Below are positions 1-64,000 of a DNA stretch of 64,000 bases, piece after piece. Each line of letters opens with the position of its first letter. The first letter of the stretch is position 1. Position numbers and translations under genes: made by a program. The DNA is from Rhytidiadelphus loreus. Taxonomy: Eukaryota; Streptophyta; Bryopsida; Hypnales; Hylocomiaceae. Location: contig OX344765.1 of assembly GCA_947034895.1 (NCBI GenBank), positions 38,011,001 through 38,075,000 on the forward strand. Direction: 5' to 3'. The notes under the pieces were generated by a model, which saw nothing but the letters and a program-made list of their open reading frames with translations, was not told where the DNA came from and searched no databases.

Positions 1-1039
1 CCCTCGCTTAGGCCCTCACACCTGACTCGAGAGAATTTGTACAGGACAAACTCAGGTGAAAGAGAAATATCAGAAGAGACAATCCACTTACCAGAATCTG
101 CGCCTTGCTTACCCTTGCATTACGTCAATAGCCTCACTAGGAATCCCATGAATCCGGTGAAATAATTAAAATACAAAATTTCATCACGACAACGTCGCAG
201 AGGAGTTAAAGGGTTCACTGTAGCTCTCTGCTTTAATAATGATGGTCGTTACGCCACTGCTCCTTACATCACAGAAGACGTAGGCAACTTCAAATACATG
301 ACTAGCTGATGTCCGAAACGAGATTCACCAATTGATGTATTCGATAAAACGAGGTGTATTACACCTCAATCTGTGAACATCCGGTTCTCTCAAAATCCCA
401 AGGCAACCCACTAGCTGCACACCGATGAACAATGCTGTAACTACTATTTTTGATGAACAACTATGCACTTGATGTCTAATTCTATACCGAAAAGACAGAT
501 TACAGAGGCGCAGCAACTTCTCCTAACTGCTCTCCTTGGATTTGCCGAAACTAGTGCCCCCAGCCTGTCACAACGAAGACGTATTTAACATCATGGAGGA
601 AAGCAAAATAGGAAATACGGGAAAAACTCTGCGAAAACAAAGCACGCGAGTCGTAATTACCTGTGATGTAGGTCGGGTTCTCTCAATGTAACGGTAGCGA
701 TCACTTTCCCTTGCTAATGCCAGCCTTGCCTGAAACACAATTCACCCTTACGCTCAAACACTATCGTATCACAACAGAAAATTCTTTCTGATGGCACAAA
801 ACCCACAACTGATGGCACGATTTTTCTCACGGGTAAGTATTATGTATTCAATTAATGAGAACTCTGTTGCTAAGGTATATCTTTGCAATACGTGCATAGA
901 GCATAGTGTCTCCATCAGTGAGTACAAAAATTCGTTGAGCAAGCACTTCAGCTTGTCACTTCCAGACTTCCTAAAACAATCGTCATCGAATTCAAGTAGG
1001 ATAACCTGGGAAGATAGAATTGCAGGAAATTGAACACAC
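1..1039. other. Probable intron and downstream exons of the gene starting at 1198, unresolved
   Basis: No long reading frame is convincing here. On the minus strand a strong splice-donor consensus GTAAGT lies at 91-86, directly after CAGATTCTG, so an exon probably ends at about 92. This may be a later exon of the small gene whose first exon is 1040-1198. I could not place the matching acceptor. Short frames on both strands (for example 325-516 and 791-1033) look like chance. Confidence 0.35.
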
Positions 1040-1198
1040 CTCCTGCTCACGCTTCAGGTCCAATTCGGGCTTAACCCATAAAAAGTACGCAGTGGCAAAT
1101 GCGACACCCCACGCGGCCGCATTCTGATAGCCCCTCACCCCACCCATCAAATTCGTGATGGAATTCCTTACAGTCCCAAAGAAAGTCGTCCGCGCCAT
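1040..1198 (-). CDS. First exon of a small single-pass membrane protein, possibly mitochondrial
   Basis: The frame starts at the ATG at 1198-1196 and encodes about 53 residues beginning MARTTFFGTVRNS. A short basic/aromatic N-terminus is followed by a hydrophobic stretch with AAAWGVAFATAYFLWV and then a charged tail, LDLKREQE. This is the layout of small inner-membrane proteins with one membrane span near the N-terminus. Right after the GAG codon of the last E the sequence reads GTGTGT, a usable splice donor, and the frame soon loses protein-like character. I therefore end the exon at 1040. The rest should lie at lower coordinates on the minus strand, where another donor is visible at 91-86. 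I do not recognise the family with certainty; a mitochondrial complex accessory subunit is a guess from size and shape. Confidence 0.5.
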
Positions 1199-1323
1199 GG
1201 TCGTCGTCCTTTGCTATACTCAAATAACCCTCGTCAACTTGACCTCAATCATTTCCAATCTGCTTCACAAAAAAGTCTCCTCACGGACACCCTGCAAGAT
1301 CTATACAGTGACAAAACATATAA

Positions 1324-1365
1324 GCTTAGATGTTATACTTAATGATGGAGACATAACATCTAAGC
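1324..1365. repeat. Perfect 13-bp inverted repeat with 16-nt loop
   Basis: GCTTAGATGTTAT at 1324-1336 is matched by its exact complement at 1353-1365. It lies about 130 bp upstream of the ATG of the small minus-strand gene, so it falls in that gene's promoter or 5' leader. It could be a transcription-factor palindrome, an RNA hairpin or a MITE remnant; nothing visible separates these. Confidence 0.6.
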
Positions 1366-3186
1366 CACGACGTCCAATCGAGACAACGAGGACGCTCCCC
1401 GCATAACACGCTGGCCCAAAACCCTAAACACTCCTGCTCCCTCACAAAATTGCAAAGAATATCACACGAACCATGTATCGGGAAGACGAAAACTCACCGC
1501 ATCAACCGTATTCGAAAATAGAAACCCTCGACTCCTCAATTGCAGAATTGCATCGAAGCCGCGGCAAAATGCTTCCAAGGATTGTACAGATTCGCGATTC
1601 CTGAATCGACTGTTTTACAAGTGTCGGAGGTCTGAAAATCCATGGATATGAAAGACGGATGAGAATTACTGATGGATGATAATCATAGGTGATTGACGGA
1701 ACACTTGAGTGACAATTGAGAACAATTGGGAACAAGTTAGAGAACTTCGAGGGTACAGGTCTTCAAGAACCATAACGAATGAAATGTATGAATGAAAATT
1801 ATATATGGATGACTGGAGGAGCGTGACCAATTGGGAACATTTTAGGGCACTTCGTCTCTCTCCTCAATTTGGCGGTTCCATACTTCCATGGTGGTTTGCT
1901 GCCCGCTTCTCCATATTAGGACATGACCAGGCTTTAGGCTCTTTTTAGATTCGTTTCGTGTTGAAGTTCACAGAGTGCTGATCAGAAGCTTTTTCGTGTT
2001 TAATCATTCTGATTGGATTTTTCCAGGTAGAATTGGGCTAGCTGTGATTCTCGGTGCAGCTCACTTTGGAGTGCGAATTCGCCCTTTGGTTGCTGTCAAA
2101 AGCCGGGGTGTGAGATTTTGGAGTTTCAATGGCAGAGACAGTGCACTGAGATTTATGGATTGAAGGAGGTGCAAGGGGAGGAGACCGTGAGGGGTAATGG
2201 TGTATGGTTACAGAGGATTTTGACATGGCGAAGGACAAATTGAAAATTATGTGCAGCTTATCAGTTCGTAGAATATTTTTGGATCAATTTCTTTCAATGG
2301 CCTGCCGTTTAGCATCTACTTTCCGTGGTAGTGAGTAATGATGAAGTCAAGGTTTATTCAGGGTCTGTGATGTTGATTGGTAAATGAATTTGTTTTGTGA
2401 AGTTGAAGTTTTCGAGTTGGAGTGATTGTAGCACATCCTCATTCCTGTCATTTCTACTACGGACACTACAGCAACTAATTGCATATTATTCTGTTGAGGT
2501 TGTGATTTCACGTCTAAGTAGTGTTTTTTGGATGCAGCTCTGTCTAACCAAAACTAAGTAACTAGATCAGGATGGTATAGGGTAAGCATACCCTGATAAC
2601 AAAGCTGTCCCATTCAGATTCTTGTCGAATTGTAAACCCTCTGAACATGACCATGAGAGCTTAGGGTCGATTTATTCAATTGTTTCAGTTGCCATAAAAA
2701 CTCTGGACCCTAAACAATTGTAGACGATTCGTTTTCCTTGTAGCTCTAGTTAATCACTAGTGATGGTGAGGGATTGGAAAGTTGAAACCTGATAATAGAT
2801 CTTAGGTACGTGGAAATTTAAAATCACTAGTTGCATCAGAAGATCAAGCGGCAAATGACTGCGGATGAACTGCTTGGAACTAAAAAGTGCAGAGATTGTG
2901 TTCAAAGGATCTCTATGAATGAAAACCTAACTTACGTCTTCAACAATTCTAAGACCATTTTGAAATAAGCCAACAAAGTTCATGCGGTAAGCTGCATTCT
3001 CTAACGCAACGAGAGATTTTAACGAGCTCTAACGTGCAGATTTAACGGCGAGTGACGAGCTCTAACTTACAGTAGCGAACGGAGAGCACCAAGGAATTTC
3101 TGTGGCTAGTCTTCAATCAACTGTCCTAAATCAAGTGGTTGATATGTCTGGTACGAGGAGCTGAATTTCAAATGCCCTCTTACATT

Positions 3187-4000
3187 AACCCTAAAGTGGC
3201 ATTGTCCCCTAGAGGCACAAAATGGATTTTGGGTAGGTTCCTACAATCTCAATTTTTGTTGTGATTTCTTGAGAAAAAAAATTTGAAGATGGGAAACACA
3301 TTAGCTTGGGGGAATATATATTTTTATTTGAATATGCCATTCTAAGTTCACAAAAGGGGGCGTTGGGTAGGACAAAAAAAATCACAAAAAGTCAAAATAG
3401 AATTTTTGAAATTTTGTTCGTATAGAAAGTACTTTTGTTTGTATGGAAAGATTTGATTCATTCTATTTGAGCTAGTGATGAGAAAATTAAGGACAATCTT
3501 GTTTTTTAGGTAATTTGAGAGTATTTTCTTCTAGAAAAAATAATTTATAGGATGCAACAAGTTTTTTTTGTTACGAAGAGAAGTAGATATACAAGGTATA
3601 GTAACAAACATGTCATTGCCACATACTGAACCTACAACATGGTAGTTTTGCTTGCATACCTCTCCACCATCACATGGTAGTTTAGGGTCATCTCGGACCA
3701 TTAGGATTCATTTTTTAATGCAATTTTTACAATTTTTATAAATGAAAAGGTCAACAAAGTTTAGTTTCTTCATTAGAAAAAATCTCATTGTTGGAATTAT
3801 GGTGTTTCAATTCTATCTTAGACCTACTAATGATTTAGTTTTTCCTTTAATTTTGTATTTGCTTCTACTTACTAGTTTTTTAAAGAATGAAAACCAAGCA
3901 TGCTTAAGAAAAAAAATTAATTCAAATTTTTTTATTTTATGTTGAAGTATGGAGTAATTGCATCTACTAAAAAAAATTTAGAAACTCAATATTAGTAGTG
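3187..4000 (+). repeat. Dispersed AT-rich repeat, copy 1
   Basis: The start, around CCCTAAAGTGGCATTGTCCC, and the following 700-800 bp are recognisably similar to 31490-32200 (same strand) and to 48900-48240 (opposite strand). Shared landmarks are the GTCCCCT..AGAG start, a 'gggaatata' segment, a 'gatttgattcattc' segment and a 'tttagttttt' segment, in the same order. No coding capacity is evident. The end is approximate. Confidence 0.55.
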
Positions 4001-5468
4001 CAGAAATTTTAAGCTAAGAAGATTCAAAGCTTTGAAATCTAATCAAGCAAGGTACCTAAAAAAACAGTTTCTTTACTTCAAACAAAAATATCTTGCAATC
4101 CACATTGTCAAAGTTTCTAGAATTTCTTCCACACATTCATATATTGATCTAGTGCAGCATTCTATGGTTAGATATGTGAATAGTACAGTTTATGAAGTCT
4201 TTTTGCACTTTGCAATAGAAATGGCAGTTTTGAGTGGAATTTGATGAAAAAAAAGACCTTGGAACTGTTAAACTCATCTTTAGCAGACTCGTCATTGGTG
4301 ATTCGAACTCGGAGAGTACATGCAGCAATAAAAACCTAAACTGAAATACAAGACATAATAGAAAGCATGCACATGTGCTCATCGTTTTCTACATATTGTT
4401 CATTTCGGTTTCGATCCTCCATTTTTGATGCAAACTTGGTGTGAATTACAGACATACAGTAACATTCTCAACCTAAGCGTGTCTTTGGTGATAGTATACG
4501 TGAGAGAAGTGTAGCTTGTTGGTCTCCGTTTGCGTAAAGGCCAAAAGTCTCATTGAAATTAAAAAACATCTTATCTCCAGCCATTTAGTGTCGGGACATT
4601 TTAAATTTTAAATTGTTACGGATGATTGGTTACTCCATTCAGTTCAAACAACTTCAAAATTGACAAAAGAAAGAAAGAAGCTACCTCATGCACTGCAAGT
4701 TGCACCTTCTCTTAATTTTGAATATGTCGCCACTAATATAAACGATTCAAACCTTAGTGAGCATTGGAGTAGCAAAATATCCCTCAGTTGTGAAGCAATC
4801 AACATGAAAAAATGCTATGAAAATCAACACTTCATGCATCCTGAACGGAGCCTACTCAATGACAAGTTTTCCTGTCGATATCAAGTCATCCAACTTAGCT
4901 GGCAGACCATCTTGAAGAACTTTATATCTTCGAAACAGTGATTTTCTCTCTTTTTAAGTAGAAAAACCTGTACAGACAAATTTCGTCACCACTTCAACCC
5001 AAATTGCCGAGCTAAAACTATTCTACACTGATCTATTGTAGCAACTAGTATGTCGTACTCCTGCAAGTCACGCAGCTCACCTACTCTGAACTTCAATTTC
5101 GTTAGATTGGCGAAATTCCACGACTTCAATCAGCAGTTATCGATCAGGGTGCTCGTCACTAACATAAATCAACACCAATCCCAGTTTTTGGAGCTTTGTG
5201 CAAATGCATGCCACAACTTTCGGCACCCAGAATATCGACAATTCACAAAATTGACGATAACTGAAGATAAGTGCACAACCATCAATCCCTGCTTTGGACG
5301 TCAATTTGACTCTTTGATGGGGGCAAAAATGGAGATGTTGAGTGTCCTCACCTTCGATCCTGACTTCAGACTTCCCTTTCTCTACGTTCGTGTGCTTGAA
5401 AAATGCTGATGAACAGCTTCTACCCCTGCTTACACACTTCTTCTCCGCCTACGCATATCCATCTATCC

Positions 5469-6827
5469 CTATGTGGGCAGGTTTGTCAACAGGTGACTGT
5501 CCTTCCCGTTCTCAGCATGCTTTTTGCACAACCAAACAATGGTTCCCTCGGGCTGCGATCCATTGGGCTTCTCAAACAGCATCCTCTGAAGCCCAAAGTC
5601 CTGCATCTTATCTCTCCCCGTGAGGTGCTTCACCAGCCAGTGCTCGGCTCCCTTACTGGCAGCGGCCTGCGCAGCTGCCTCCTGCGGCGTCTGGCTCGTG
5701 TTGTAGGTCTCATTCGTGTGGACAATTTTGGAGTGGAACTCTTGCAACCAAGCATGCGCGGAGGGCACCAGATTCTCTCCCACGCCCGACATGCGCATGG
5801 CCACTTGGGTGACTGAATCCCAGACACGGAGGCCGTGGTTCAATAACGGGTAGATGGCCTCCCAGCTCTCGCCTTCCTTGAGATGAAGCTCGCAGCCGGG
5901 CGCGTCGTGCACCTTGTGCTCCTCGCCCTTCTGCTCACACAGCATGTGCAGGCGGACCGACTTCACTCCGCGCGCCAGTGTCTTCAGGATCTTCTGGCGA
6001 GTACCCACCTTGCCTTTGCTGCACAGAATGATGCGAGGAACGACTCGCTGGTGCACCTGCATTTGGAATTTGTGGTGGGAGTGAACCTCGTCGCTAATTT
6101 TGCCCAAAATTTGCATCATGTCGATTCGGAACGCGTCGAATTCCTCTTTGGAGACCACTTCCTTTTCGGTCAAGTCCTGGAGTCGCTCCTCAACTTGGCT
6201 CAAATCTTGACCAGCGGGCCTCGTGGGTGAATGATCTGGTGTTGGCGAAAGGCCCTCCTCGGATCTCGAGATTCGCACTCGTCTCTGCAAGCCTCCCACT
6301 CGCTGCATCACGGGGATCAGCTGTGTGGTATTTAAGGCTTCGTTGCATTGATCCTCCAAACTCGAAACAAGCTTCTCCACTGGCGTGGAATCGTCTATAA
6401 TATCATCTGTAATTTGACATCCTCTGACGAAGTCGTCTGACGATGGCCCTGGTGAAAGGTGCTCAAATGCGGATGTTGACACGTTGGAGAAGGTCGTCCT
6501 CTCCAGGTGCTGGCACGTCCCACTGTTATAAATACTTCCACACGGGTTGAGTAGGCTATCCACTGGTGATAAACTCTTGGGGTGCGACAGATCTCGCTGG
6601 AAATTTCCTGGAGCAGCAGAAGTCTCGGACTCTGAATAGAATTCGGGGCCGAAAATCGCTTCCAGCCGGGATTTCGTGTAGTCGGTACCAGTGTTGCTTT
6701 TGTCAGAATGAAGAGAAACAGGATTCACCTTTGCTTGATCATCATCTTCAGGTGTATTGAGAGTAGGGCCGAATAACGAAACAAGCACAGACTTGGTTTC
6801 GGAACCTGAACCTGAAGCCATTTCCAT
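5469..6827 (-). CDS. Uncharacterised plant protein, C-terminal part with a conserved 'WLCKKHAENG' end
   Basis: An open frame of about 450 residues runs from the ATG at 6827-6825 to TAG at 5471-5469. The frame is open a further ~120 bases upstream but has no earlier ATG before an in-frame TAG at about 6951-6953, so either this ATG is used or an upstream exon is spliced in. The N-terminal half is acidic and Ser/Pro-rich and carries two similar short segments (SLFGPTLNT and AIFGPEFYS), suggesting a repeated motif. The middle is coiled-coil-like (LQDLTEKEVVSKEEFDAFR). The C-terminal 170 residues are more ordered: VVPRIILCSKGKVGTR, then WEAIYPLLNHGLRVWDSV, ending EGTIVWLCKKHAENGKDS. That kind of ending resembles, from memory, the C-terminus of large bryophyte signalling or NLR/Roco-like proteins. 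This is a weak recollection and I assign no function. Codon use is GC-rich, unlike the flanking spacers. Confidence 0.6.
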   Translation of the reverse strand: MEMASGSGSETKSVLVSLFGPTLNTPEDDDQAKVNPVSLHSDKSNTGTDYTKSRLEAIFGPEFYSESETSAAPGNFQRDLSHPKSLSPVDSLLNPCGSIYNSGTCQHLERTTFSNVSTSAFEHLSPGPSSDDFVRGCQITDDIIDDSTPVEKLVSSLEDQCNEALNTTQLIPVMQRVGGLQRRVRISRSEEGLSPTPDHSPTRPAGQDLSQVEERLQDLTEKEVVSKEEFDAFRIDMMQILGKISDEVHSHHKFQMQVHQRVVPRIILCSKGKVGTRQKILKTLARGVKSVRLHMLCEQKGEEHKVHDAPGCELHLKEGESWEAIYPLLNHGLRVWDSVTQVAMRMSGVGENLVPSAHAWLQEFHSKIVHTNETYNTSQTPQEAAAQAAASKGAEHWLVKHLTGRDKMQDFGLQRMLFEKPNGSQPEGTIVWLCKKHAENGKDSHLLTNLPT

Positions 6828-6959
6828 AATGTAATTCCCTGGAGGAACCTCAACCCACCGTTTCAATTCGGGTGCCACGACAGAGGCAACCAATGAGTCA
6901 GAGAATTTGCTCGCCGACTCTCTGATTTCTGACCCTATGGGACCCTTTTCCTAACGCCT

Positions 6960-9900
6960 AGATCTGCAAAATATGAAAATTCACGACTAAGGCTGCCGCA
7001 GCTCCAACCATACTACGTGATCCCAACCAGTTAATCACGGGGAGATTATCCTGCATTCCCTCACGGGAATATCAGACGTGACTTTTCCCTTTGAACGGGG
7101 AATGAGAGAAAACCGGAAATGAGAGAAAATCGGTCTAGCAGAAGACTGCCAACCGGGAATGGCAATGGGAGAAGCAGAGACAATCTCCTGAAGAATTCTA
7201 GCAATAAACTCAGGTGTGACGTTTTCTGTACAAGTAGTAGACCGCCAAGGCGTTGTTGTCTCTAGCCGGCACTGAAACAAACATACTCGCAGAGGCGGAA
7301 CAGTCTAAAAAACTATCCGGCGGTACCCGAAAACTATGACGTCCTTAGCTTGTCTTGAAGATAAAGCCCTAGCTATGCAAAAATGCGCGGGCTGCACATA
7401 AACTTTCACCAAACTATTGTAGCTAAAACAGACGCCAAAGTACAAGCTTTGTATCAAAGGCAAATCAGAGGGCACCGAGGCACGGAGACAGCGCGATTCT
7501 TCCAGTCACCAGGACGTCGATGCACTTGCAGTCAGATTGCACTAGGCGGTTTCACTACGAAAAGCTTACAGACCTCATCTGAAGCAACTTTAAGACTTGC
7601 AGACATCTGCAGACACAATGCCCTACACCTAGAATAGAAGGCTCTGGGGCAACTTTCCGATGCTAATAAAACCCGGGTTTCAGTCAAGAAAATGTGCAAA
7701 CTTAAGGCTATTCGTGGAGTTGTAATGCGCTTTTCAGAGAGGTAACACGCTTACCCTACTCACGAAAAGATTTGTGATTTTTGAACAAGTGTTGCAGTTG
7801 ATGGATTCAATACTTGTGTTTCATCAATGCTTGGCAAACGCTCAACAATGAAAATTCGCAGTGTCACCACCCGTAAGAACAAATGTAGAAACAATCATGA
7901 AAAAGGAATTTTACATGTAACTAGATTTGTAGTAAATCCCTTTGGTGCTTGAACTTTTGGGAGAAATAAATTACTAGCAAGTCTAACATCTATCTAATAG
8001 TGATGAAAGATAAGAGGATTTTGACTTCAAGCATCATAGAGTAGGATATGGCTAAATTAGAATTCTGATTGATATCTACAGACACTTGGTCATCATGTTC
8101 TATCTCGCTCCTCATAGTAAAGACTCCTCACAAACTAGTTGTACTAGTTCTCCAAACTATTGTACAAATCTATACTTGGATAAAGATTCTCCTTATTCTC
8201 TAGTTTTGAATCACTAAAGAGGCTCACTACTATTGAAGTGTTGAATGGTTGGGTGCATTTTGTAAGTGGCCGCGTAGGAAGTTGTTTTTGCTAGAGTAAT
8301 AGTGGAAGAAAAAGGTTAGAAGGGCAAGGTTGGAGTCATTATAGTCGCATGCAACATACTTGGGTGGCCATGCTCTATTTCAATAGCAATGTGATCATGA
8401 ATTTATGCCAACAAAAGTAGATGATGTTGAACATGTCCCTCTCCATCATCATTCAACATTTGATTGTTGGAAGAATCCCAAATCTAAGGTTTAAATTGAA
8501 ATAGAAGAAAATGACAAAATTCATGTATTATTCAAAAACAGAGGAAGTAATAAATTCAAGGTGATAATCCTACATGAGGATTAGATTTAGACACAAATTA
8601 TGTAAGTTTTGAAATGTCTAAAGTTCTGAAATATTATAAGTAAAACGTTAGAAAGGTTACATAAATTTTCATCCATATAGCCTAATTCTTGGAATATTGT
8701 AAAATTTTGTAAGAAGTTTCAAAGAGAAAAAATTCTGAGCATAAAATTGTGAAACAATTATTTAATGATTATCAACAATTTAAAAAGATGAAACAACCAA
8801 GAAAAGATCTGGCAATAAAAAACACATCAATCAACAAAAATGAAAAAAATGCAACAATCCAAACAAGAAGAGTTGAGGTAGATGAAAACCAAGAAAAAAC
8901 AGTCAAGAATGATGAAATTCTAAAATGTATTATCCAATTTGCACAAACTTATTGAAAAATAATGTATTTAGTAGTCTATTGCCAAATTTGACCCATATAT
9001 ATACTATTATAGTCAAGATCATGCCTTTTAATTTTTTCCAAGGTCAAAAATTTGAAGTTGGGCTTCCAATACAATAATTGCCTAGGATGTGATCCCAAAT
9101 ATGCAATCCCAAATATGCAATCCAAAACTAGGGATGGGTCATTGCAAGAAATGCCTGCCGTTTTTGGCTCAAAATGTCTTATTTTAATGAGTATTGTAAC
9201 TTTTGGATTTAAAAAAATACAATTAAATATGAATAATATGTCTTTAAAAATTCAAACCTAGATAAACTATCTCTAAAAGTTATGCACAAAAAAGCATGAT
9301 GAAAAATACGATGAAAATGAAGACTTTGATGTTTGGTTTTAGAAAATAGTAAAAAAATTCATTAAAATTCATTAAATTAAGTAATTTTTTCTAACTTGAA
9401 GATGATTCTTTTCAACCATTTTCATCTTTGGAAAAAAATTGTGTTCTCTACATTTGCTCAAAGGTAGTCCACTTTGAGTACGTGTGGGAAGGTGGACAAT
9501 TTATTATTTTTAGAAAATCTCTTTGTGAGCTTATATAAATTCAGTAGAAGGCCTTTGAATCCTAATTTTTAAACAATCCAATGAAGGATTGTTTAAAAAT
9601 ACTAAAATAATTTTAAAGAAATGCAAAAATTACTCAATCTCCACAACTGTGTACCTTTATTTCGAATTTCATGTAAAACTAACATATGATGCAAAAGTTA
9701 TGAGCAAAAAAACACCTATCCAAGGCTAAGGGGAAAATAAAATAGGGAAAGCCTATGTTTCATTTGGATAAGTTATAGCTACATATTGTACAAGGTTTCA
9801 ATCTAGATATTGTCTCACGGGCTTAGTATAAATTTTTGGATTTTGGGGTTCACAATTGCAAAAAATACTAGTTGATTTTGTAGAGTTTTTATAGATTTTA

Positions 9901-12063
9901 TGCTAATTTTGGGGAGCAATTAGAAATTAAAAAATAGTTTAAAAAAAATAAAAAACATATGACCAATGTATACACCTTTTAGATGAAGACAATCCTTGAA
10001 AAGAAAAGCATAGAAAAATAGTCTAAGTAGCAGAACTAGAAAAGTGTCAAATCTAAAGAAAATAGTTTCTTCGATGTTTCAATTTGCAAAAATAGGAAAA
10101 TAATTTACAAAAAAACTAAAAATTTTCCTACACATCCACATAGTCCTATGTTATGTAGGACACTTGAAGACCTTAGAACACTTGAAAACCCACATCTTTG
10201 ATGACAATGGAAACTTAATTGTTAGAGGATGCAAATCAATTTTTTTCATCCAATTTTCTTTTGCATGGTCCACTTGTTCTTTCTACTTTTTATATACTGA
10301 AAAATATCATCACAAGTGGCTTGCATATTTTTGTATGAATTTGGATGTGCCCACCATAGTGTACTTGACAACTTCTAGCTTCTTACACTAAATCTAAATT
10401 TCACCCATGAAAATGCTCATTTTTTAATTTGACATCAAATAATGAAATGAAGAAAATAAAGTCTTAGACTAGAGTAGTTTTTGATCTAATTTGAAATCTT
10501 CAAAAATTCCAAAAAAATGAATATTTCATTACAAATTGAACATTAGAGTTATTGCCATGGTATATTGAATTTCTATTTTTAGAATGACACAGTAAATTGG
10601 ATTACATTATAATATTCTTCATTATAATAGACATTTACAGTGAAAATTTCAAATTTTTTGAGTTAATTTTGTACAAGATACAAGTTTTCTTCATGTTAAT
10701 TTCAAATCATCACTAGTAAGTCTGAAAATTTTACAACTCATAGAAAACATGTGATTCCTTTTAAAAAATACCCGGGGGGTTCACTCAATATATTCTTTGG
10801 ATCACGTGTGAACAAAATCTTTGACCCCCTATCTTATATGGTAAAAAATCATTTGAATAGTTTGAAAAAATTATAGTATGTTTTACTATGTTGGAAGTTC
10901 ATAGTGTGAATTTTTGAAAATTTTCTTTATTTGAAATAATTACTTACAAATTTTGTAAGAAAATAAACACACTGTATAGTTGAAAAACAAATTCGACCTC
11001 CTATTTTATATGGTAAATAATATTTTTTAAATAATTTTTAAATTTCCAATAAATGAAGGATTGGTTAAAGTTTATGCATACCAAAGTTGGATACAATTAT
11101 CATTCAAATGCAATCTTGATAAATATTTGAAGTGAAAATACAACCATTTTAGTGCAATCTTCAATTGTGCATTTGGATATCTTATTGAATTCAATGCTAA
11201 CCTTGGAACAATGCTAATGACCAAAAGTGTCCAATTGATGACTTCATTGTTCATTGTAGAAATAAAAAATGGTTTAATAATCAAAGCATTTTGGTGGCTA
11301 TTTTGATTAATTAATCCATATCCTTTGAAGGTTAGTCCTTAACCCTTGAAAGGCCCTTGGGAAGTTGGGATCCCTCTATATGACCTATATTTAGCCTTAT
11401 AACTCTTCAATTATAGTTTAATATACAAATTGTGATACATTGTTATTTACATATTATCTAGCATGATCATTAATTTACTTTGTATTGAAAAGTATTTGGT
11501 CAATGTTTTTCTAATCAAATACCACCAAATGTAGAATATATTATATAGCTTTCAGACCCTTCAAGGATTAAGTGCCCAAGCCTTGTTGGCCAAAGTTAGG
11601 GTTTAGGGAGACACTCATCTTTGAAGCGTTGTATGTCAACCATTTGGTTGATTAAAACAATGCCACACCTAGTGAAAAAGTAACTTGCAAAATTTAGGGG
11701 CAATTCACCATACGATATGGGAGATCATAACGTTTCATCTAACAACATGTGATGGTAGCTACTCATTTTTTTGCAAGTAGCTGCTCTTCATTGATTTGTA
11801 CAAAATTCACCAAGCCCCTACTTGGCTTAAATTTCAAGAGTAGCATGCCCTTGTATGGAAGTTCACACTTACAAATTTAGTCATTAGGGGTAGTCACATC
11901 TTCTTCAGCAAGCAAACTTTGCGATAGAATGAGAAATGGGTGAGAGAAAAGAGGAGCCAATGGACAGCAGTTCTGGGTATGACATTCTATTTCACGTCTC
12001 CATAGTGGAGGATGTAGAACTTTGGTAACAAAACTGCCAAATTGGGGTAACAAGATTGGTCTA
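6960..12063. other. Long intergenic tract, AT-rich, no supported gene
   Basis: From 6960 to about 7700 the base composition is still mixed and may hold the upstream exon or promoter of the minus-strand gene ending at 6827. From 7700 to 11950 the DNA is strongly AT-rich with long A and T runs. Open frames are short and of low complexity. A perfect hairpin lies at 9565-9600. The stretch at 11330-11590 has 'cccttgaaaggccc' and 'ttcaaggattaag' segments that look like a decayed repeat. Confidence 0.45.
9565..9600. repeat. Perfect 15-bp hairpin with 6-nt loop
   Basis: ATTTTTAAACAATCC (9565-9579) is followed after AATGAA by its exact complement (9586-9600). It lies in AT-rich intergenic DNA with no gene nearby. 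A MITE fragment or a chance palindrome formed by slippage are the likely explanations. Confidence 0.6.
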
Positions 12064-12168
12064 AGAGCATCCCCACCAACGTGTTCTCTATCCCCAAACT
12101 TGGGACCTCAAACTAGTCAACCTTGACTTTATAGAGATGAAACCTCACGAGTTCTCTATATGAGCTCC
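12064..12168. mobile_element. Left part of a MITE split by the retrotransposon
   Basis: The terminal sequence AGAGCATCCCCACCAA at 12064 is complementary to the end of the segment at 57918-58077, which closes ...TTGGTGGGGATGCTCT. The LTR retrotransposon sits between the two halves, so the MITE was about 265 bp long before the insertion. The 12-mer TAACAAGATTGG occurs at 12048-12059, just outside this end, and at 58077-58088, at the other end. It may be the MITE's own target duplication or part of it. Confidence 0.7.
12164..12168. repeat. Target site duplication GCTCC (left copy)
   Basis: GCTCC directly precedes the TG of the left LTR and is repeated directly after the CA of the right LTR (57913-57917). 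A 5-bp duplication is standard for Ty3-type integrases and shows that the two LTRs belong to one insertion event. Confidence 0.9.
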
Positions 12169-14812
12169 TGTAGTATTAATTTTCACTTGGGAATAAAAAC
12201 CCAAGGAATAACCTAGTGGTGGTTCTTTAGTAAGGGGAAAGGTCAAGTAGTCTATCGTTTTGTATCTAAGGTCACTTTTACATAGGATTATCTCTCCATT
12301 CTATAAATCAATGTATAAAATTCTTTATTAATGTATTTGTGTGTGGTATGATTGTATTCACTGTCCTGACCTATACGAATCACAGTCCATAACCCAATAA
12401 ATATCTATAAACTTACAGTCACAGTCTTGTACTAGAATTTCTAATGTCAAATAGTCCAAGGTATGTCAATTTGTCTTGGTTCCTGTTCTATCGACTTAAT
12501 CACATCCACAGTACATATATATAGATATATTTTTGGTGTATATAAACACCTTTGTGTATTTCTTTAATTACTTCTTCTTATTTAATTCATTGTCAATTGG
12601 TCCTGTCACTGTTTACTTTAATCCTAATTACTACTTATGCGAGGATGCAAATATCAAAGTCTGTAATTGTCAAATTGTCTCAGTATGCAAAGTATGCAAA
12701 GGTTGAGAGTTTGTCCATTAATCATAGGACAGGTCAAATAGTCTTGTCGATTCTTCTTTTGAACTCTTAGTTCACAGTATGTCAATTAGACCAAGTTTCA
12801 CAGTGCTCATTTACTATTGAATCAGCATCCTACTTGCTACTTTGTCAAATAGTCATTTGTCAATTGGTCTTGCTATATTAATGCATAGCTGAGTGTATAG
12901 TATCCGACAGATGGTCAATTCGTCCAAGATTTCACACCAACAATTTAACAAGGCTACTGCTAAGTGGTCAAATAGTCATGTGCATGGTCAAATAGACTTG
13001 CTTATGGTAGCACCACAGGCAAACTTATGTGTAATGGTAGTCAATTTGGCCAATTTCCCACACAAGGTTAATACATAAATCACATACAAAGATTTCATAC
13101 AAGGCAATTTGTCAATTAGGCCAAGTTCACATTTCAATCTACAATGAGGAGCACAAATAGATTCTATCTATAACATGCAATTGAGCTCCTTACACCTGCA
13201 CTTGGTGCTCTCACACAACTTGGTCAATTAGTCCTCTCAACTTAATCACCATACACAGACCATTAGTCTTACATTAATTTCCATTAACTGTAAATCATCT
13301 TAATACAATCTCTCCAGACCATTTGACTACAACGACAACCAAACATACATATTTATAGAAATGACTAATAGACTTCAAAACCTGTGCTGTTTATACCACT
13401 TGACTATTAGTCCAACAACCAGGGTCACACACTGCCAATCACTGGCTCAGTTTATTTGTCATAACTTTAACATCCATTCCTGGTTATTTAATACTCACTA
13501 ATCTTTTTATTTATTTGCCTCATAACACAATCACATAAAGCAGATATATTTCATTTACTGTCTAATTGACTTAGACACAAATAATCTTCATAACTGACTA
13601 TTAGACTTATTCATAAATTTGGATAACCAATCACTAGTATCAAGAAACTTAGCCTTTGTCCAATAGACTTCAAATTTGAATAGAGCTGATCTTAACGCTT
13701 ACTACAGGTTATTATCAACCACTGCTTAATTGATCTTACTAATGATTTTGCCATACCCTAGCTCAGTTTAATTGTCATACTTAGCACCAATCCCTGGTTG
13801 CTAATATTTGAGAGTTTATTGTCTATTTGACCAAAGCATAACATAATCCAATCACTGGTTATATGCTTTACTAAATAAGTTCTTTGACAATTTGACTCTC
13901 TTCAAAGAATTAGTTTGCCAATCACTGGCTCAAACTTAATTCTTAATTTTTTATCTCATGATATATCACCACCTCATAATTAAGGAAACAGACCTATGAC
14001 AAATCGACAACTAAACCAAACATAGCACTTCAATTACAAAAGAGTTAGTTAGTCACACTTACCGTCAATTTGTCTTCTGCTTTTTCCCACAATCGCAGCT
14101 CCAGTCGAGTAGTCTTTTCGCTCCATCCGCAGACAATTTGTCCTCGATCTGCTCTCCTGCCTTGGTCAACTCCACCGAGTTATCCTCCAGCCTCAACAAT
14201 GGACCAATTGTCTTAGCTTAGCTCTCACAGATACAGTCAAATTGTCCTCCGAAGTTCTCACTGAACTTCGATCTATACTCGATCAACAAAGCCACTCACT
14301 GGCACATAAGACAATTTGACCTACTTGCACAAACATACAAGATCAATTGACAGGCTCTCTCACTTCTGCACAATTGTCTTAAAACAAGAAAATCCAAGCA
14401 CACCGCCAATCCCTGGCTAACATATATGAAACAATAACAAGAACAGAAACAAAGCCAATCACTGGCTACATCAAGCATAAGACAAATAGACAAAAATCTG
14501 CATTAAAGCTTGAAGGAATACACAAGTATAAAAATCAGCAATGCAATCACTGCAAGCCTGAGAGAGAGCTAAAATTCAGCGGTCGATTAGTCTTTGTAGT
14601 CTTTCTTGGCTGTAACCACTTACACTAACTGCTTGGTCTATTAGTCCTTAACTGATTGTAACTAACCGTTAACGGGTTGTCTAATAGTCATTTCGGTAAC
14701 CACATGTCTATTTGTCCCAGTTCACACTCTGTCCTAGTTCTCGATTAATCTTTACTTGTCTAATTGTCTCTTTTTCAAAAAGTATGAAAGAAAAAGAAAA
14801 ATTCTATCTACA
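12169..14812 (-). repeat. 3' LTR of the retrotransposon (left copy)
   Basis: This 2644-bp repeat is colinear with 55269-57912 at a constant offset of 43100, with no indel. By eye I found a single difference (T at 14118, C at 57218). It carries dozens of copies of the 11-mer GWCNAWTNGWC, for example at 12446-12456, 12465-12475 and 12592-12602. In element orientation the 3' end of this LTR is 12169. Confidence 0.95.
12324..12546 (-). promoter_or_regulatory. LTR TATA-like box and poly(A) signal defining a likely R region
   Basis: On the minus strand a TTTATATAC element lies at 12546-12535 and an AATAAA signal at 12329-12324; the same pair is at 55646-55635 and 55429-55424 in the other LTR. Spacing suggests a long U3 of about 2.27 kb, transcription start near 12510/55610 and a short R-U5 of about 340 bp. 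This is inference from motifs only. Confidence 0.4.
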
Positions 14813-14828
14813 TAGCCCCCAACTTTAA
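14813..14828 (-). promoter_or_regulatory. Polypurine tract for plus-strand priming
   Basis: Read on the minus strand, AAAGTTGGGGGCTA directly precedes the TG of the 3' LTR. A purine-rich run in exactly this position is the expected plus-strand primer. The same TAAAGTTGGGGGC core recurs at about 21034-21046. Confidence 0.85.
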
Positions 14829-15000
14829 ACTATTGACGCCCTCGTCAATACCTATCTCGCACGCGTTTGTTTCGGTGATGATCTTGAGTATGAAATTTCT
14901 TCTCTGTCATTCGCAACATCTTGTCGCTGGCTTTCCTCACGTCCTCATCCTGCGTCAAAAGTGGCTTGTTTCGATCTCGCTGGTACTCCAGCCAGGTCTT

Positions 15001-17889
15001 CTATGCAGTGAATCGGGTGCAAGGAAATTCGTTGACAAAAGACAAATGCGGTCCATAGAAGAAATGCATTACCGCCATTGCCTCCACCATCCTCTGCCAT
15101 CGGGTACTCTGATACTGCAGCTTGATGGCGATATGAAACTCTGGCCGCAGCAAATCAAACTTATTCACATTGACAATTAGTCTATGCTTTCGGCACATTT
15201 CCGCGAGAAAGTCACAAAAGACCGCCGCTCGAAAGCACACTGGATCAGTGTGTTGAATATGCGTTCGGTGGAAAGCGGCATATGCTTGCCCACAATCCTC
15301 CGAAGTGTCAAATTGTCCAGGTATCTGAGGCCAGTTGTACTCGACTGAATCTATAGTAGCAGCGGGATCCCATTTGTACCTCCTAGGACAATTGCAGAAA
15401 TGTCCATTAGTCATTACCGCTGGGGGTGGTAATTCATACCAATTCTTCGATATATCTTGATAGATACGGTCGTAAGAATAATTCTCCGATACTGACAGGC
15501 CGTAGTCCTCAAGCATCCACTCCATCGCCTTCCAGCTGATTATTGGTCGCTCCACTGCATAATCTTCGAACATTTCTTTATAATTCCCCAAAAATCGCCT
15601 CTTCAATAAGGATCCCTGCACAGGTGTATTCGCTCTAATCCACTCGGGGGTCCTATATGTTGCCGACGGAGTAAGCACCATGACAATTTGTCTCGAGTCA
15701 AATAGCGCATGCTCCCCCTTATCGAAGGAACTGATGATATAGGCCAGCCTCTTGTAAGTATTCTCCATCATATAAACGTACTGACTATTAGTCAATTCGC
15801 CTCTCTGGCCCACAGTCTCTCGGGCTAATACTGCCGAAACAAGTGCCTGCACCTTCGGAGCGGTATCATCTCCTCTCTCCCTTATGCAGTCCTTCATCGT
15901 CTGCAACTCTGCTCTCCAGGCTGCTTGCAAGGCGGGCTGGTCCTTCCAGGCTTGGTCAATTTGTCTTTGATGATCCTTCATCATTACTGGCCGCATTGGC
16001 TGGTCTGCCATGTCTATTTGTCTTTGGTTCTCCATCTGCCGCTCCAGTCCAATATAATACAACAAGACTCGCGCTCCAACATCTGCAATCGGATAGAAAA
16101 GTGAAGTCCAATCGTCCAGCTGGAGGTCTCCTCGTGCTAACATTTCGCAGATTAAATTCTGTTGGTTATCAAACTGCACAGCCCTAGTCCAGATCTCCTC
16201 AAATTCCTCTTTCGTCAAACTGGACCCTCTCTCCTGCTCATGTATATCCAAAAATACATCCCGCTGGAGCTCGTAAGCTCGGTACAAGGAATAAGACGGT
16301 GGCGATTTGACTTGGTGCTGCCATAGAGCCGTACGCAGCTTGTCTACTTGTCCTTGAGACGTACTAACCTTCTCCTGTGTCTCTGCATTTGACTCGGCCA
16401 GAATGCGTAGATCAGCCTGTAATTGCAATACATGGGCCGGGTCTTCCAGAGTTAATGGCATCTCAAATTCTGCCTCAAATGATTCCGGAGTTTGATACTT
16501 CAACTTAGTGAGTTCTTTCCGGTGGTCCATCCTCATCTGTTCAATTGTCTTAAGGAGCTCTCTATTCTCCTTCCGCAGCGAAGTGCATCCTCGACTAATG
16601 TTCCTCACTCGGTCTCGCACTTCAGCCTCTGACCGCATCAATTGGATATAATCCAAGTTCTTCTGGTCATAAGCTTCCGCCTTAAACTTATAGTTCTCCG
16701 CTCGTTCTTCCCACTGCAAAACTCTCGCCTCCAGAGCAGCTTTCTCTTTGGTCCATTTGTCTTTCTCCGCTTGGGCTGTCTGCTCCAGGTCAATTAGTCT
16801 CGCGTCCTTCTCCTTTATCAGCTTGGTCGATTTGCCCTTCTCAGCAGCTGACTGCTTCAGCTTCGTCTGCATAGTGGACTCCCGATCTGTTGCTTTCTTC
16901 AAGTCTTGACTATTTGACTGCTTCTGTTGTTGAAGATCCCGATACTCCTTCACCAGCCTATGATAAAGCTGATGAATCTCTTGCGTCTCCTCCGTAGGTT
17001 CTTCCACAATTGGCGGGGGATCGTACATCAACATGGTCTGACTCCCTTGCTGCACTAGTATGTCATCTTCTTCACTGTCAGAGATAACTTGCTGCTTGCC
17101 TTTCCGCGCTTTTGAAGGCTCCTGAGTGGTCTTCTGCTTCTGCGTAGTCTTCTGCTTCTCCGGTGCCGCCTCCTGTCGATTAGTCTTTGCGGCAACTACT
17201 GGAGTCTTCGCTGCTATCGGTGCCACAATCAAATTGACCTTAGGAAAGGGCCTCGCCATTAGGGTGATGTACGTAGCTCCAATAAGCAAAAGGGGATTTT
17301 GAGTCTTCTTCACCTTCATCTCCATCTTGATATGGTCAAAGACAATTTGACCCCAATTGTAGTGCACACCCTGCCAAGTTGTCAACCCAACCTTCAATAC
17401 CTGGTCCGTCAAGAAATTGGTCTTTTGGGCCAGAAACAATCTCTGATTGACATAAAGAAGCCAATTCTTCATCGGTGGAACTGCCTTAGTCAAATCCCAC
17501 CCTTGCTTCGTCTTCTTGGACTTCTTCTCGCCATAGACTTCCATAATATCAACTTCTGTAGGTGGTCCGACCTCCGTCAATTCGACTCCTCCCATCGGAA
17601 GCTGCAGTAACTTAGCCAAGTTTGTCGGATCAAATTGCACATGTCCACCGTTTACTTCAATCTCCTCCGTGGCTCCATACTCCGATGATTGGACAAATTG
17701 TCTCACCCGATCAACATCCGGCTGCTCCCAGGTACGGTGTATATAATCCCATAATCCAGCTTCCTGTAATTTGATTCTATTCTGCATCACTGGAAATTTC
17801 TTGATTTGATCCGCCAGCTCATAAAGTGGCACTGCGATCACAGTCAAATTCTTCTGCGCCATTTGAAGGTCGAATAGTCCTCCAGTCAA
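15001..17889 (-). CDS. Third retrotransposon ORF in the envelope position, with a plant-transposon-type N-terminal domain and long coiled coil
   Basis: A 962-residue frame lies after pol and before the polypurine tract. The annotated first residue may not be the true start; in-frame ATG codons follow soon after (residue 9, MAQKN). Residues about 30-215 (WDYIHRTWEQ, then FDPTNLAKLLQLP, NWLLYVNQRL, PLLLIGATYI) resemble the 'putative plant transposon protein' domain found next to Athila-type elements. I judge this by eye. Residues about 215-300 are Lys/Gln-rich and low-complexity (KQKTTQKQKTTQ). Residues about 320-560 form a strong coiled coil (LEQTAQAEKDKWTKEK and similar). The C-terminal 400 residues are globular, with a Cys/His-containing segment GHFCNCPRRYKWDP. 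No signal peptide or membrane anchor is evident, so it is not a typical envelope protein. The intact frame contains many copies of the GWCNAWTNGWC motif. Confidence 0.75.
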   Translation of the reverse strand: MTGGLFDLQMAQKNLTVIAVPLYELADQIKKFPVMQNRIKLQEAGLWDYIHRTWEQPDVDRVRQFVQSSEYGATEEIEVNGGHVQFDPTNLAKLLQLPMGGVELTEVGPPTEVDIMEVYGEKKSKKTKQGWDLTKAVPPMKNWLLYVNQRLFLAQKTNFLTDQVLKVGLTTWQGVHYNWGQIVFDHIKMEMKVKKTQNPLLLIGATYITLMARPFPKVNLIVAPIAAKTPVVAAKTNRQEAAPEKQKTTQKQKTTQEPSKARKGKQQVISDSEEDDILVQQGSQTMLMYDPPPIVEEPTEETQEIHQLYHRLVKEYRDLQQQKQSNSQDLKKATDRESTMQTKLKQSAAEKGKSTKLIKEKDARLIDLEQTAQAEKDKWTKEKAALEARVLQWEERAENYKFKAEAYDQKNLDYIQLMRSEAEVRDRVRNISRGCTSLRKENRELLKTIEQMRMDHRKELTKLKYQTPESFEAEFEMPLTLEDPAHVLQLQADLRILAESNAETQEKVSTSQGQVDKLRTALWQHQVKSPPSYSLYRAYELQRDVFLDIHEQERGSSLTKEEFEEIWTRAVQFDNQQNLICEMLARGDLQLDDWTSLFYPIADVGARVLLYYIGLERQMENQRQIDMADQPMRPVMMKDHQRQIDQAWKDQPALQAAWRAELQTMKDCIRERGDDTAPKVQALVSAVLARETVGQRGELTNSQYVYMMENTYKRLAYIISSFDKGEHALFDSRQIVMVLTPSATYRTPEWIRANTPVQGSLLKRRFLGNYKEMFEDYAVERPIISWKAMEWMLEDYGLSVSENYSYDRIYQDISKNWYELPPPAVMTNGHFCNCPRRYKWDPAATIDSVEYNWPQIPGQFDTSEDCGQAYAAFHRTHIQHTDPVCFRAAVFCDFLAEMCRKHRLIVNVNKFDLLRPEFHIAIKLQYQSTRWQRMVEAMAVMHFFYGPHLSFVNEFPCTRFTA

Positions 17890-20800
17890 TTTGTCTTAGG
17901 TAATCTGTATATGCCCACAGTCTATTAGACCGTGACCCTCTCAAGGCTCTAGCCATCCCGGCCTTCCGCTTCCTCTCTGTTTTTACGTCTACTAGTCCTT
18001 TCAAAATTCCCTCAAAACTTATTAAGACTAATAGACTTCAAAACAAGTTATTAAGGAGATGAAAAGAACTAACAACTGACTTGGATTTCTATTTGAGAAG
18101 GCAAACTAATCAATTCTATACAATTCTATTTTAATTGACAAGTTGACCACCTCACTCGGCAAGACTAATTCTTTGAAAACTATCTTCTAATTAATTCCTA
18201 CATTTTGTTGTCAACTTGTCCCACAAAAATCTCACAAAATTTCTCTCTGGCAACTAGACTTTTGGCTTCTTCTGGCTTTCTCCACACTGTGTCAATTGGT
18301 CTCAGTACTCGTCTGATAGGAAGCCAACATGGTGAGATTTTTGTTAAACTGTTTCAATTAAATTAATTAATTTAGACAATTTGTCCTTCTTGATTTGAAG
18401 AAAAGATCACTCGTATTTATCATGTTCTCTCGTTATGTTTTCCTCACACAACTTCAGACTATTAGTCATTTATTATGTTGCTCACTTATCACTCGGAAAT
18501 GTCAATTAGTCTTAATTCCCTTAATCCATTTATCATGTTTTCTTCTTTATGTTAATTTGACTATGCCTTAGACTATTAGATTTTGATTAAATTAGTCATT
18601 GGATTCTTGAAAATAGTCAATTAGACTGGAGAGCATTTAAAACAAGTCACTCACTGTTTTATCATGTTCTCTCCTTATGTTTTCCTCTCAAACGCCACAG
18701 ACTATTAGACTTTATAATAATTCCCATATATCTTTTAGAGATTAGACAATTAGTCTTAAAATGGTGAGTTATTCTCAATAGATTCACTCATCCAGTTATC
18801 ATGTTCTCTTATCTTGCAAAAATTCACTCTTAATATGAATTAGAAAGTCTATTTGTCTTTTCTATTCACTTGGCATTTGACAGGGTTATTATTAAGAAGT
18901 AAGGAATTTTTCCCTCAGGTTATTATCATCTTCTCTCATTCTAAATTTAAGACAATTTGACAGTTCTTTTTCATATGAGGTTTGCTTAACATTTCAAGAT
19001 TATAAATCTGTAACCAAGCTAACTTGCAGTATGTCTAATTGTCCTGAGAATCACTCGGCAACATAAAACTTTTGAAAAAGATTCTCTCTGTGAGATTAGC
19101 TCACCACTCGAGATATCTGTCAATTAGTCTGGTTTCTTCTCCTCTCGCCGTACTTGTCCAGTAGTCGCTTCCACGCTGTGAAGGATCGACAATTAGTCAG
19201 TCTTTTATTATATACGGAATAATGCTTCATTAGACACCTTCTTTTTATCAGTCTATTTGTCTTTTCTTCTTCCATGTAAATACCTAAAGTCTCACAATCT
19301 ATTCAACAATTCTCTCAATATTTATCATGTTCTTTCATTTATATTTTCCTTACAAGCAATTATATTTGAGAGATGACAATTAGACCATTAGACTTGGTAT
19401 TGGAATAAAAATTCACACTTAGACTTTGCTCAAGGATTTTATCATGTTTCTCTTGAGTTAGATCTCCGACATGCTTCAATCACTCGTTAATTGGACTGAA
19501 ATACTCTTAACTTATCACATTAACTTGACTATTCGTCTCGCTGTCTTTACAAAAGGAAAGAACTTGCAATCGGATTAGCTTCTTTCTTTTCTCTCAACGT
19601 AAGGAAGACTATTAGACTTTTGTAACGACAACAACTAAGACTTTACTCTCAAGATATCTTATTTCTCTCGGCAACATACAACTTATTTTCTCAAGACTAC
19701 ACGCCATTAGGGTTATTTCTTCTCCTGCATTTCCCACATTAGTTGCAGTTGCTCATCCTATTTCTTTTACTTCTAAGGTCGGTCTTTTGTTCAGTAAAAC
19801 TCACCTCTCAGTCAATTTGTCCTTCCGTAGTCAGTCAGTGCTTCAGTCGGTCGCTCCTCCACAGTCTATTTGTCTGTATTTCTCAAGCAGTGATCAACGA
19901 CTCAACGTCAGTACTTCCTCAACCACATTGTCTAATAGTCTTTACTCACTCTTCCAGAGTTACTGGTTGGCTATTAGACCTTCATACTGAGTGTCTTCTT
20001 AAAAACTCAAAATAACAAAACTATCCATTCTACTTACAACCCTAATCGTCAATTAAACTTGCTTAAACCATTGATTCCAAAAACAGTGCCAAGAATTTAA
20101 ACAAGAAATCCGCCTCTTCTTTACACAACTCTGAAATACTACGTCAATTTGACCTAGACTTCACTCGATAGCGTGGTTTTCTTGTCTTCTTAGCAAGTTC
20201 ACATTGTCAAATTGACCGAAATTTTAGTGCATCGGCTTAAAATTATCAAAGACTCGACTGATATACTCACAACTTCGTTTCTTTCTTCCACATTTCAGAC
20301 GCGCTATGACAATTAGACCCTGGACTTTACTCACAGTGCAATTGTCCGCTTCTTACCGTGTTTGCGCCGTCAATTTGTCTTTCTCAAACCTGTGCTGCAC
20401 TCCCGCACTGCTGCAATTTTTTGCCGTTCTCACTCCTCACGCCGTCCAATTGACACTAAAAACTTGCTCTTCTCCAAACTCCGCTTAACACTTTCTTGCT
20501 TCTACTTCTCTAACTAACTACAGCACTGACAATTTGACCTAACCCAGCGCACATACTTACAATGCGCACACAACCAAGAAGAGAGAAAAATCAGAGTGAG
20601 AGAGAGAGAGAAGTCTATTTGTCAAATAGCCGCCTTTAGCCGCCACTTTCATCTGAAAGTACTTCCACGACCATAGATTCACTAATGACTATTTGTCTTT
20701 ATTACCAGCTCATCATTTTGAGTTACTTATGACCAGTTGTCTTTACTGCCACGTTAACTTGTTACTCATGACTATTTGTCCTTCCTTTTACTATATGCTT

Positions 20801-21061
20801 CCCGCATTAGTAATTACTTGTCTATTCGTCCATTTTTAATTATTCGAATAAAAATACTAATAATTATTTATTCTTTTATTTTTATTTTTATTTTTATTAT
20901 TTTCAATTATTATTTATTTTATTTTATTTATTAAGTTTGATTTTAACTGATTTATTTATTTTTAATTATATATTTTATTTTATTTTATTTGTATAATTTC
21001 TCAAAAAATTTATTATATTATTTCCAAAAGCCTGCCCCCAACTTTAGAATATAACTTGGCC
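17890..21061. other. Non-coding tract between pol and the third ORF
   Basis: About 3.2 kb without a supported gene. It is dense in GWCNAWTNGWC motifs. It also carries at least seven degenerate copies of a 'tttatcatgttctctc' phrase (about 18415, 18532, 18658, 18796, 18923, 19321, 19438), mostly roughly 120-140 bp apart, which suggests a worn tandem repeat. The last part (20840-21030) is an almost pure A/T tract built on TTATTT, followed by a second polypurine-like tract. Confidence 0.6.
21034..21046 (-). promoter_or_regulatory. Second, internal polypurine-like tract
   Basis: On the minus strand TAAAGTTGGGGGC is identical to the core of the 3' polypurine tract at 14816-14828. It lies just past the pol stop codon. 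It may be an internal plus-strand priming site, or the fossil end of an ancestral element to which the third ORF was later added. Confidence 0.6.
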
Positions 21062-24000
21062 TCAAGTTATATAAGGTTTAAGGCGAAAGCCATTATACCT
21101 AGTCGAATGGACAATACCCGAAAAGTCTTGAATTTCTACCAAACCATTTGGGTAAATTTTAAGAATTTTGTAAGGACCAAACCATCGCATTTTAAACTTC
21201 CCAGGAAATTTTTGAAAACGACTATCAAATAACAAGACTAAATCATTTTCTTTTAGATTTTTAGGGGTTATTTTACTATCATAGTAACTTTTGCGACGAT
21301 TTTGGATTGCTACCATGTTAAGATAAGCTTGTCTTCGTGTTTCATCTAGCTTTTCCAACATGAAAAATCTTTGTTTTAAAGAGTCTTCATCTCCCAATTT
21401 ATAGTCCATGGCAATTCTCAACGATTGTACTTCTAACTCGATGGGTAAAATTGCCTCTTGTCCATAGACTAATTGAAATGGGGTACTTTTAGTGGTTACT
21501 TTAAAAGCGGTTCGATAAGCCCAGAGGGCATCTAAAACTCGAGCATCCCAATCAGTATTAGCCCCTTGAACTGTTTTGGTAATAATTTTACATAAAATGC
21601 CATTAGTCTTTTCTGTTTGTCCATTTGCACGTGGATGGTATGGGCTTGTTTTCCTATGTTTGATAAAATACTTTTCAGTCAAATTTTCAATAGTTTCGTT
21701 TATAAAATGGGTGCCTCGATCACTTACAAGTTCCTTAGGACAACCGAAACGTGTTATAATATTTTCATAAATAAATTTGGCCACTGTTTTAGCATCATCA
21801 TTTTTAGTGGCAACGGCTTCTGCCCATTTGGTAACATATTCCGTGGCTACTAAAATATAGCGTTTTTGACCATGTCTACTAGGTGGTTTTATAGGACCTA
21901 CAAAGTCAATGCCCCATTTTTCAAAAGGGGTTTGTGCTAAAATAGGTGTTAGAGGCATGGATGTAGTTGAAGTTGGTTTTCCAACTCGTTGGCAAGGATC
22001 ACACTTTTTGGCATATTTTACAGCATCCGAAAACATTGTAGGCCACCAATAGCCAGATTGCAATGCTTTTTGAGCTGTAACTAGTCCCGCAAAATGCCCA
22101 CCACATACATCACTATGACATCCTTCTAAAATTGACGCTACTTCACTAGGGTTTATACATCTTCTTAGAATTTCGTCTTTTCCCTTTTTATATAGGACAT
22201 CCGCAATTAATGTATATGGACTTGATTTATACAATAACTTTTTCTTTTGTTTTTCGGTATATTCTAAGGGAAATTGTCCAGTGGACAAATAATGGATAAT
22301 ATCAGCATATTCCAATGGAATTACATCTACTTGGAATAAGTCAGCATCTGGGAAGTTATCATTAATGGGCTCTGTTCCCAATTTTTCACTAATACGCGAA
22401 AGGTGGTCTGCATTTGCATGACTTTTCCCAGGTCTAACTTGGATAGTAAAATTAAACTCTTGTAAAAGTAAGACCCATCTAGCAATTCGTCCACTTAATT
22501 GTGGTTTATTTATCATGTATTTCAATGCATCATGATCTACATGAAAAACAAACTTATAACCTAATAAGTAATGTCTAAATTTTTGGACGGAATAAATCAT
22601 CCCTAAAGCTTCTCGCTCTGTGACTGTGTAATTCTTTTCAGCCGCAGCCAATTGACGACTAGCAAAATAAATGGGTTTATCATGCCCTTTTTCGTCTTTT
22701 TGGCTTAGTATACTCCTTATGGCCACATTAGACGCATCTACGTAAACCTCAAAATCCTTATTCCAATTAGGAGGAATTAGGACTGGGGCAGTTGTTAGTT
22801 TACGTTTTAAAGTGTTAAAGGCCTTAGTACAGGCTTCAGTCCAAACTGGAGTTGTCTCACTCTTTTTAGTCAATTCAGTTAAGGGGATGGCTATATTGGC
22901 ATACTTATAAATATACCTTCTATAATAGCCTACATGTCCTAAAAAGGCTCTTACAGCGGTAACATTATCAGGTTGCGGTAAATCTACAATGATTGCTACT
23001 TTATCAGGATCCGTGGCAATCCCTTGGTTGGAGACAATATGTCCAACTAGTTTACCATATGGGACTGCAAATTGAGACTTAGCGGCATTAACCGAAATTC
23101 CAAATTTCTCACATTGTTCAAAACATTTTTCAAGGCATTCAGCATGTTTTTCTTTGGAGCTAAACACACAAAAATCATCCAAAAAGATTTCCATAAATTT
23201 CCGTAAATACTCTTGAAAGGCTATTGTCATTAACCTTTGAAATGTAGCAGGGGCGTTACATAGGCCAAAAGGCATAACGGTATGAGCAAAAATTCCCCAA
23301 TCTGTCGTAAATGCTGTTAATAGCCTATAAGCTTCGGCTATTTGGATTTGGTTATACCCAGAAAATCCATCTAAAAAGGAATAACATTCATACCCCGCTA
23401 CACTGTCTAATAGTGTATCGGTAAAAGGTAAGGGAAAATGATCCTTTTTGGTGACACTATTTAATTTTCGATAATCTTGGCAAATTCTCAGCTTTCCATT
23501 TTTCTTAGGTACAATAACAATGGGTGATACCCAATCACTATAAGGCACTGGAAAAATGAATCCACATTCTAATAATTTATCAATTTCTTCTTTAACCATT
23601 AAAGAATATTTTGGATTCATCCTGTATTGTCTTTGTCTTATGGGTTTTGCATCAACTTCTAAATCAATTTTATGTTCACACACATCGGGTGGAACTCCTT
23701 TTAGATCTTTATAACTCCAAGCAAAGACACTTTTGTGTCTTCTAAAGAAATTAAACCAATATTTAAAGTCGTTATGAGATATTTGGGAATAGACTTTAAT
23801 AATTTTAGGGGTTTCCTCAGTTCCTAAATTCATTTCTTGTAAAGGAGTTTTTAAAGTTTCTTTAAACCTAGATTTATCCTTTTGGCTGAACTTTAATTCA
23901 CCATAAGCTAATAAGTCTTCCATTTCTTGAGTATCTGAGTTAAACTCAGGTTCAGAGAGAGAAGATTGATCTAAAAAGGGTTTCTCTACCGTAATATTCA

Positions 24001-26326
24001 TTACCTCGGAGTTTTCCCAAGCTAAAATAGCATCATCTGAATCTTCGACATTACTTAGGGGTGTAAAATATTCACCTAGTCCCACACATCTATAAGGAAT
24101 TTCCTTACTAACTTTTTGAGTTTGTTCATTTTCACTATCAGTTTCAGTGGGATTTTCAGAAGTAATATTAGAATCTTCTTCTTGGGTTTCTCCATGGTAA
24201 ATAGGGGGGTATAAAGGTAATATAATTTTATTTTTACCCTTTCCTATAGTTAATGTTCCTTTTCCCCAATCATCTTTAGCTTTAGCTACATACAACCATG
24301 GCCTCCCTAATAAAATAGGATAAGAAGAAATAGATTCATAAAGTTTAAAAACGATATAATCTATTTTATAATCTATTCCCCCAATGGTAGTCAAGATTTG
24401 GGTTAACATCCCTAAAGGTTTGACTCTACTTTGATCTGCCATTCTAAGAATAATAGGAGTAGAAGTCATAGTGTTTAATCCTAATTCTTCCATGGTCTCA
24501 AAATTCATAAGATTCACACTTGAACCACTATCAATTTGAACTCCTTGGACTAGTGTACCATCAATTATAACTTCAACTGTAGGAGCTCCAGGATCGATTG
24601 TAATTTCATGTAATTCTAAGGATTTTATCCTTTTTCTCACTAAAGAAGTGCTTAAGTCACTTCTACATTTAGGAGATATTGCCAAAAGTTGTTTCATTGT
24701 AATTTCGAGTTGAATTTTATCTAAATTGGCTAATACATTATAAGGTTCCATTCCTATTGCCAATTTCATTGTACGAGGAGTCTTTCTTTTAGGTAAATTT
24801 AATTCATTTTCCTTAATCTTCACCCTTTTAACTGGTGGTTTATAAAAAGTTGGCAAAGGATTTGTTTCATTAAATGGTACTTCATTCGAATTAGGAGGAT
24901 CCTTCAAGGGTAAAGTTTTGAAAGGTTGATTAAAAGATTCTACAAAAATTGGATCTGAATCATGATCAGAATCTTCTTTTTCATGGTCAGTCTCATTTAA
25001 CGGTACTATCTTTTGGAATTTTTCATTGGGTTCTTTTAAAATTTCTAAAGGAATTGGTCCTTTAATAATTTCAGGAATCAAATTTCCTTGAGTATTATCT
25101 ATAGGAGGACCATTCTCTATCAAATCATTTTTAGCTTTTGTTGCTCTAGTGGTAACAAAAGTATCTCCTAGACAAGAATTTTGTAAAGGAATAGTATGAG
25201 AAACGTGATTTGAAGGCCTATTATTATCAGGTTCTTGAAATGACACTTGTTTTCCTTTGTTATAATCCCTCTCAGAAGGTGGAAAATTTCGAGGTGGTGC
25301 AGTACAATCTTCAGGTAAATGACCTGGTTGTCTACAACGTCCACAATAAGGAGTATAACCTACTTCTTTTCTTGGATTAGGACAACTATTTGCATAATGT
25401 CCTAATTCTCCACATCTAAAACAAACTACTATTTTTCCATCTTGTGGTGGTCCATACCTTTGTGTATTAGGATTTGTAGGTGGACCATTCCAAACTGGAG
25501 GTTCATTATAGGTATCATTCCAACGTGGTCTATTATCATTTGGTTTATAAGGTGGTCCATTATTGGGTCGGGTAAATGGTCTTTTATTAGGGTTAGATCT
25601 ATTTACCCATGGTCTTTTAGCATCAGTTTGAAGGACTTGTTTAACTTCTCGTAATTCTTGTTTTACAGATGCTAAATTCCAACATTTATCAGTTGGATGG
25701 TTTCCACCACAAAAACTACAACGTGGTTTAATGTTATTAGGATTATTCATCATAGGAGAAGGACATTCACTAGGCAAATGTCCATGTCCTTGACAATTGG
25801 TGCACCAGACATTAGTTCTAGTATTGGTGGGTTTAGCTCTTTTAGTAGATGCATTAGTAATTTGAACCCTTAAATCAGCCATTTCTCCTATCAATTTGTT
25901 TAACAAGTCTGAACTAGTGTCCTTGTTTTCATTAATAGGAGGAACCACTACCGTAGGTTGTACTATTTGATTTGGATAAGTTCTCATTGGAGGGGGTTGA
26001 TATATTACAGGTTGCTGTTGTGGCAATTGGTGTTTCATAGGTGGGTATATTAAGTTTGGCGGATAAATACTCGGTCCTACATTTGCCATTTGCAAACCTA
26101 TTGGATCTTCCCCTATCCTAGCTTCTTCATATTGTTTAGCATATCTTAAAGCAGTAGCTAAATCCGCAGGATTCTTTTCCTTGATGGCTATTTTAAATTC
26201 GGGAGGATATAAGCCACCAACGAAAATTCCTGTTAGATAGGCGTTAGGTATTCCATGACCTCTCCACCTTTGTAAAATATAATCCATTCTCCCATAATAA
26301 TTATCAACAATTTCCCCTAAGGCCAT
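21062..26326 (-). CDS. gag-pol: Gag (C-terminal part)-Pol polyprotein of the Ty3-type retrotransposon
   Basis: The 1754-codon frame carries the rest of gag and all of pol. Four CCHC-type zinc knuckles lie near residues 175, 203, 303 and 329 (for example CFRCGELGHYANSC). The aspartic protease has IDSGSSVNLM near 595. Reverse transcriptase follows (residues about 900-1100) with VMPFGLCNAPATFQ and a catalytic FLDD near 1047 in place of the common YxDD. RNase H starts with FEVYVDAS, with HVDHDALKYM later. Integrase has the HHCC zinc domain (GGHFAG...CDPCQ) and a DDE core: D near 1471 (GIDFVGP), D near 1535 (SDRGTHF), E near 1568 (GQTEKTNG). The end reads YNGFRLKPY, without a chromodomain. Upstream it is in the same frame as 26375-27352 across one TGA, so the first ATG at 26326 is probably internal to gag rather than a real start. 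Confidence 0.93.
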   Translation of the reverse strand: MALGEIVDNYYGRMDYILQRWRGHGIPNAYLTGIFVGGLYPPEFKIAIKEKNPADLATALRYAKQYEEARIGEDPIGLQMANVGPSIYPPNLIYPPMKHQLPQQQPVIYQPPPMRTYPNQIVQPTVVVPPINENKDTSSDLLNKLIGEMADLRVQITNASTKRAKPTNTRTNVWCTNCQGHGHLPSECPSPMMNNPNNIKPRCSFCGGNHPTDKCWNLASVKQELREVKQVLQTDAKRPWVNRSNPNKRPFTRPNNGPPYKPNDNRPRWNDTYNEPPVWNGPPTNPNTQRYGPPQDGKIVVCFRCGELGHYANSCPNPRKEVGYTPYCGRCRQPGHLPEDCTAPPRNFPPSERDYNKGKQVSFQEPDNNRPSNHVSHTIPLQNSCLGDTFVTTRATKAKNDLIENGPPIDNTQGNLIPEIIKGPIPLEILKEPNEKFQKIVPLNETDHEKEDSDHDSDPIFVESFNQPFKTLPLKDPPNSNEVPFNETNPLPTFYKPPVKRVKIKENELNLPKRKTPRTMKLAIGMEPYNVLANLDKIQLEITMKQLLAISPKCRSDLSTSLVRKRIKSLELHEITIDPGAPTVEVIIDGTLVQGVQIDSGSSVNLMNFETMEELGLNTMTSTPIILRMADQSRVKPLGMLTQILTTIGGIDYKIDYIVFKLYESISSYPILLGRPWLYVAKAKDDWGKGTLTIGKGKNKIILPLYPPIYHGETQEEDSNITSENPTETDSENEQTQKVSKEIPYRCVGLGEYFTPLSNVEDSDDAILAWENSEVMNITVEKPFLDQSSLSEPEFNSDTQEMEDLLAYGELKFSQKDKSRFKETLKTPLQEMNLGTEETPKIIKVYSQISHNDFKYWFNFFRRHKSVFAWSYKDLKGVPPDVCEHKIDLEVDAKPIRQRQYRMNPKYSLMVKEEIDKLLECGFIFPVPYSDWVSPIVIVPKKNGKLRICQDYRKLNSVTKKDHFPLPFTDTLLDSVAGYECYSFLDGFSGYNQIQIAEAYRLLTAFTTDWGIFAHTVMPFGLCNAPATFQRLMTIAFQEYLRKFMEIFLDDFCVFSSKEKHAECLEKCFEQCEKFGISVNAAKSQFAVPYGKLVGHIVSNQGIATDPDKVAIIVDLPQPDNVTAVRAFLGHVGYYRRYIYKYANIAIPLTELTKKSETTPVWTEACTKAFNTLKRKLTTAPVLIPPNWNKDFEVYVDASNVAIRSILSQKDEKGHDKPIYFASRQLAAAEKNYTVTEREALGMIYSVQKFRHYLLGYKFVFHVDHDALKYMINKPQLSGRIARWVLLLQEFNFTIQVRPGKSHANADHLSRISEKLGTEPINDNFPDADLFQVDVIPLEYADIIHYLSTGQFPLEYTEKQKKKLLYKSSPYTLIADVLYKKGKDEILRRCINPSEVASILEGCHSDVCGGHFAGLVTAQKALQSGYWWPTMFSDAVKYAKKCDPCQRVGKPTSTTSMPLTPILAQTPFEKWGIDFVGPIKPPSRHGQKRYILVATEYVTKWAEAVATKNDDAKTVAKFIYENIITRFGCPKELVSDRGTHFINETIENLTEKYFIKHRKTSPYHPRANGQTEKTNGILCKIITKTVQGANTDWDARVLDALWAYRTAFKVTTKSTPFQLVYGQEAILPIELEVQSLRIAMDYKLGDEDSLKQRFFMLEKLDETRRQAYLNMVAIQNRRKSYYDSKITPKNLKENDLVLLFDSRFQKFPGKFKMRWFGPYKILKIYPNGLVEIQDFSGIVHSTRYNGFRLKPYIT

Positions 26327-26374
26327 TCTTATTGTTCTAAGACGTTCTTGTAAGCTTTCTGTAAAAGCTAAGGG

Positions 26375-27352
26375 TCAGAATCTAGTCAAAAATGCATCTT
26401 TCAATTCTCGCCATGTGGCAAAAGGTTCATGAGTTTGATACCATTCTTGAGCAGTTCCTAATAAAGTGGCAGGGAAAGTAACTAAAAAATTTAGTTCAGG
26501 GATCATATTAGCTGCACAAACTATTTCGAATCTACTCATATGATAATCAGGATCTGTGCCTACTTGGCCAAAATATTGGGGTAGGTCTACCAAATTTAAA
26601 GGGCGTGGGTGCGCCATTTCGTTGTCTTCTTCCCAAACTTCCTCCTGAAATCTTAGAGAAATTGGATCTAAGTCCGACGTATCAGGTAGTTCTAATTCTA
26701 ATTGATAAGGTGTGTTTGGAAGACTATAAGTATTTCGATCTATGTCTGTATTAAAATTTAAAAATTGTCCAGTGGAAATCTCCAAATGTGGAGGTGTCTC
26801 TGGACGATATAGATTTACAGAACTTGCAGAAGGTATCTCTGGATTGCTCCTAATAGGAGATAAAAAATCTTCTAACCTTTCTACTACACTTCGTCCTTGT
26901 TGATTCCAAGTTTCTCTCAAATACTCAGAAATCACCAAAGCACTAGTTTCAGGAGTATTATATGTCCATATATAATCTACAGGTGTTGAATTTCTTGGTG
27001 GACTAGTCGATATCTCCGCTATAGGAGATATATTTTCTTCTTCTATCAAGGATGTAGTAGTTTCTATAAAAGAACTTTCTAATCTTTGTATAGTTCTACT
27101 TGAGGATGCTTCATAACCTAACAAGGCAATTGAATTTAACTCAAAATCACTATCAGATTCAGATAATTCACTGTTAGGTTCATCTTGGATTACAAACCTT
27201 TGAAATTGTCCTAAAGAAATTCCTTGAGTGTTTAAATCTACTGGGCTAGGAGGACGTATAACATTATCTATCGGAGGTGGTGGTTGGCTTGGGGGTGAAA
27301 ACCAAGGGTTTATATCAGGGTTGTCTACCCGGACAACTCGACAACTCGACAA
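26375..27352 (-). pseudogene. gag: Gag N-terminal part, cut from gag-pol by one in-frame TGA
   Basis: The C-terminal 80 residues (MAHPRPLNLV..., PATLLGTAQEWYQT, WRELKDAFLTRF) are a recognisable retrotransposon gag domain. The frame ends at TGA (26377-26375) inside that domain and continues in the same frame for 16 codons (PLAFTESLQERL...) into the next ATG. A CGA-to-TGA transition explains the stop, and an Arg fits there (TRFRPLAF). The N-terminal 240 residues are acidic and Pro/Ser-rich. The nominal first codon is TTG (27352-27350) and no ATG lies further upstream before the nested element begins. The natural gag start may therefore be MAHPRPL, or the 26-kb insert has cut off the original 5' end. 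Confidence 0.8.
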
Positions 27353-27383
27353 ACTCGACGTCGAAGACGTCTAGTAGAGGGGC
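27333..27383. repeat. Left copy of a ~47-bp imperfect direct repeat flanking the nested element
   Basis: The segment with CTCGACAACTCGACAA followed by ...GACGTCTAGTAGA resembles 53618-53665 (same strand, CTCGACAACTCGACAA then GACGTCTATTAGA). They sit just outside the two ends of the giant block. They may be the retrotransposon's own repeat split by the insertion, or an unusually long insertion footprint. Confidence 0.5.
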
Positions 27384-27488
27384 CCGTCCGTCTAATAGAG
27401 TCAACTTTACCCTTTGACTTTTCTGGAATTTACCCCCCATTTACCTAGGCTTACCTGGCTGCCATGTGGCAGCTGCGTGGCAAATGTT

Positions 27489-27890
27489 GGGCGACCTCGG
27501 GTGAGGGCGACTTCGGGTAGGGGGCGACTTCGGGTGGGGCGACCTCGGGTGAGGGCGACTTCGGGTGGGGCGACTTCGGGTGTGAGGCGACCGCGGGTCC
27601 GGGGCGACTGCGGGTATGGGGCGACTACAGGTCTTAGGCGAACATGGGTACTAGGTCACGGTCGCCGATACCCGCACCCGTCGGCGCACTTGCCCTCATC
27701 CAAGACCCGCACTTGCCCTTCGTCACTTGCACGCGCCCCCCAAGACCTACGGTCGCCCCCCAGGACCCGCGGTCGCCCCTCGAGGACCCGCAGTCGCCCC
27801 CCCAGGACCGCTGGTCGCCCCCAGGACCGCTGGTCGCCCCCAGGACCGCTGGTCACCTACGTGACCCGCACGCGCCCATTTTGCATCCAC
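27489..27890. repeat. GGGCGACNNCGGGTG array 1 (left subterminal, upstream of the RING-type gene)
   Basis: Units of about 15 bp, mostly GGGCGAC(C/T)(T/G)CGGGTG, run forward to about 27640 and then in the complementary orientation (ACCCGC..GCGCCC, ACCGCTGGTCGCCCCC) to about 27890. A TATATATGAAG element follows at about 27905 and the gene's ATG is at 28104. The array both borders the element end and serves as the likely promoter region of the gene. G-runs could form quadruplexes. Confidence 0.85.
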
Positions 27891-28103
27891 ACCCGGGTTC
27901 GCCTATATATGAAGTCGCCGAATCTTCATTCTCCCATGTTCATCACTAAGGCTTCTTGGCTTGTATCCCTTTCTGGCTACATGCATAAGCATTTGGTGTT
28001 GAAAATTTACTATTTGACTACTTTCATCCAAGGTTCTTTTTCTAGTGGTTTGATTTCAACAATCCCTCTACATTTTTTAGGACCTTCATTTCAACAACCC
28101 ACC

Positions 28104-30584
28104 ATGGCTAGTGGAGACAATACCACTGGAGAATTTCTTGCTGAAGCCCCTCCACCGGCTCCACGTCCACGTCGTGGTTTGGGATTGCGAAAGATTCAAA
28201 AAGACAAGGAACGGAAGCGTAGGGGTACTTGTCACCGAAAGCGATTGCATGTGTTGAATAGTGCTGACCACATTGCTTTCAAGGGGTGGAACGAGGAGCC
28301 TGAGCCATGGTCAATACAAACTTGCGAAGATTACATTGAGTGGTGCCACATCAGCAAGTTCTTTCCAGCATGGCGTCATCATCATCATCGACACACCAAC
28401 AAGGCGAACTTGAAGTTCTGTGAGAATGAAATATTCGTGAACAGGTGCATTGAATTGTGGCAAGCTCTCTACAATACGGCCTCTGTAGAAAGGAATGAGG
28501 CCCCTCTTTTCCTTGCTAGAGGAGCCTATGCTGAAGTGGCATTGAAGAAAGAAGTCGATTGGAGCACGATCAAATCTAGTCCTCATGTAACCTGTCCAGA
28601 GGACGGGTGCATACCAAAAGGAATTCTCCTTTTTCCAGAGGGTAGATTGGGTCCTTTTCGAAGTGTTCCTAGGAATCAGGCCCAGGTTGAAATTGACACA
28701 GAGTCATCAGAAGAGGATGACAATTCAGATGGTACGCGGGTGCTTCGGGTAGAATGAGCTACGGAACTACCTATCGGCCTCCCCCCAAATCAGAATGAAA
28801 TTATCCACGGCGTCGGAACATCACGGGGACGTAAATCGGGACAATCGTCAAGAGTGCGACGTTCCACTACACGAATTGGACCACAAGGGGCTTCTCCATC
28901 AGCTTCAAATCCACCATTGCCTGCACAGAATCCAAGTGATGTCTTCGAATTCAGTTGCAACGATGAAGGGCCCAGTGAAACAATTGTTAGTGCACCAACT
29001 CTTCAATCCCGAGTGGATGTAGGTCACAACACTCTGACCCTAGCAAAGGCTCAAAACATCATACAGATCAAAGACAACAAGATTGCTTCATTGGAAAGTA
29101 ACTTGAAGAAATTGCAAGGACAGTGCCAACTGAAAGATGCTCTCATTGCACGACAATCTACCGAGCTTCAAGCCCTGCGAGAAAATCAGGCTGGCGCTTT
29201 CACTTTGTCAGATATGGATGAGGCTTTTGTTGACCATGATCCACATCATCTAGACAAAGTTGTGGGGGACCTTACCGACGATGTTCCTTGCCATCCACCA
29301 CCTTCCAAGCGTGCTAAGGTTTTGCAAAATAATCGAAGTGCGTTCCTCACTACGATTGGCGGAGACACGACCACTGACACGAATGATATTCATGGGACCC
29401 AAGATTCACTCTCATTTCCAACAGTTCAACAATCAAGGCAGAGTGACAAAGAAAGAGACCTTGAAAAGCAGAACGAAAAGCTTCAACAACGGTTGGATCA
29501 ATTGGTTGCCATGTACTACCATTGGAAGGTGGCGTGCATTCTCTCCGTGGACAGATCGCAGCAAATAGCCAAGGAATTAGATAAGGTTTCAAAGAATTTT
29601 GTTGCAGCTTTACCTAAACGTGAGAATGGACTCACATCCTGGGCACTCTTAGATGACATGTTTCCTGAAAACATGCCAATGTTGGCAGACACAAATATTA
29701 TAGATTGGGCACAATAGGGCTGGAACCATGCAAAGCAAATGTCTAGTCACATGGAGGTGAAGGACCAAAAGCTACTATGGCCACAACCTGCAGCTTTCGT
29801 ACTCGACCATACAAAATGCCCCATTTGTCAAGAGCAATTTGGCCCTGAAGGTGGTTGGGCTCTCGGGTCATGTGCACATGTGTACCATCCTCAATGCCTC
29901 CTTATGGGATGCCTCATTAGACGACGTTGTGTACTTTGTTCAGCACCATTCCATGATCGCTTGTATGCCATGTTCAACTTGATGACGTACATGCCACCTT
30001 CTTGGAAACATAGCGTTGAAACGACGACTAATACGACACTGTGGGGTCGTGACCTCGTTTGGAGCTGGCGTCAAGGGCTACATGATGATGAAAAGGCACC
30101 TAGTAGCTCTCAATTGAACTAGGAAACTGACCCGGCGGAGATTGTCAAAGTGGCACCGAAGTTGATGGGAAAAGGTCCACACAATGAAGGGAGAAGGGCA
30201 TTCTTCTACCAATGCCTTGGTGGATACTTCGAGAAGAGCTCGGGAGAATTCAAATGGGGTCCTCATCCGGAAGGACACCGTTGGGATAATGAAGGTAAAA
30301 GGGGACCCGATCGCAATTAATTTGCCTCTCTTGAAGACATGACTAACATGGCTTGCATGGACTCTACGTATGGACCTTATTACCAAAGTCAAGCATTGGA
30401 CTATCTTTTGGAAGCACATTCTCCACAAACCACAAGGACCCTACAAGCTCTCTAAGATTCCAACGTCCTGGAATTCATTTTGAATGCGGAAGGGCCAGCT
30501 TCACGAACTCGTGCAAAGAAGAAGATAGTCCTTCAAGAGGCACTTCAACCTTCACATGGTGAAGCAAGTTCTTCTAAGAAGTAA
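28104..30584 (+). pseudogene. RING-finger coiled-coil protein with five in-frame stops (member A of the element's three-gene family)
   Basis: A single frame of about 826 codons runs from ATG (CACCATGGCT context) to TAA at 30582-30584. It is interrupted only by TGA at 28755, TAG at 29715, TAG at 30120, TAA at 30318 and TAA at 30453, with no frameshift anywhere. Residues about 45-155 form the family domain: WCHISKFFP, then FVNRCIELW, then YAEVALKKEVDW. An acidic stretch follows, then coiled coils at about 310-365 and 445-505. A RING-H2-type zinc finger lies near residues 571-612: CPIC, 14 residues, CAHVYHPQC, 10 residues, CVLC. Such fingers are typical of E3 ubiquitin ligases. A 210-residue tail ends in basic KK residues. 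Each stop is one C-to-T change from CGA, CAG or CAA. A frame so cleanly kept apart from stops suggests recent decay by cytosine deamination, or recoding. Confidence 0.75.
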
Positions 30585-30966
30585 AAACAATCCAAATGGA
30601 TTTGACGTCTGAGAATTTAATGATGGACTTCATTTTTCCTTTGGTTACTTGGTTTACGTCCAAGGATATATAATGTCAAACCCCTAGTATATAGAAGCGT
30701 ATTATATATGGTAGAAGCGTGTAGCTCTCAGTCTTTTTGTTTTGTTCCATATAGGCCAACTTCGAGCCTTCTATGATTGTATGCTACACATTTGTATTGC
30801 AATATTACCGAGAATATTACAGTGCCTTCATTTTTGAAACATATTCTACATTATTTTCTACTCCAAAGACTTCACTATGTTCGAACAAAATCAAATATGT
30901 GGTACAACTGATTGTATGAAGCTTATTATCAAAGAGCTATTAAAGTTGAAGTTCACTTTGAACATG

Positions 30967-31296
30967 ATATTCGTTATTTTGGGAGAATTCCATGATTTTG
31001 GGAGTATGCAGTTCAGCTCGGTTCGAGCTGATCTGCACCACAGATTGGAAAACTGGAATTTTCGAATGGCCATAACTTACTCAAATTTTGTCCAAACTAG
31101 GCATATGAGGTGTTTTTTGACATCTAGGCATATGAGGTGTTTTCTGTAGATGTCAAAAAACACCTCATATGCCTAGTTTGGACAAAATTTGAGTAAGTTA
31201 TGGCCATTCGAAAATTCCAGTTTTCCAATCTGTGATTCAGATCAGCGCAAACCGACGTAAATTGGGAGATAGGAAAACTCCCAAAATAACGAATAT
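30967..31296. mobile_element. Palindromic MITE-like element
   Basis: ATATTCGTTATTTTGGGAG at the left is matched by its complement at the right end. Most of the intervening sequence is also self-complementary: the 'ggccataacttactcaaat' segment and its complement flank the centre near 31145. The centre has a short extra direct repeat of 'aggcatatgaggtgtttt'. The whole would fold as a hairpin of about 150 bp. No obvious target duplication. It may be a MITE or an inverted-repeat small-RNA locus. Confidence 0.75.
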
Positions 31297-31489
31297 CGTG
31301 TTTTTGACATTGTCATTTGCATTGACATTTAAGCTTCTAAAATTAATTCAACTGTAAACTTTAAATTTTATTACTTAGAATTCAAAATTGTATATCATTG
31401 TAAGCAATCTCATTATCTCAATTCATATCATGGAAGATTGTAATTGTTATCATTTTAGTTCCATAAACAGAAAAAGTGAACATGATGAA

Positions 31490-32200
31490 CCCCTTAAGTC
31501 CCATTGTCCCCTCTAGAGACAATTTGGAATTTGGGCAAGTTTCTATGGCTTGAAATTGTACCCTAATTTTTTGAATTTTTTTGTGAAAAGATAAAATCTG
31601 ATAAGCTTTGAGGGAATATAATTTTTATTTCAATTGGTGTCCGGAAGCAAAAGTTACGCCACAAAATACCTAGAACTAAACTCGGCAGGCAGTACAAAAA
31701 ACATTGCAAAAATCCAAAATAGATTTAATTTTGTTCATGTTTTTGCTAACATTATGTTTTTGTCTACATAAAAAGATTTGATTCATTCCATTTTCATTAG
31801 TGATGTGCAAGTTAAGAACCCTGTTCTTTTTAAGGCAATGTAAACAAATATTTCAAAAAATAACTTATAGAATTCATTTGAAAATGCAATTTTCAAATTT
31901 TCTCTAATTAGTTTATTTTAAAGGAGAAGTTTGCTTCCTACAACAATCTCACCGTTGGGACTAACGGATTATTGTGTTCCAATCCCATGTAAGAGCTATT
32001 ATCAATTTAGTTTTTCTTTTAACCTTGGATCTACTTCTACTTGACAATTTTTTGAAGTATGAAAAGGAAGTTATTATTTTTTGAATTTTTTTTTCCTACA
32101 CTCCCAACTCAATTCTTCAACACAATAAATTTTAAATTCAAATTCCATAGTGCACATTTTTGGAAGAAATAGCAATCAAAGTCGTCTGAAAGTGTAGTCC
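31490..32200 (+). repeat. Dispersed AT-rich repeat, copy 2
   Basis: It begins near AAGTCCCATTGTCCCCTCTA and matches 3187-4000 in landmark order, and 48900-48240 in reverse. Inside the giant element copies 2 and 3 face each other and so flank 32-48 kb. The right end is approximate. Confidence 0.55.
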
Positions 32201-32892
32201 AATGTTGCAAAAAAATTATTCTTCAACTTTGAATGCTCATATCTCTAAATCTGTACAGTCAAACATCGTACAATTTTAACCACAAAATCTTAAACAAGTG
32301 AAGTTCAAGATCCTCAGCTTCAGTTCCACAAAAGTTTATTTTTTTCTTTGGACAAACACAATAGAATTATAGAAATGACAGTTTTGATTTTTTCTTCACC
32401 TAAAAATGGCCTTCGGACTTTATGGGTTTAGAAAAACACTGAAAATGGAAAAAACCTATTGGAATCATTTGAAAATTCACCAAGCCATGTAAGTAGCGAT
32501 GGAAATTAGCTAGAAAATGAAGCAATTGGTTATTTTAACTGTAGAGGGTTAGGTCTTTAGGGCTATGTTTTCACCCAATAAATATCAAGATAAACATTTC
32601 TAGTACAAATCCAGAATAAAATGACATAACAAAACTGATTTGAGCAACATTAGGTCTTCTGTTCTTGTACTACATTGGTTTCAAAAGCTGTGACTAAATA
32701 TTTCGCGAATACACTAAGTTCAGAAATCTGCAATACACATTACAAAGTGTACAATAATTATTAAAAAACCACGTGAACTTTGAATGCCAAAAAAATTGTA
32801 GCATATTCTTTACTAAATCACGAGAGAGCCGCAATATCCAAAATTGGATCTTACTTACAAATTTACAATATTGTTCACCAAAATGCGGTACA

Positions 32893-34383
32893 CTACTTTC
32901 TAAAAACCTCTTTTTGGTTTAGGAAGTCACTCATATTAGGAGGACCCACTTTCTCGTATTCTTCACCTCTCTTTCCCGTTGTATCCTTCATCCACTTCAT
33001 CCACTGCGTATAATACTCGCTTTCGGCTCTCACATCCACAAACTCGTCTTCCAACACTTGTACTCTAGTCTCATGGAACTTCACCAAATTCCGAAGCATT
33101 TCTAACTCCTCTGGTAGATTACCGTATGTCGAGGCCGTTGCCAAAACGTCCACCTCCTTGACATGTTTTTTGGGCGCTTCATAATATTTCTTTTCTTCTT
33201 CGGTAATTTGAACACGCAGTGCTCGCCACTCATTCTGTGCTTTCCTACGTCTGCGTTGCAGGGTTTCTAATTTTGATTCCCACAATAAACAATGGTCAGC
33301 TTGCGACAATTTCCCGGTGCTCTGTTTAGTTAAATACTGGTCTCCATTCTTCTTAAAAGCAACAAAATCGTCATCTCTCTCTTTGAGTATTTGGTTGAGA
33401 GACTTCAATTGTTGCTTCAAATAAGCTTCAGTGGGAGAAGACACTTCGCGTTCCTTCAAATTCTTCAGTTCCTCACTCTTTGTACTCAATGATAAACGTG
33501 CATTCTCGATTTTGGCAATCAAGGTCTCCTCATTGTCTGATGAATCACTATCACCTTCTAGCATCGCACACTCCTCTGTGGAAAAGTCCTCCACTTCCAT
33601 GGGGTCAACTTTTTCCAAGACTTCTTCATGGCTGGTTGAGGTAATGGGCTCTTTTCCACGATCTTTCTTCTTCTGAAGGCCCACATCCAAAGACTTCTTG
33701 GACTCGGTGACAAAAACATCTTCATCATCGCTAGAGAAGGAATATCCGTTGTACTCATGGGTGTGCTCGTCCGAGGAAGAAGTGGAAGACCAAACTACTT
33801 CTTCATCAGCAACAAATGATGCTCCACGCTTAATCGGTGTCATCATCTTGCTTATATCAAGAGGATACTTTGCCCACAAGTTGGAGGCTTCCTCCCACTC
33901 TTTTTGGTCCGGACGGACCGCAATAGGCATTTCTGGGAGTGTTGTCCAATCGACTACCTTCTTCAAAATAACTTCGGCATACACCATTCGTACAAGAAAG
34001 AAACTGAAATTATCGTTTCTGTACACCTTGGTCTCCAAATATAGAAGGGTCCATATTTCGCAGCATCTACGCATGAACCTTGTGTCCGTAGCATACGCAA
34101 GGTTAACCTTTTGGTTTTGAACGTGCAAAGGGTGACGACACAACGGAAATAACTTGCTGATGTGGCACCAATCCACATACTTCGCAACAGTCCGGTAACT
34201 CCAAGGCTCTGGTTCATCCCTCCAACCCTTAAAAGCCTTAATCTTCGGATGAAGTAATATGGCCACGCGCTTCTTGTGCTTCTTGCCTGACCGTTTTCGA
34301 CCCTTGTCCTTCATCGCCCTTTTCTCTTGCGGAGTCAATGGAGTAGGTATGGTAGGAGGAGATGGCGAGGTCGTACGCTCCAT
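32893..34383 (-). CDS. Intact coiled-coil protein, member C of the element's three-gene family
   Basis: A 496-residue uninterrupted frame starts at ATG 34383-34381. After a basic N-terminus (KDKGRKRSGKKHKKR, a plausible nuclear signal) comes the family domain, residues about 40-150: FKGWRDEPEPWS, WCHISKLFP, FMRRCCEIW, YAEVILKKVVDW. It matches the same positions in the genes at 28104 and 46151. An acidic Ser-rich stretch (SSTSSSDEHTHE, SSDDEDVF) follows, then a long coiled coil to the end (LSLSTKSEELKNLKERE, LETLQRRRRKAQNEW). Unlike the gene at 28104 it has no RING finger. It is preceded by a GC-rich array (34720-34895) and by a leader shared with the kinase gene. Function unknown; a DNA- or scaffold-binding role is only a guess. 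Confidence 0.8.
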   Translation of the reverse strand: MERTTSPSPPTIPTPLTPQEKRAMKDKGRKRSGKKHKKRVAILLHPKIKAFKGWRDEPEPWSYRTVAKYVDWCHISKLFPLCRHPLHVQNQKVNLAYATDTRFMRRCCEIWTLLYLETKVYRNDNFSFFLVRMVYAEVILKKVVDWTTLPEMPIAVRPDQKEWEEASNLWAKYPLDISKMMTPIKRGASFVADEEVVWSSTSSSDEHTHEYNGYSFSSDDEDVFVTESKKSLDVGLQKKKDRGKEPITSTSHEEVLEKVDPMEVEDFSTEECAMLEGDSDSSDNEETLIAKIENARLSLSTKSEELKNLKEREVSSPTEAYLKQQLKSLNQILKERDDDFVAFKKNGDQYLTKQSTGKLSQADHCLLWESKLETLQRRRRKAQNEWRALRVQITEEEKKYYEAPKKHVKEVDVLATASTYGNLPEELEMLRNLVKFHETRVQVLEDEFVDVRAESEYYTQWMKWMKDTTGKRGEEYEKVGPPNMSDFLNQKEVFRK

Positions 34384-34629
34384 GTTTTAACAATGTATGT
34401 ATAACTAAGCAATATATACTATATAAAAGTCTCAATGCCAAAATACTTACTCTAACTAAGTGAAACTAGTAATCATACGTGTGACACATTTACAAATATC
34501 GAAGCAGAAGTAGATGTTCAAGGTTCAAAGATCGTAGCGGATAGGGTCAAGTTTACGAAACACCGCGGTTTAGACATGCATGGAATGAGAAGAATGAAAT
34601 TCCTTCATTCCCCAATCCCTGCCTCACGC

Positions 34630-34672
34630 ACATGCAGTCAGCCACTTCAAGGTGGATGACAGCCTTTGCACA
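34630..34672 (-). promoter_or_regulatory. Conserved leader between array and start codon, shared with the kinase gene
   Basis: On the minus strand the sequence TGTGCAAAGGCTGTCATCC and the following 20 bases match 39304-39345 upstream of the kinase gene at nearly every position (for example CACCTTG(A/T)AGTGGCTGA). A weaker match lies at about 46000 upstream of the third family member. Position between array and ATG suggests a core promoter or 5' leader. Confidence 0.65.
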
Positions 34673-34719
34673 GAAGCAGGGGGACTGACGACCGCAAGTC
34701 CACCCCACCCCATTTGTAC

Positions 34720-34895
34720 TGGGACTAGCGGTCGCGGGAGGGCGAGTGCGGGTCCTCCAAGTAGGGCGAGTGCGGGTCCCCCGACCGAACAAGGGCGACT
34801 GCGGGTACCCAGGCGACCACGGGTCCACAAGGCGACCGCGGGTGCGGGTCCCTGGGCGACTTCGGGTGCGGGTCCCTGGGCGACTTCGGGTGATT
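34720..34895. repeat. GGGCGACNNCGGGTG array 2 (upstream of the minus-strand family gene)
   Basis: About eight to ten units, including GGGCGAGTGCGGGTCC and GGGCGACTTCGGGTG variants, lie about 340-510 bp upstream of the ATG at 34383. On this gene's strand the unit reads in the complementary orientation. Confidence 0.8.
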
Positions 34896-36003
34896 TTTCA
34901 GGCAAAGACAAATAAAAGAGGAATCTAACACAAGTGGTTTCATATTTTTGGAAGTATTTTATAATTACTTATAAATTTCCAAAGGACTTCTGTCATAGGT
35001 CCCTATTTATGCCCCTAGGTCTTCTGCAAAATGTTCACTTGCAACTTCTAAACATAAATGGGAAAGTAAAGATAATGGATTGGCTCTTACAATTCATAAT
35101 TTTTTTTTCTCGAATCATTTAATGATTATGGAGGTCAATTTATGAACTACAGATTGTCCATTTCAAAGCCACTTATAGAGTCCATTATTAATGCCCGCTC
35201 CATTTCAAAGTCTTCTACCTTATCTTTACTTTCACATCCACACAAATGGAGAAAGGAACCCTCTTTAAAATCCAATGGACGTCGGATTTGGAGAAACTCC
35301 CCAACTAAAAAAATATTTACGATAGTGTTTCCTTGAGTGTCAAATGCTTCAATGCACACCCTTGCCTGAGCAAAAAAATTTATGTATCAATGAATAGGTG
35401 GTAGTGAAATCGTAGGCCACCAGAATTAAAAATATTCCCAACCTGTAATGAGTTTAATAGCTATTCAAGTGATATTAAGTTTTGGAAGAGAACATTTTAG
35501 AGTGCCAATATAATTTGTAGTTCTTCATTTCACCTTCAATCCCAATTTTCTTTTATAAGCAATACAATCAATAAAGAAAATGAAAATTTTCTTGGTTATC
35601 ATCTCACAACTCTTATCCAATTTTGCACTCAAAGGAAACGTGCATACTAATACACAACTACACAAGCTAATTAAACATTCATACGGTTAGATTTTCGGGT
35701 TTAGGGTACTTGCTTCAATGGCAATTACTATAAGTCCATGCTCAATTTTCATAGGAAAAATACAAGAGGGAAAGGCTTAAGGCACTTAGGACTTTATTAG
35801 TAATGCACTCTAATTGTTAAGTTAAACTTATCTTTTGACCCTACATAGATTAAGCAAACACCCGTCTTGTAAAATCAAATTTCATTCAGAAGTATTTATT
35901 CGTCATTCTCCATAATGACGAACAAATCTAATTAAATAATGATTTACCACAATTGAATTCTAAAATACTCTATATCATTACAAATTAGTTACTTTAAAGT
36001 TTC
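34896..36003. other. AT-rich spacer, tail of hairpin unit 1
   Basis: No supported gene. The segment 34925-35130 is the inverse of 45290-45500 and resembles 37980-38170 in complement. The segment 35640-35990 is the conserved AT-rich tail that follows the hairpin units at 38260-38490, 43165-43400 and 44530-44720. These are parts of a repeated module. Confidence 0.6.
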
Positions 36004-36275
36004 AAAAAATCCCGTGAAGACCTCGGTATAGGCCACGCGACGTGCTTCGAGGATTGAGCCAAGGACCACTTTGAATTCCGCACCGAAATGTTTTTCATCT
36101 CAGTGCGCAATTCAAAGTGGTCCTTAACCAAACCTGTAAGACCCAACCATAACCTCCTATATCATGCACACGGAGTTGGGAATCGAACCGTAGACCTCCC
36201 AGACTCCACTTGAGTTCGAAGAAGTTGACCCTTGTGTGAGAATCCCTTCCACTACTTCACCTTCCCGTTGGTCAC
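36004..36275 (-). ncRNA. Hairpin-RNA unit 1 (tRNA-like promoter, 26-bp hairpin, T6)
   Basis: On the minus strand an A-box consensus TAGTGGAAGGG (36254-36244) and a B-box consensus GGTTCGATTCC (36189-36179) are 54 nt apart, as in a polymerase III internal promoter. About 50 nt later comes a hairpin: arms 36125-36100 and 36086-36061, 24 of 26 positions complementary, loop 13 nt. A T6 run at 36009-36004 follows the conserved 'acgtcgcgtggcc..accgaggtc' segment and could end polymerase III transcription. The predicted RNA is about 250-270 nt. Whether it is made, and processed to small RNAs, is unknown. Confidence 0.6.
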
Positions 36276-36399
36276 ATCGGGAATCACCTTTGATGCACCA
36301 CTCCTTGTCCATCCCATCTTTATTCTTTTTTTTCTTTGATTCTATTGGGCTTCAAAATACCATCAGCTGCCCAACACGAAATAGTCTCAACGTTTGGAC

Positions 36400-36612
36400 C
36401 CGAAGTCGCCCCACCCGAAGTCGCCCTACCCGCGGTCGCCCAAGTCCCAGAAAAGAGGGAAGCAAAAATGCGTGAGTTCTTCCCTCCTCTCTGGACCCGC
36501 GGTCGCCCTACCCGCAGTCGCCCCACCCGAGGTCGCCCCAACACCGCAGAAAGAAGTCCCTAGTTTCCCCCTTTTCTGGACCCGCGGTCGCCTCACCCGC
36601 GGTCGCCCCTAC
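36400..36612. repeat. GGGCGACNNCGGGTG array 3 (upstream of hairpin unit 1)
   Basis: ACCCG(A/C)(A/G)GTCGCCC units lie in two groups separated by 'agaaaagagggaag' and 'agaaagaagtccc' spacers. On the minus strand they precede the hairpin unit, as arrays 5 and 6 do for units 3 and 4 on the plus strand. Confidence 0.85.
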
Positions 36613-38488
36613 ATTGGTATTTGAAAGAGTGACTTACAGAAGACTGCAGTCATGGTAGGTGAGATCATAGAATAATCTCTAGATAGCTTACAATTATATC
36701 ACATGATCATTTTATTAAATGGTCCCTAACAAGGCTTCAATATCCTCAAGCCCTACAATGATGAACCAAAAACCCTTCAAAGCCCTCGCAAACTAGAACC
36801 AGAAACGCAAACCTAAACCCTGAAATGCCCAACGCATTTTAGGATGGTTTATGAATTTGCTTGAACCCCAAAATGACCCTGGAATTTGCTAAGCTTCTAG
36901 AATTTGCTCTAAATTGAACAAAAATCCAACATTTTGATACGTTCTATCCATTCTTTTTGAATTGTAACCGTGTAAATTCAAACTAGACGTATTAGAGATC
37001 ACATTAGAAAAGAAAACACAACAATACCTCTAATTTATTGAAAGATTATAATGTTTTATCATGAGGGTGTTAAATCTGTGAAAGTGATTTGAAGTATTTC
37101 AATCCTCTTTTCAAATGTGAAATCTAAAAAGTTCGTCACCTAAAAAATATGAGCTTAAAGGGCCTAAGGTGCATAAACCCAATCAATTTATAACTTCTCA
37201 AAATCTACTTTATCATTTTTTTAAATTTCATTTGTAATGTGATATTTTCTCAAAGATTTAGTGTGTTTGAGGCTCATTCCTAAGAGCCCTCAACACTACA
37301 AAAAGTCAAGATTGCAAGTGTACACCCATGCACAAAATCTTAAATAGAAAAATCATAATCAATCATTTTCAAAATCAGATTTTTGAAGCTAAAACTAAAC
37401 TTCAAAAAGAATTTTCCAAAAATATGAATTACTACATATAGTAATTTGGTAAGGTTTTGTTTAACTTAGGAAATTGGTTGAGGACCCATCCTGTCCTCGG
37501 GGTCACTTAGGGGTTCACTTGAACAAGAAGCCAACATCTTGAATTATAGAATCAATTTCTGTATACTTATTCATTTTTCCTCCAATCCCAAGAAACTTTT
37601 TTTCTGCAAACTTTAAAATGGTTGTGGAGAGGGGTAATACACTCGAAGTGAAGAATGTACATTTCTCTTGTTATAATCTTAAAACTCTTCCGCAATTTTG
37701 CACTCAAAATGAATGTGCATACTAACAAGCAAGTTGTTTAAACATTCATACGTTTAGATTAAAAAATAAATAGGAAACTTGCTTCAATGGGAATAACTAC
37801 AAGTCCATGCTCTTTTCAGAACAGAAAAACTAAGGTAGGAGGTTGTGAAAGAGTGCGGGCATTAAGAATGGCTCCTATAAATGGTTGTGGAATGGTGCAT
37901 CTAAAGTTCTGAAATTGACCAATACATTCATTGAATGAACCAAGGAAGAAAACATTATTAATTGGAAGAGCCAATCATTCTCTGTGTTTTCTCCATTTTT
38001 ATTTAGAATTGCAAGTGAACCATTCATGAAAGATCTAGGGTCACAAATAGGGACCTATGACCCAACTCGTTTGAAAATTCATAAGTAATTCAAAAATCTT
38101 TGGAAAAATATGAAACCACTTGGGTTAGATTCCTCATCAATTTCTCTTTGTCTGAAAAATGAGCTAAAAATATTCCCGTCCAAAGAAATACACGAAAAAG
38201 GCAGACCAGCCCTTAGGTGCACCATTTCTGAGCCTCCTACCTTACACTTGGAAAGGCATAGGCTCTTAGGGGTTCATTAGTAAATAATGCACTCTAATTG
38301 TTAAGTTAAACTTATCTTTTGACCCTACATAGATAAAGCAAACACCTCGTATTGTAAAATCAAATTTCATTCACAAGTATTTATTCATCATTGTCCCTAA
38401 TGACGAACAATTCTAATTAAATAAAGATTTAGCACAATTGAATTCTAAAATACTCTATATCATTACGAATTAGATACTTTAAAGTTTC
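36613..38488. other. Spacer between hairpin units 1 and 2
   Basis: No supported gene. 36620-36900 ('acagaagactgcagtcatgg', 'aaatggtccctaacaagg') is the inverse of 42050-42270 and 43510-43730, which precede arrays 5 and 6. The segments 37700-37900, 37980-38170 and 38260-38490 are further copies of module parts seen at 35640-35990 and 45290-45560. Confidence 0.6.
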
Positions 38489-38760
38489 AAAAAATCCCGT
38501 GAAGACCTCGGTATAGGCCACGCGACGTGCTTCGAGGATTGAGCCAAGGGGCACTTCGAATTTCGCACTGAAATGTTTTTCATCTCAGTGCGAAATTCAA
38601 AGTGCCCCTTGACCAAACCCGTAAGACCCAACTATAACCTCCTACATCATGCACACGGAGTTGGGAATCGAACCGCAGACCTCCTAGACTCCACTTGAGT
38701 TCGAAGAAGTTGACCCTTGTGTGAGAATCCCTTCCACTACTTCACCTTCCTGTTGGTCAC
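38489..38760 (-). ncRNA. Hairpin-RNA unit 2 (tRNA-like promoter, 26-bp hairpin, T6)
   Basis: A box at 38739-38729 and B box at 38674-38664 match the consensus exactly. Hairpin arms are 38610-38585 and 38571-38546, 25 of 26 complementary with a G:U in the odd position; loop 13 nt. T6 at 38494-38489. The arm core GGGGCACTT differs from unit 1 (GGACCACTT) on both strands together. The unit lies head-to-head with the kinase gene and shares array 4 with it. Confidence 0.6.
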
Positions 38761-38849
38761 ATCGGGAATCACCTTTGATGCACCACTCCTTGTCCATCCC
38801 ATTTTTATTCCTTTTTTTCTTTGATTCTATTGGCTTCAAAATACCCAAA

Positions 38850-39290
38850 GTCGCCCAACACAAAATAGTCTCCCAGTCGCCCCACGGCTCCATAGCCCCA
38901 CCCGAAGTCGCCCCACCCGAAGTCGCCCTACCCGAAGTTGCCCCACCCGAAGTCGCCCCATTCGAAGTCGCCCCACCCGAAGTCGCCCAATCCCCCAAAG
39001 AGGATTACAAATGCGTGAATTTTCCACGACTTCTGGACCCGCGGTCGCCCCACCCGAAGTCGCCCACCCGAAGTCGCCTACCCGAAGTCGCCCCAGTCGA
39101 GGTCGCCCCAGCACCAAAAAAGCTGGAAGTCCCAAGTTCCAGGGCGACCTCGGGTGTAGGGGGCGACCTCGGGTTCAGGTTTCAGGACCGCTTTGGTACC
39201 CGCGGTCGCCCTTACCCGCACGCGCCCTGTCACCCGCACGCGCCCCTATGGCGACCGCGGGTACTTAAGCGGTCGCCCCACCCGCATTCG
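38850..39290. repeat. GGGCGACNNCGGGTG array 4, shared by hairpin unit 2 and the kinase gene
   Basis: Runs of CACCCGAAGTCGCCC units at 38860-38995 and 39040-39110 are followed by mixed-orientation units up to 39290. Hairpin unit 2 leads away leftward and the kinase gene rightward, so this is a candidate bidirectional control region. The long 'open frames' across it merely translate the repeat. Confidence 0.85.
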
Positions 39291-39303
39291 CCAGTCTTGG
39301 TCC

Positions 39304-39345
39304 TGTGCTACGGCTTTCATCCACCTTGTAGTGGCTGAATGCGAG
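39304..39345 (+). promoter_or_regulatory. Conserved leader upstream of the kinase gene
   Basis: The segment starting TGTGCTACGGCTTTCATCC is nearly identical to the minus-strand leader at 34672-34630, although the two genes encode unrelated proteins. It lies between array 4 and the ATG at 39446. Confidence 0.65.
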
Positions 39346-39445
39346 CTTGTGGGCCAAGGCGGTGATTGGGGGGGGGACTTGTTGCCCTTTTTTTCCACGA
39401 CTCTATTTATTGATCGATTGTAGGTAACTTTGTGAAGGAAGAGCT

Positions 39446-41086
39446 ATGTCTAATCCAGGAGAAGGGAGTAGTACAATGCGTCCGTCTCTATGGGATATTA
39501 ACCACGATGACCCCCGGGAATGGGAGAATGCTACAAGGAAATATGTAAGGGGCACCAACCTTGACAATCCCGCGGAGTTCCAAGTGACTATTGACTCATA
39601 CGAGTCAACGGGTGGAGAGTCATCATCAAAGTCGAAGAAGTCAAAGACGGCATATGATAAGGACCCAACTTATCCTCCACGTGATTATTCAATATTTGCA
39701 CAGCGAGTGTGTTTCGAATGGTACGAGGGACGCACTGTGGAATTCCTAGAGTCTACATACTTGAGGCATAAAGAATCAGGCATCATTAAGTTGAAGAGAG
39801 ATTTGAGCACTTTTATTCTAAAAAAGTGCAAAGAATCCCCGAAATATGCTGACGTGGATGAAACGTACTTTGGCAACTATGAGAAGTGGATGGAGAACGT
39901 GCTCATGGAAATCATTTTCAATACCAAAAAAATCATTGTAGAGCACCGACCTATAGTCCCTGGGTGTGAAAATAAGGAGACCATCGAATTCCACGCAAAA
40001 ATGGCATGGTGGCAGAAAGCGGCGTCTAGACTATCGAAGACTGTATCTAGGACGATGGGGTGGCAGTTGGACGCATTGACGGCTGCTCTTTCTCAAAACA
40101 GTGGATCGTCTCTCATGTGGATCAATTCTAGTGCAAAAGTGGTTCCGCTTAGTGGATATGACCAACAAGGGGGGTATGGAAAGGTGCGTAAGGTATACAT
40201 TGATGGCATGTCTACAATACCCAAGCATGTACATTTTGCAGGGAAGGTGTCAAAGCAAACAAACACGCGTGATGCGAGATATGAACGATCCATTGAGGCC
40301 TTGGTGTGTCCTTTAAATCACCCAGCCATTGTTAAATTTGTGGCTATCCACGCCAATACAATGGAGGCCTACACGTTGTGGTGGAATGGTGGTAATTTGA
40401 ACAAACTTGTTCGCTTGAATGAGAAGGTCGTGCCACATGCCGATTGGCACGAAATCAAGTTGGTGAAGGAACTTCAACAAGAGCAGGTGAAGCAAATTAG
40501 CCTCTTTCGAAGGCACAAGGCGAAGTTAGCATGGGCCCTTGTTTATGTGACAAGTCTTGTACACAATGAAGGTGTTCTACACAACGATTTGTCTCCCAAC
40601 AACATATTAATCCATTATCCGCCGTACTCGGATGATGTTATAAACATTGGGATTTGCGATTGGGGAATTGCCAGTCGTATACAAGAGGGAGCTCCCTCAC
40701 ATTTTGGATACAAAACCACGAAAGAGAGGGATGACATGTTGAAAGGCAGATGGTGGGTGGCTCCAGAGTTGTTCTATGTGTTTGGGCCAAAGGGTTCAGA
40801 AACGAGCCTTGACAAGATGCAAGCCAGGCACAAGTATACGGTTAAGTCTGATTCGTTTTCTATTGGTAAATTGATTTGGAACATGAAAATTGGTTATATG
40901 GGTGAATATGACAGGGAACTATTCAAAAACCCTGAGTCGGGAAAGTTCTTTACAATGAAGTTACGTGCGCTTATGGATCTTGACTTACAGACGAGACTCA
41001 CATGCTCTGAGGTGGTAGCTTCACTCATGCTTCCACCCTGGAATATGAAGCCTCCAGAATTAGTTTTTCGGGACTCCGTGTTGTAG
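39446..41086 (+). CDS. Atypical protein kinase
   Basis: A 546-residue intact frame. Residues 1-220 have no recognisable domain but are rich in charged residues, with a Ser/Lys tract (SSSKSKKSKT). The kinase domain covers about 225-535. Visible elements: glycine loop QQGGYGKV at 240-247, likely ATP-binding Lys267 (HFAGKVSK), catalytic loop HNDLSPNN with Asp381 and Asn386, metal-binding DWG at 405-407 in place of DFG, and APE at 439-441. The usual HRD Arg is Asn. Catalysis looks possible since Lys, both Asp and Asn are kept, but the HRD and DFG departures make it an outlier. No membrane segment, so probably soluble. It lies at the centre of the inverted arrangement of hairpin units, with array 4 and a leader shared with the gene at 34383. 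Captured host gene or element gene: not decidable here. Confidence 0.88.
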   Translation: MSNPGEGSSTMRPSLWDINHDDPREWENATRKYVRGTNLDNPAEFQVTIDSYESTGGESSSKSKKSKTAYDKDPTYPPRDYSIFAQRVCFEWYEGRTVEFLESTYLRHKESGIIKLKRDLSTFILKKCKESPKYADVDETYFGNYEKWMENVLMEIIFNTKKIIVEHRPIVPGCENKETIEFHAKMAWWQKAASRLSKTVSRTMGWQLDALTAALSQNSGSSLMWINSSAKVVPLSGYDQQGGYGKVRKVYIDGMSTIPKHVHFAGKVSKQTNTRDARYERSIEALVCPLNHPAIVKFVAIHANTMEAYTLWWNGGNLNKLVRLNEKVVPHADWHEIKLVKELQQEQVKQISLFRRHKAKLAWALVYVTSLVHNEGVLHNDLSPNNILIHYPPYSDDVINIGICDWGIASRIQEGAPSHFGYKTTKERDDMLKGRWWVAPELFYVFGPKGSETSLDKMQARHKYTVKSDSFSIGKLIWNMKIGYMGEYDRELFKNPESGKFFTMKLRALMDLDLQTRLTCSEVVASLMLPPWNMKPPELVFRDSVL

Positions 41087-42270
41087 TGTGATAGAAGAAT
41101 ACCATAGTATCATTTTGGAGTAGTACTTCTAGTACATGTAATCAAATTTTAATATGAAGTGCCATTTTCCCCAAATTGGCAATATTGTGGATCTATTCTT
41201 CATGGTATGTTGTATTGAATCTCTCATATCAATGTTTGTATTTTGCTGCAATGAATGAATTAAATAGGCTCAATGTTCCAGTAAGATATATAGCCTTGGA
41301 ATAATGGAGCCCATTTCCTTCTAAAAAGCATTGACAATCGGCACTTGTATTGGTTCATCCGGCAAAAAAGGATGACTTTCTTGTAATCTTAATAGGTTTT
41401 TGGCAATAAAAATGACATTTCTCAATTGGTTTGAATGGGCCAGAAAAAATGGGAACATAAGGGTTAAATGCAATACACCATTTTTAGGTGAAATTAATTT
41501 CACCTTTATATGTAGAAATTACGTTTTCTCTCAACAAAACCATTTTGGTCTACAAATTAAAAATTAAATTTTGAATTTGCCTTTTAATGTTTCACAAAAC
41601 ATTTTTACAAAGAGTACCTTGAAGGCTTCTTCCAGGTTCATTACTTTTGAATACAAGGTCAAAATATTCTTGCAAGATCTATATGTTTGAGCCATAATCG
41701 AAAACTAATAAAAGTTTCTTTAGATGTGAATTTAACCCCTGAAGTTCGAAGGCCATTATAGGTTCAAAACCACTAAAAACCGTCACTTTGGCTACTTTGA
41801 GAAAAAATCTTGAAGTGCATTACAATAAGAGTGCATTAATTATTAAGCCCTATGTGCCTAAGCCTTTCCCTCTTGTATTTTTCCTATGAAAAAAAAGCAT
41901 GGACTTACAGTAATTGGGATTGAAGCAAGTTTCCTATTTATTTTTTAATCTAACCGTATGAATGTTTAAACAACTTGCTTGTTAGTAGGCACATATAATG
42001 TTGACTTCTTGTACAATTTAAAGCAAATTCATAAAACATCCTAAAATGCATTGGGCATTTGAGGGTTACGGTTTGGATTCTAGGGTTCTACTTTGCGAGG
42101 GCTTTGTCGGGTTTTCGGTTCATGATTGTAGGGCTTCAAAATATTGAAGCCTTGTTAGGGACCATTTAATAAAATGATCATGTGATATAATTGTAAGCTA
42201 TCTAGAAAATATTCTATGATCTCACCTACCATGACAACAGTCTTCTATAAGTGACTCTTTCAAATACTGA
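41087..42270. other. Kinase 3' region and leader of module 3
   Basis: No supported gene. 41087-41300 is probably the kinase 3' UTR. 41830-42000 resembles the spacer parts at 37720-37900. 42050-42270 (ending 'aaatactgatgtaggggcg') is repeated almost exactly at 43510-43735 and inverted at 36620-36840. Confidence 0.6.
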
Positions 42271-42770
42271 TGTAGGGGCGACCGCGGGTGGGGCGACCGC
42301 GGGTCCAGAGAAGGAGGAGATTGGGGACTTCCTTCAGCGGTGTTGGGGCGACCTCGGGTGGGGCGACTTCGGGTGGGGCGACCGCGGGTAGGGCGACTAC
42401 GGGTCCAGAGAAGGGGGAAATTGGGGACTTCTTTCTGCGGTGCTGGGGCGACCTCGGGTGGGGTGACTTCGGGTGGGGCGACCGCGGGTAGGGCGACTAC
42501 GGGTCCAGAGAAGGGGGAAATTGGGGACTTCTTTCTGCGGTGCTGGGGCGACCTCGGGTGGGGCGACTTCGGGTGGGGCGACCGCGGGTAGGGCGACTAC
42601 GGGTCCAGAGAAGGGGGAAATTGGGGACTTCTTTCTGCGGTGCTGGGGCGACCTCGGGTGGGGCGACTTCGGGTGGGGCGACCACGGGTCCAGAGAGGAG
42701 GGAAAAACTCACGCATTTGAAATTCCCTCTTTTCTGGGACTTGGGCGACTTCGGGTGGGGCAACTTTGGG
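42271..42770. repeat. GGGCGACNNCGGGTG array 5 with a 100-bp higher-order repeat
   Basis: Units are GGGGCGACCTCGGGT, GGGGCGACTTCGGGT, GGGGCGACCGCGGGT and AGGGCGACTACGGGT in fixed order. They alternate with a 'ccagagaagggggaaattgg' segment, which recurs exactly every 100 bp (about 42404, 42504, 42604). The array precedes hairpin unit 3. Confidence 0.9.
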
Positions 42771-42894
42771 TCCAAAACTAGGAGATTAATTTATGTTGGG
42801 CGGCTCATGGTGTTTTGAAGACCCGTACAATCAAAGAAAAAAAAAGAATAAAAATGGGATGGACAAGGAGTGGTGCATCAAAGGTGATTCCCGA

Positions 42895-43167
42895 TGTGAC
42901 CAACGAGAAGGTGAAGTAGTGGAAGGGATTCTCAGACAAGGGTCGACTTCTTCGAATTCAAGTGGAGTCTGGGAGGTCTATGGTTCGATTCCCAACCCGG
43001 TGTACATGATAAAGGAGGTTATAGTTGGGTCTTACGGGTTCGGTCAAGGACACTTTCGAATAGAGAACGGAGATGACAAACATTTCCGTTCTATACTCGA
43101 AAGTGTCCTTGGCTCAATCATGGAGGCACATCACGTGGCCTAGACCGAGGTCTTCACGGGATTTTTT
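42895..43167 (+). ncRNA. Hairpin-RNA unit 3 (tRNA-like promoter, 26-bp hairpin, T6)
   Basis: A box TAGTGGAAGGG at 42917-42927 and B box GGTTCGATTCC at 42982-42992. Hairpin arms 43046-43071 and 43085-43110, 24 of 26 complementary, loop 13 nt. T6 at 43162-43167. The arm interior (TAGAGAACGGA on the 5' side) shares little with units 1 and 2, and the 3' arm has changed to match. The start at 42895 is a guess about 20 nt before the A box. Confidence 0.6.
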
Positions 43168-43734
43168 GAAACTTTAAAGTAACTAATTTGTAATGATATA
43201 GAGTATTTTAGAATTCAATTGTGCTAAATCATTATTTAATTAGATTTGTTCGTCATTATGGACAATGATGAATAAATACTTGCGAATGAAATTTGATTTT
43301 ACAAGAGCGGTGTTTGCCTAATCCATTTACAGTCAAAAAGATAAGTTTAACTTAAAGTGTATTACCCCTCTCTACAACATTTTGATAATTTGCACAAATA
43401 AATTTTGTGGGGATTGGAGGAAAAATGAAGAAGTACAAAGAAATTGATTCTATAATTCAAAATGTTGATTTTTTGTTGAAGTTAAAGCAAATTCATAAAA
43501 CATCCTAAAATGCGTTGGGCATTCAAGGGTTTAGGTTTGCGTTTATGGTTCTAGTTTGCGAGGGCTTTGTAGGGTTTGGAGTTCATGATTGTAGGGCTTG
43601 AGGATATTGGAGCCTTGTTAGGGACCATTTAATAAAATGATCATGTGATATAATTGTAAGCTATCTAGAAAATATTCTATGATCTCACCTACCATGACAG
43701 CAATCTTCTATAAGTGACTCTTTCAAATACTGAT

Positions 43735-44140
43735 GTAGGGGCGACCGCGGGTGGGGTGACCGCGGGTCCAGAGAAGGGGGAAATTGGAGACTTCCTTTAG
43801 CGGTGCTGGGGCGACCTCGGGTGGGGCGACTTCGGGTGGGGCGACCGAGGGTAGGGCGACTACGGGTCCAGTGAAGGGGGAAATTGGGGACTTCTTTCTG
43901 CGGTGCTGGGGCGACCTCGGGTGGGGCGACTTCGGGTAGGGCGACTACGGCTCCAGAGAAGGGGGAAATTGGGGACTTCTTTCTGCGGTGCTGGGGCGAC
44001 CTCGGGTGGGGCGACCTCGGGTGGGGCAACTTCGGGTGGGGCGACCGCGGGTCCAGAGAGGAGGGAAAAACTCACGCATTTGAAATTCCCTCTTCTCTGG
44101 GACTTGGGCGACTTCGGGTGGGGCGACTTTGGGTCCAAAA
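43735..44140. repeat. GGGCGACNNCGGGTG array 6 (upstream of hairpin unit 4)
   Basis: Same units and 'ccagagaagggggaaattgg' spacers as array 5, with one fewer 100-bp period and a few unit variants (for example GGGCGACCGAGGGT). Confidence 0.9.
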
Positions 44141-44257
44141 CTGGGAGATTAATTTGTGTTGGGCAGCTCATGTTGTTTTGAAGACCCGTACAATCAAAGA
44201 AAAAAAAAGAATAAAAATGGAATGGACAAGAAGTGGTGCATCAAAGGTGATTCCCGG

Positions 44258-44530
44258 TGTGACCAACGGGAAGGTGAAGTAGTGGAAGGGATTCTCACAC
44301 AAGGGTCGACTTCTTCGAATTCAAGTGGAGTCTGGGAGGTCTACGGTTCGATTCCCAACCCGGTGTACATGATGTACGAGGTTCTGGTTTGGGCTTCTTG
44401 GTTCGGTCAGGGACCTCTTCGAACTCCGCTATGAGATAAGAAACAGGTCATAGTGGAGTTCGAAGAGGCTCCTGGTCAAACCTTCGAAGCATGTCATGTG
44501 GCGTATACCGAGGTCTTCACGGGATTTTTT
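44258..44530 (+). ncRNA. Hairpin-RNA unit 4 (tRNA-like promoter, 26-bp hairpin, T6)
   Basis: A box at 44280-44290 and B box at 44345-44355, both exact. Hairpin arms 44409-44434 and 44448-44473, 23 of 26 complementary, loop 13 nt (GATAAGAAACAGG). T6 at 44525-44530. This copy has the most different arms (ACTCCGCTATGA on the 5' side) and also a changed loop. Confidence 0.6.
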
Positions 44531-45837
44531 GAAACTTTAAAGCAACTAATTTGTAATGATATAGAGTATTTTAGAATTCAATTGTGCTAAATCTTTCTTT
44601 AATTAGAATTGTTCGTCATTATGGACAATGACGAAGATGTACTTGCGAATGAAATTTGATTTTAGAAGAGGGGTGTTTGCATAATCTATTTAGAGTCAAA
44701 AGATAAGTTTAGCTTAACAATTAGAATGCATTACTAATGACCCCCTAAGTGCCTATGCCTTTCCAACTGTATTTTTCCTTTATGAAAAGAGCATGGACTT
44801 ATAGTTATTTCCATTGAAGCAAGTTTTATGAAACAAGAACCTAACCATAGGAATGTTTAATTAGCTTGTGTATTAGTATGCACGTTTCATGAAGGTGCAA
44901 TATTGGATAAGAGTTGTGAGATGATAACCTACCAAATTTACTTTTTCATGGTTGAGTGTACTGCTTATAAAAATAAATTTGGGATTGGAGTTGAAATGAA
45001 GAACTACAAATTATATTGGCACACTAAAATGTTCTCTTCCAAAACTTAATATCACTTGAAAAAGCTATTAAACTCATTACATGTTGGGAATATTTTTAAT
45101 TGCGGTGGCCCACGATTTTACTACCACCTATTCATTGATACATAAATTGTACTTCCTTTCTCCATTTGTGAGGATGTGAAAGTAAATATAAGGTAGAAGG
45201 CTCTAAAATGGACTGGGCATTAAAAATGGACTCTATAAGTGGCTTTGAAATGGACAAACTGTAGTTCATAAATTGACCTCCATAATCATTAAATGATTCG
45301 AGAAAAAAAAATTATCAATTGTAAAAGCCAATTCATTCTCTTTACTTCCCCATTTTTCTTTTGAAGTTGCAAGTGAACGTTTTACGGGAGACCTAGGGGC
45401 ATAAGTAGGGACCTATGACACAAGTCCTTTGGAAATTTACAATTAATTAAAAAATACTTAAAAAAAATGAAATCACTTGTGTTAGATTCTTCTTTTATTT
45501 TTCTTTGTCTGAAAAATGATCTAAAAATATTTTCATTGAAGTAAATACATGAAAAAGGGAGATCAATCTTGAGATGAGCCATTTGTGAGGGCCAGGGTGA
45601 ATTGACTCCCTCATTGCCCATCCAGGGCTTGCCCTAGAATTTATTATTTGCACTGCTTAATTTTTGGGGGAATTCTGAAATCATATTTGCAATCAGAGGC
45701 CCCAAATTACTTCTAGGAGATGCAAGAATTACCCAAAAGTTGGCAGAATATAGGGGGCTTTTTTTTTAAATCTAAGTTGACGGGGGCAATGAGGGGGTCA
45801 ATTCTCCCTCTGCATTTCCTGAGTCTACTACCTTTCC
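44531..45837. other. AT-rich tail of hairpin unit 4
   Basis: No supported gene. 44531-44720 is the conserved tail. 45290-45560 is the inverse of 34925-35130 and marks the outer edge of the inverted arrangement around the kinase gene. Confidence 0.55.
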
Positions 45838-45965
45838 CTGGACCCGCGGTCGCCCTGAAGCCGCACGCGCCCTTCCTGGACCCGCGGTCGCCCCACTTAA
45901 CGCACTCGCCCCCCTAAACCCTGATCCCGCACGCGCCCAGGGCGACTTCGAGTACAAATGCGGTC
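45838..45965. repeat. GGGCGACNNCGGGTG array 7 (upstream of family gene B)
   Basis: A short array: ACCCGCGGTCGCCC, CCCGCACGCGCCC and related units, about 190-310 bp before the ATG at 46151. A weak copy of the shared leader (CTGTGCATCGGCTTCCAT) follows at about 46001. Confidence 0.8.
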
Positions 45966-46150
45966 GCCTGGGACGCGAGCTGCCACTTTCTTTTCCAGTG
46001 CTGTGCATCGGCTTCCATATGCTTTCAAGCGTCTGGATGCGTGTTCGTGCACTGGAATCTTGTATCTAGGACACTTTTTGTGTTGTCGTCGATTGTGGAA
46101 GACCATACTTTCTGAGCACTTGGAGGATACCAACACATCCTATATTCACC

Positions 46151-47728
46151 ATGGCCCCCCCCTTTAAGAAGGCAAAGAAGAAAGGAAAGCGCCATAGTCG
46201 GAATGTAGCCATCCTTTTGGACCCAACAGCAAGGGCATTTCCAAATTGGCAAAACGTGCAATCGGATTGGACGTTCAACACTTGCAAGGCCTACGTAGGG
46301 TGGTGCCATATCGATAAGCTATTCCCTTACTTCCGGCACGATGTCCATATCAGCCAAAACAATGCTAATCTTCACTACTGCAGAGATGATGCATTTGTGC
46401 AACGGTGCATCGAAGTTTACCGGACATTATATCAAAAACCAACAGTGAAGGGGAGTCAAGTTTCATTGGGTATATGCCAAATGGTCTATGCAGAGCTACA
46501 ATTGCGACGAAATGTGGATTGGAGGACCATTAAGAAAAACCCCAATAGCATAGTTCCCACTACCAAAGACATTCCAAGGGCGGATCCATCAAATAATCCG
46601 AGGGATGGATTAGGGCCCAAAAAACATTTCAAAGAAGAAGTGTCGGATGAAGACTACGATTGGGGCCAGTCGTCCACCTCCACCGACTCGGATGAAGAAG
46701 ACATTGCAGACCCTATGCCCCCAAATGAAGATCCAATACTTGAAGAAAATATGGCAGCGGTGGTACCTTTTGTTGGAGACTCAGAAGGGGCAGTAGTATT
46801 GCATGTCGCGCCTCTTAAATCGTTGGAGCCAATGCACTTCCGTCATCCTGAGGAAGACGAAGTTCTTCAACATGTATATGCACGCATGCGAGAAATGGAG
46901 GAAGACAAGGAGGAGGGCGAGATCGGGTTGCAATGAGATGCTGAACAAGCATTGGTGATTTTTGATTCATGTGAAGAACTACCTCTTCAAGAAGCAGGAA
47001 GGGAAGTATTATATCTTGAAGACACGAGGAGGCAAGGAAAAGAAGCTTATAAAGCCCAATTGAAGGCTATTCTTGGTAGACTGGTAGAAATAGAAATGGA
47101 ATGTGAAAGGCAGCGTGAACGCACTGGTGGTGACATTCAGGACAACGATGAGCACACCCTTGAAGCACTAATCATAAGCGGGAAAGTTCGTTTGTCAGTT
47201 CAACAAAAGGAAATGGACGAGCTGGAGCAATTTTATTTGAAATTCAATAAAGGCAAAGATGGAGGCTCTACCTCAAATTCCACCCCGTTCTTGGATAAAC
47301 GAATGGCCAAAATAATGGAAGAGTGTTTGGCAGAAGAAAACCGATTGAATACCGAAAGGAAAGCTGTGGAAGAGGCGCAGTCAAGGTTGAATGACCTAAA
47401 AGAAACCACGGTTGTAGGCCCCATTGACCTTCCAATGGCTTTGAATGCATTATTAGTAGATGAAGAGCATTGTGTGCTGACATCAGAGGTAGCTTCCTTG
47501 AAGCAGAAGTTAGTTTCTTTGAAGAAGCTTGAACACCAGTTTCAGAAGCACATAGATTTCCGGACTGCACACATTGGTTATGCGAGAACGTTCAAGAATT
47601 TTTGGATAAAAAACAAGATGTGGAACCATGACCTACCCCTTTTGAAGAGTGCTTATAGAATTGCGGCCCATGAGTTTGAAGTCATGAAGAAGAAAAGGGA
47701 AGAGGAGGCCAATACGGATGTTGCATGA
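46151..47728 (+). pseudogene. Coiled-coil protein, member B of the family, with one in-frame TGA
   Basis: One frame of 525 codons runs from the ATG at 46151 (CACCATGGCC context) to TGA at 47726-47728 and is interrupted only by TGA at 46934-46936. The N-terminus is basic (KKAKKKGKRHSRN). The family domain at about 25-125 has WCHIDKLFP, FVQRCIEVY and YAELQLRRNVDW in the same spacing as the genes at 28104 and 34383. An acidic stretch follows (SDEDYDWGQSS, TDSDEEDIADP), then a coiled coil in the part after the stop, ending with a basic EVMKKKREEE tail. The stop is one C-to-T step from CGA. If translation ends there, only the domain and acidic stretch remain; a functional truncated protein cannot be excluded. 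Confidence 0.75.
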
Positions 47729-48914
47729 TTTTGGGCTAGAGGTAGTCTTCTAGTAAATAATAGACTAATAGGTAGTTGTTTTTCTAAACTTGTGTGTATC
47801 GGAAGGGTTGCTTTGACCTTTAGAACCACCTCATGTTGTACAATGGGGTCCATGTTTTGTTTCTTCAATAAAGATATATAAATATTCCTATATGAATTAG
47901 CCTTTATGTATTTTGAAGATCTAATTCTTGATGATTAGACACATGTCAAATACATTTATTGCATGTGTTGTAGGTCAGTTTTCTACGTAGACTTTTGTGC
48001 TTTCATTTACACAAAATACCAACAATGTAATAATACCATTGTCTTTTTAAGAAATTCATACCGAACATCCAAACAATTATTTATATTTGAACAACTTCAT
48101 ACAATTTCTAGTTTGCCATGTACATCAATTGCAAGATCTTCCTACGATGTGAAAATAAATAAAGTTTACTATAGATTTGAAGATATTCCTAAATCCTAAA
48201 CCCGTAAGGAGTGAAATAGTTTGTTTTGGCATCATAGTGATATTTAGAAGGGAAACATGAATAAAATTTGTAGTATCTCCTTTGGCACAACATTTTTTAA
48301 AGGATTAAATTCGAAGCCTACCAAATTTTAGAACTTCTCACTACGTGGTTCAAATGTTTTTGTATGATAAGTAGTTTTCAATACTTAGCATTCAGTTGGT
48401 CCCCCGAAAAATTAATGATATTCTTCACAAATGACAAGGCATTTCCAATAACAAAATTGATATTGAAATTGGTTCTTAATTTCTTATGATTTATATCTAT
48501 GTGAAAAACTTTGAATCATTTCATTTTGATTGCTTGCCAAACAATATTGTTCATAACTTTCACATTACTAATCGAAATGGAATGAATCAAAGCTACACAT
48601 GTAGACAAAAATATGACCTTTAAGAAGAAAAAAATTAAAAAATTAATTTCAAATTATTGTAGATTTATTTTTCTGCCCTGAGACGTTCCTTACTTCCTTA
48701 CAAATTATGTTAAAGATGCCATAACTTTTGTTCCCGGAATCCCAGGTACCAATTGCAACAAAATTTATATTCCCATAAAGGTAATAAGCTCTTGTATATT
48801 ATGAGATAGTTTCCAAAAAATTCATTAAAAATTGAGATCATAGGAACCTGCCCAAAATCCATATTGTTCCTTGAGGGGACAATGGTCCTTTAGGGGTTAA
48901 GTTAATCTTTATGC
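47729..48914. other. Spacer with dispersed repeat copy 3
   Basis: 47729-47890 is the likely 3' UTR of the preceding gene. 48240-48900 is the dispersed AT-rich repeat in reverse orientation, ending at AGGGGTTAAG next to the following array. No supported gene. Confidence 0.55.
48240..48900 (-). repeat. Dispersed AT-rich repeat, copy 3
   Basis: The reverse complement starts TTAACCCCTAAAGGACCATT and keeps the landmarks of 3187-4000 and 31490-32200. Its outer end abuts array 8 directly. Confidence 0.55.
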
Positions 48915-49265
48915 ACATGAAGTCGCCCTTCTTTCCCCCGAGGTCGCCCATGGCACTCGAAGTCTCCCATGAAACCTGAAGTCGCCCATGTGGGACCCGA
49001 AGTCGCCCATCTGAGACCCGAAGTCGCCCATGTGGGACCCGAAGTCGCCCGTCTGAGACCCAAAGTCGCCCTCCCTAGACCCGAAGTCGCCCCACCTAGA
49101 CCCGAAGTCGCCCTCCCTGGACCCGCGTTCGCCCTATTTCGGACCCGAAGTCGCCTGCCGGAACCCGTGTTCGCACCATGTGACCCGAAGTCGACTACTG
49201 CAAAGGCGCGCGCCTCCATATGCCTGGAGGTGGACCAGCGGTCGGGTAGGGCGACCTCGGGTGTA
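48915..49265. repeat. GGGCGACNNCGGGTG array 8 (upstream of the transposase gene)
   Basis: ACCCGAAGTCGCCC units alternate with short variable spacers such as 'atgtggg', 'atctgag' and 'tccctag', giving a looser array than the others. A TATA-like CTATAAATG lies at about 49331. The ATG of the transposase is at 49557. Confidence 0.85.
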
Positions 49266-49556
49266 ATAGAGTTTGGTAGCGGCGCCCTAAAACCATCCTT
49301 GGAGCGTGTGGAGGGAAGACCGAAAGCACTATAAATGTAGAGGAACAACATTGGATTTCCATTGCTCTGTTGATGAACATATGGCTTGGATCTTCTCAAG
49401 AGGCTTCATGCAATGTTATATTCTTCAGAGGGCAACAACCTTGCTTTGAGTGGTTAGAAAACTACTCGAAGCGGTGGCTTTGTCATAATTTTTTTTTCCG
49501 AAGCACTTGGGTACATATACGTTTCGGTTTGGAATAACACATATCAGATAAACAAT

Positions 49557-52500
49557 ATGGCAAACCGAGGAGCGGGGAGGAGGACGAACATAAATGATAC
49601 TCGAAGAGCCACAAAGGAGTGGGATCCTTGGTTGGTTATTGAAACGAACCCCGCTCGTTCCGCAAATACGAGGACTTGTATTTTTTGTGGTTGGAACAAA
49701 GTTTTCGTGCGGAAGCGGGCATTTGGTCACTTTGGTTACCCCCGTACATCAACAGTGGAACGTTGTAAATGTATTCCATCCGTAGTCCTCGAATTATTCA
49801 GAAACTGTGAAGGGATTGTACCAAAAGAAATGAGTTTGGAGGAGATGCATGGAGTAGATCTTGAGGTTGATGTTGTTGCTGAGTCCGTTGCAGGGTATAC
49901 TGTGGATGCATCAGTGGAAGGGTCTGTGGACCCAAGCGACAGGACAGAAGCACCTAATGCACCGCCTCGTAATCCAGATTCAACGAATTCTACTCCTGTG
50001 ACGGTGAGAAGGATGCGCTCAACCTCGATTTCTCGTCAACAAAGCATGGATGAATCATTCCGGGTCAATGAAAGACAAAACTTGGACAGACTATGGGCTT
50101 CTTTCTTTTATGAGGCTAACATTGCATTCAATGTGGTGCGGCACCCAGCCTTTGTGAATGCTGTGAAAGCAACTTCGACATGTGGATTTCCATATTCCCC
50201 GCCATCGTACAATGCGGTGCGCACTAAACTACTTGATGTGAAGAAGGAGGCTGTTACGAAAATGGTCAGTAGTCGAACAAAGAGTTCTATTACCCAATAT
50301 GGAGCCACTATCTGTTCAGATGGATGGTCAGATACAAATCACCGTCCCTTGTTGAATATGATGCTCGTTTGCCCTGCGGGTGATGTCTTCCTGGGATCGG
50401 TTGACACCACAAGAGAGAGGAAAGACATGGCGTATACGGTGAATACAATGGCTACCTACATAGAGCAGGTGGGACCAGGAAATATTGTCCAATTGTGTAC
50501 AGACAATGCTTCCGTAATGACAGGGTCAATGCGCGAGTTGCAAGCAAGGTATCCCCACATGTATACGCAAGGATGTGCCGCACATATATTGGACTTACTT
50601 TTGGAAGACTGGGGAAAGGAAAAAAGGATCAAAGATCTAGTGGATAAGGCCAAGGCAATTGTGAAGTTTATAAAGAAGTACCACTTGACTTTGGGTCTCT
50701 TCCGTAAGTACTCGCCGAAGAAGTCATTGAGACTTCCCGCGGCCACACGCTTCGCAGTGCATTTTCTCATGATAGACCGTTTGGTAGAGTGCAAACAAGC
50801 GCTTCAATTCGTGGTGGGGGACGAGACGTATATGCCATTTGAGAATAGTTTGGTCAGTAGAACAAACGGACTCATTACAAGAGAGCGGGCCCGTAAAGCG
50901 CGAGAGGACATAGTTTCGGAAGTGTTTTGGGTGGAATGCGGTAATTTCCAGCACATGGTTCTTCCAGTGATTCTTGCTCTGCGCCAGTTCGATGGCAAAA
51001 TACCGGCGATGCCGAAAGCTTGGATAATAATGAGTAGCCTTCGTCAGCACGTGTGCACTTTAAAGGAGGCTCCGTTCTTTCTTGATGAGCAGACCGCGAC
51101 GAAGTTCCTAAAACAATTTGATGCTCGTTGGAAGTTGATGCGCACGGACCTCCATTATGCAGGGGCATTGTTGAACCCGTATTTGACAGATGTGGAAGAG
51201 CTTCATAACAATGGAGAGGCAAAGCGGGCATTGAATCGAGTCATCAGAAAATTGAGCGGACCATTGAATGTGGATGAAGATGAAGCAATTGCTGAGTTGA
51301 CGGAATTTGAAGAGAAGTCGGGTCCCTTTGATCCATTACAAGAGGCTCCAGATGTTACTCGATGTAACTTGTTGCCTCATCAATGGTGGAATCGTGTGGG
51401 TGGGAACGCTCTTCCAAAAATAGCAAGGAGAGTTTTGTCTCTGACATGCTCAGCATCATCTTGTGAAAGAAACTGGAGCATGTATTCGTTTGTACACGAT
51501 AAAGTGCGTAATCGCCTAGCCACAAAGAAGGCTGAGATGTTGGTGTATATCTACACCAACAGCAAATTGGAATGTGAAAAACAAGGACACAATCCAGCAC
51601 TATTCTACGAAAAGTACCTTGTAGATGGAGATACAGATGAAGAGAATGAGGAACCATATTCTTCGGGGGACGAAGATGAAGTTAGGTTTAGAGATTTGAG
51701 AGAAGAACAGAGACGTGTGGTAGTAGAAGAACGCCTCCGTGGAAATAGGTGGGCTGGTATGGTGCCCCGTGTAGGTAGTCCTCCACGAGGACGATACCAC
51801 AACACTTTCGTGGGTGATGATGATGGATTGAGCTCTCCAGAGGCGTCGCACCACCGCAGAGACAAAGCCCCTCATGTGTCGGCTTGGGATGCATTTCCGG
51901 TAATCAATGCAGACCCAACGAGGGAAAGAACTCCTGATGACAACAATGACGGTGCAGATATTCCAGTGGCAGATGAAGTGGAGCTTGTAAGGTCTCCAAT
52001 TGCCACATGTCTGCCGCCTAGTATGCCAATGAACCTCCGAAGTGGTGTACGAGTTAATGTACAGGGTGAAAGGCAAGAAGAGGTGTCGCATATTGAAGAG
52101 GTACCTGCAGTTCGTCCAAGTTTAGCACCGACCAACAACACTGCAACAGAAACTAGGGTGTACGATTCAGATGCGCCATTGCAAGTGGTATTCAACGAGA
52201 CCCGTATCCGTGGGTCCAATCGCCCTGCAAGTGTAGACATTGCCACAACATCGAGGATAGTACCAACTCCTCTAACAAGGTCGCCGACACATAATGATCT
52301 ACGACAAATCGTTGATGAAGGAGTTCATGGCTCAGCTCCACAACCTACTCCGGCCTCGTTGATGTCAGGCCCTGGAGAATCATCCAAGCGATCGCGTGAA
52401 CACTCCAAATCAGGAAATAAACGAATCCGCAAGACGCAAGACAGACTGACACGGAACCCCAAGCATCAAAACCATGCGATCCATCCATTTGTCATTGGAG

Positions 52501-52844
52501 AACGAAATTCCACTCGTAATCCTTGGCCATCAAGCGCAGCAGCGAGAGCAGAGCGTCAACATGTTGGGCAGCAGGTGCTTGAGCGACCGACAGGCCCTAT
52601 TATCAATGGAACCACTGATGCATCGAGGCCGACAAAGCGATTAGTGCTAGCCGAAGTTGTTGGTGGTTTAGAAACGCAAGTGCGAAATTTGAACTCTGAG
52701 GTGGAACGTGAGGTGATCCTTCAACCTACAAGCACAGAGGATGATGAAAACAAGGTCTCAGGAGCTAGTGACAATAGTGGGCCACATGAAGATACCGACC
52801 CCAATGCAGATGAAGCGGAAAGCGATTCTACCTTCACAATGTAA
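49557..52844 (+). CDS. hAT-superfamily transposase with long C-terminal extension
   Basis: An intact 1095-residue frame. The N-terminus has a Cys/His cluster like a divergent BED zinc finger (CIFCGWNK at 41-48, GHF, then CKC at 70-72). The DUF659/hAT catalytic region starts near 180: SDGWSD with Asp255, LCTDNASVM with Asp316, CAAHILDLLLEDW at 340-352. The hAT C-terminal dimerisation region lies near 620-670 (LTCSASSCERNW, then VRNRLATKKAEMLVYI). Acidic metal-binding residues of the family therefore look kept. About 400 further residues, Ser/Pro/Asp-rich and probably disordered, are unusual, since most plant hAT transposases are about 600-800 residues. It could mobilise the surrounding block by cut-and-paste. 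A domesticated or captured copy is the alternative. Confidence 0.9.
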   Translation: MANRGAGRRTNINDTRRATKEWDPWLVIETNPARSANTRTCIFCGWNKVFVRKRAFGHFGYPRTSTVERCKCIPSVVLELFRNCEGIVPKEMSLEEMHGVDLEVDVVAESVAGYTVDASVEGSVDPSDRTEAPNAPPRNPDSTNSTPVTVRRMRSTSISRQQSMDESFRVNERQNLDRLWASFFYEANIAFNVVRHPAFVNAVKATSTCGFPYSPPSYNAVRTKLLDVKKEAVTKMVSSRTKSSITQYGATICSDGWSDTNHRPLLNMMLVCPAGDVFLGSVDTTRERKDMAYTVNTMATYIEQVGPGNIVQLCTDNASVMTGSMRELQARYPHMYTQGCAAHILDLLLEDWGKEKRIKDLVDKAKAIVKFIKKYHLTLGLFRKYSPKKSLRLPAATRFAVHFLMIDRLVECKQALQFVVGDETYMPFENSLVSRTNGLITRERARKAREDIVSEVFWVECGNFQHMVLPVILALRQFDGKIPAMPKAWIIMSSLRQHVCTLKEAPFFLDEQTATKFLKQFDARWKLMRTDLHYAGALLNPYLTDVEELHNNGEAKRALNRVIRKLSGPLNVDEDEAIAELTEFEEKSGPFDPLQEAPDVTRCNLLPHQWWNRVGGNALPKIARRVLSLTCSASSCERNWSMYSFVHDKVRNRLATKKAEMLVYIYTNSKLECEKQGHNPALFYEKYLVDGDTDEENEEPYSSGDEDEVRFRDLREEQRRVVVEERLRGNRWAGMVPRVGSPPRGRYHNTFVGDDDGLSSPEASHHRRDKAPHVSAWDAFPVINADPTRERTPDDNNDGADIPVADEVELVRSPIATCLPPSMPMNLRSGVRVNVQGERQEEVSHIEEVPAVRPSLAPTNNTATETRVYDSDAPLQVVFNETRIRGSNRPASVDIATTSRIVPTPLTRSPTHNDLRQIVDEGVHGSAPQPTPASLMSGPGESSKRSREHSKSGNKRIRKTQDRLTRNPKHQNHAIHPFVIGERNSTRNPWPSSAAARAERQHVGQQVLERPTGPIINGTTDASRPTKRLVLAEVVGGLETQVRNLNSEVEREVILQPTSTEDDENKVSGASDNSGPHEDTDPNADEAESDSTFTM

Positions 52845-53364
52845 TGTGTTGCATTATAGATGTGGAGGCCTTCAAATAGTACTATAAGGATTTAACATCA
52901 ATGCCTTGTAGTGAAGATTTGTTGCCAAAGCTTGTAATGAAATAGGTAGATTTTGAATTTTGTGTAGTCCATCACTTGGCTTCACAAAGTCAGGAAGATT
53001 GTAAAAGGTACTTTGGTGTTGACGATGATGATTAATGAAGGTATTCGTATTTTTTGCAAATAAGTGTGCAATTTCAAACAGGAGTGGTCTTGGTACTCAA
53101 TTGTGAAGATCATCCCTATGTATGTACGCAGTTCCATTTAAATTAATATGATTATTGTCCAAGGTTTTTATTATTATTATGTTTTAGGCTTATGAATTGA
53201 TTGTCCCATGATATATCATTACATAATGCATGTTCATTTGCTTTGGTACGTACCGAGCATATAATTCAATGCTTATATATTGCCGATTTGCCGTGGAATG
53301 TGTTGGTTGAAGAATAAATATTGGAAAAAAAATGTTGTGGGGGCCCCAGACTTGTAGCCCATGA
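52845..53364. other. 3' region of the transposase gene
   Basis: AT-rich, no supported gene. It probably holds the 3' UTR and polyadenylation site before the right subterminal array. Confidence 0.5.
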
Positions 53365-53520
53365 AGTAGGACCCGCGGTCGCCCTGGATTTCGGACCCGC
53401 AGTCGCCCTGGACTTCGGACCCGCGGTCGCCCCTACCCGTAGTCGCCCCCTACCCGCGGTCGCCCCCCTACCCGCGGTCGCCCCTACCCGTGGTCGCCCC
53501 TACCCGCGGTCGCCCCTCAG
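53365..53520. repeat. GGGCGACNNCGGGTG array 9 (right subterminal)
   Basis: ACCCGCGGTCGCCC units with Gs and Cs in runs lie about 50-200 bp inside the right end of the block. Most read in inverse orientation to the first units at the left end (27489 onward), as expected for subterminal transposase-binding repeats. Confidence 0.8.
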
Positions 53521-53573
53521 GAAGCACGCCACGTCACAGCCACGTAGGACAGTCCGTTTTACCAAGGGGTAAA

Positions 53574-54002
53574 AAAATTTGAAATCCGAAATCCGTACAC
53601 GACAACAAAAACCGCCCTTACTCGACAACTCGACAATTCGACATGCGACATGCGACGTCTATTAGACACAAAAACTCGAAATTCTGTCAGACAAGACAAC
53701 CTTGGTTTATATAAGTGGATACTGTTTGTCTATATCTTGGTTTGAACCCTTCCTGGATTCTTTGAATGGCTTCTTTGAATGTCTTTTCAGGGTTGTGACC
53801 AAACATTTAAAGAGGCCATAGATATATTAGTCAAAAATTTAACAAAACCAGGGAAACACTGGGGACCCACTATCGCAACTAATGAGGTAATGGGTGCCCA
53901 ATGCTTTCCAAGTTATCGTTCTTATCCCCTCAAGACGTTTTATATAAACCACTCAAGTTTTCTCCAATCGATATGGGTTTAAGTTTTTAATATTATCCTT
54001 CT
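53574..54002. other. Retrotransposon sequence between the giant insert and its small ORFs
   Basis: It contains the right copy of the flanking direct repeat (53618-53665) and a GTCTATTAGAC motif of the retrotransposon type. A minus-strand frame from about 53818 to 53700 (FGHNPEKTFKEAIQRI...) is short and of uncertain value. Confidence 0.45.
53618..53665. repeat. Right copy of the direct repeat flanking the nested element
   Basis: CTCGACAACTCGACAATTCG followed by GACGTCTATTAGA, matching 27333-27383 imperfectly and in the same orientation. Confidence 0.5.
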
Positions 54003-54497
54003 TTACGGGCATATCAAGCTAAAAGCTGGACTTAGGGTATTTTTCTTTTCACTACACATAAACTCAGGGATTAAAGGAGTACGTTTTAAATCAACTGGTC
54101 CATAAGTAAAAACATATGTTTTATGTTCTACTTGTCTACCAGTCCAACCAGCTTGTACTCTAGGAACATTGGGTTTTATAAGATGTTTTAATTTTCCGTA
54201 TTGAAGAAACAAATAGTGTAAGGGAAAAGCTAAATGCAACTTTCCTCCTTTCACTACAATTTCTCTAAAAGGTTTTCCCTCATTCCAAACTTTGCTTAAA
54301 ATTATTCTTTTTATATCTAAGGGTAATCGATCAATAGAATTTTTAAATTCTATGTCTTTAATATTTTCCCCACTTAAATGAAAACCTTGTCCAAAGTAAA
54401 CTCCTCTATAAAATCGATATAAAGCTTTAAAAAGACATGGGCCAGAAAAATAGTCTTCTAATATTTCTGGTATTTCCCAGGGAAGTATTTGATCCAT
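54003..54497 (-). CDS. Small retrotransposon ORF 2, unknown function
   Basis: A 164-residue frame beginning MDQILPWEIPEILEDYFSG. It lies between the primer-binding site and gag in element order, follows ORF 1 by 23 bp and is in a different frame. The protein is mixed alpha/beta-like in composition with aromatic-rich segments (LYRFYRGVYFGQGF, HLAFPLHYLFLQYG). A basic segment (KPNVPRVQAGWTGRQ) follows. I recognise no family. Extra ORFs before gag are known in some giant Tat-lineage elements, which fits. Confidence 0.55.
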   Translation of the reverse strand: MDQILPWEIPEILEDYFSGPCLFKALYRFYRGVYFGQGFHLSGENIKDIEFKNSIDRLPLDIKRIILSKVWNEGKPFREIVVKGGKLHLAFPLHYLFLQYGKLKHLIKPNVPRVQAGWTGRQVEHKTYVFTYGPVDLKRTPLIPEFMCSEKKNTLSPAFSLICP

Positions 54498-54520
54498 GTT
54501 TAATCCTATTCATTTTCTTT

Positions 54521-54997
54521 TTAAAGAGGTAGTGGACAATGTTGGTTATATGAAGAAGGGTGGAAATAAATTAAAGTATCGATAATAGTTCTTAGTTGTT
54601 TTAACTCAGGAATTGTTATAGGTTGAATTTGTAATAATTCTAAAAATTTAACTTTTAAAAATCCTGGTTCATGTTCTAATACGGGTGGTAATTGTTGAGT
54701 TGAGTTAATAAAAACTTGATTTTTAGGACACACTCTTTTTATGTGGCCATTTGTGCTACAAAAATTACACTTAGATTTGGGTTTATTTTTATATAATCCT
54801 TTTTGTGTTTTAGTTCTCTCCCAATTCACTCTATGGGATACTTCTATAGGTTCTGTTGGTGTTTGAGGTCTACTTGCTAATAAATACTCCCTATTATACC
54901 GTATAACAGAATTTGGTTTGTTAATGGGTCCTTTTTGAAATACATCTACTAACATTTCATTTATGAGGTTACTATTTGTTTTGGTTTTAGATTCCAT
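54521..54997 (-). CDS. Small retrotransposon ORF 1 with a single CCHC zinc knuckle
   Basis: A 158-residue frame starting with MESKTKTNSNLINEM, 250 bp inside the primer-binding site. Residues about 85-103 carry a CX2CX4HX4C knuckle, CNFCSTNGHIKRVC, preceded by a basic stretch (KTQKGLYKNKPKSK). Such a knuckle normally binds RNA or single-stranded DNA, as in gag nucleocapsids. Here it lies in a separate small protein upstream of gag, which itself has four more knuckles. A role in RNA packaging or regulation is an inference. Confidence 0.6.
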   Translation of the reverse strand: MESKTKTNSNLINEMLVDVFQKGPINKPNSVIRYNREYLLASRPQTPTEPIEVSHRVNWERTKTQKGLYKNKPKSKCNFCSTNGHIKRVCPKNQVFINSTQQLPPVLEHEPGFLKVKFLELLQIQPITIPELKQLRTIIDTLIYFHPSSYNQHCPLPL

Positions 54998-55246
54998 TTT
55001 TAAAGAATAATAAATTTTTCATTTTTCAAAAATTATAATTTTTCCAAAAATTTCTAACGATGGGTTTTATTTAGGAATATAGCATAGGAAGAATACATGC
55101 CATTTTTCTTAAGGTTCTAAAAGTTTTCTTTGAAAAAGTTGCATATTTTATTATTCTGAACTAATTCCAATTTTAATTACCTATCGTGATGAAATCTAGA
55201 AAATTTCATCCTACTTACATTCTTAGACACCGATAGCCAGGACCAA

Positions 55247-55264
55247 TCCCCGGCAGCGGCGCCA
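55247..55264 (-). promoter_or_regulatory. Primer-binding site complementary to tRNA-Asp
   Basis: On the minus strand TGGCGCCGCTGCCGGGGA begins 4 nt inside the 5' LTR. It is complementary to the 3' end of plant tRNA-Asp with one G:U-type difference (my knowledge of the tRNA end, ...CCCCGGCAACGGCGCCA). This fixes the element's orientation. Confidence 0.88.
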
Positions 55265-55268
55265 AAAA

Positions 55269-57912
55269 TGTAGTATTAATTTTCACTTGGGAATAAAAAC
55301 CCAAGGAATAACCTAGTGGTGGTTCTTTAGTAAGGGGAAAGGTCAAGTAGTCTATCGTTTTGTATCTAAGGTCACTTTTACATAGGATTATCTCTCCATT
55401 CTATAAATCAATGTATAAAATTCTTTATTAATGTATTTGTGTGTGGTATGATTGTATTCACTGTCCTGACCTATACGAATCACAGTCCATAACCCAATAA
55501 ATATCTATAAACTTACAGTCACAGTCTTGTACTAGAATTTCTAATGTCAAATAGTCCAAGGTATGTCAATTTGTCTTGGTTCCTGTTCTATCGACTTAAT
55601 CACATCCACAGTACATATATATAGATATATTTTTGGTGTATATAAACACCTTTGTGTATTTCTTTAATTACTTCTTCTTATTTAATTCATTGTCAATTGG
55701 TCCTGTCACTGTTTACTTTAATCCTAATTACTACTTATGCGAGGATGCAAATATCAAAGTCTGTAATTGTCAAATTGTCTCAGTATGCAAAGTATGCAAA
55801 GGTTGAGAGTTTGTCCATTAATCATAGGACAGGTCAAATAGTCTTGTCGATTCTTCTTTTGAACTCTTAGTTCACAGTATGTCAATTAGACCAAGTTTCA
55901 CAGTGCTCATTTACTATTGAATCAGCATCCTACTTGCTACTTTGTCAAATAGTCATTTGTCAATTGGTCTTGCTATATTAATGCATAGCTGAGTGTATAG
56001 TATCCGACAGATGGTCAATTCGTCCAAGATTTCACACCAACAATTTAACAAGGCTACTGCTAAGTGGTCAAATAGTCATGTGCATGGTCAAATAGACTTG
56101 CTTATGGTAGCACCACAGGCAAACTTATGTGTAATGGTAGTCAATTTGGCCAATTTCCCACACAAGGTTAATACATAAATCACATACAAAGATTTCATAC
56201 AAGGCAATTTGTCAATTAGGCCAAGTTCACATTTCAATCTACAATGAGGAGCACAAATAGATTCTATCTATAACATGCAATTGAGCTCCTTACACCTGCA
56301 CTTGGTGCTCTCACACAACTTGGTCAATTAGTCCTCTCAACTTAATCACCATACACAGACCATTAGTCTTACATTAATTTCCATTAACTGTAAATCATCT
56401 TAATACAATCTCTCCAGACCATTTGACTACAACGACAACCAAACATACATATTTATAGAAATGACTAATAGACTTCAAAACCTGTGCTGTTTATACCACT
56501 TGACTATTAGTCCAACAACCAGGGTCACACACTGCCAATCACTGGCTCAGTTTATTTGTCATAACTTTAACATCCATTCCTGGTTATTTAATACTCACTA
56601 ATCTTTTTATTTATTTGCCTCATAACACAATCACATAAAGCAGATATATTTCATTTACTGTCTAATTGACTTAGACACAAATAATCTTCATAACTGACTA
56701 TTAGACTTATTCATAAATTTGGATAACCAATCACTAGTATCAAGAAACTTAGCCTTTGTCCAATAGACTTCAAATTTGAATAGAGCTGATCTTAACGCTT
56801 ACTACAGGTTATTATCAACCACTGCTTAATTGATCTTACTAATGATTTTGCCATACCCTAGCTCAGTTTAATTGTCATACTTAGCACCAATCCCTGGTTG
56901 CTAATATTTGAGAGTTTATTGTCTATTTGACCAAAGCATAACATAATCCAATCACTGGTTATATGCTTTACTAAATAAGTTCTTTGACAATTTGACTCTC
57001 TTCAAAGAATTAGTTTGCCAATCACTGGCTCAAACTTAATTCTTAATTTTTTATCTCATGATATATCACCACCTCATAATTAAGGAAACAGACCTATGAC
57101 AAATCGACAACTAAACCAAACATAGCACTTCAATTACAAAAGAGTTAGTTAGTCACACTTACCGTCAATTTGTCTTCTGCTTTTTCCCACAATCGCAGCT
57201 CCAGTCGAGTAGTCTTTCCGCTCCATCCGCAGACAATTTGTCCTCGATCTGCTCTCCTGCCTTGGTCAACTCCACCGAGTTATCCTCCAGCCTCAACAAT
57301 GGACCAATTGTCTTAGCTTAGCTCTCACAGATACAGTCAAATTGTCCTCCGAAGTTCTCACTGAACTTCGATCTATACTCGATCAACAAAGCCACTCACT
57401 GGCACATAAGACAATTTGACCTACTTGCACAAACATACAAGATCAATTGACAGGCTCTCTCACTTCTGCACAATTGTCTTAAAACAAGAAAATCCAAGCA
57501 CACCGCCAATCCCTGGCTAACATATATGAAACAATAACAAGAACAGAAACAAAGCCAATCACTGGCTACATCAAGCATAAGACAAATAGACAAAAATCTG
57601 CATTAAAGCTTGAAGGAATACACAAGTATAAAAATCAGCAATGCAATCACTGCAAGCCTGAGAGAGAGCTAAAATTCAGCGGTCGATTAGTCTTTGTAGT
57701 CTTTCTTGGCTGTAACCACTTACACTAACTGCTTGGTCTATTAGTCCTTAACTGATTGTAACTAACCGTTAACGGGTTGTCTAATAGTCATTTCGGTAAC
57801 CACATGTCTATTTGTCCCAGTTCACACTCTGTCCTAGTTCTCGATTAATCTTTACTTGTCTAATTGTCTCTTTTTCAAAAAGTATGAAAGAAAAAGAAAA
57901 ATTCTATCTACA
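55269..57912 (-). repeat. 5' LTR of the retrotransposon (right copy)
   Basis: 2644 bp, colinear with 12169-14812. In element orientation U3 starts at 57912. TATA-like box at 55646-55635 and AATAAA at 55429-55424. Only one base difference from the other LTR was found by eye (57218). Confidence 0.95.
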
Positions 57913-57917
57913 GCTCC
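57913..57917. repeat. Target site duplication GCTCC (right copy)
   Basis: Identical to 12164-12168 and directly after the terminal CA of the right LTR. Confidence 0.9.
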
Positions 57918-58077
57918 AATATAGGGACTTGGGCCCAACTTTTACTGAGTTCTCTATAAATTTGGGGTAGAGATCTTGTTTCGAGACTGGTGTACGCAAG
58001 CTTCTGTATCCCCATCTTCATCTGAGGTCCTCTCCCTAAATATTTAGGGATATAGAACAGATTGGTGGGGATGCTCT
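57918..58077. mobile_element. Right part of the MITE split by the retrotransposon
   Basis: Continues the MITE begun at 12064. It ends TTGGTGGGGATGCTCT, complementary to AGAGCATCCCCACCAA at the left end, and is followed by the 12-mer shared with the left flank. Confidence 0.7.
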
Positions 58078-59800
58078 AACAAGATTGGACCCAATCTGAA
58101 AGCAACATCTACAGTGAAATCGGAAACAGAGGGTGAAAGCTTCCACACGACCATTCTTCTGCTCCGAAGGAGAATAATCAACGTCCAAAAGATATTGCCA
58201 GTTAAGAACATTCTCTTGTGAAGCCAACGGGAACTGCCACCTCTCGATTCTCCACCAGAGAATCGTCGCGGAGTGAAGAAGGTGTGACTACCTGTAATGC
58301 TAAACTCCTTCCATTGCGAAGAAGTGGGATTTCGAACTTTGATTACAGTCTGTATCGCTGACCGGTTTTGCACTTGACACCACGCCACAGGAAGCGCGAC
58401 ACAAGAAGCGACACTAGTTAAGCTGCGTCAAAGGAAGTGCCTTTTGCGCCACACTTCAGGAAGCACCAGTGGACAAGCGGAGCTGCATCATAGGAAGTGA
58501 CACTTGCGCCATCCACAGGATGCATGGCGCCGCAAGAAGCGCCACAGCACATAATCCAAAAACTCCAAGAGTGACGTTTAGTGAATCGATCACCCGGTCA
58601 ATACACGAGGCAGAGCGCACGAATCTTTCCTTTACTACCTTTCGATCCACAAAATTTGGAGCTCCATCACTGCGCGAGTGCGTGCTCCCCCGTAAATTTT
58701 TTTGTTTCGGCACAAACGGGCGGGAGTCTATACGGTGCAGCCGTGCAGACATTGCTGTGAAAGCCGCAAGCGACTGGACAGGGGCTCGAGGCCCCTTTTT
58801 CATAAAACACAAGCAAGAAAGATTTACATCAAAGCATCGGGTAAGTTGAAATTCCAAATGTTAAGTCCCGGGTGGCCGAACATCGGGGACCAGTAGACTA
58901 TTGAACTACTCGGCCACATTAGCCAATTTGTCCGTGCAGACATTGCAATCAAGAATTCATACTAAAAATGGAACAGACTTAATTCATTAAAAATTAAGTA
59001 AAACTGGTTAAGACTATCCATCAATAAATTATTCCGTATAAATTTTGGCACAGACCCCATTTTGGGACTATTATTCTATTAATATAAGTTGCAAATATAA
59101 TTATCTGCTTACTATGTTATAAATTGGCACCGATCATGCTGAATGCTTTGACTGCTCATCACAGCCCCCTGAGTGGAACCAAGACGTGCAATTTGTTACC
59201 CAGATGTGATCAAGTGGGGTTTGAGGATTTCTTCTTAAACAAGTTTTCACCAAGATGAAAGCTAGGACCCAACTACGCTTCTGAATTCGAATGGCTCCAG
59301 CCTAACAATTGAATCTTGTGTAGTTTTATTGCTCTTTTTCGAAAAGATTTCCTAAATGCCCTTAGGTCATTTTGTAGTTGCTGAACAAGAAGTTGCACAG
59401 CTCCTGTTGGGCTCTTTCAACCTACTCAGATTCAGGTCGGTCTCCTCATCATCTCCAACTGGAGGTACTTGGGTGCTTTTCTTTATAATTATGAATTGAA
59501 AGAAGGTCGACTGGCTTCGGATTCGAGATGGACTAGGATAGCGTATCAACCAGGAAGGAACATGCTCCTACAACAAACAGGGGAGAGAAGAGTTTCATGT
59601 GGCTGGTAGATGACGAAAGAAGATGAGATCCGGGCAGGCTTGAAGATGTGCATGCTTCGGGAAGCTGGAATTGGAGCAGCCCAGATGCGCAACAGTGCTG
59701 GGACCCCGGGGCCCTGTCTGCGTGAATTCCTCGACGGGGGATACACAACGTCTCGCCAAATCTGAGCCGAAAGTTCAAGTCCCACGATTCTCTGTTTTAT
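58078..59800. other. Host DNA without a supported gene
   Basis: 58370-58560 contains several degenerate copies of a 'caggaagcgccac' phrase in loose tandem, such as 'gaagcgacac', 'gaagtgacac' and 'gaagcgccac'. The rest is mixed sequence with short frames on both strands and no motif that I trust. Confidence 0.4.
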
Positions 59801-59997
59801 CACTAGAAGAAAACTGTGTTACAATTCTTGAAAACATGTTACCTTGTTTTCGTTAAGTTCTCGTTTCAAAATGCAGTCAAAACGTAGAAAAACACAGAAA
59901 AAGCGTTTTTCTGCGTTTTGACTGCGTTTTGAAACGGGAACTTAACAAAAACAAGGTGACATGTTTTCAGGGATTCTAACACAGTTTTCTTCTAGTG
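59801..59997. mobile_element. CACTA-type palindromic MITE (197 bp) with TAT target duplication
   Basis: The element begins CACTAGAAGAAAACTGTGTT and ends with its complement. It is flanked by TAT at 59798-59800 and 59998-60000. Nearly the whole length is self-complementary with a few substitutions, so transcripts would form a ~90-bp hairpin. CACTA ends plus a 3-bp duplication are characteristic of the CACTA superfamily. Confidence 0.85.
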
Positions 59998-60209
59998 TAT
60001 GGAATATCCGCATAAAAACTTATAATAAATTTTACAATACTTATCGAAATTGCACGAAACAACAATTGATGAATGATGATGAGTACGGGCTAATGGAGCT
60101 ATACAGCTAAAAGTATCAAGAACTAAAGCTGACAAATGCAAAATTCTATTTTCGTCAAGCAAAGGCTGCTGAGGGCGAAAAACATACACCACTCCAAGAC
60201 CCCAGTCAA

Positions 60210-61557
60210 TTAAACCCCGCGAGGTTTCGATTGATGGACTGACCCATGATAAGGATTAGGCCTATTTCTGTGGCGTGCAAAGTGCGCACTGCTGGGAGAG
60301 TAATAGTTCTCCATCATTGTTATCGGATACGGAGGTTGCAGACGCGACTCTTCTTCAAGCTCATCTAGAGGAGAATTCGTAATATCCCTGTCCGTCATCT
60401 CCTGCGCAGCTTGGTCCTCCTCCACGGCAGCAGTTTTGTAATTCCCAAGCTCTTCATCAGGAAGAAGTGAATGAGATGCCCCAGAAACATGGGGCTCGTC
60501 AGTTATTGTGTACTCCATTGCCTGCGTCTCCTGGTGGGAAGGTGCATATGCATGTGCAGTTGGTGACTCTCTATCAGGAACTTGGGAGCTTGTCAGCTGG
60601 TGAGCCTTGTCTTGGGTCACATTCACGCTCCGAGGCCCCGTCCCACTCACAGCATCACCTTCAGCAGCTGGAGCGGTGTTGGACTCCTGACCAGTCACGG
60701 ATCCCAGACAGACGCGGCACTTGATAACGCTGTTGTTGATCCAGAGTCCGGGCATAATCACGTATTTCACTGTTGTCGTCGTGGCTGGAGGCTTCCCTTT
60801 GAGCTGATCCTCGTCCTGTTGGCCCACTGGCTCCATAAACTTATCGATGAACGGTTCGTCACGGACCACCCTCATCAGTCTCACATTCGCCCTCTCGAGA
60901 GAAAATGTCAATTTGTGCAACATCCACACATTCATTGCCAAGTTGTGGAAATGGGCAGAACTGGCATCGTTGAACTCCACTCGGCCACAAGTTTTCTGGA
61001 TCTTCGCCAGCTTGTATTTTAAGAAGCGCCCGTATTTCGGCATGTAAGGCTTCACAGCTTCATCTTCTGGATCGTCGACGTAGGCTAAGAAAGCTCTGAA
61101 CTCTGTGAATGACTCCTCGGGAAGCAAGCCAGGAGTTGTGAATAGGGACTCACCCTTCACGCCGAATTCGATTTGCTCAAACTTCGAGAAGAAAATGTCA
61201 GATACACGGGCTTTGAGAGAGTTCGCGATTTCGATCGGTGTCTCAGCAAGGATGGAGAACAGGACGAAATTGCCCAAATCAATAAGTACCGTTTCCGAGT
61301 AAAGGGCAAGAAGCTGAGGAGTGACACCAGAGCTACAGTAAGAGCCATAGGAAACAGGAACACCTCGACTCAATTCTAGATTTTTCGAAGCTAATTCCTC
61401 TTCCAGCTTTGCAATATGCTTCTGAAGTTTACCATGTCGACGCTTAAGCTCCTTGATATTCTCTCGAAGGATTGTATTTTCCTCCAACGCATTGGGAGTT
61501 CGTCTGTCAAAATTCGCAACCTCCAATTCTCGTCGGCTAGGTTGAGAGACATAGTTT
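60210..61557 (-). CDS. DUF641/GIL1-like protein, C-terminal exon
   Basis: A frame of about 445 residues ends at TAA near 60210. The nominal first codon is TTG, and just upstream a good splice acceptor, TTCTTGTTACAG, ends at 61558. I therefore read this as the last exon, with earlier exon(s) beyond 61560. The N-terminal part is coiled coil (ENTILRENIKELKRRHGKLQ). Residues about 95-300 match the DUF641/GIL1 plan: AFLAYVDDPEDEAV, YGRFLKYKLAKI, FHNLAMNVWMLHKLTFS, DKFMEPV and VKYVIMPGLWINNSVI. GIL1 acts in phytochrome-dependent loss of gravitropism in Arabidopsis; relatives bind receptor kinases. The last 140 residues are low-complexity and acidic, an addition not typical of the family. Cytosolic or peripheral membrane location is inferred from the family. 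Confidence 0.82.
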
Positions 61558-62535
61558 CTGTAACAAGAATCTGGAAGTGCACAACAAATCCAAGAATGAA
61601 AATTCTATTTAAGGAATTATCATGATGACCCTGAAGGTTGCAGACATTGATCGAATCATTACAAGAATCAGCTTCGAGACAACACGAAGATCGATGTCAA
61701 CAAGCATAAACTCAGCACCGTCAATTCAAAGCTGGAAACCGAATCCCAAGTATACACAGATCTCTAAGACAGAATAAGCCTTACCCATGCCTTTCAAAGT
61801 TCGTTGGTCTGCTGCTGCTGGGCCGCTTGGGGTCCGCCTCTATGTACGTGCCAATTCAATCTATGACCGCCGAAGAGGAAAGCAACCCCTTCATGATCAG
61901 GTACTGGCTATGCCGCGCGCAACACTGCAACCGCTCCCTCGTACGCAACCACGCAGACTGGCCTGCAAATGGACACTCAATGCGCAATGTGAACAATGAT
62001 TCATGTACACACACGTCTGGCGGAACCCAAAACTGTATTACAAAGGCTGTATCATTGATAATTGACTAGTCGAAGATTGCAGGATACTGATCGAGATGTA
62101 CACATCGAAGAAGAATCAGATAAAGACAATATGGTCGAACACTCTTCTAGAAAACACGGCAAGTGCATCTGCTTCGGCAGGACCCTACACTTACTTGCAG
62201 CCCGCATGACCCGAAACCGAAACCGACAATCGGTGTCCTTCTGATCCTTGGACCCTGCAGCTTCACGATCACCGTCGATTTGTAGACGTTTCCAAAGTTC
62301 AGTTCTCCTCATAGCGCCAATTACGAGTCAAACCATTAACAACGCCGATTACGAGTCAATAACAGCGCCGATTGACAGGAGGCGCAATTGCTGCCAGTGG
62401 AATTGCTGTCATTAACAGCGCCGATTACGAGTCAATACAGGAGGCGCAATTGTTGCCAGCGGAATTCCAATCGGTAGCTGCGAGAATGCGGGATTGCAGA
62501 CTTTGTAGACAGACAATCAGATCCTACTGTCAGTA
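61558..62535. other. Upstream region of the GIL1-like exon
   Basis: Probably intron and earlier exon(s) or promoter of the minus-strand gene. No exon could be assigned. 62330-62470 contains 'gcgccgattacgagtcaa' and 'ggaggcgcaattg(c/t)tgccag' phrases each repeated two to three times, a small local duplication. Confidence 0.4.
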
Positions 62536-63307
62536 AGAGCCCCTCTCCATTGCCTCTTGGACCTCCAAGATCGGAGGGGTCCAGGAGGGCGCCATTAAAA
62601 ATACCACCGCCTGGAGGTCCAGGCTCCAGCCCGCGCATTCCGGCCGCGCAGGGCTGGAGGGGCTGGACCCTCCCCCGGATCCCCTATTTCAAGTTCGAAT
62701 CTTGGTTTTGTATCCCAGCTAGTAAAAGTGGCGCCAGTTCATTGGTCCAGCTTCCGCGCCATTGCATTTCTCGAGCTTTCGGGTCATTTCTGCTCGTAAA
62801 AGGTCCCTCCAGGTCCTGGCCTCCAGGGCTCCAATGGAGACCACTCGGAGGGGGACTGGCCTCCAAAGGGAGGTCTAGGACCCCAATGGAGAGTGCCTCT
62901 AAGAGGCACTCTCCATTGGCAAATCGGACGTCCGATTGCCGGACCCCCCTGGACCTCCAGGTCGGAGGCTCTGGACCCCTCCGAGTGGTCTCCATTGCAC
63001 CTGGAGGCAGGGACAGGAAAAACAAATTTTTTTCACTGAGGCAGACGTGGAGGCATCGGTGAGGACGCTGGCATCGGTGAGGACATCTGGCATCGAACTT
63101 TCACGAACTGGGGTGAAGAAACAAAGATTTGAACTTAAAATAGGGGGTCCGAGGGAAGGTCCGGCCCCTCCAGCCCTGCATGGCCGGAATGCGCGGGCTG
63201 GAGCCTGGACCTCCAGCCCAGACCTCCAAGCTGGAACTCTGTTTCAATGGCGCCCTCCTGGACCCCTCCGATCCTGGAGGTCCAAGAGGCAATGGAGAGG
63301 CGCTCTA
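62536..63307. mobile_element. Foldback element with long inverted repeats and nested palindromes
   Basis: The left arm (from AGAGCCCCTCTCCATTGCC) and right arm (to GGCAATGGAGAGGCGCTCT) are complementary for about 170 bp, including the 'ggacctccaag' and 'cattccggcc' segments. Inside lie a perfect palindrome around 62888-62915 (GAGTGCCTCTAAGAGGCACTC) and a second inverted pair built on 'ccactcggaggg' (about 62840 and 62980). GC-rich, no coding sequence supported. I see no clear target duplication. MULE-type or foldback-type non-autonomous elements look like this. Confidence 0.7.
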
Positions 63308-63860
63308 ACTCAGGCCCACTTGGCTTACATGCTCGCCCGGTGGGCAAGTTTAGCGCTAATTCAAGCAAGCAAGAACACAAAAGCAACTCCAGCGATTGTT
63401 GAAACTTCAAGTCCTTTGCCGGCTTGCCCACCTCGGCATCCAAAAAGTGGATGCGCTCCGATCTCCTGCTGGTGCCCCGAGCGAACGCGTGTGAGTAAAA
63501 GAGTGATCCCCATTGCTCCTCGATCCTTTGGGTGACCACCTGCCATGCGCCTGCTTCTTAATTTGGACTTCAGTCCAAATCTCTCTCCAGCTAGCTTCAC
63601 TGGCCCATATGAGGCGTCCGCACTCTCCGCTTTGAGCGTCCCGAATTCTTTTTAAGCCGTGGCGGTGGAGTTGGGCACTTGGGTGCACTTGGGCAGCTCT
63701 AGCTTTCGAGAATCCCGGGTCAGTCAATGAGGGCCAGAAAGGGAAGGGTTCTACTTCTTCAGGGGCTGCCATGCATGCAGGGCAGAAATTTGGCAACTTC
63801 CTCTTTATTAACCCTGGTACGACGCAGGGGTGAGCATGGAAATCATGCATTCTGTAAACG
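63308..63860. other. Host DNA without a supported gene
   Basis: Mixed composition, frames in all phases, none with a recognisable motif. Nothing further seen. Confidence 0.35.
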
Positions 63861-63980
63861 TGAGAGCATCACCACCCATCTTGCAAAATGCAGGGTGGTT
63901 TGGTTTGCAAAATGCAGGGCCATCCAATTTGCAAACCAAACCGCCCCACCCATTGCATGCTATAACCGCATTTTGCAAGA
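63861..63980. repeat. Inverted-repeat element near the window end
   Basis: 'cttgcaaaatgcagg' near 63880 is complementary to 'gcattttgcaag' near 63970. Inside, GGTTTGGTTTGCAAA faces TTTGCAAACCAAACC. The pattern suggests a small MITE or foldback of about 110 bp. Confidence 0.55.
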
Positions 63981-64000
63981 CAGGTAAGTTTCCAAATTTG

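Follow-up and report, generated by a model that had tools for sequence, protein, structure and literature searches.

Candidate hairpin-RNA genes carried by a hAT-type transposon in the moss Rhytidiadelphus loreus

The window analysed here, a 64-kb stretch (64,000 nucleotides) of the R. loreus genome, contains four units in which sequences resembling an RNA polymerase III (Pol III) promoter are followed by a long hairpin whose arms differ from unit to unit and still pair with each other. The locus raises the question of what such units are, what carries them, and how their arms came to differ with pairing kept.

Anatomy of the hairpin units

All four predicted units were located (Table 1), each with exact matches to the A box (TAGTGGAAGGG) and the B box (GGTTCGATTCC) and with 54 nt between the end of the A box and the start of the B box. 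The hairpins of 26+13+26 nt, which had been placed about 50 nt downstream with a T6 run about 50 nt further, were measured to lie 53 nt beyond the B box and 51 nt ahead of the T6 run. The reported 24, 25, 24 and 23 Watson-Crick pairs of 26 (U1 to U4) were reproduced, with a further 1, 1, 0 and 2 G-U pairs; the stem is in fact longer, comprising 34 register positions with 32, 33, 31 and 31 standard pairs. The exact B box occurs four times in the 64 kb (both strands searched), always within the units. A search of the window for hairpins with a loop of 3-20 and 23 or more Watson-Crick pairs out of 26 finds six: those of the four units, and two (31101-31179 and 59864-59934) that are parts of other palindromes.

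Table 1. Features of the window
Feature	Position	Strand	Details or basis
U1, type A	36004..36275	-	A box 36244-36254; B box 36179-36189; stem 36099-36132 with 36054-36087; T6 36004-36009
U2, type B	38489..38760	-	A box 38729-38739; B box 38664-38674; stem 38584-38617 with 38539-38572; T6 38489-38494
U3, type C	42895..43167	+	A box 42917-42927; B box 42982-42992; stem 43039-43072 with 43084-43117; T6 43162-43167
U4, type D1	44258..44530	+	A box 44280-44290; B box 44345-44355; stem 44402-44435 with 44447-44480; T6 44525-44530
hAT-type DNA transposon, ~26.4 kb	27316..53704		Homology breaks against other copies; terminal inverted repeats and target duplication read directly
Transposase ORF, 1095 aa (DUF659 and hAT dimerisation domain)	49557..52844	+	Domain matches
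Protein kinase ORF, 546 aa, between the inverted arms	39446..41086	+	ORF and domain search, copies compared
Left long inverted-repeat arm with U1, U2	34893..38877		Repeat comparison
Right long inverted-repeat arm with U3, U4	41997..45517		Repeat comparison
Ty3/Gypsy LTR retroelement, insertion host of the hAT element	12169..57912	-	LTRs, target duplication, pol

The units combine the A box, B box and T-run terminator of type 2 Pol III genes with the near-perfect arm pairing of miRNA genes, at an A-to-B-box gap that exceeds the 30-40 bp given in PMC7279448. ARAGORN found no tRNA genes in the window, and in 35500-45200 Rfam gave no match above gathering score and no tRNA match at E<=1; the Rfam miRNA matches, all under gathering score, were dismissed as chance resemblance of long stems. 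A tRNA-derived SINE, with a head identifiable as a tRNA and with solo dispersed copies that have a 3' tail and target duplications of their own, is not supported in view of these ARAGORN and Rfam results, of the conserved element sequence that follows the terminal T run, and of the alignment to a transposon past the units in all 20 genomic clusters fetched from among 605 matches.

Among 92 genomic units, changes were found in 10/1012 cells of the A box, in 7/1012 cells of the B box (the B-box stretch being also the search pattern with which the units were collected) and in 768/11408 cells of the rest of the head; the boxes are 2.3-9.7 times less variable than the latter. The terminal T run reaches a length of 5 or more in 91 of the 92 units, and an internal run of T4 or more is present in 8. 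Beyond the stem, the sequence of types A, B and F (26/1598) is conserved like the boxes (4 and 7 of 374).

The carrier transposon

Transposons of the hAT superfamily have CAGGG-type ends, an 8-bp target duplication and a hAT dimerisation domain. The element that encloses the units has such ends and such a domain: its ends are CAGGGTTGTC... (left) and ...GACAACCTTG (right), with short terminal inverted repeats (CAGGGTTGTC and, as reverse complement, CAAGGTTGTC), and the transposase ORF matches Dimer_Tnp_hAT (E 2.3e-07) and DUF659 (E 2.2e-36). An 8-bp target duplication, GTTTATAT, flanks the window copy on both sides (27308-27315 and 53705-53712); none is present at the only further copy whose two ends were both read (L058/L055). 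Homology with other copies stops at 27316 on the left (one side) and at 53701-53704 on the right (three sides). The hairpin units are cargo of this transposon, which also bears a protein kinase, and lie about 9 kb from each of its ends. Unlike usual hAT elements, it is about 26 kb long and joins the kinase to long inverted arms with hairpin-RNA units, a combination for which no hAT precedent was found in a full-text literature search; scans of viral contigs found no relatives. The original prediction had not identified the carrier as a kinase-bearing hAT transposon.

The B-box stretch has 605 matches in the 407-Mb genome, out of which 20 clusters were fetched. The hAT element aligns past the units in all of these; 17 have full units on the two strands and hence in the two arms, and kinase sequence is found in 19, with the 546-aa ORF intact in 10. 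Judged by these intact ORFs and by a kinase synonymous difference of 0.0115 (11 copies), the family looks young and active. The window copy lies within a Ty3/Gypsy retroelement (LTRs 12169-14812 and 55269-57912, 99.96% identical; 5-bp target duplication GCTCC; pol at 21062-26326), which merely received the insertion and is outside the finding itself. The entire 45.7-kb LTR-flanked stretch was also considered as a single giant LTR retroelement carrying the units, and this was dropped when the flanks of other copies marked a separate hAT insertion of ~26.4 kb.

Divergence and pairing of the arms

Eight hairpin types were named from the 92 units, and 20 further units added variants. The types recur across many elements, and the arms of a given type are almost identical between elements. 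Types A and B are found on the left, and types F, C, D or G, and E on the right, where the array of units grows and shrinks between copies; one 10-kb locus has five full units and an inferred sixth. Type G, an E/D chimera with a poorer stem, still accounts for 6 of the 92 copies. Predicted folds (88 units folded, of the 92) range from -37.8 to -71.1 kcal/mol.

That changes in one arm are matched in the other was confirmed: among the four window units, 15/34 pairs have changed on both sides and 93.4% of 136 cells are paired, as compared with 0/500 shuffles as high and 31-49% paired upon sliding by 1-3 columns. The genome-wide covariation test that had been proposed gave 17/34 pairs changed on both sides for the eight types and 18/34 for 19 representatives (0/500 shuffles each), with many transversion swaps; several stem columns are invariant across all 19 representatives.

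Between window units, the arms differ at 0.13-0.61 per site versus 0.03-0.14 in the A-to-B-box stretch and outer flanks. The linkers at the stem are intermediate (0.00-0.24), and the outer flanks are themselves repeats (the long inverted-repeat arms), so their similarity reflects shared descent and not the unit alone. Between types, too, divergence is greater in the arms than in boxes and outer flanks, with intermediate values for the linkers beside the stem, which have diverged by up to 0.31 and 0.19. In the C-D1 comparison, the values are 0.40 and 0.61 for the arms, 0.21 and 0.18 for the linkers, 0.05 upstream, 0.03 for the boxes and 0.17 downstream.

Within a type, all 66 changes are one-sided and none is paired; 27 of them break a pair, and the arms change at about the same rate as the flanks. 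Distinct changes that keep pairing number 18/33, with 17.4 expected (types A and G left out). Since none of the 66 changes is paired, pairing is not under correction now. Ongoing arm diversification is not supported. Decay of arm complementarity at the neutral rate, named by the original prediction as evidence against itself, is nearly what young copies display; between types, pairing has been kept. Of the hairpin-RNA genes with diversifying arms that were proposed, the Pol III-like anatomy (over 92 copies) and the diversification between types are supported; diversification at present is not.

Function, rival explanations and precedents

The explanation that we prefer, tentatively and at a little below an even chance, is that the units are small Pol III hairpin-RNA genes of a multi-copy hAT transposon, which would feed RNA silencing. 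Judging from the anatomy and conservation of promoter and terminator, transcription by RNA polymerase III would begin close to the A box and end at the T run, giving an RNA of about 250 nt. The transcript is predicted to fold into a hairpin of at least 31 pairs, for which covariation provides the evidence of pairing, behind a tRNA-like promoter head; a Dicer-type enzyme would cut the hairpin into small RNAs, and these may serve the element in RNA silencing in trans. Each element would carry several paralogous units, the arms of which appear to have diverged into distinct and then stably inherited sequences with pairing kept. This explanation is favoured by the exact anatomy of all four window units, the conservation of the boxes and T run, the covariation and deep folds, the sharing of types by many elements, the alignment of clusters past the units, the units in both arms and the kinase sequence of most clusters, the young and active look of the family, and precedents for the parts (TMERs and Neurospora Pol III milRNAs). 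It is disfavoured by the failure to find a target, by within-type arms that change like flanks, by box-like conservation past the stem in types A, B and F, by the use of the B-box stretch as search pattern, by the divergence of linkers, by the persistence of type G, and by the negative ARAGORN and Rfam results.

The suggestion that the arms suit changing silencing targets found no support in the limited searches made. In the window, the best arm matches equal those of shuffles, and no match with fewer than 5 mismatches in 21 was found in the kinase, the transposase or the rest of the window. The genome screen, which covered a single rare arm, gave 17 places, of which the 15 checked were all hairpin units, and no target. 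A weak protein-coding signature in the arms may be taken as a lead only: it scored 95/5000 for six 5' arms; 24/4000 in the best of six frames and 1/4000 in the same frame for twelve arms; and 2/5000 and 3/2000 in the best of six frames and 0/5000 in the same frame for thirty arms. Arm-versus-own-arm differences fall at codon positions as 18/13/46, counts inflated by shared descent, the distinct events being 10/8/14 (not significant). When the test was confined to the 92 units, hairpin-overlapping windows scored 202, 78, 13, 21 and 170 of 400 (the 5' arm alone being not significant), and 16 windows outside the hairpin scored 47-398 of 400. The test sets excluded units used in the codon search, and 14 added units were seeded by the arm of an excluded unit (L049).

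The peptide read from the arms may resemble the RNBS-A motif of NLRs; it had no match among PDB sequences. A loose regular expression for it matched 1/193 fetched proteins (P0122) and no window frame outside the units, and a still looser one also matched the window at 63119 and 44646; both were judged chance. The alphaC of receptor kinases was rejected as a target because the arms fit the candidate sites too weakly, and remains a faint lead. A search with a 34-aa query scored 150 places among 328 candidates, the best scored having 68% identity over 28 residues; the full peptide was found in 0 of 14 parsed readings (20 sites fetched), and the arms matched the 20 sites at a mean of 15.06/21, compared with 14.62 when the arms were shuffled synonymously (P 0.01 of 200) and 13.84 when their letters were shuffled. 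miRNAs of the miR482/2118 type track synonymous variation. The many diverged members of this plant family target NBS-LRR genes where these encode a conserved protein motif (PMC4700956); their target is known, whereas for the units there is the weak coding signature and no target found. It is doubtful, and on balance quite improbable, that the arms mimic one short conserved coding motif (K-D-x-F-E-F-R-T-E-M in one frame, with variation leaning to third positions) so that arm types would follow the synonymous variation of a gene family, belonging to the host or to a rival, that the element silences in an arms race. Both this and the preferred explanation are weakened by the diverged linkers and by the lack of significance of the 5'-arm codon signal in the 92-unit windows.

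Arm complementarity might instead be kept neutrally, by template switching of DNA or arm-to-arm conversion, with no RNA function. Template switching is able to create and mend stems (an excerpt of PMC8794818), and both the symmetric small indels in the two arms of type C relative to type A and the adjacent double changes read from the alignments resemble single template-switch events. Copying of arm onto arm would double divergence, and the arms of C and D1 have just 2-3 times that of the linkers; the excess is more than twofold over outer flanks and box stretch, and the lower variability of the boxes within the head also speaks against neutrality. Frequent correction at present is contradicted by the lack of doubled changes within types (0/66), and the arm-to-arm conversion offered with the original prediction, if continuous, has likewise left no sign on the timescale of these changes. 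We regard this neutral explanation as rather unlikely. We also consider it unlikely that the hairpins are decoys, occupying export, Dicer/Argonaute steps or an RNA-binding protein by structure, like adenovirus VA RNAs, whose Pol III-made hairpins saturate Dicer and act as competitors for Exportin-5 (parts of PMC5511817). A decoy acts by structure and not sequence, so any pairing arm would suffice, consistent with sequence drift under kept pairing between types, with the failure to find targets in the limited searches, and with the high copy number; dose would count, at several units per element and hundreds per genome. The conservation of arm types over many elements, the invariant stem columns and the weak coding-like constraint are less easily accommodated.

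A role at the level of DNA, in which cruciforms formed by the palindromes would help the long inverted-repeat arms to recombine or transpose, would suit the symmetric placement of units in these arms and the expansion and contraction of the right array; it leaves box conservation and fixed distances unexplained, the units are distant from the transposon ends, and it appears very unlikely. Equally hard to credit, and at the lowest end of the range, is self-targeting, whereby the host would read the hairpins as siRNA sources that silence the transposon, to the host's benefit or as a brake on copy number. The near identity of same-type arms between elements makes targeting of other units automatic, but the arms match the kinase and transposase at no more than shuffle level, so silencing would miss the mRNAs of the element.

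By analogy, TMERs and Neurospora Pol III milRNAs are known precedents of the units' parts. TMERs of murine gammaherpesvirus 68 have a tRNA-like head with a type 2 Pol III promoter, then hairpins processed to miRNAs, in several units (sections of PMC8223928), an arrangement that the units resemble; TMERs are viral and their miRNAs have been shown, whereas the candidate units belong to a cellular DNA transposon, have one hairpin each and have a head not recognised as tRNA. Neurospora milR-1 and milR-4 (the latter joined to tRNAs) are Pol III-transcribed hairpins that enter a miRNA-like pathway; they share hairpins and (putatively) Pol III with the units, and are fungal loci for which the portion of PMC3547838 consulted mentions neither mobility nor a diversified family. 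Adenovirus VA RNAs, which are made by Pol III and engage Exportin-5 and Dicer through the structure of their stem (PMC5511817, in part), are viral and form a single multi-domain structure, unlike the units.

The diverse hairpins, each paired with itself, hint that gene silencing may be their role. Small RNAs usually act against transposons. If the preferred explanation is true, a transposon with its own cargo of diversified, promoter-driven hairpin-RNA genes would reverse this role and would be a cellular counterpart of the TMERs and VA RNAs of viruses. As a single genome holds hundreds of units belonging to several types, the way in which long, near-perfect stems diversify and stay paired becomes directly testable.

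The carrier element and its host

The window corresponds to C5:38011001-38075000 in a genome of 407 Mb. The four hairpin units lie in the inverted arms of a transposon nested in a Ty3/Gypsy LTR element (table below). Among the best 120 of 3233 protein matches to this LTR element, the organism-named ones that span the full query reach their highest identities in liverworts (Riccia 55%, Marchantia 52%), which suggests a land plant, perhaps a bryophyte. A second insertion within the LTR element is delimited by the points where homology of other copies' flanks ends, which is at 27316 for one left end and at 53701-53704 for three right ends. Its ends are CAGGGTTGTC and GACAACCTTG, GTTTATAT flanks both sides, and its 1095-aa ORF contains DUF659 and hAT-dimerisation domains; thus, the inner element is of hAT type and about 26.4 kb long. 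A 1-kb piece of it matched at about 100% in all 40 scored matches (of 4674 candidates), which points to an abundant and young family. One copy at C1:42.48-42.51 Mb (ends in fetched loci L058, 1-2000, and L055, 7946-10000) has no matching target duplication and may therefore be a recombinant of two elements. A nested foldback or MITE insertion could explain the palindrome within the hAT element, since 30966-31302 is absent from copy L058.

An intact kinase ORF, with 73 relatives and a pN/pS of 0.59 across 11 intact copies, is located between the two long inverted arms. The glycine loop, a candidate nucleotide-binding lysine, and the HND...N and DWG motifs are kept, and the predicted kinase may be catalytically active.

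Features of the window
Feature	Position	Strand	Remarks
Ty3/Gypsy LTR element	12169-57912		GCTCC target duplication; 2644-bp LTRs, 99.96% identical
962-aa ORF	15001-17889		no Pfam match; within LTR retroelement, between pol and 3' LTR
hAT-type element	27316-53704		
240-bp palindrome	31018-31255		inside hAT element; 90.8% (BLAST), best arm 26/26
G+C-rich tandem motif like GGGCGACYKCGGGTG	34700-34900, 36390-36610, 38850-39280, 42270-42760, 43740-44140		near each hairpin unit, in inverted arms (by eye)
Hairpin unit, type A	36004-36275	-	left arm
Hairpin unit, type B	38489-38760	-	left arm
Kinase ORF	39446-41086		
Hairpin unit, type C	42895-43167	+	right arm
Hairpin unit, type D1	44258-44530	+	right arm
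Second long palindrome	59801-59997		beyond both elements

Pairing between and within hairpin types

The four units are present as first described, each of 272-273 nt with an A box, 54 nt, a B box, 53 nt, the hairpin, 51 nt and a T6 run. The exact B box is confined to them in the 64-kb window, and a profile search of the window returned the four units, one match no better than chance and, for each palindrome, a faint antisense echo. The 84-nt hairpin pieces fold with 37, 38, 36 and 33 pairs. The original observation that changes on one side of the stem are matched on the other was borne out at 15 of 34 pairs (93.4% of 136 cells paired), with two-sided swaps including C-G to G-C, C-G to A-U and A-U to U-A, and none of 500 shuffles matched the real value on any of five measures. 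For every 5' arm the best partner is the 3' arm of the same unit (29-31 of 31 standard pairs, versus 19-30 with those of other units).

The B-box stretch has 605 genome matches at up to 3 mismatches (reversed control, 0), of which 100 places were listed. Sampling 20 clusters, each of 10 kb and all from a single contig, and 20 single units gave, with the window, 92 full-length units. A search with a codon pattern (the codon search) added 6; of these 98, 97 were placed in register and comprise 42 distinct arm pairs. Two-sided changes occur at 17 of 34 pairs across eight types. Covariation also held in 19 representatives (18 of 34 pairs two-sided, 89.6% of 646 cells paired, 0 of 500 shuffles), a set that includes codon-search rows L049, L052 and L053 and excludes type F and L050 (other loop length) and L051, L054, L080, L082, L083, L085 and L091 (near-copies of a kept one, or other loop length).

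Between types, arms differ by up to 0.61 per site, the linker before the stem by up to 0.31, the stretch after it by up to 0.19, the A-to-B-box stretch by 0.02-0.09, the 250 nt upstream by 0.03-0.17, and the downstream part by 0.02-0.34 (above 0.22 solely against type F). Within one type, mean arm differences are flank-like (0.00-0.08). All 66 within-type pair changes, counted without one unit of other length, are one-sided, with a standard pair kept in 39 and broken in 27. Setting aside the mixed type A and the chimeric type G, the remaining six types have 33 distinct changes, of which 18 keep pairing versus 17.4 expected; the rate per site is there 0.080 in arms, 0.083 in the upstream flank and 0.089-0.150 in the remaining parts. 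Thus, the proposal that arms diversify while remaining paired is supported between types but not within them. The one-sided changes, the near-expected retention of pairing and an arm rate close to that of the upstream flank indicate that ordinary copies decay, pairing being retained solely in lineages that founded types.

Pol III-like promoter boxes and unit arrays

Across the 92 units, changes number 10 in 1012 cells in the A box, 7 in 1012 in the B box (a figure biased because this stretch was the search pattern) and 768 in 11408 in the rest of the head, and 27 in 552 in the T6 columns against 402 in 4324 in the rest of the post-stem stretch. For types A, B and F, fetched mostly by position rather than with the B-box pattern, the corresponding counts are 4/374, 7/374 and 179/4216, and 0/204 against 26/1598, the post-stem stretch being conserved equally to the boxes. 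The final T run reaches 5 or more in 91 of 92 units; an internal run of at least 4 occurs in 8.

Types A and B together occupy the left position in 20 of 28 cases, the other 8 being without position class, and were never otherwise seen. Right-hand combinations are F+C+G+E (locus L009), C+D1, D2+E, G+E, F+E, and C with D2 and E, a pattern that suggests successive deletions or duplications in the right array. The tandem of four right-hand units at L009 (4410-8595) is the largest array in the 20 fetched clusters. In type G, the 5' arm is E-like and the 3' arm D-like, and the stem is weaker.

Possible roles of the hairpin product

Most types yield a similar peptide, K-D-[HNDLT]-F-[ED]-[FLY]-R-[TSY]-E, when the 5' arm and the reverse-complemented 3' arm are translated in one and the same frame. 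For 30 distinct arms from outside the codon search, 0 of 5000 column permutations scored as well in this frame, against 2 of 5000 when the best of six frames was taken, and the synonymous fraction was 0.42 versus 0.10 and 0.11; for 16 windows that lie outside the hairpin, the counts were 47-398 of 400 permutations. Counting against the signature, however, are the hairpin-overlapping windows of the 92 units alone (202, 78, 13, 21 and 170 of 400), the distribution of distinct arm-versus-arm events by codon position (10/8/14), the origin of 11 of the 17 arm pairs from a search seeded by a codon-pattern unit, a stop in one type C arm, and a wider frame that is not open in several types. The signature is best regarded as a pointer towards a possible target motif. 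When one rare arm was searched against the genome as a 24-mer with up to 3 mismatches, 17 places matched. The 15 of them that were fetched are hairpin units, and the remaining two, 29 bp from each other, face in opposite directions as two arms would; receptor-kinase sites did not match the arms well enough.

The layout of the window units resembles that of TMERs (PMC8223928) and Pol III milRNAs (PMC3547838). In searches of open-licence PubMed Central papers for transposon-borne Pol III hairpins, for kinases in giant LTR elements and for hAT elements with kinase, DUF659 or microRNA cargo, no such element was described among the matches listed.

Pairing might be maintained neutrally, with no RNA function, by arm-to-arm conversion or by template switching, which can generate and repair stems (PMC8794818). 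Template switching accounts for symmetric indels and adjacent double changes, but it leaves the low variation of the boxes unexplained and has no trace within types, and neutral maintenance is considered unlikely. That the product works by structure, as a decoy, is judged improbable. The promoter boxes, conserved pairing and diversified arms fit small hairpin-RNA genes of the transposon; it is possible, though somewhat short of probable, that their product would work by sequence, as small RNAs with targets.
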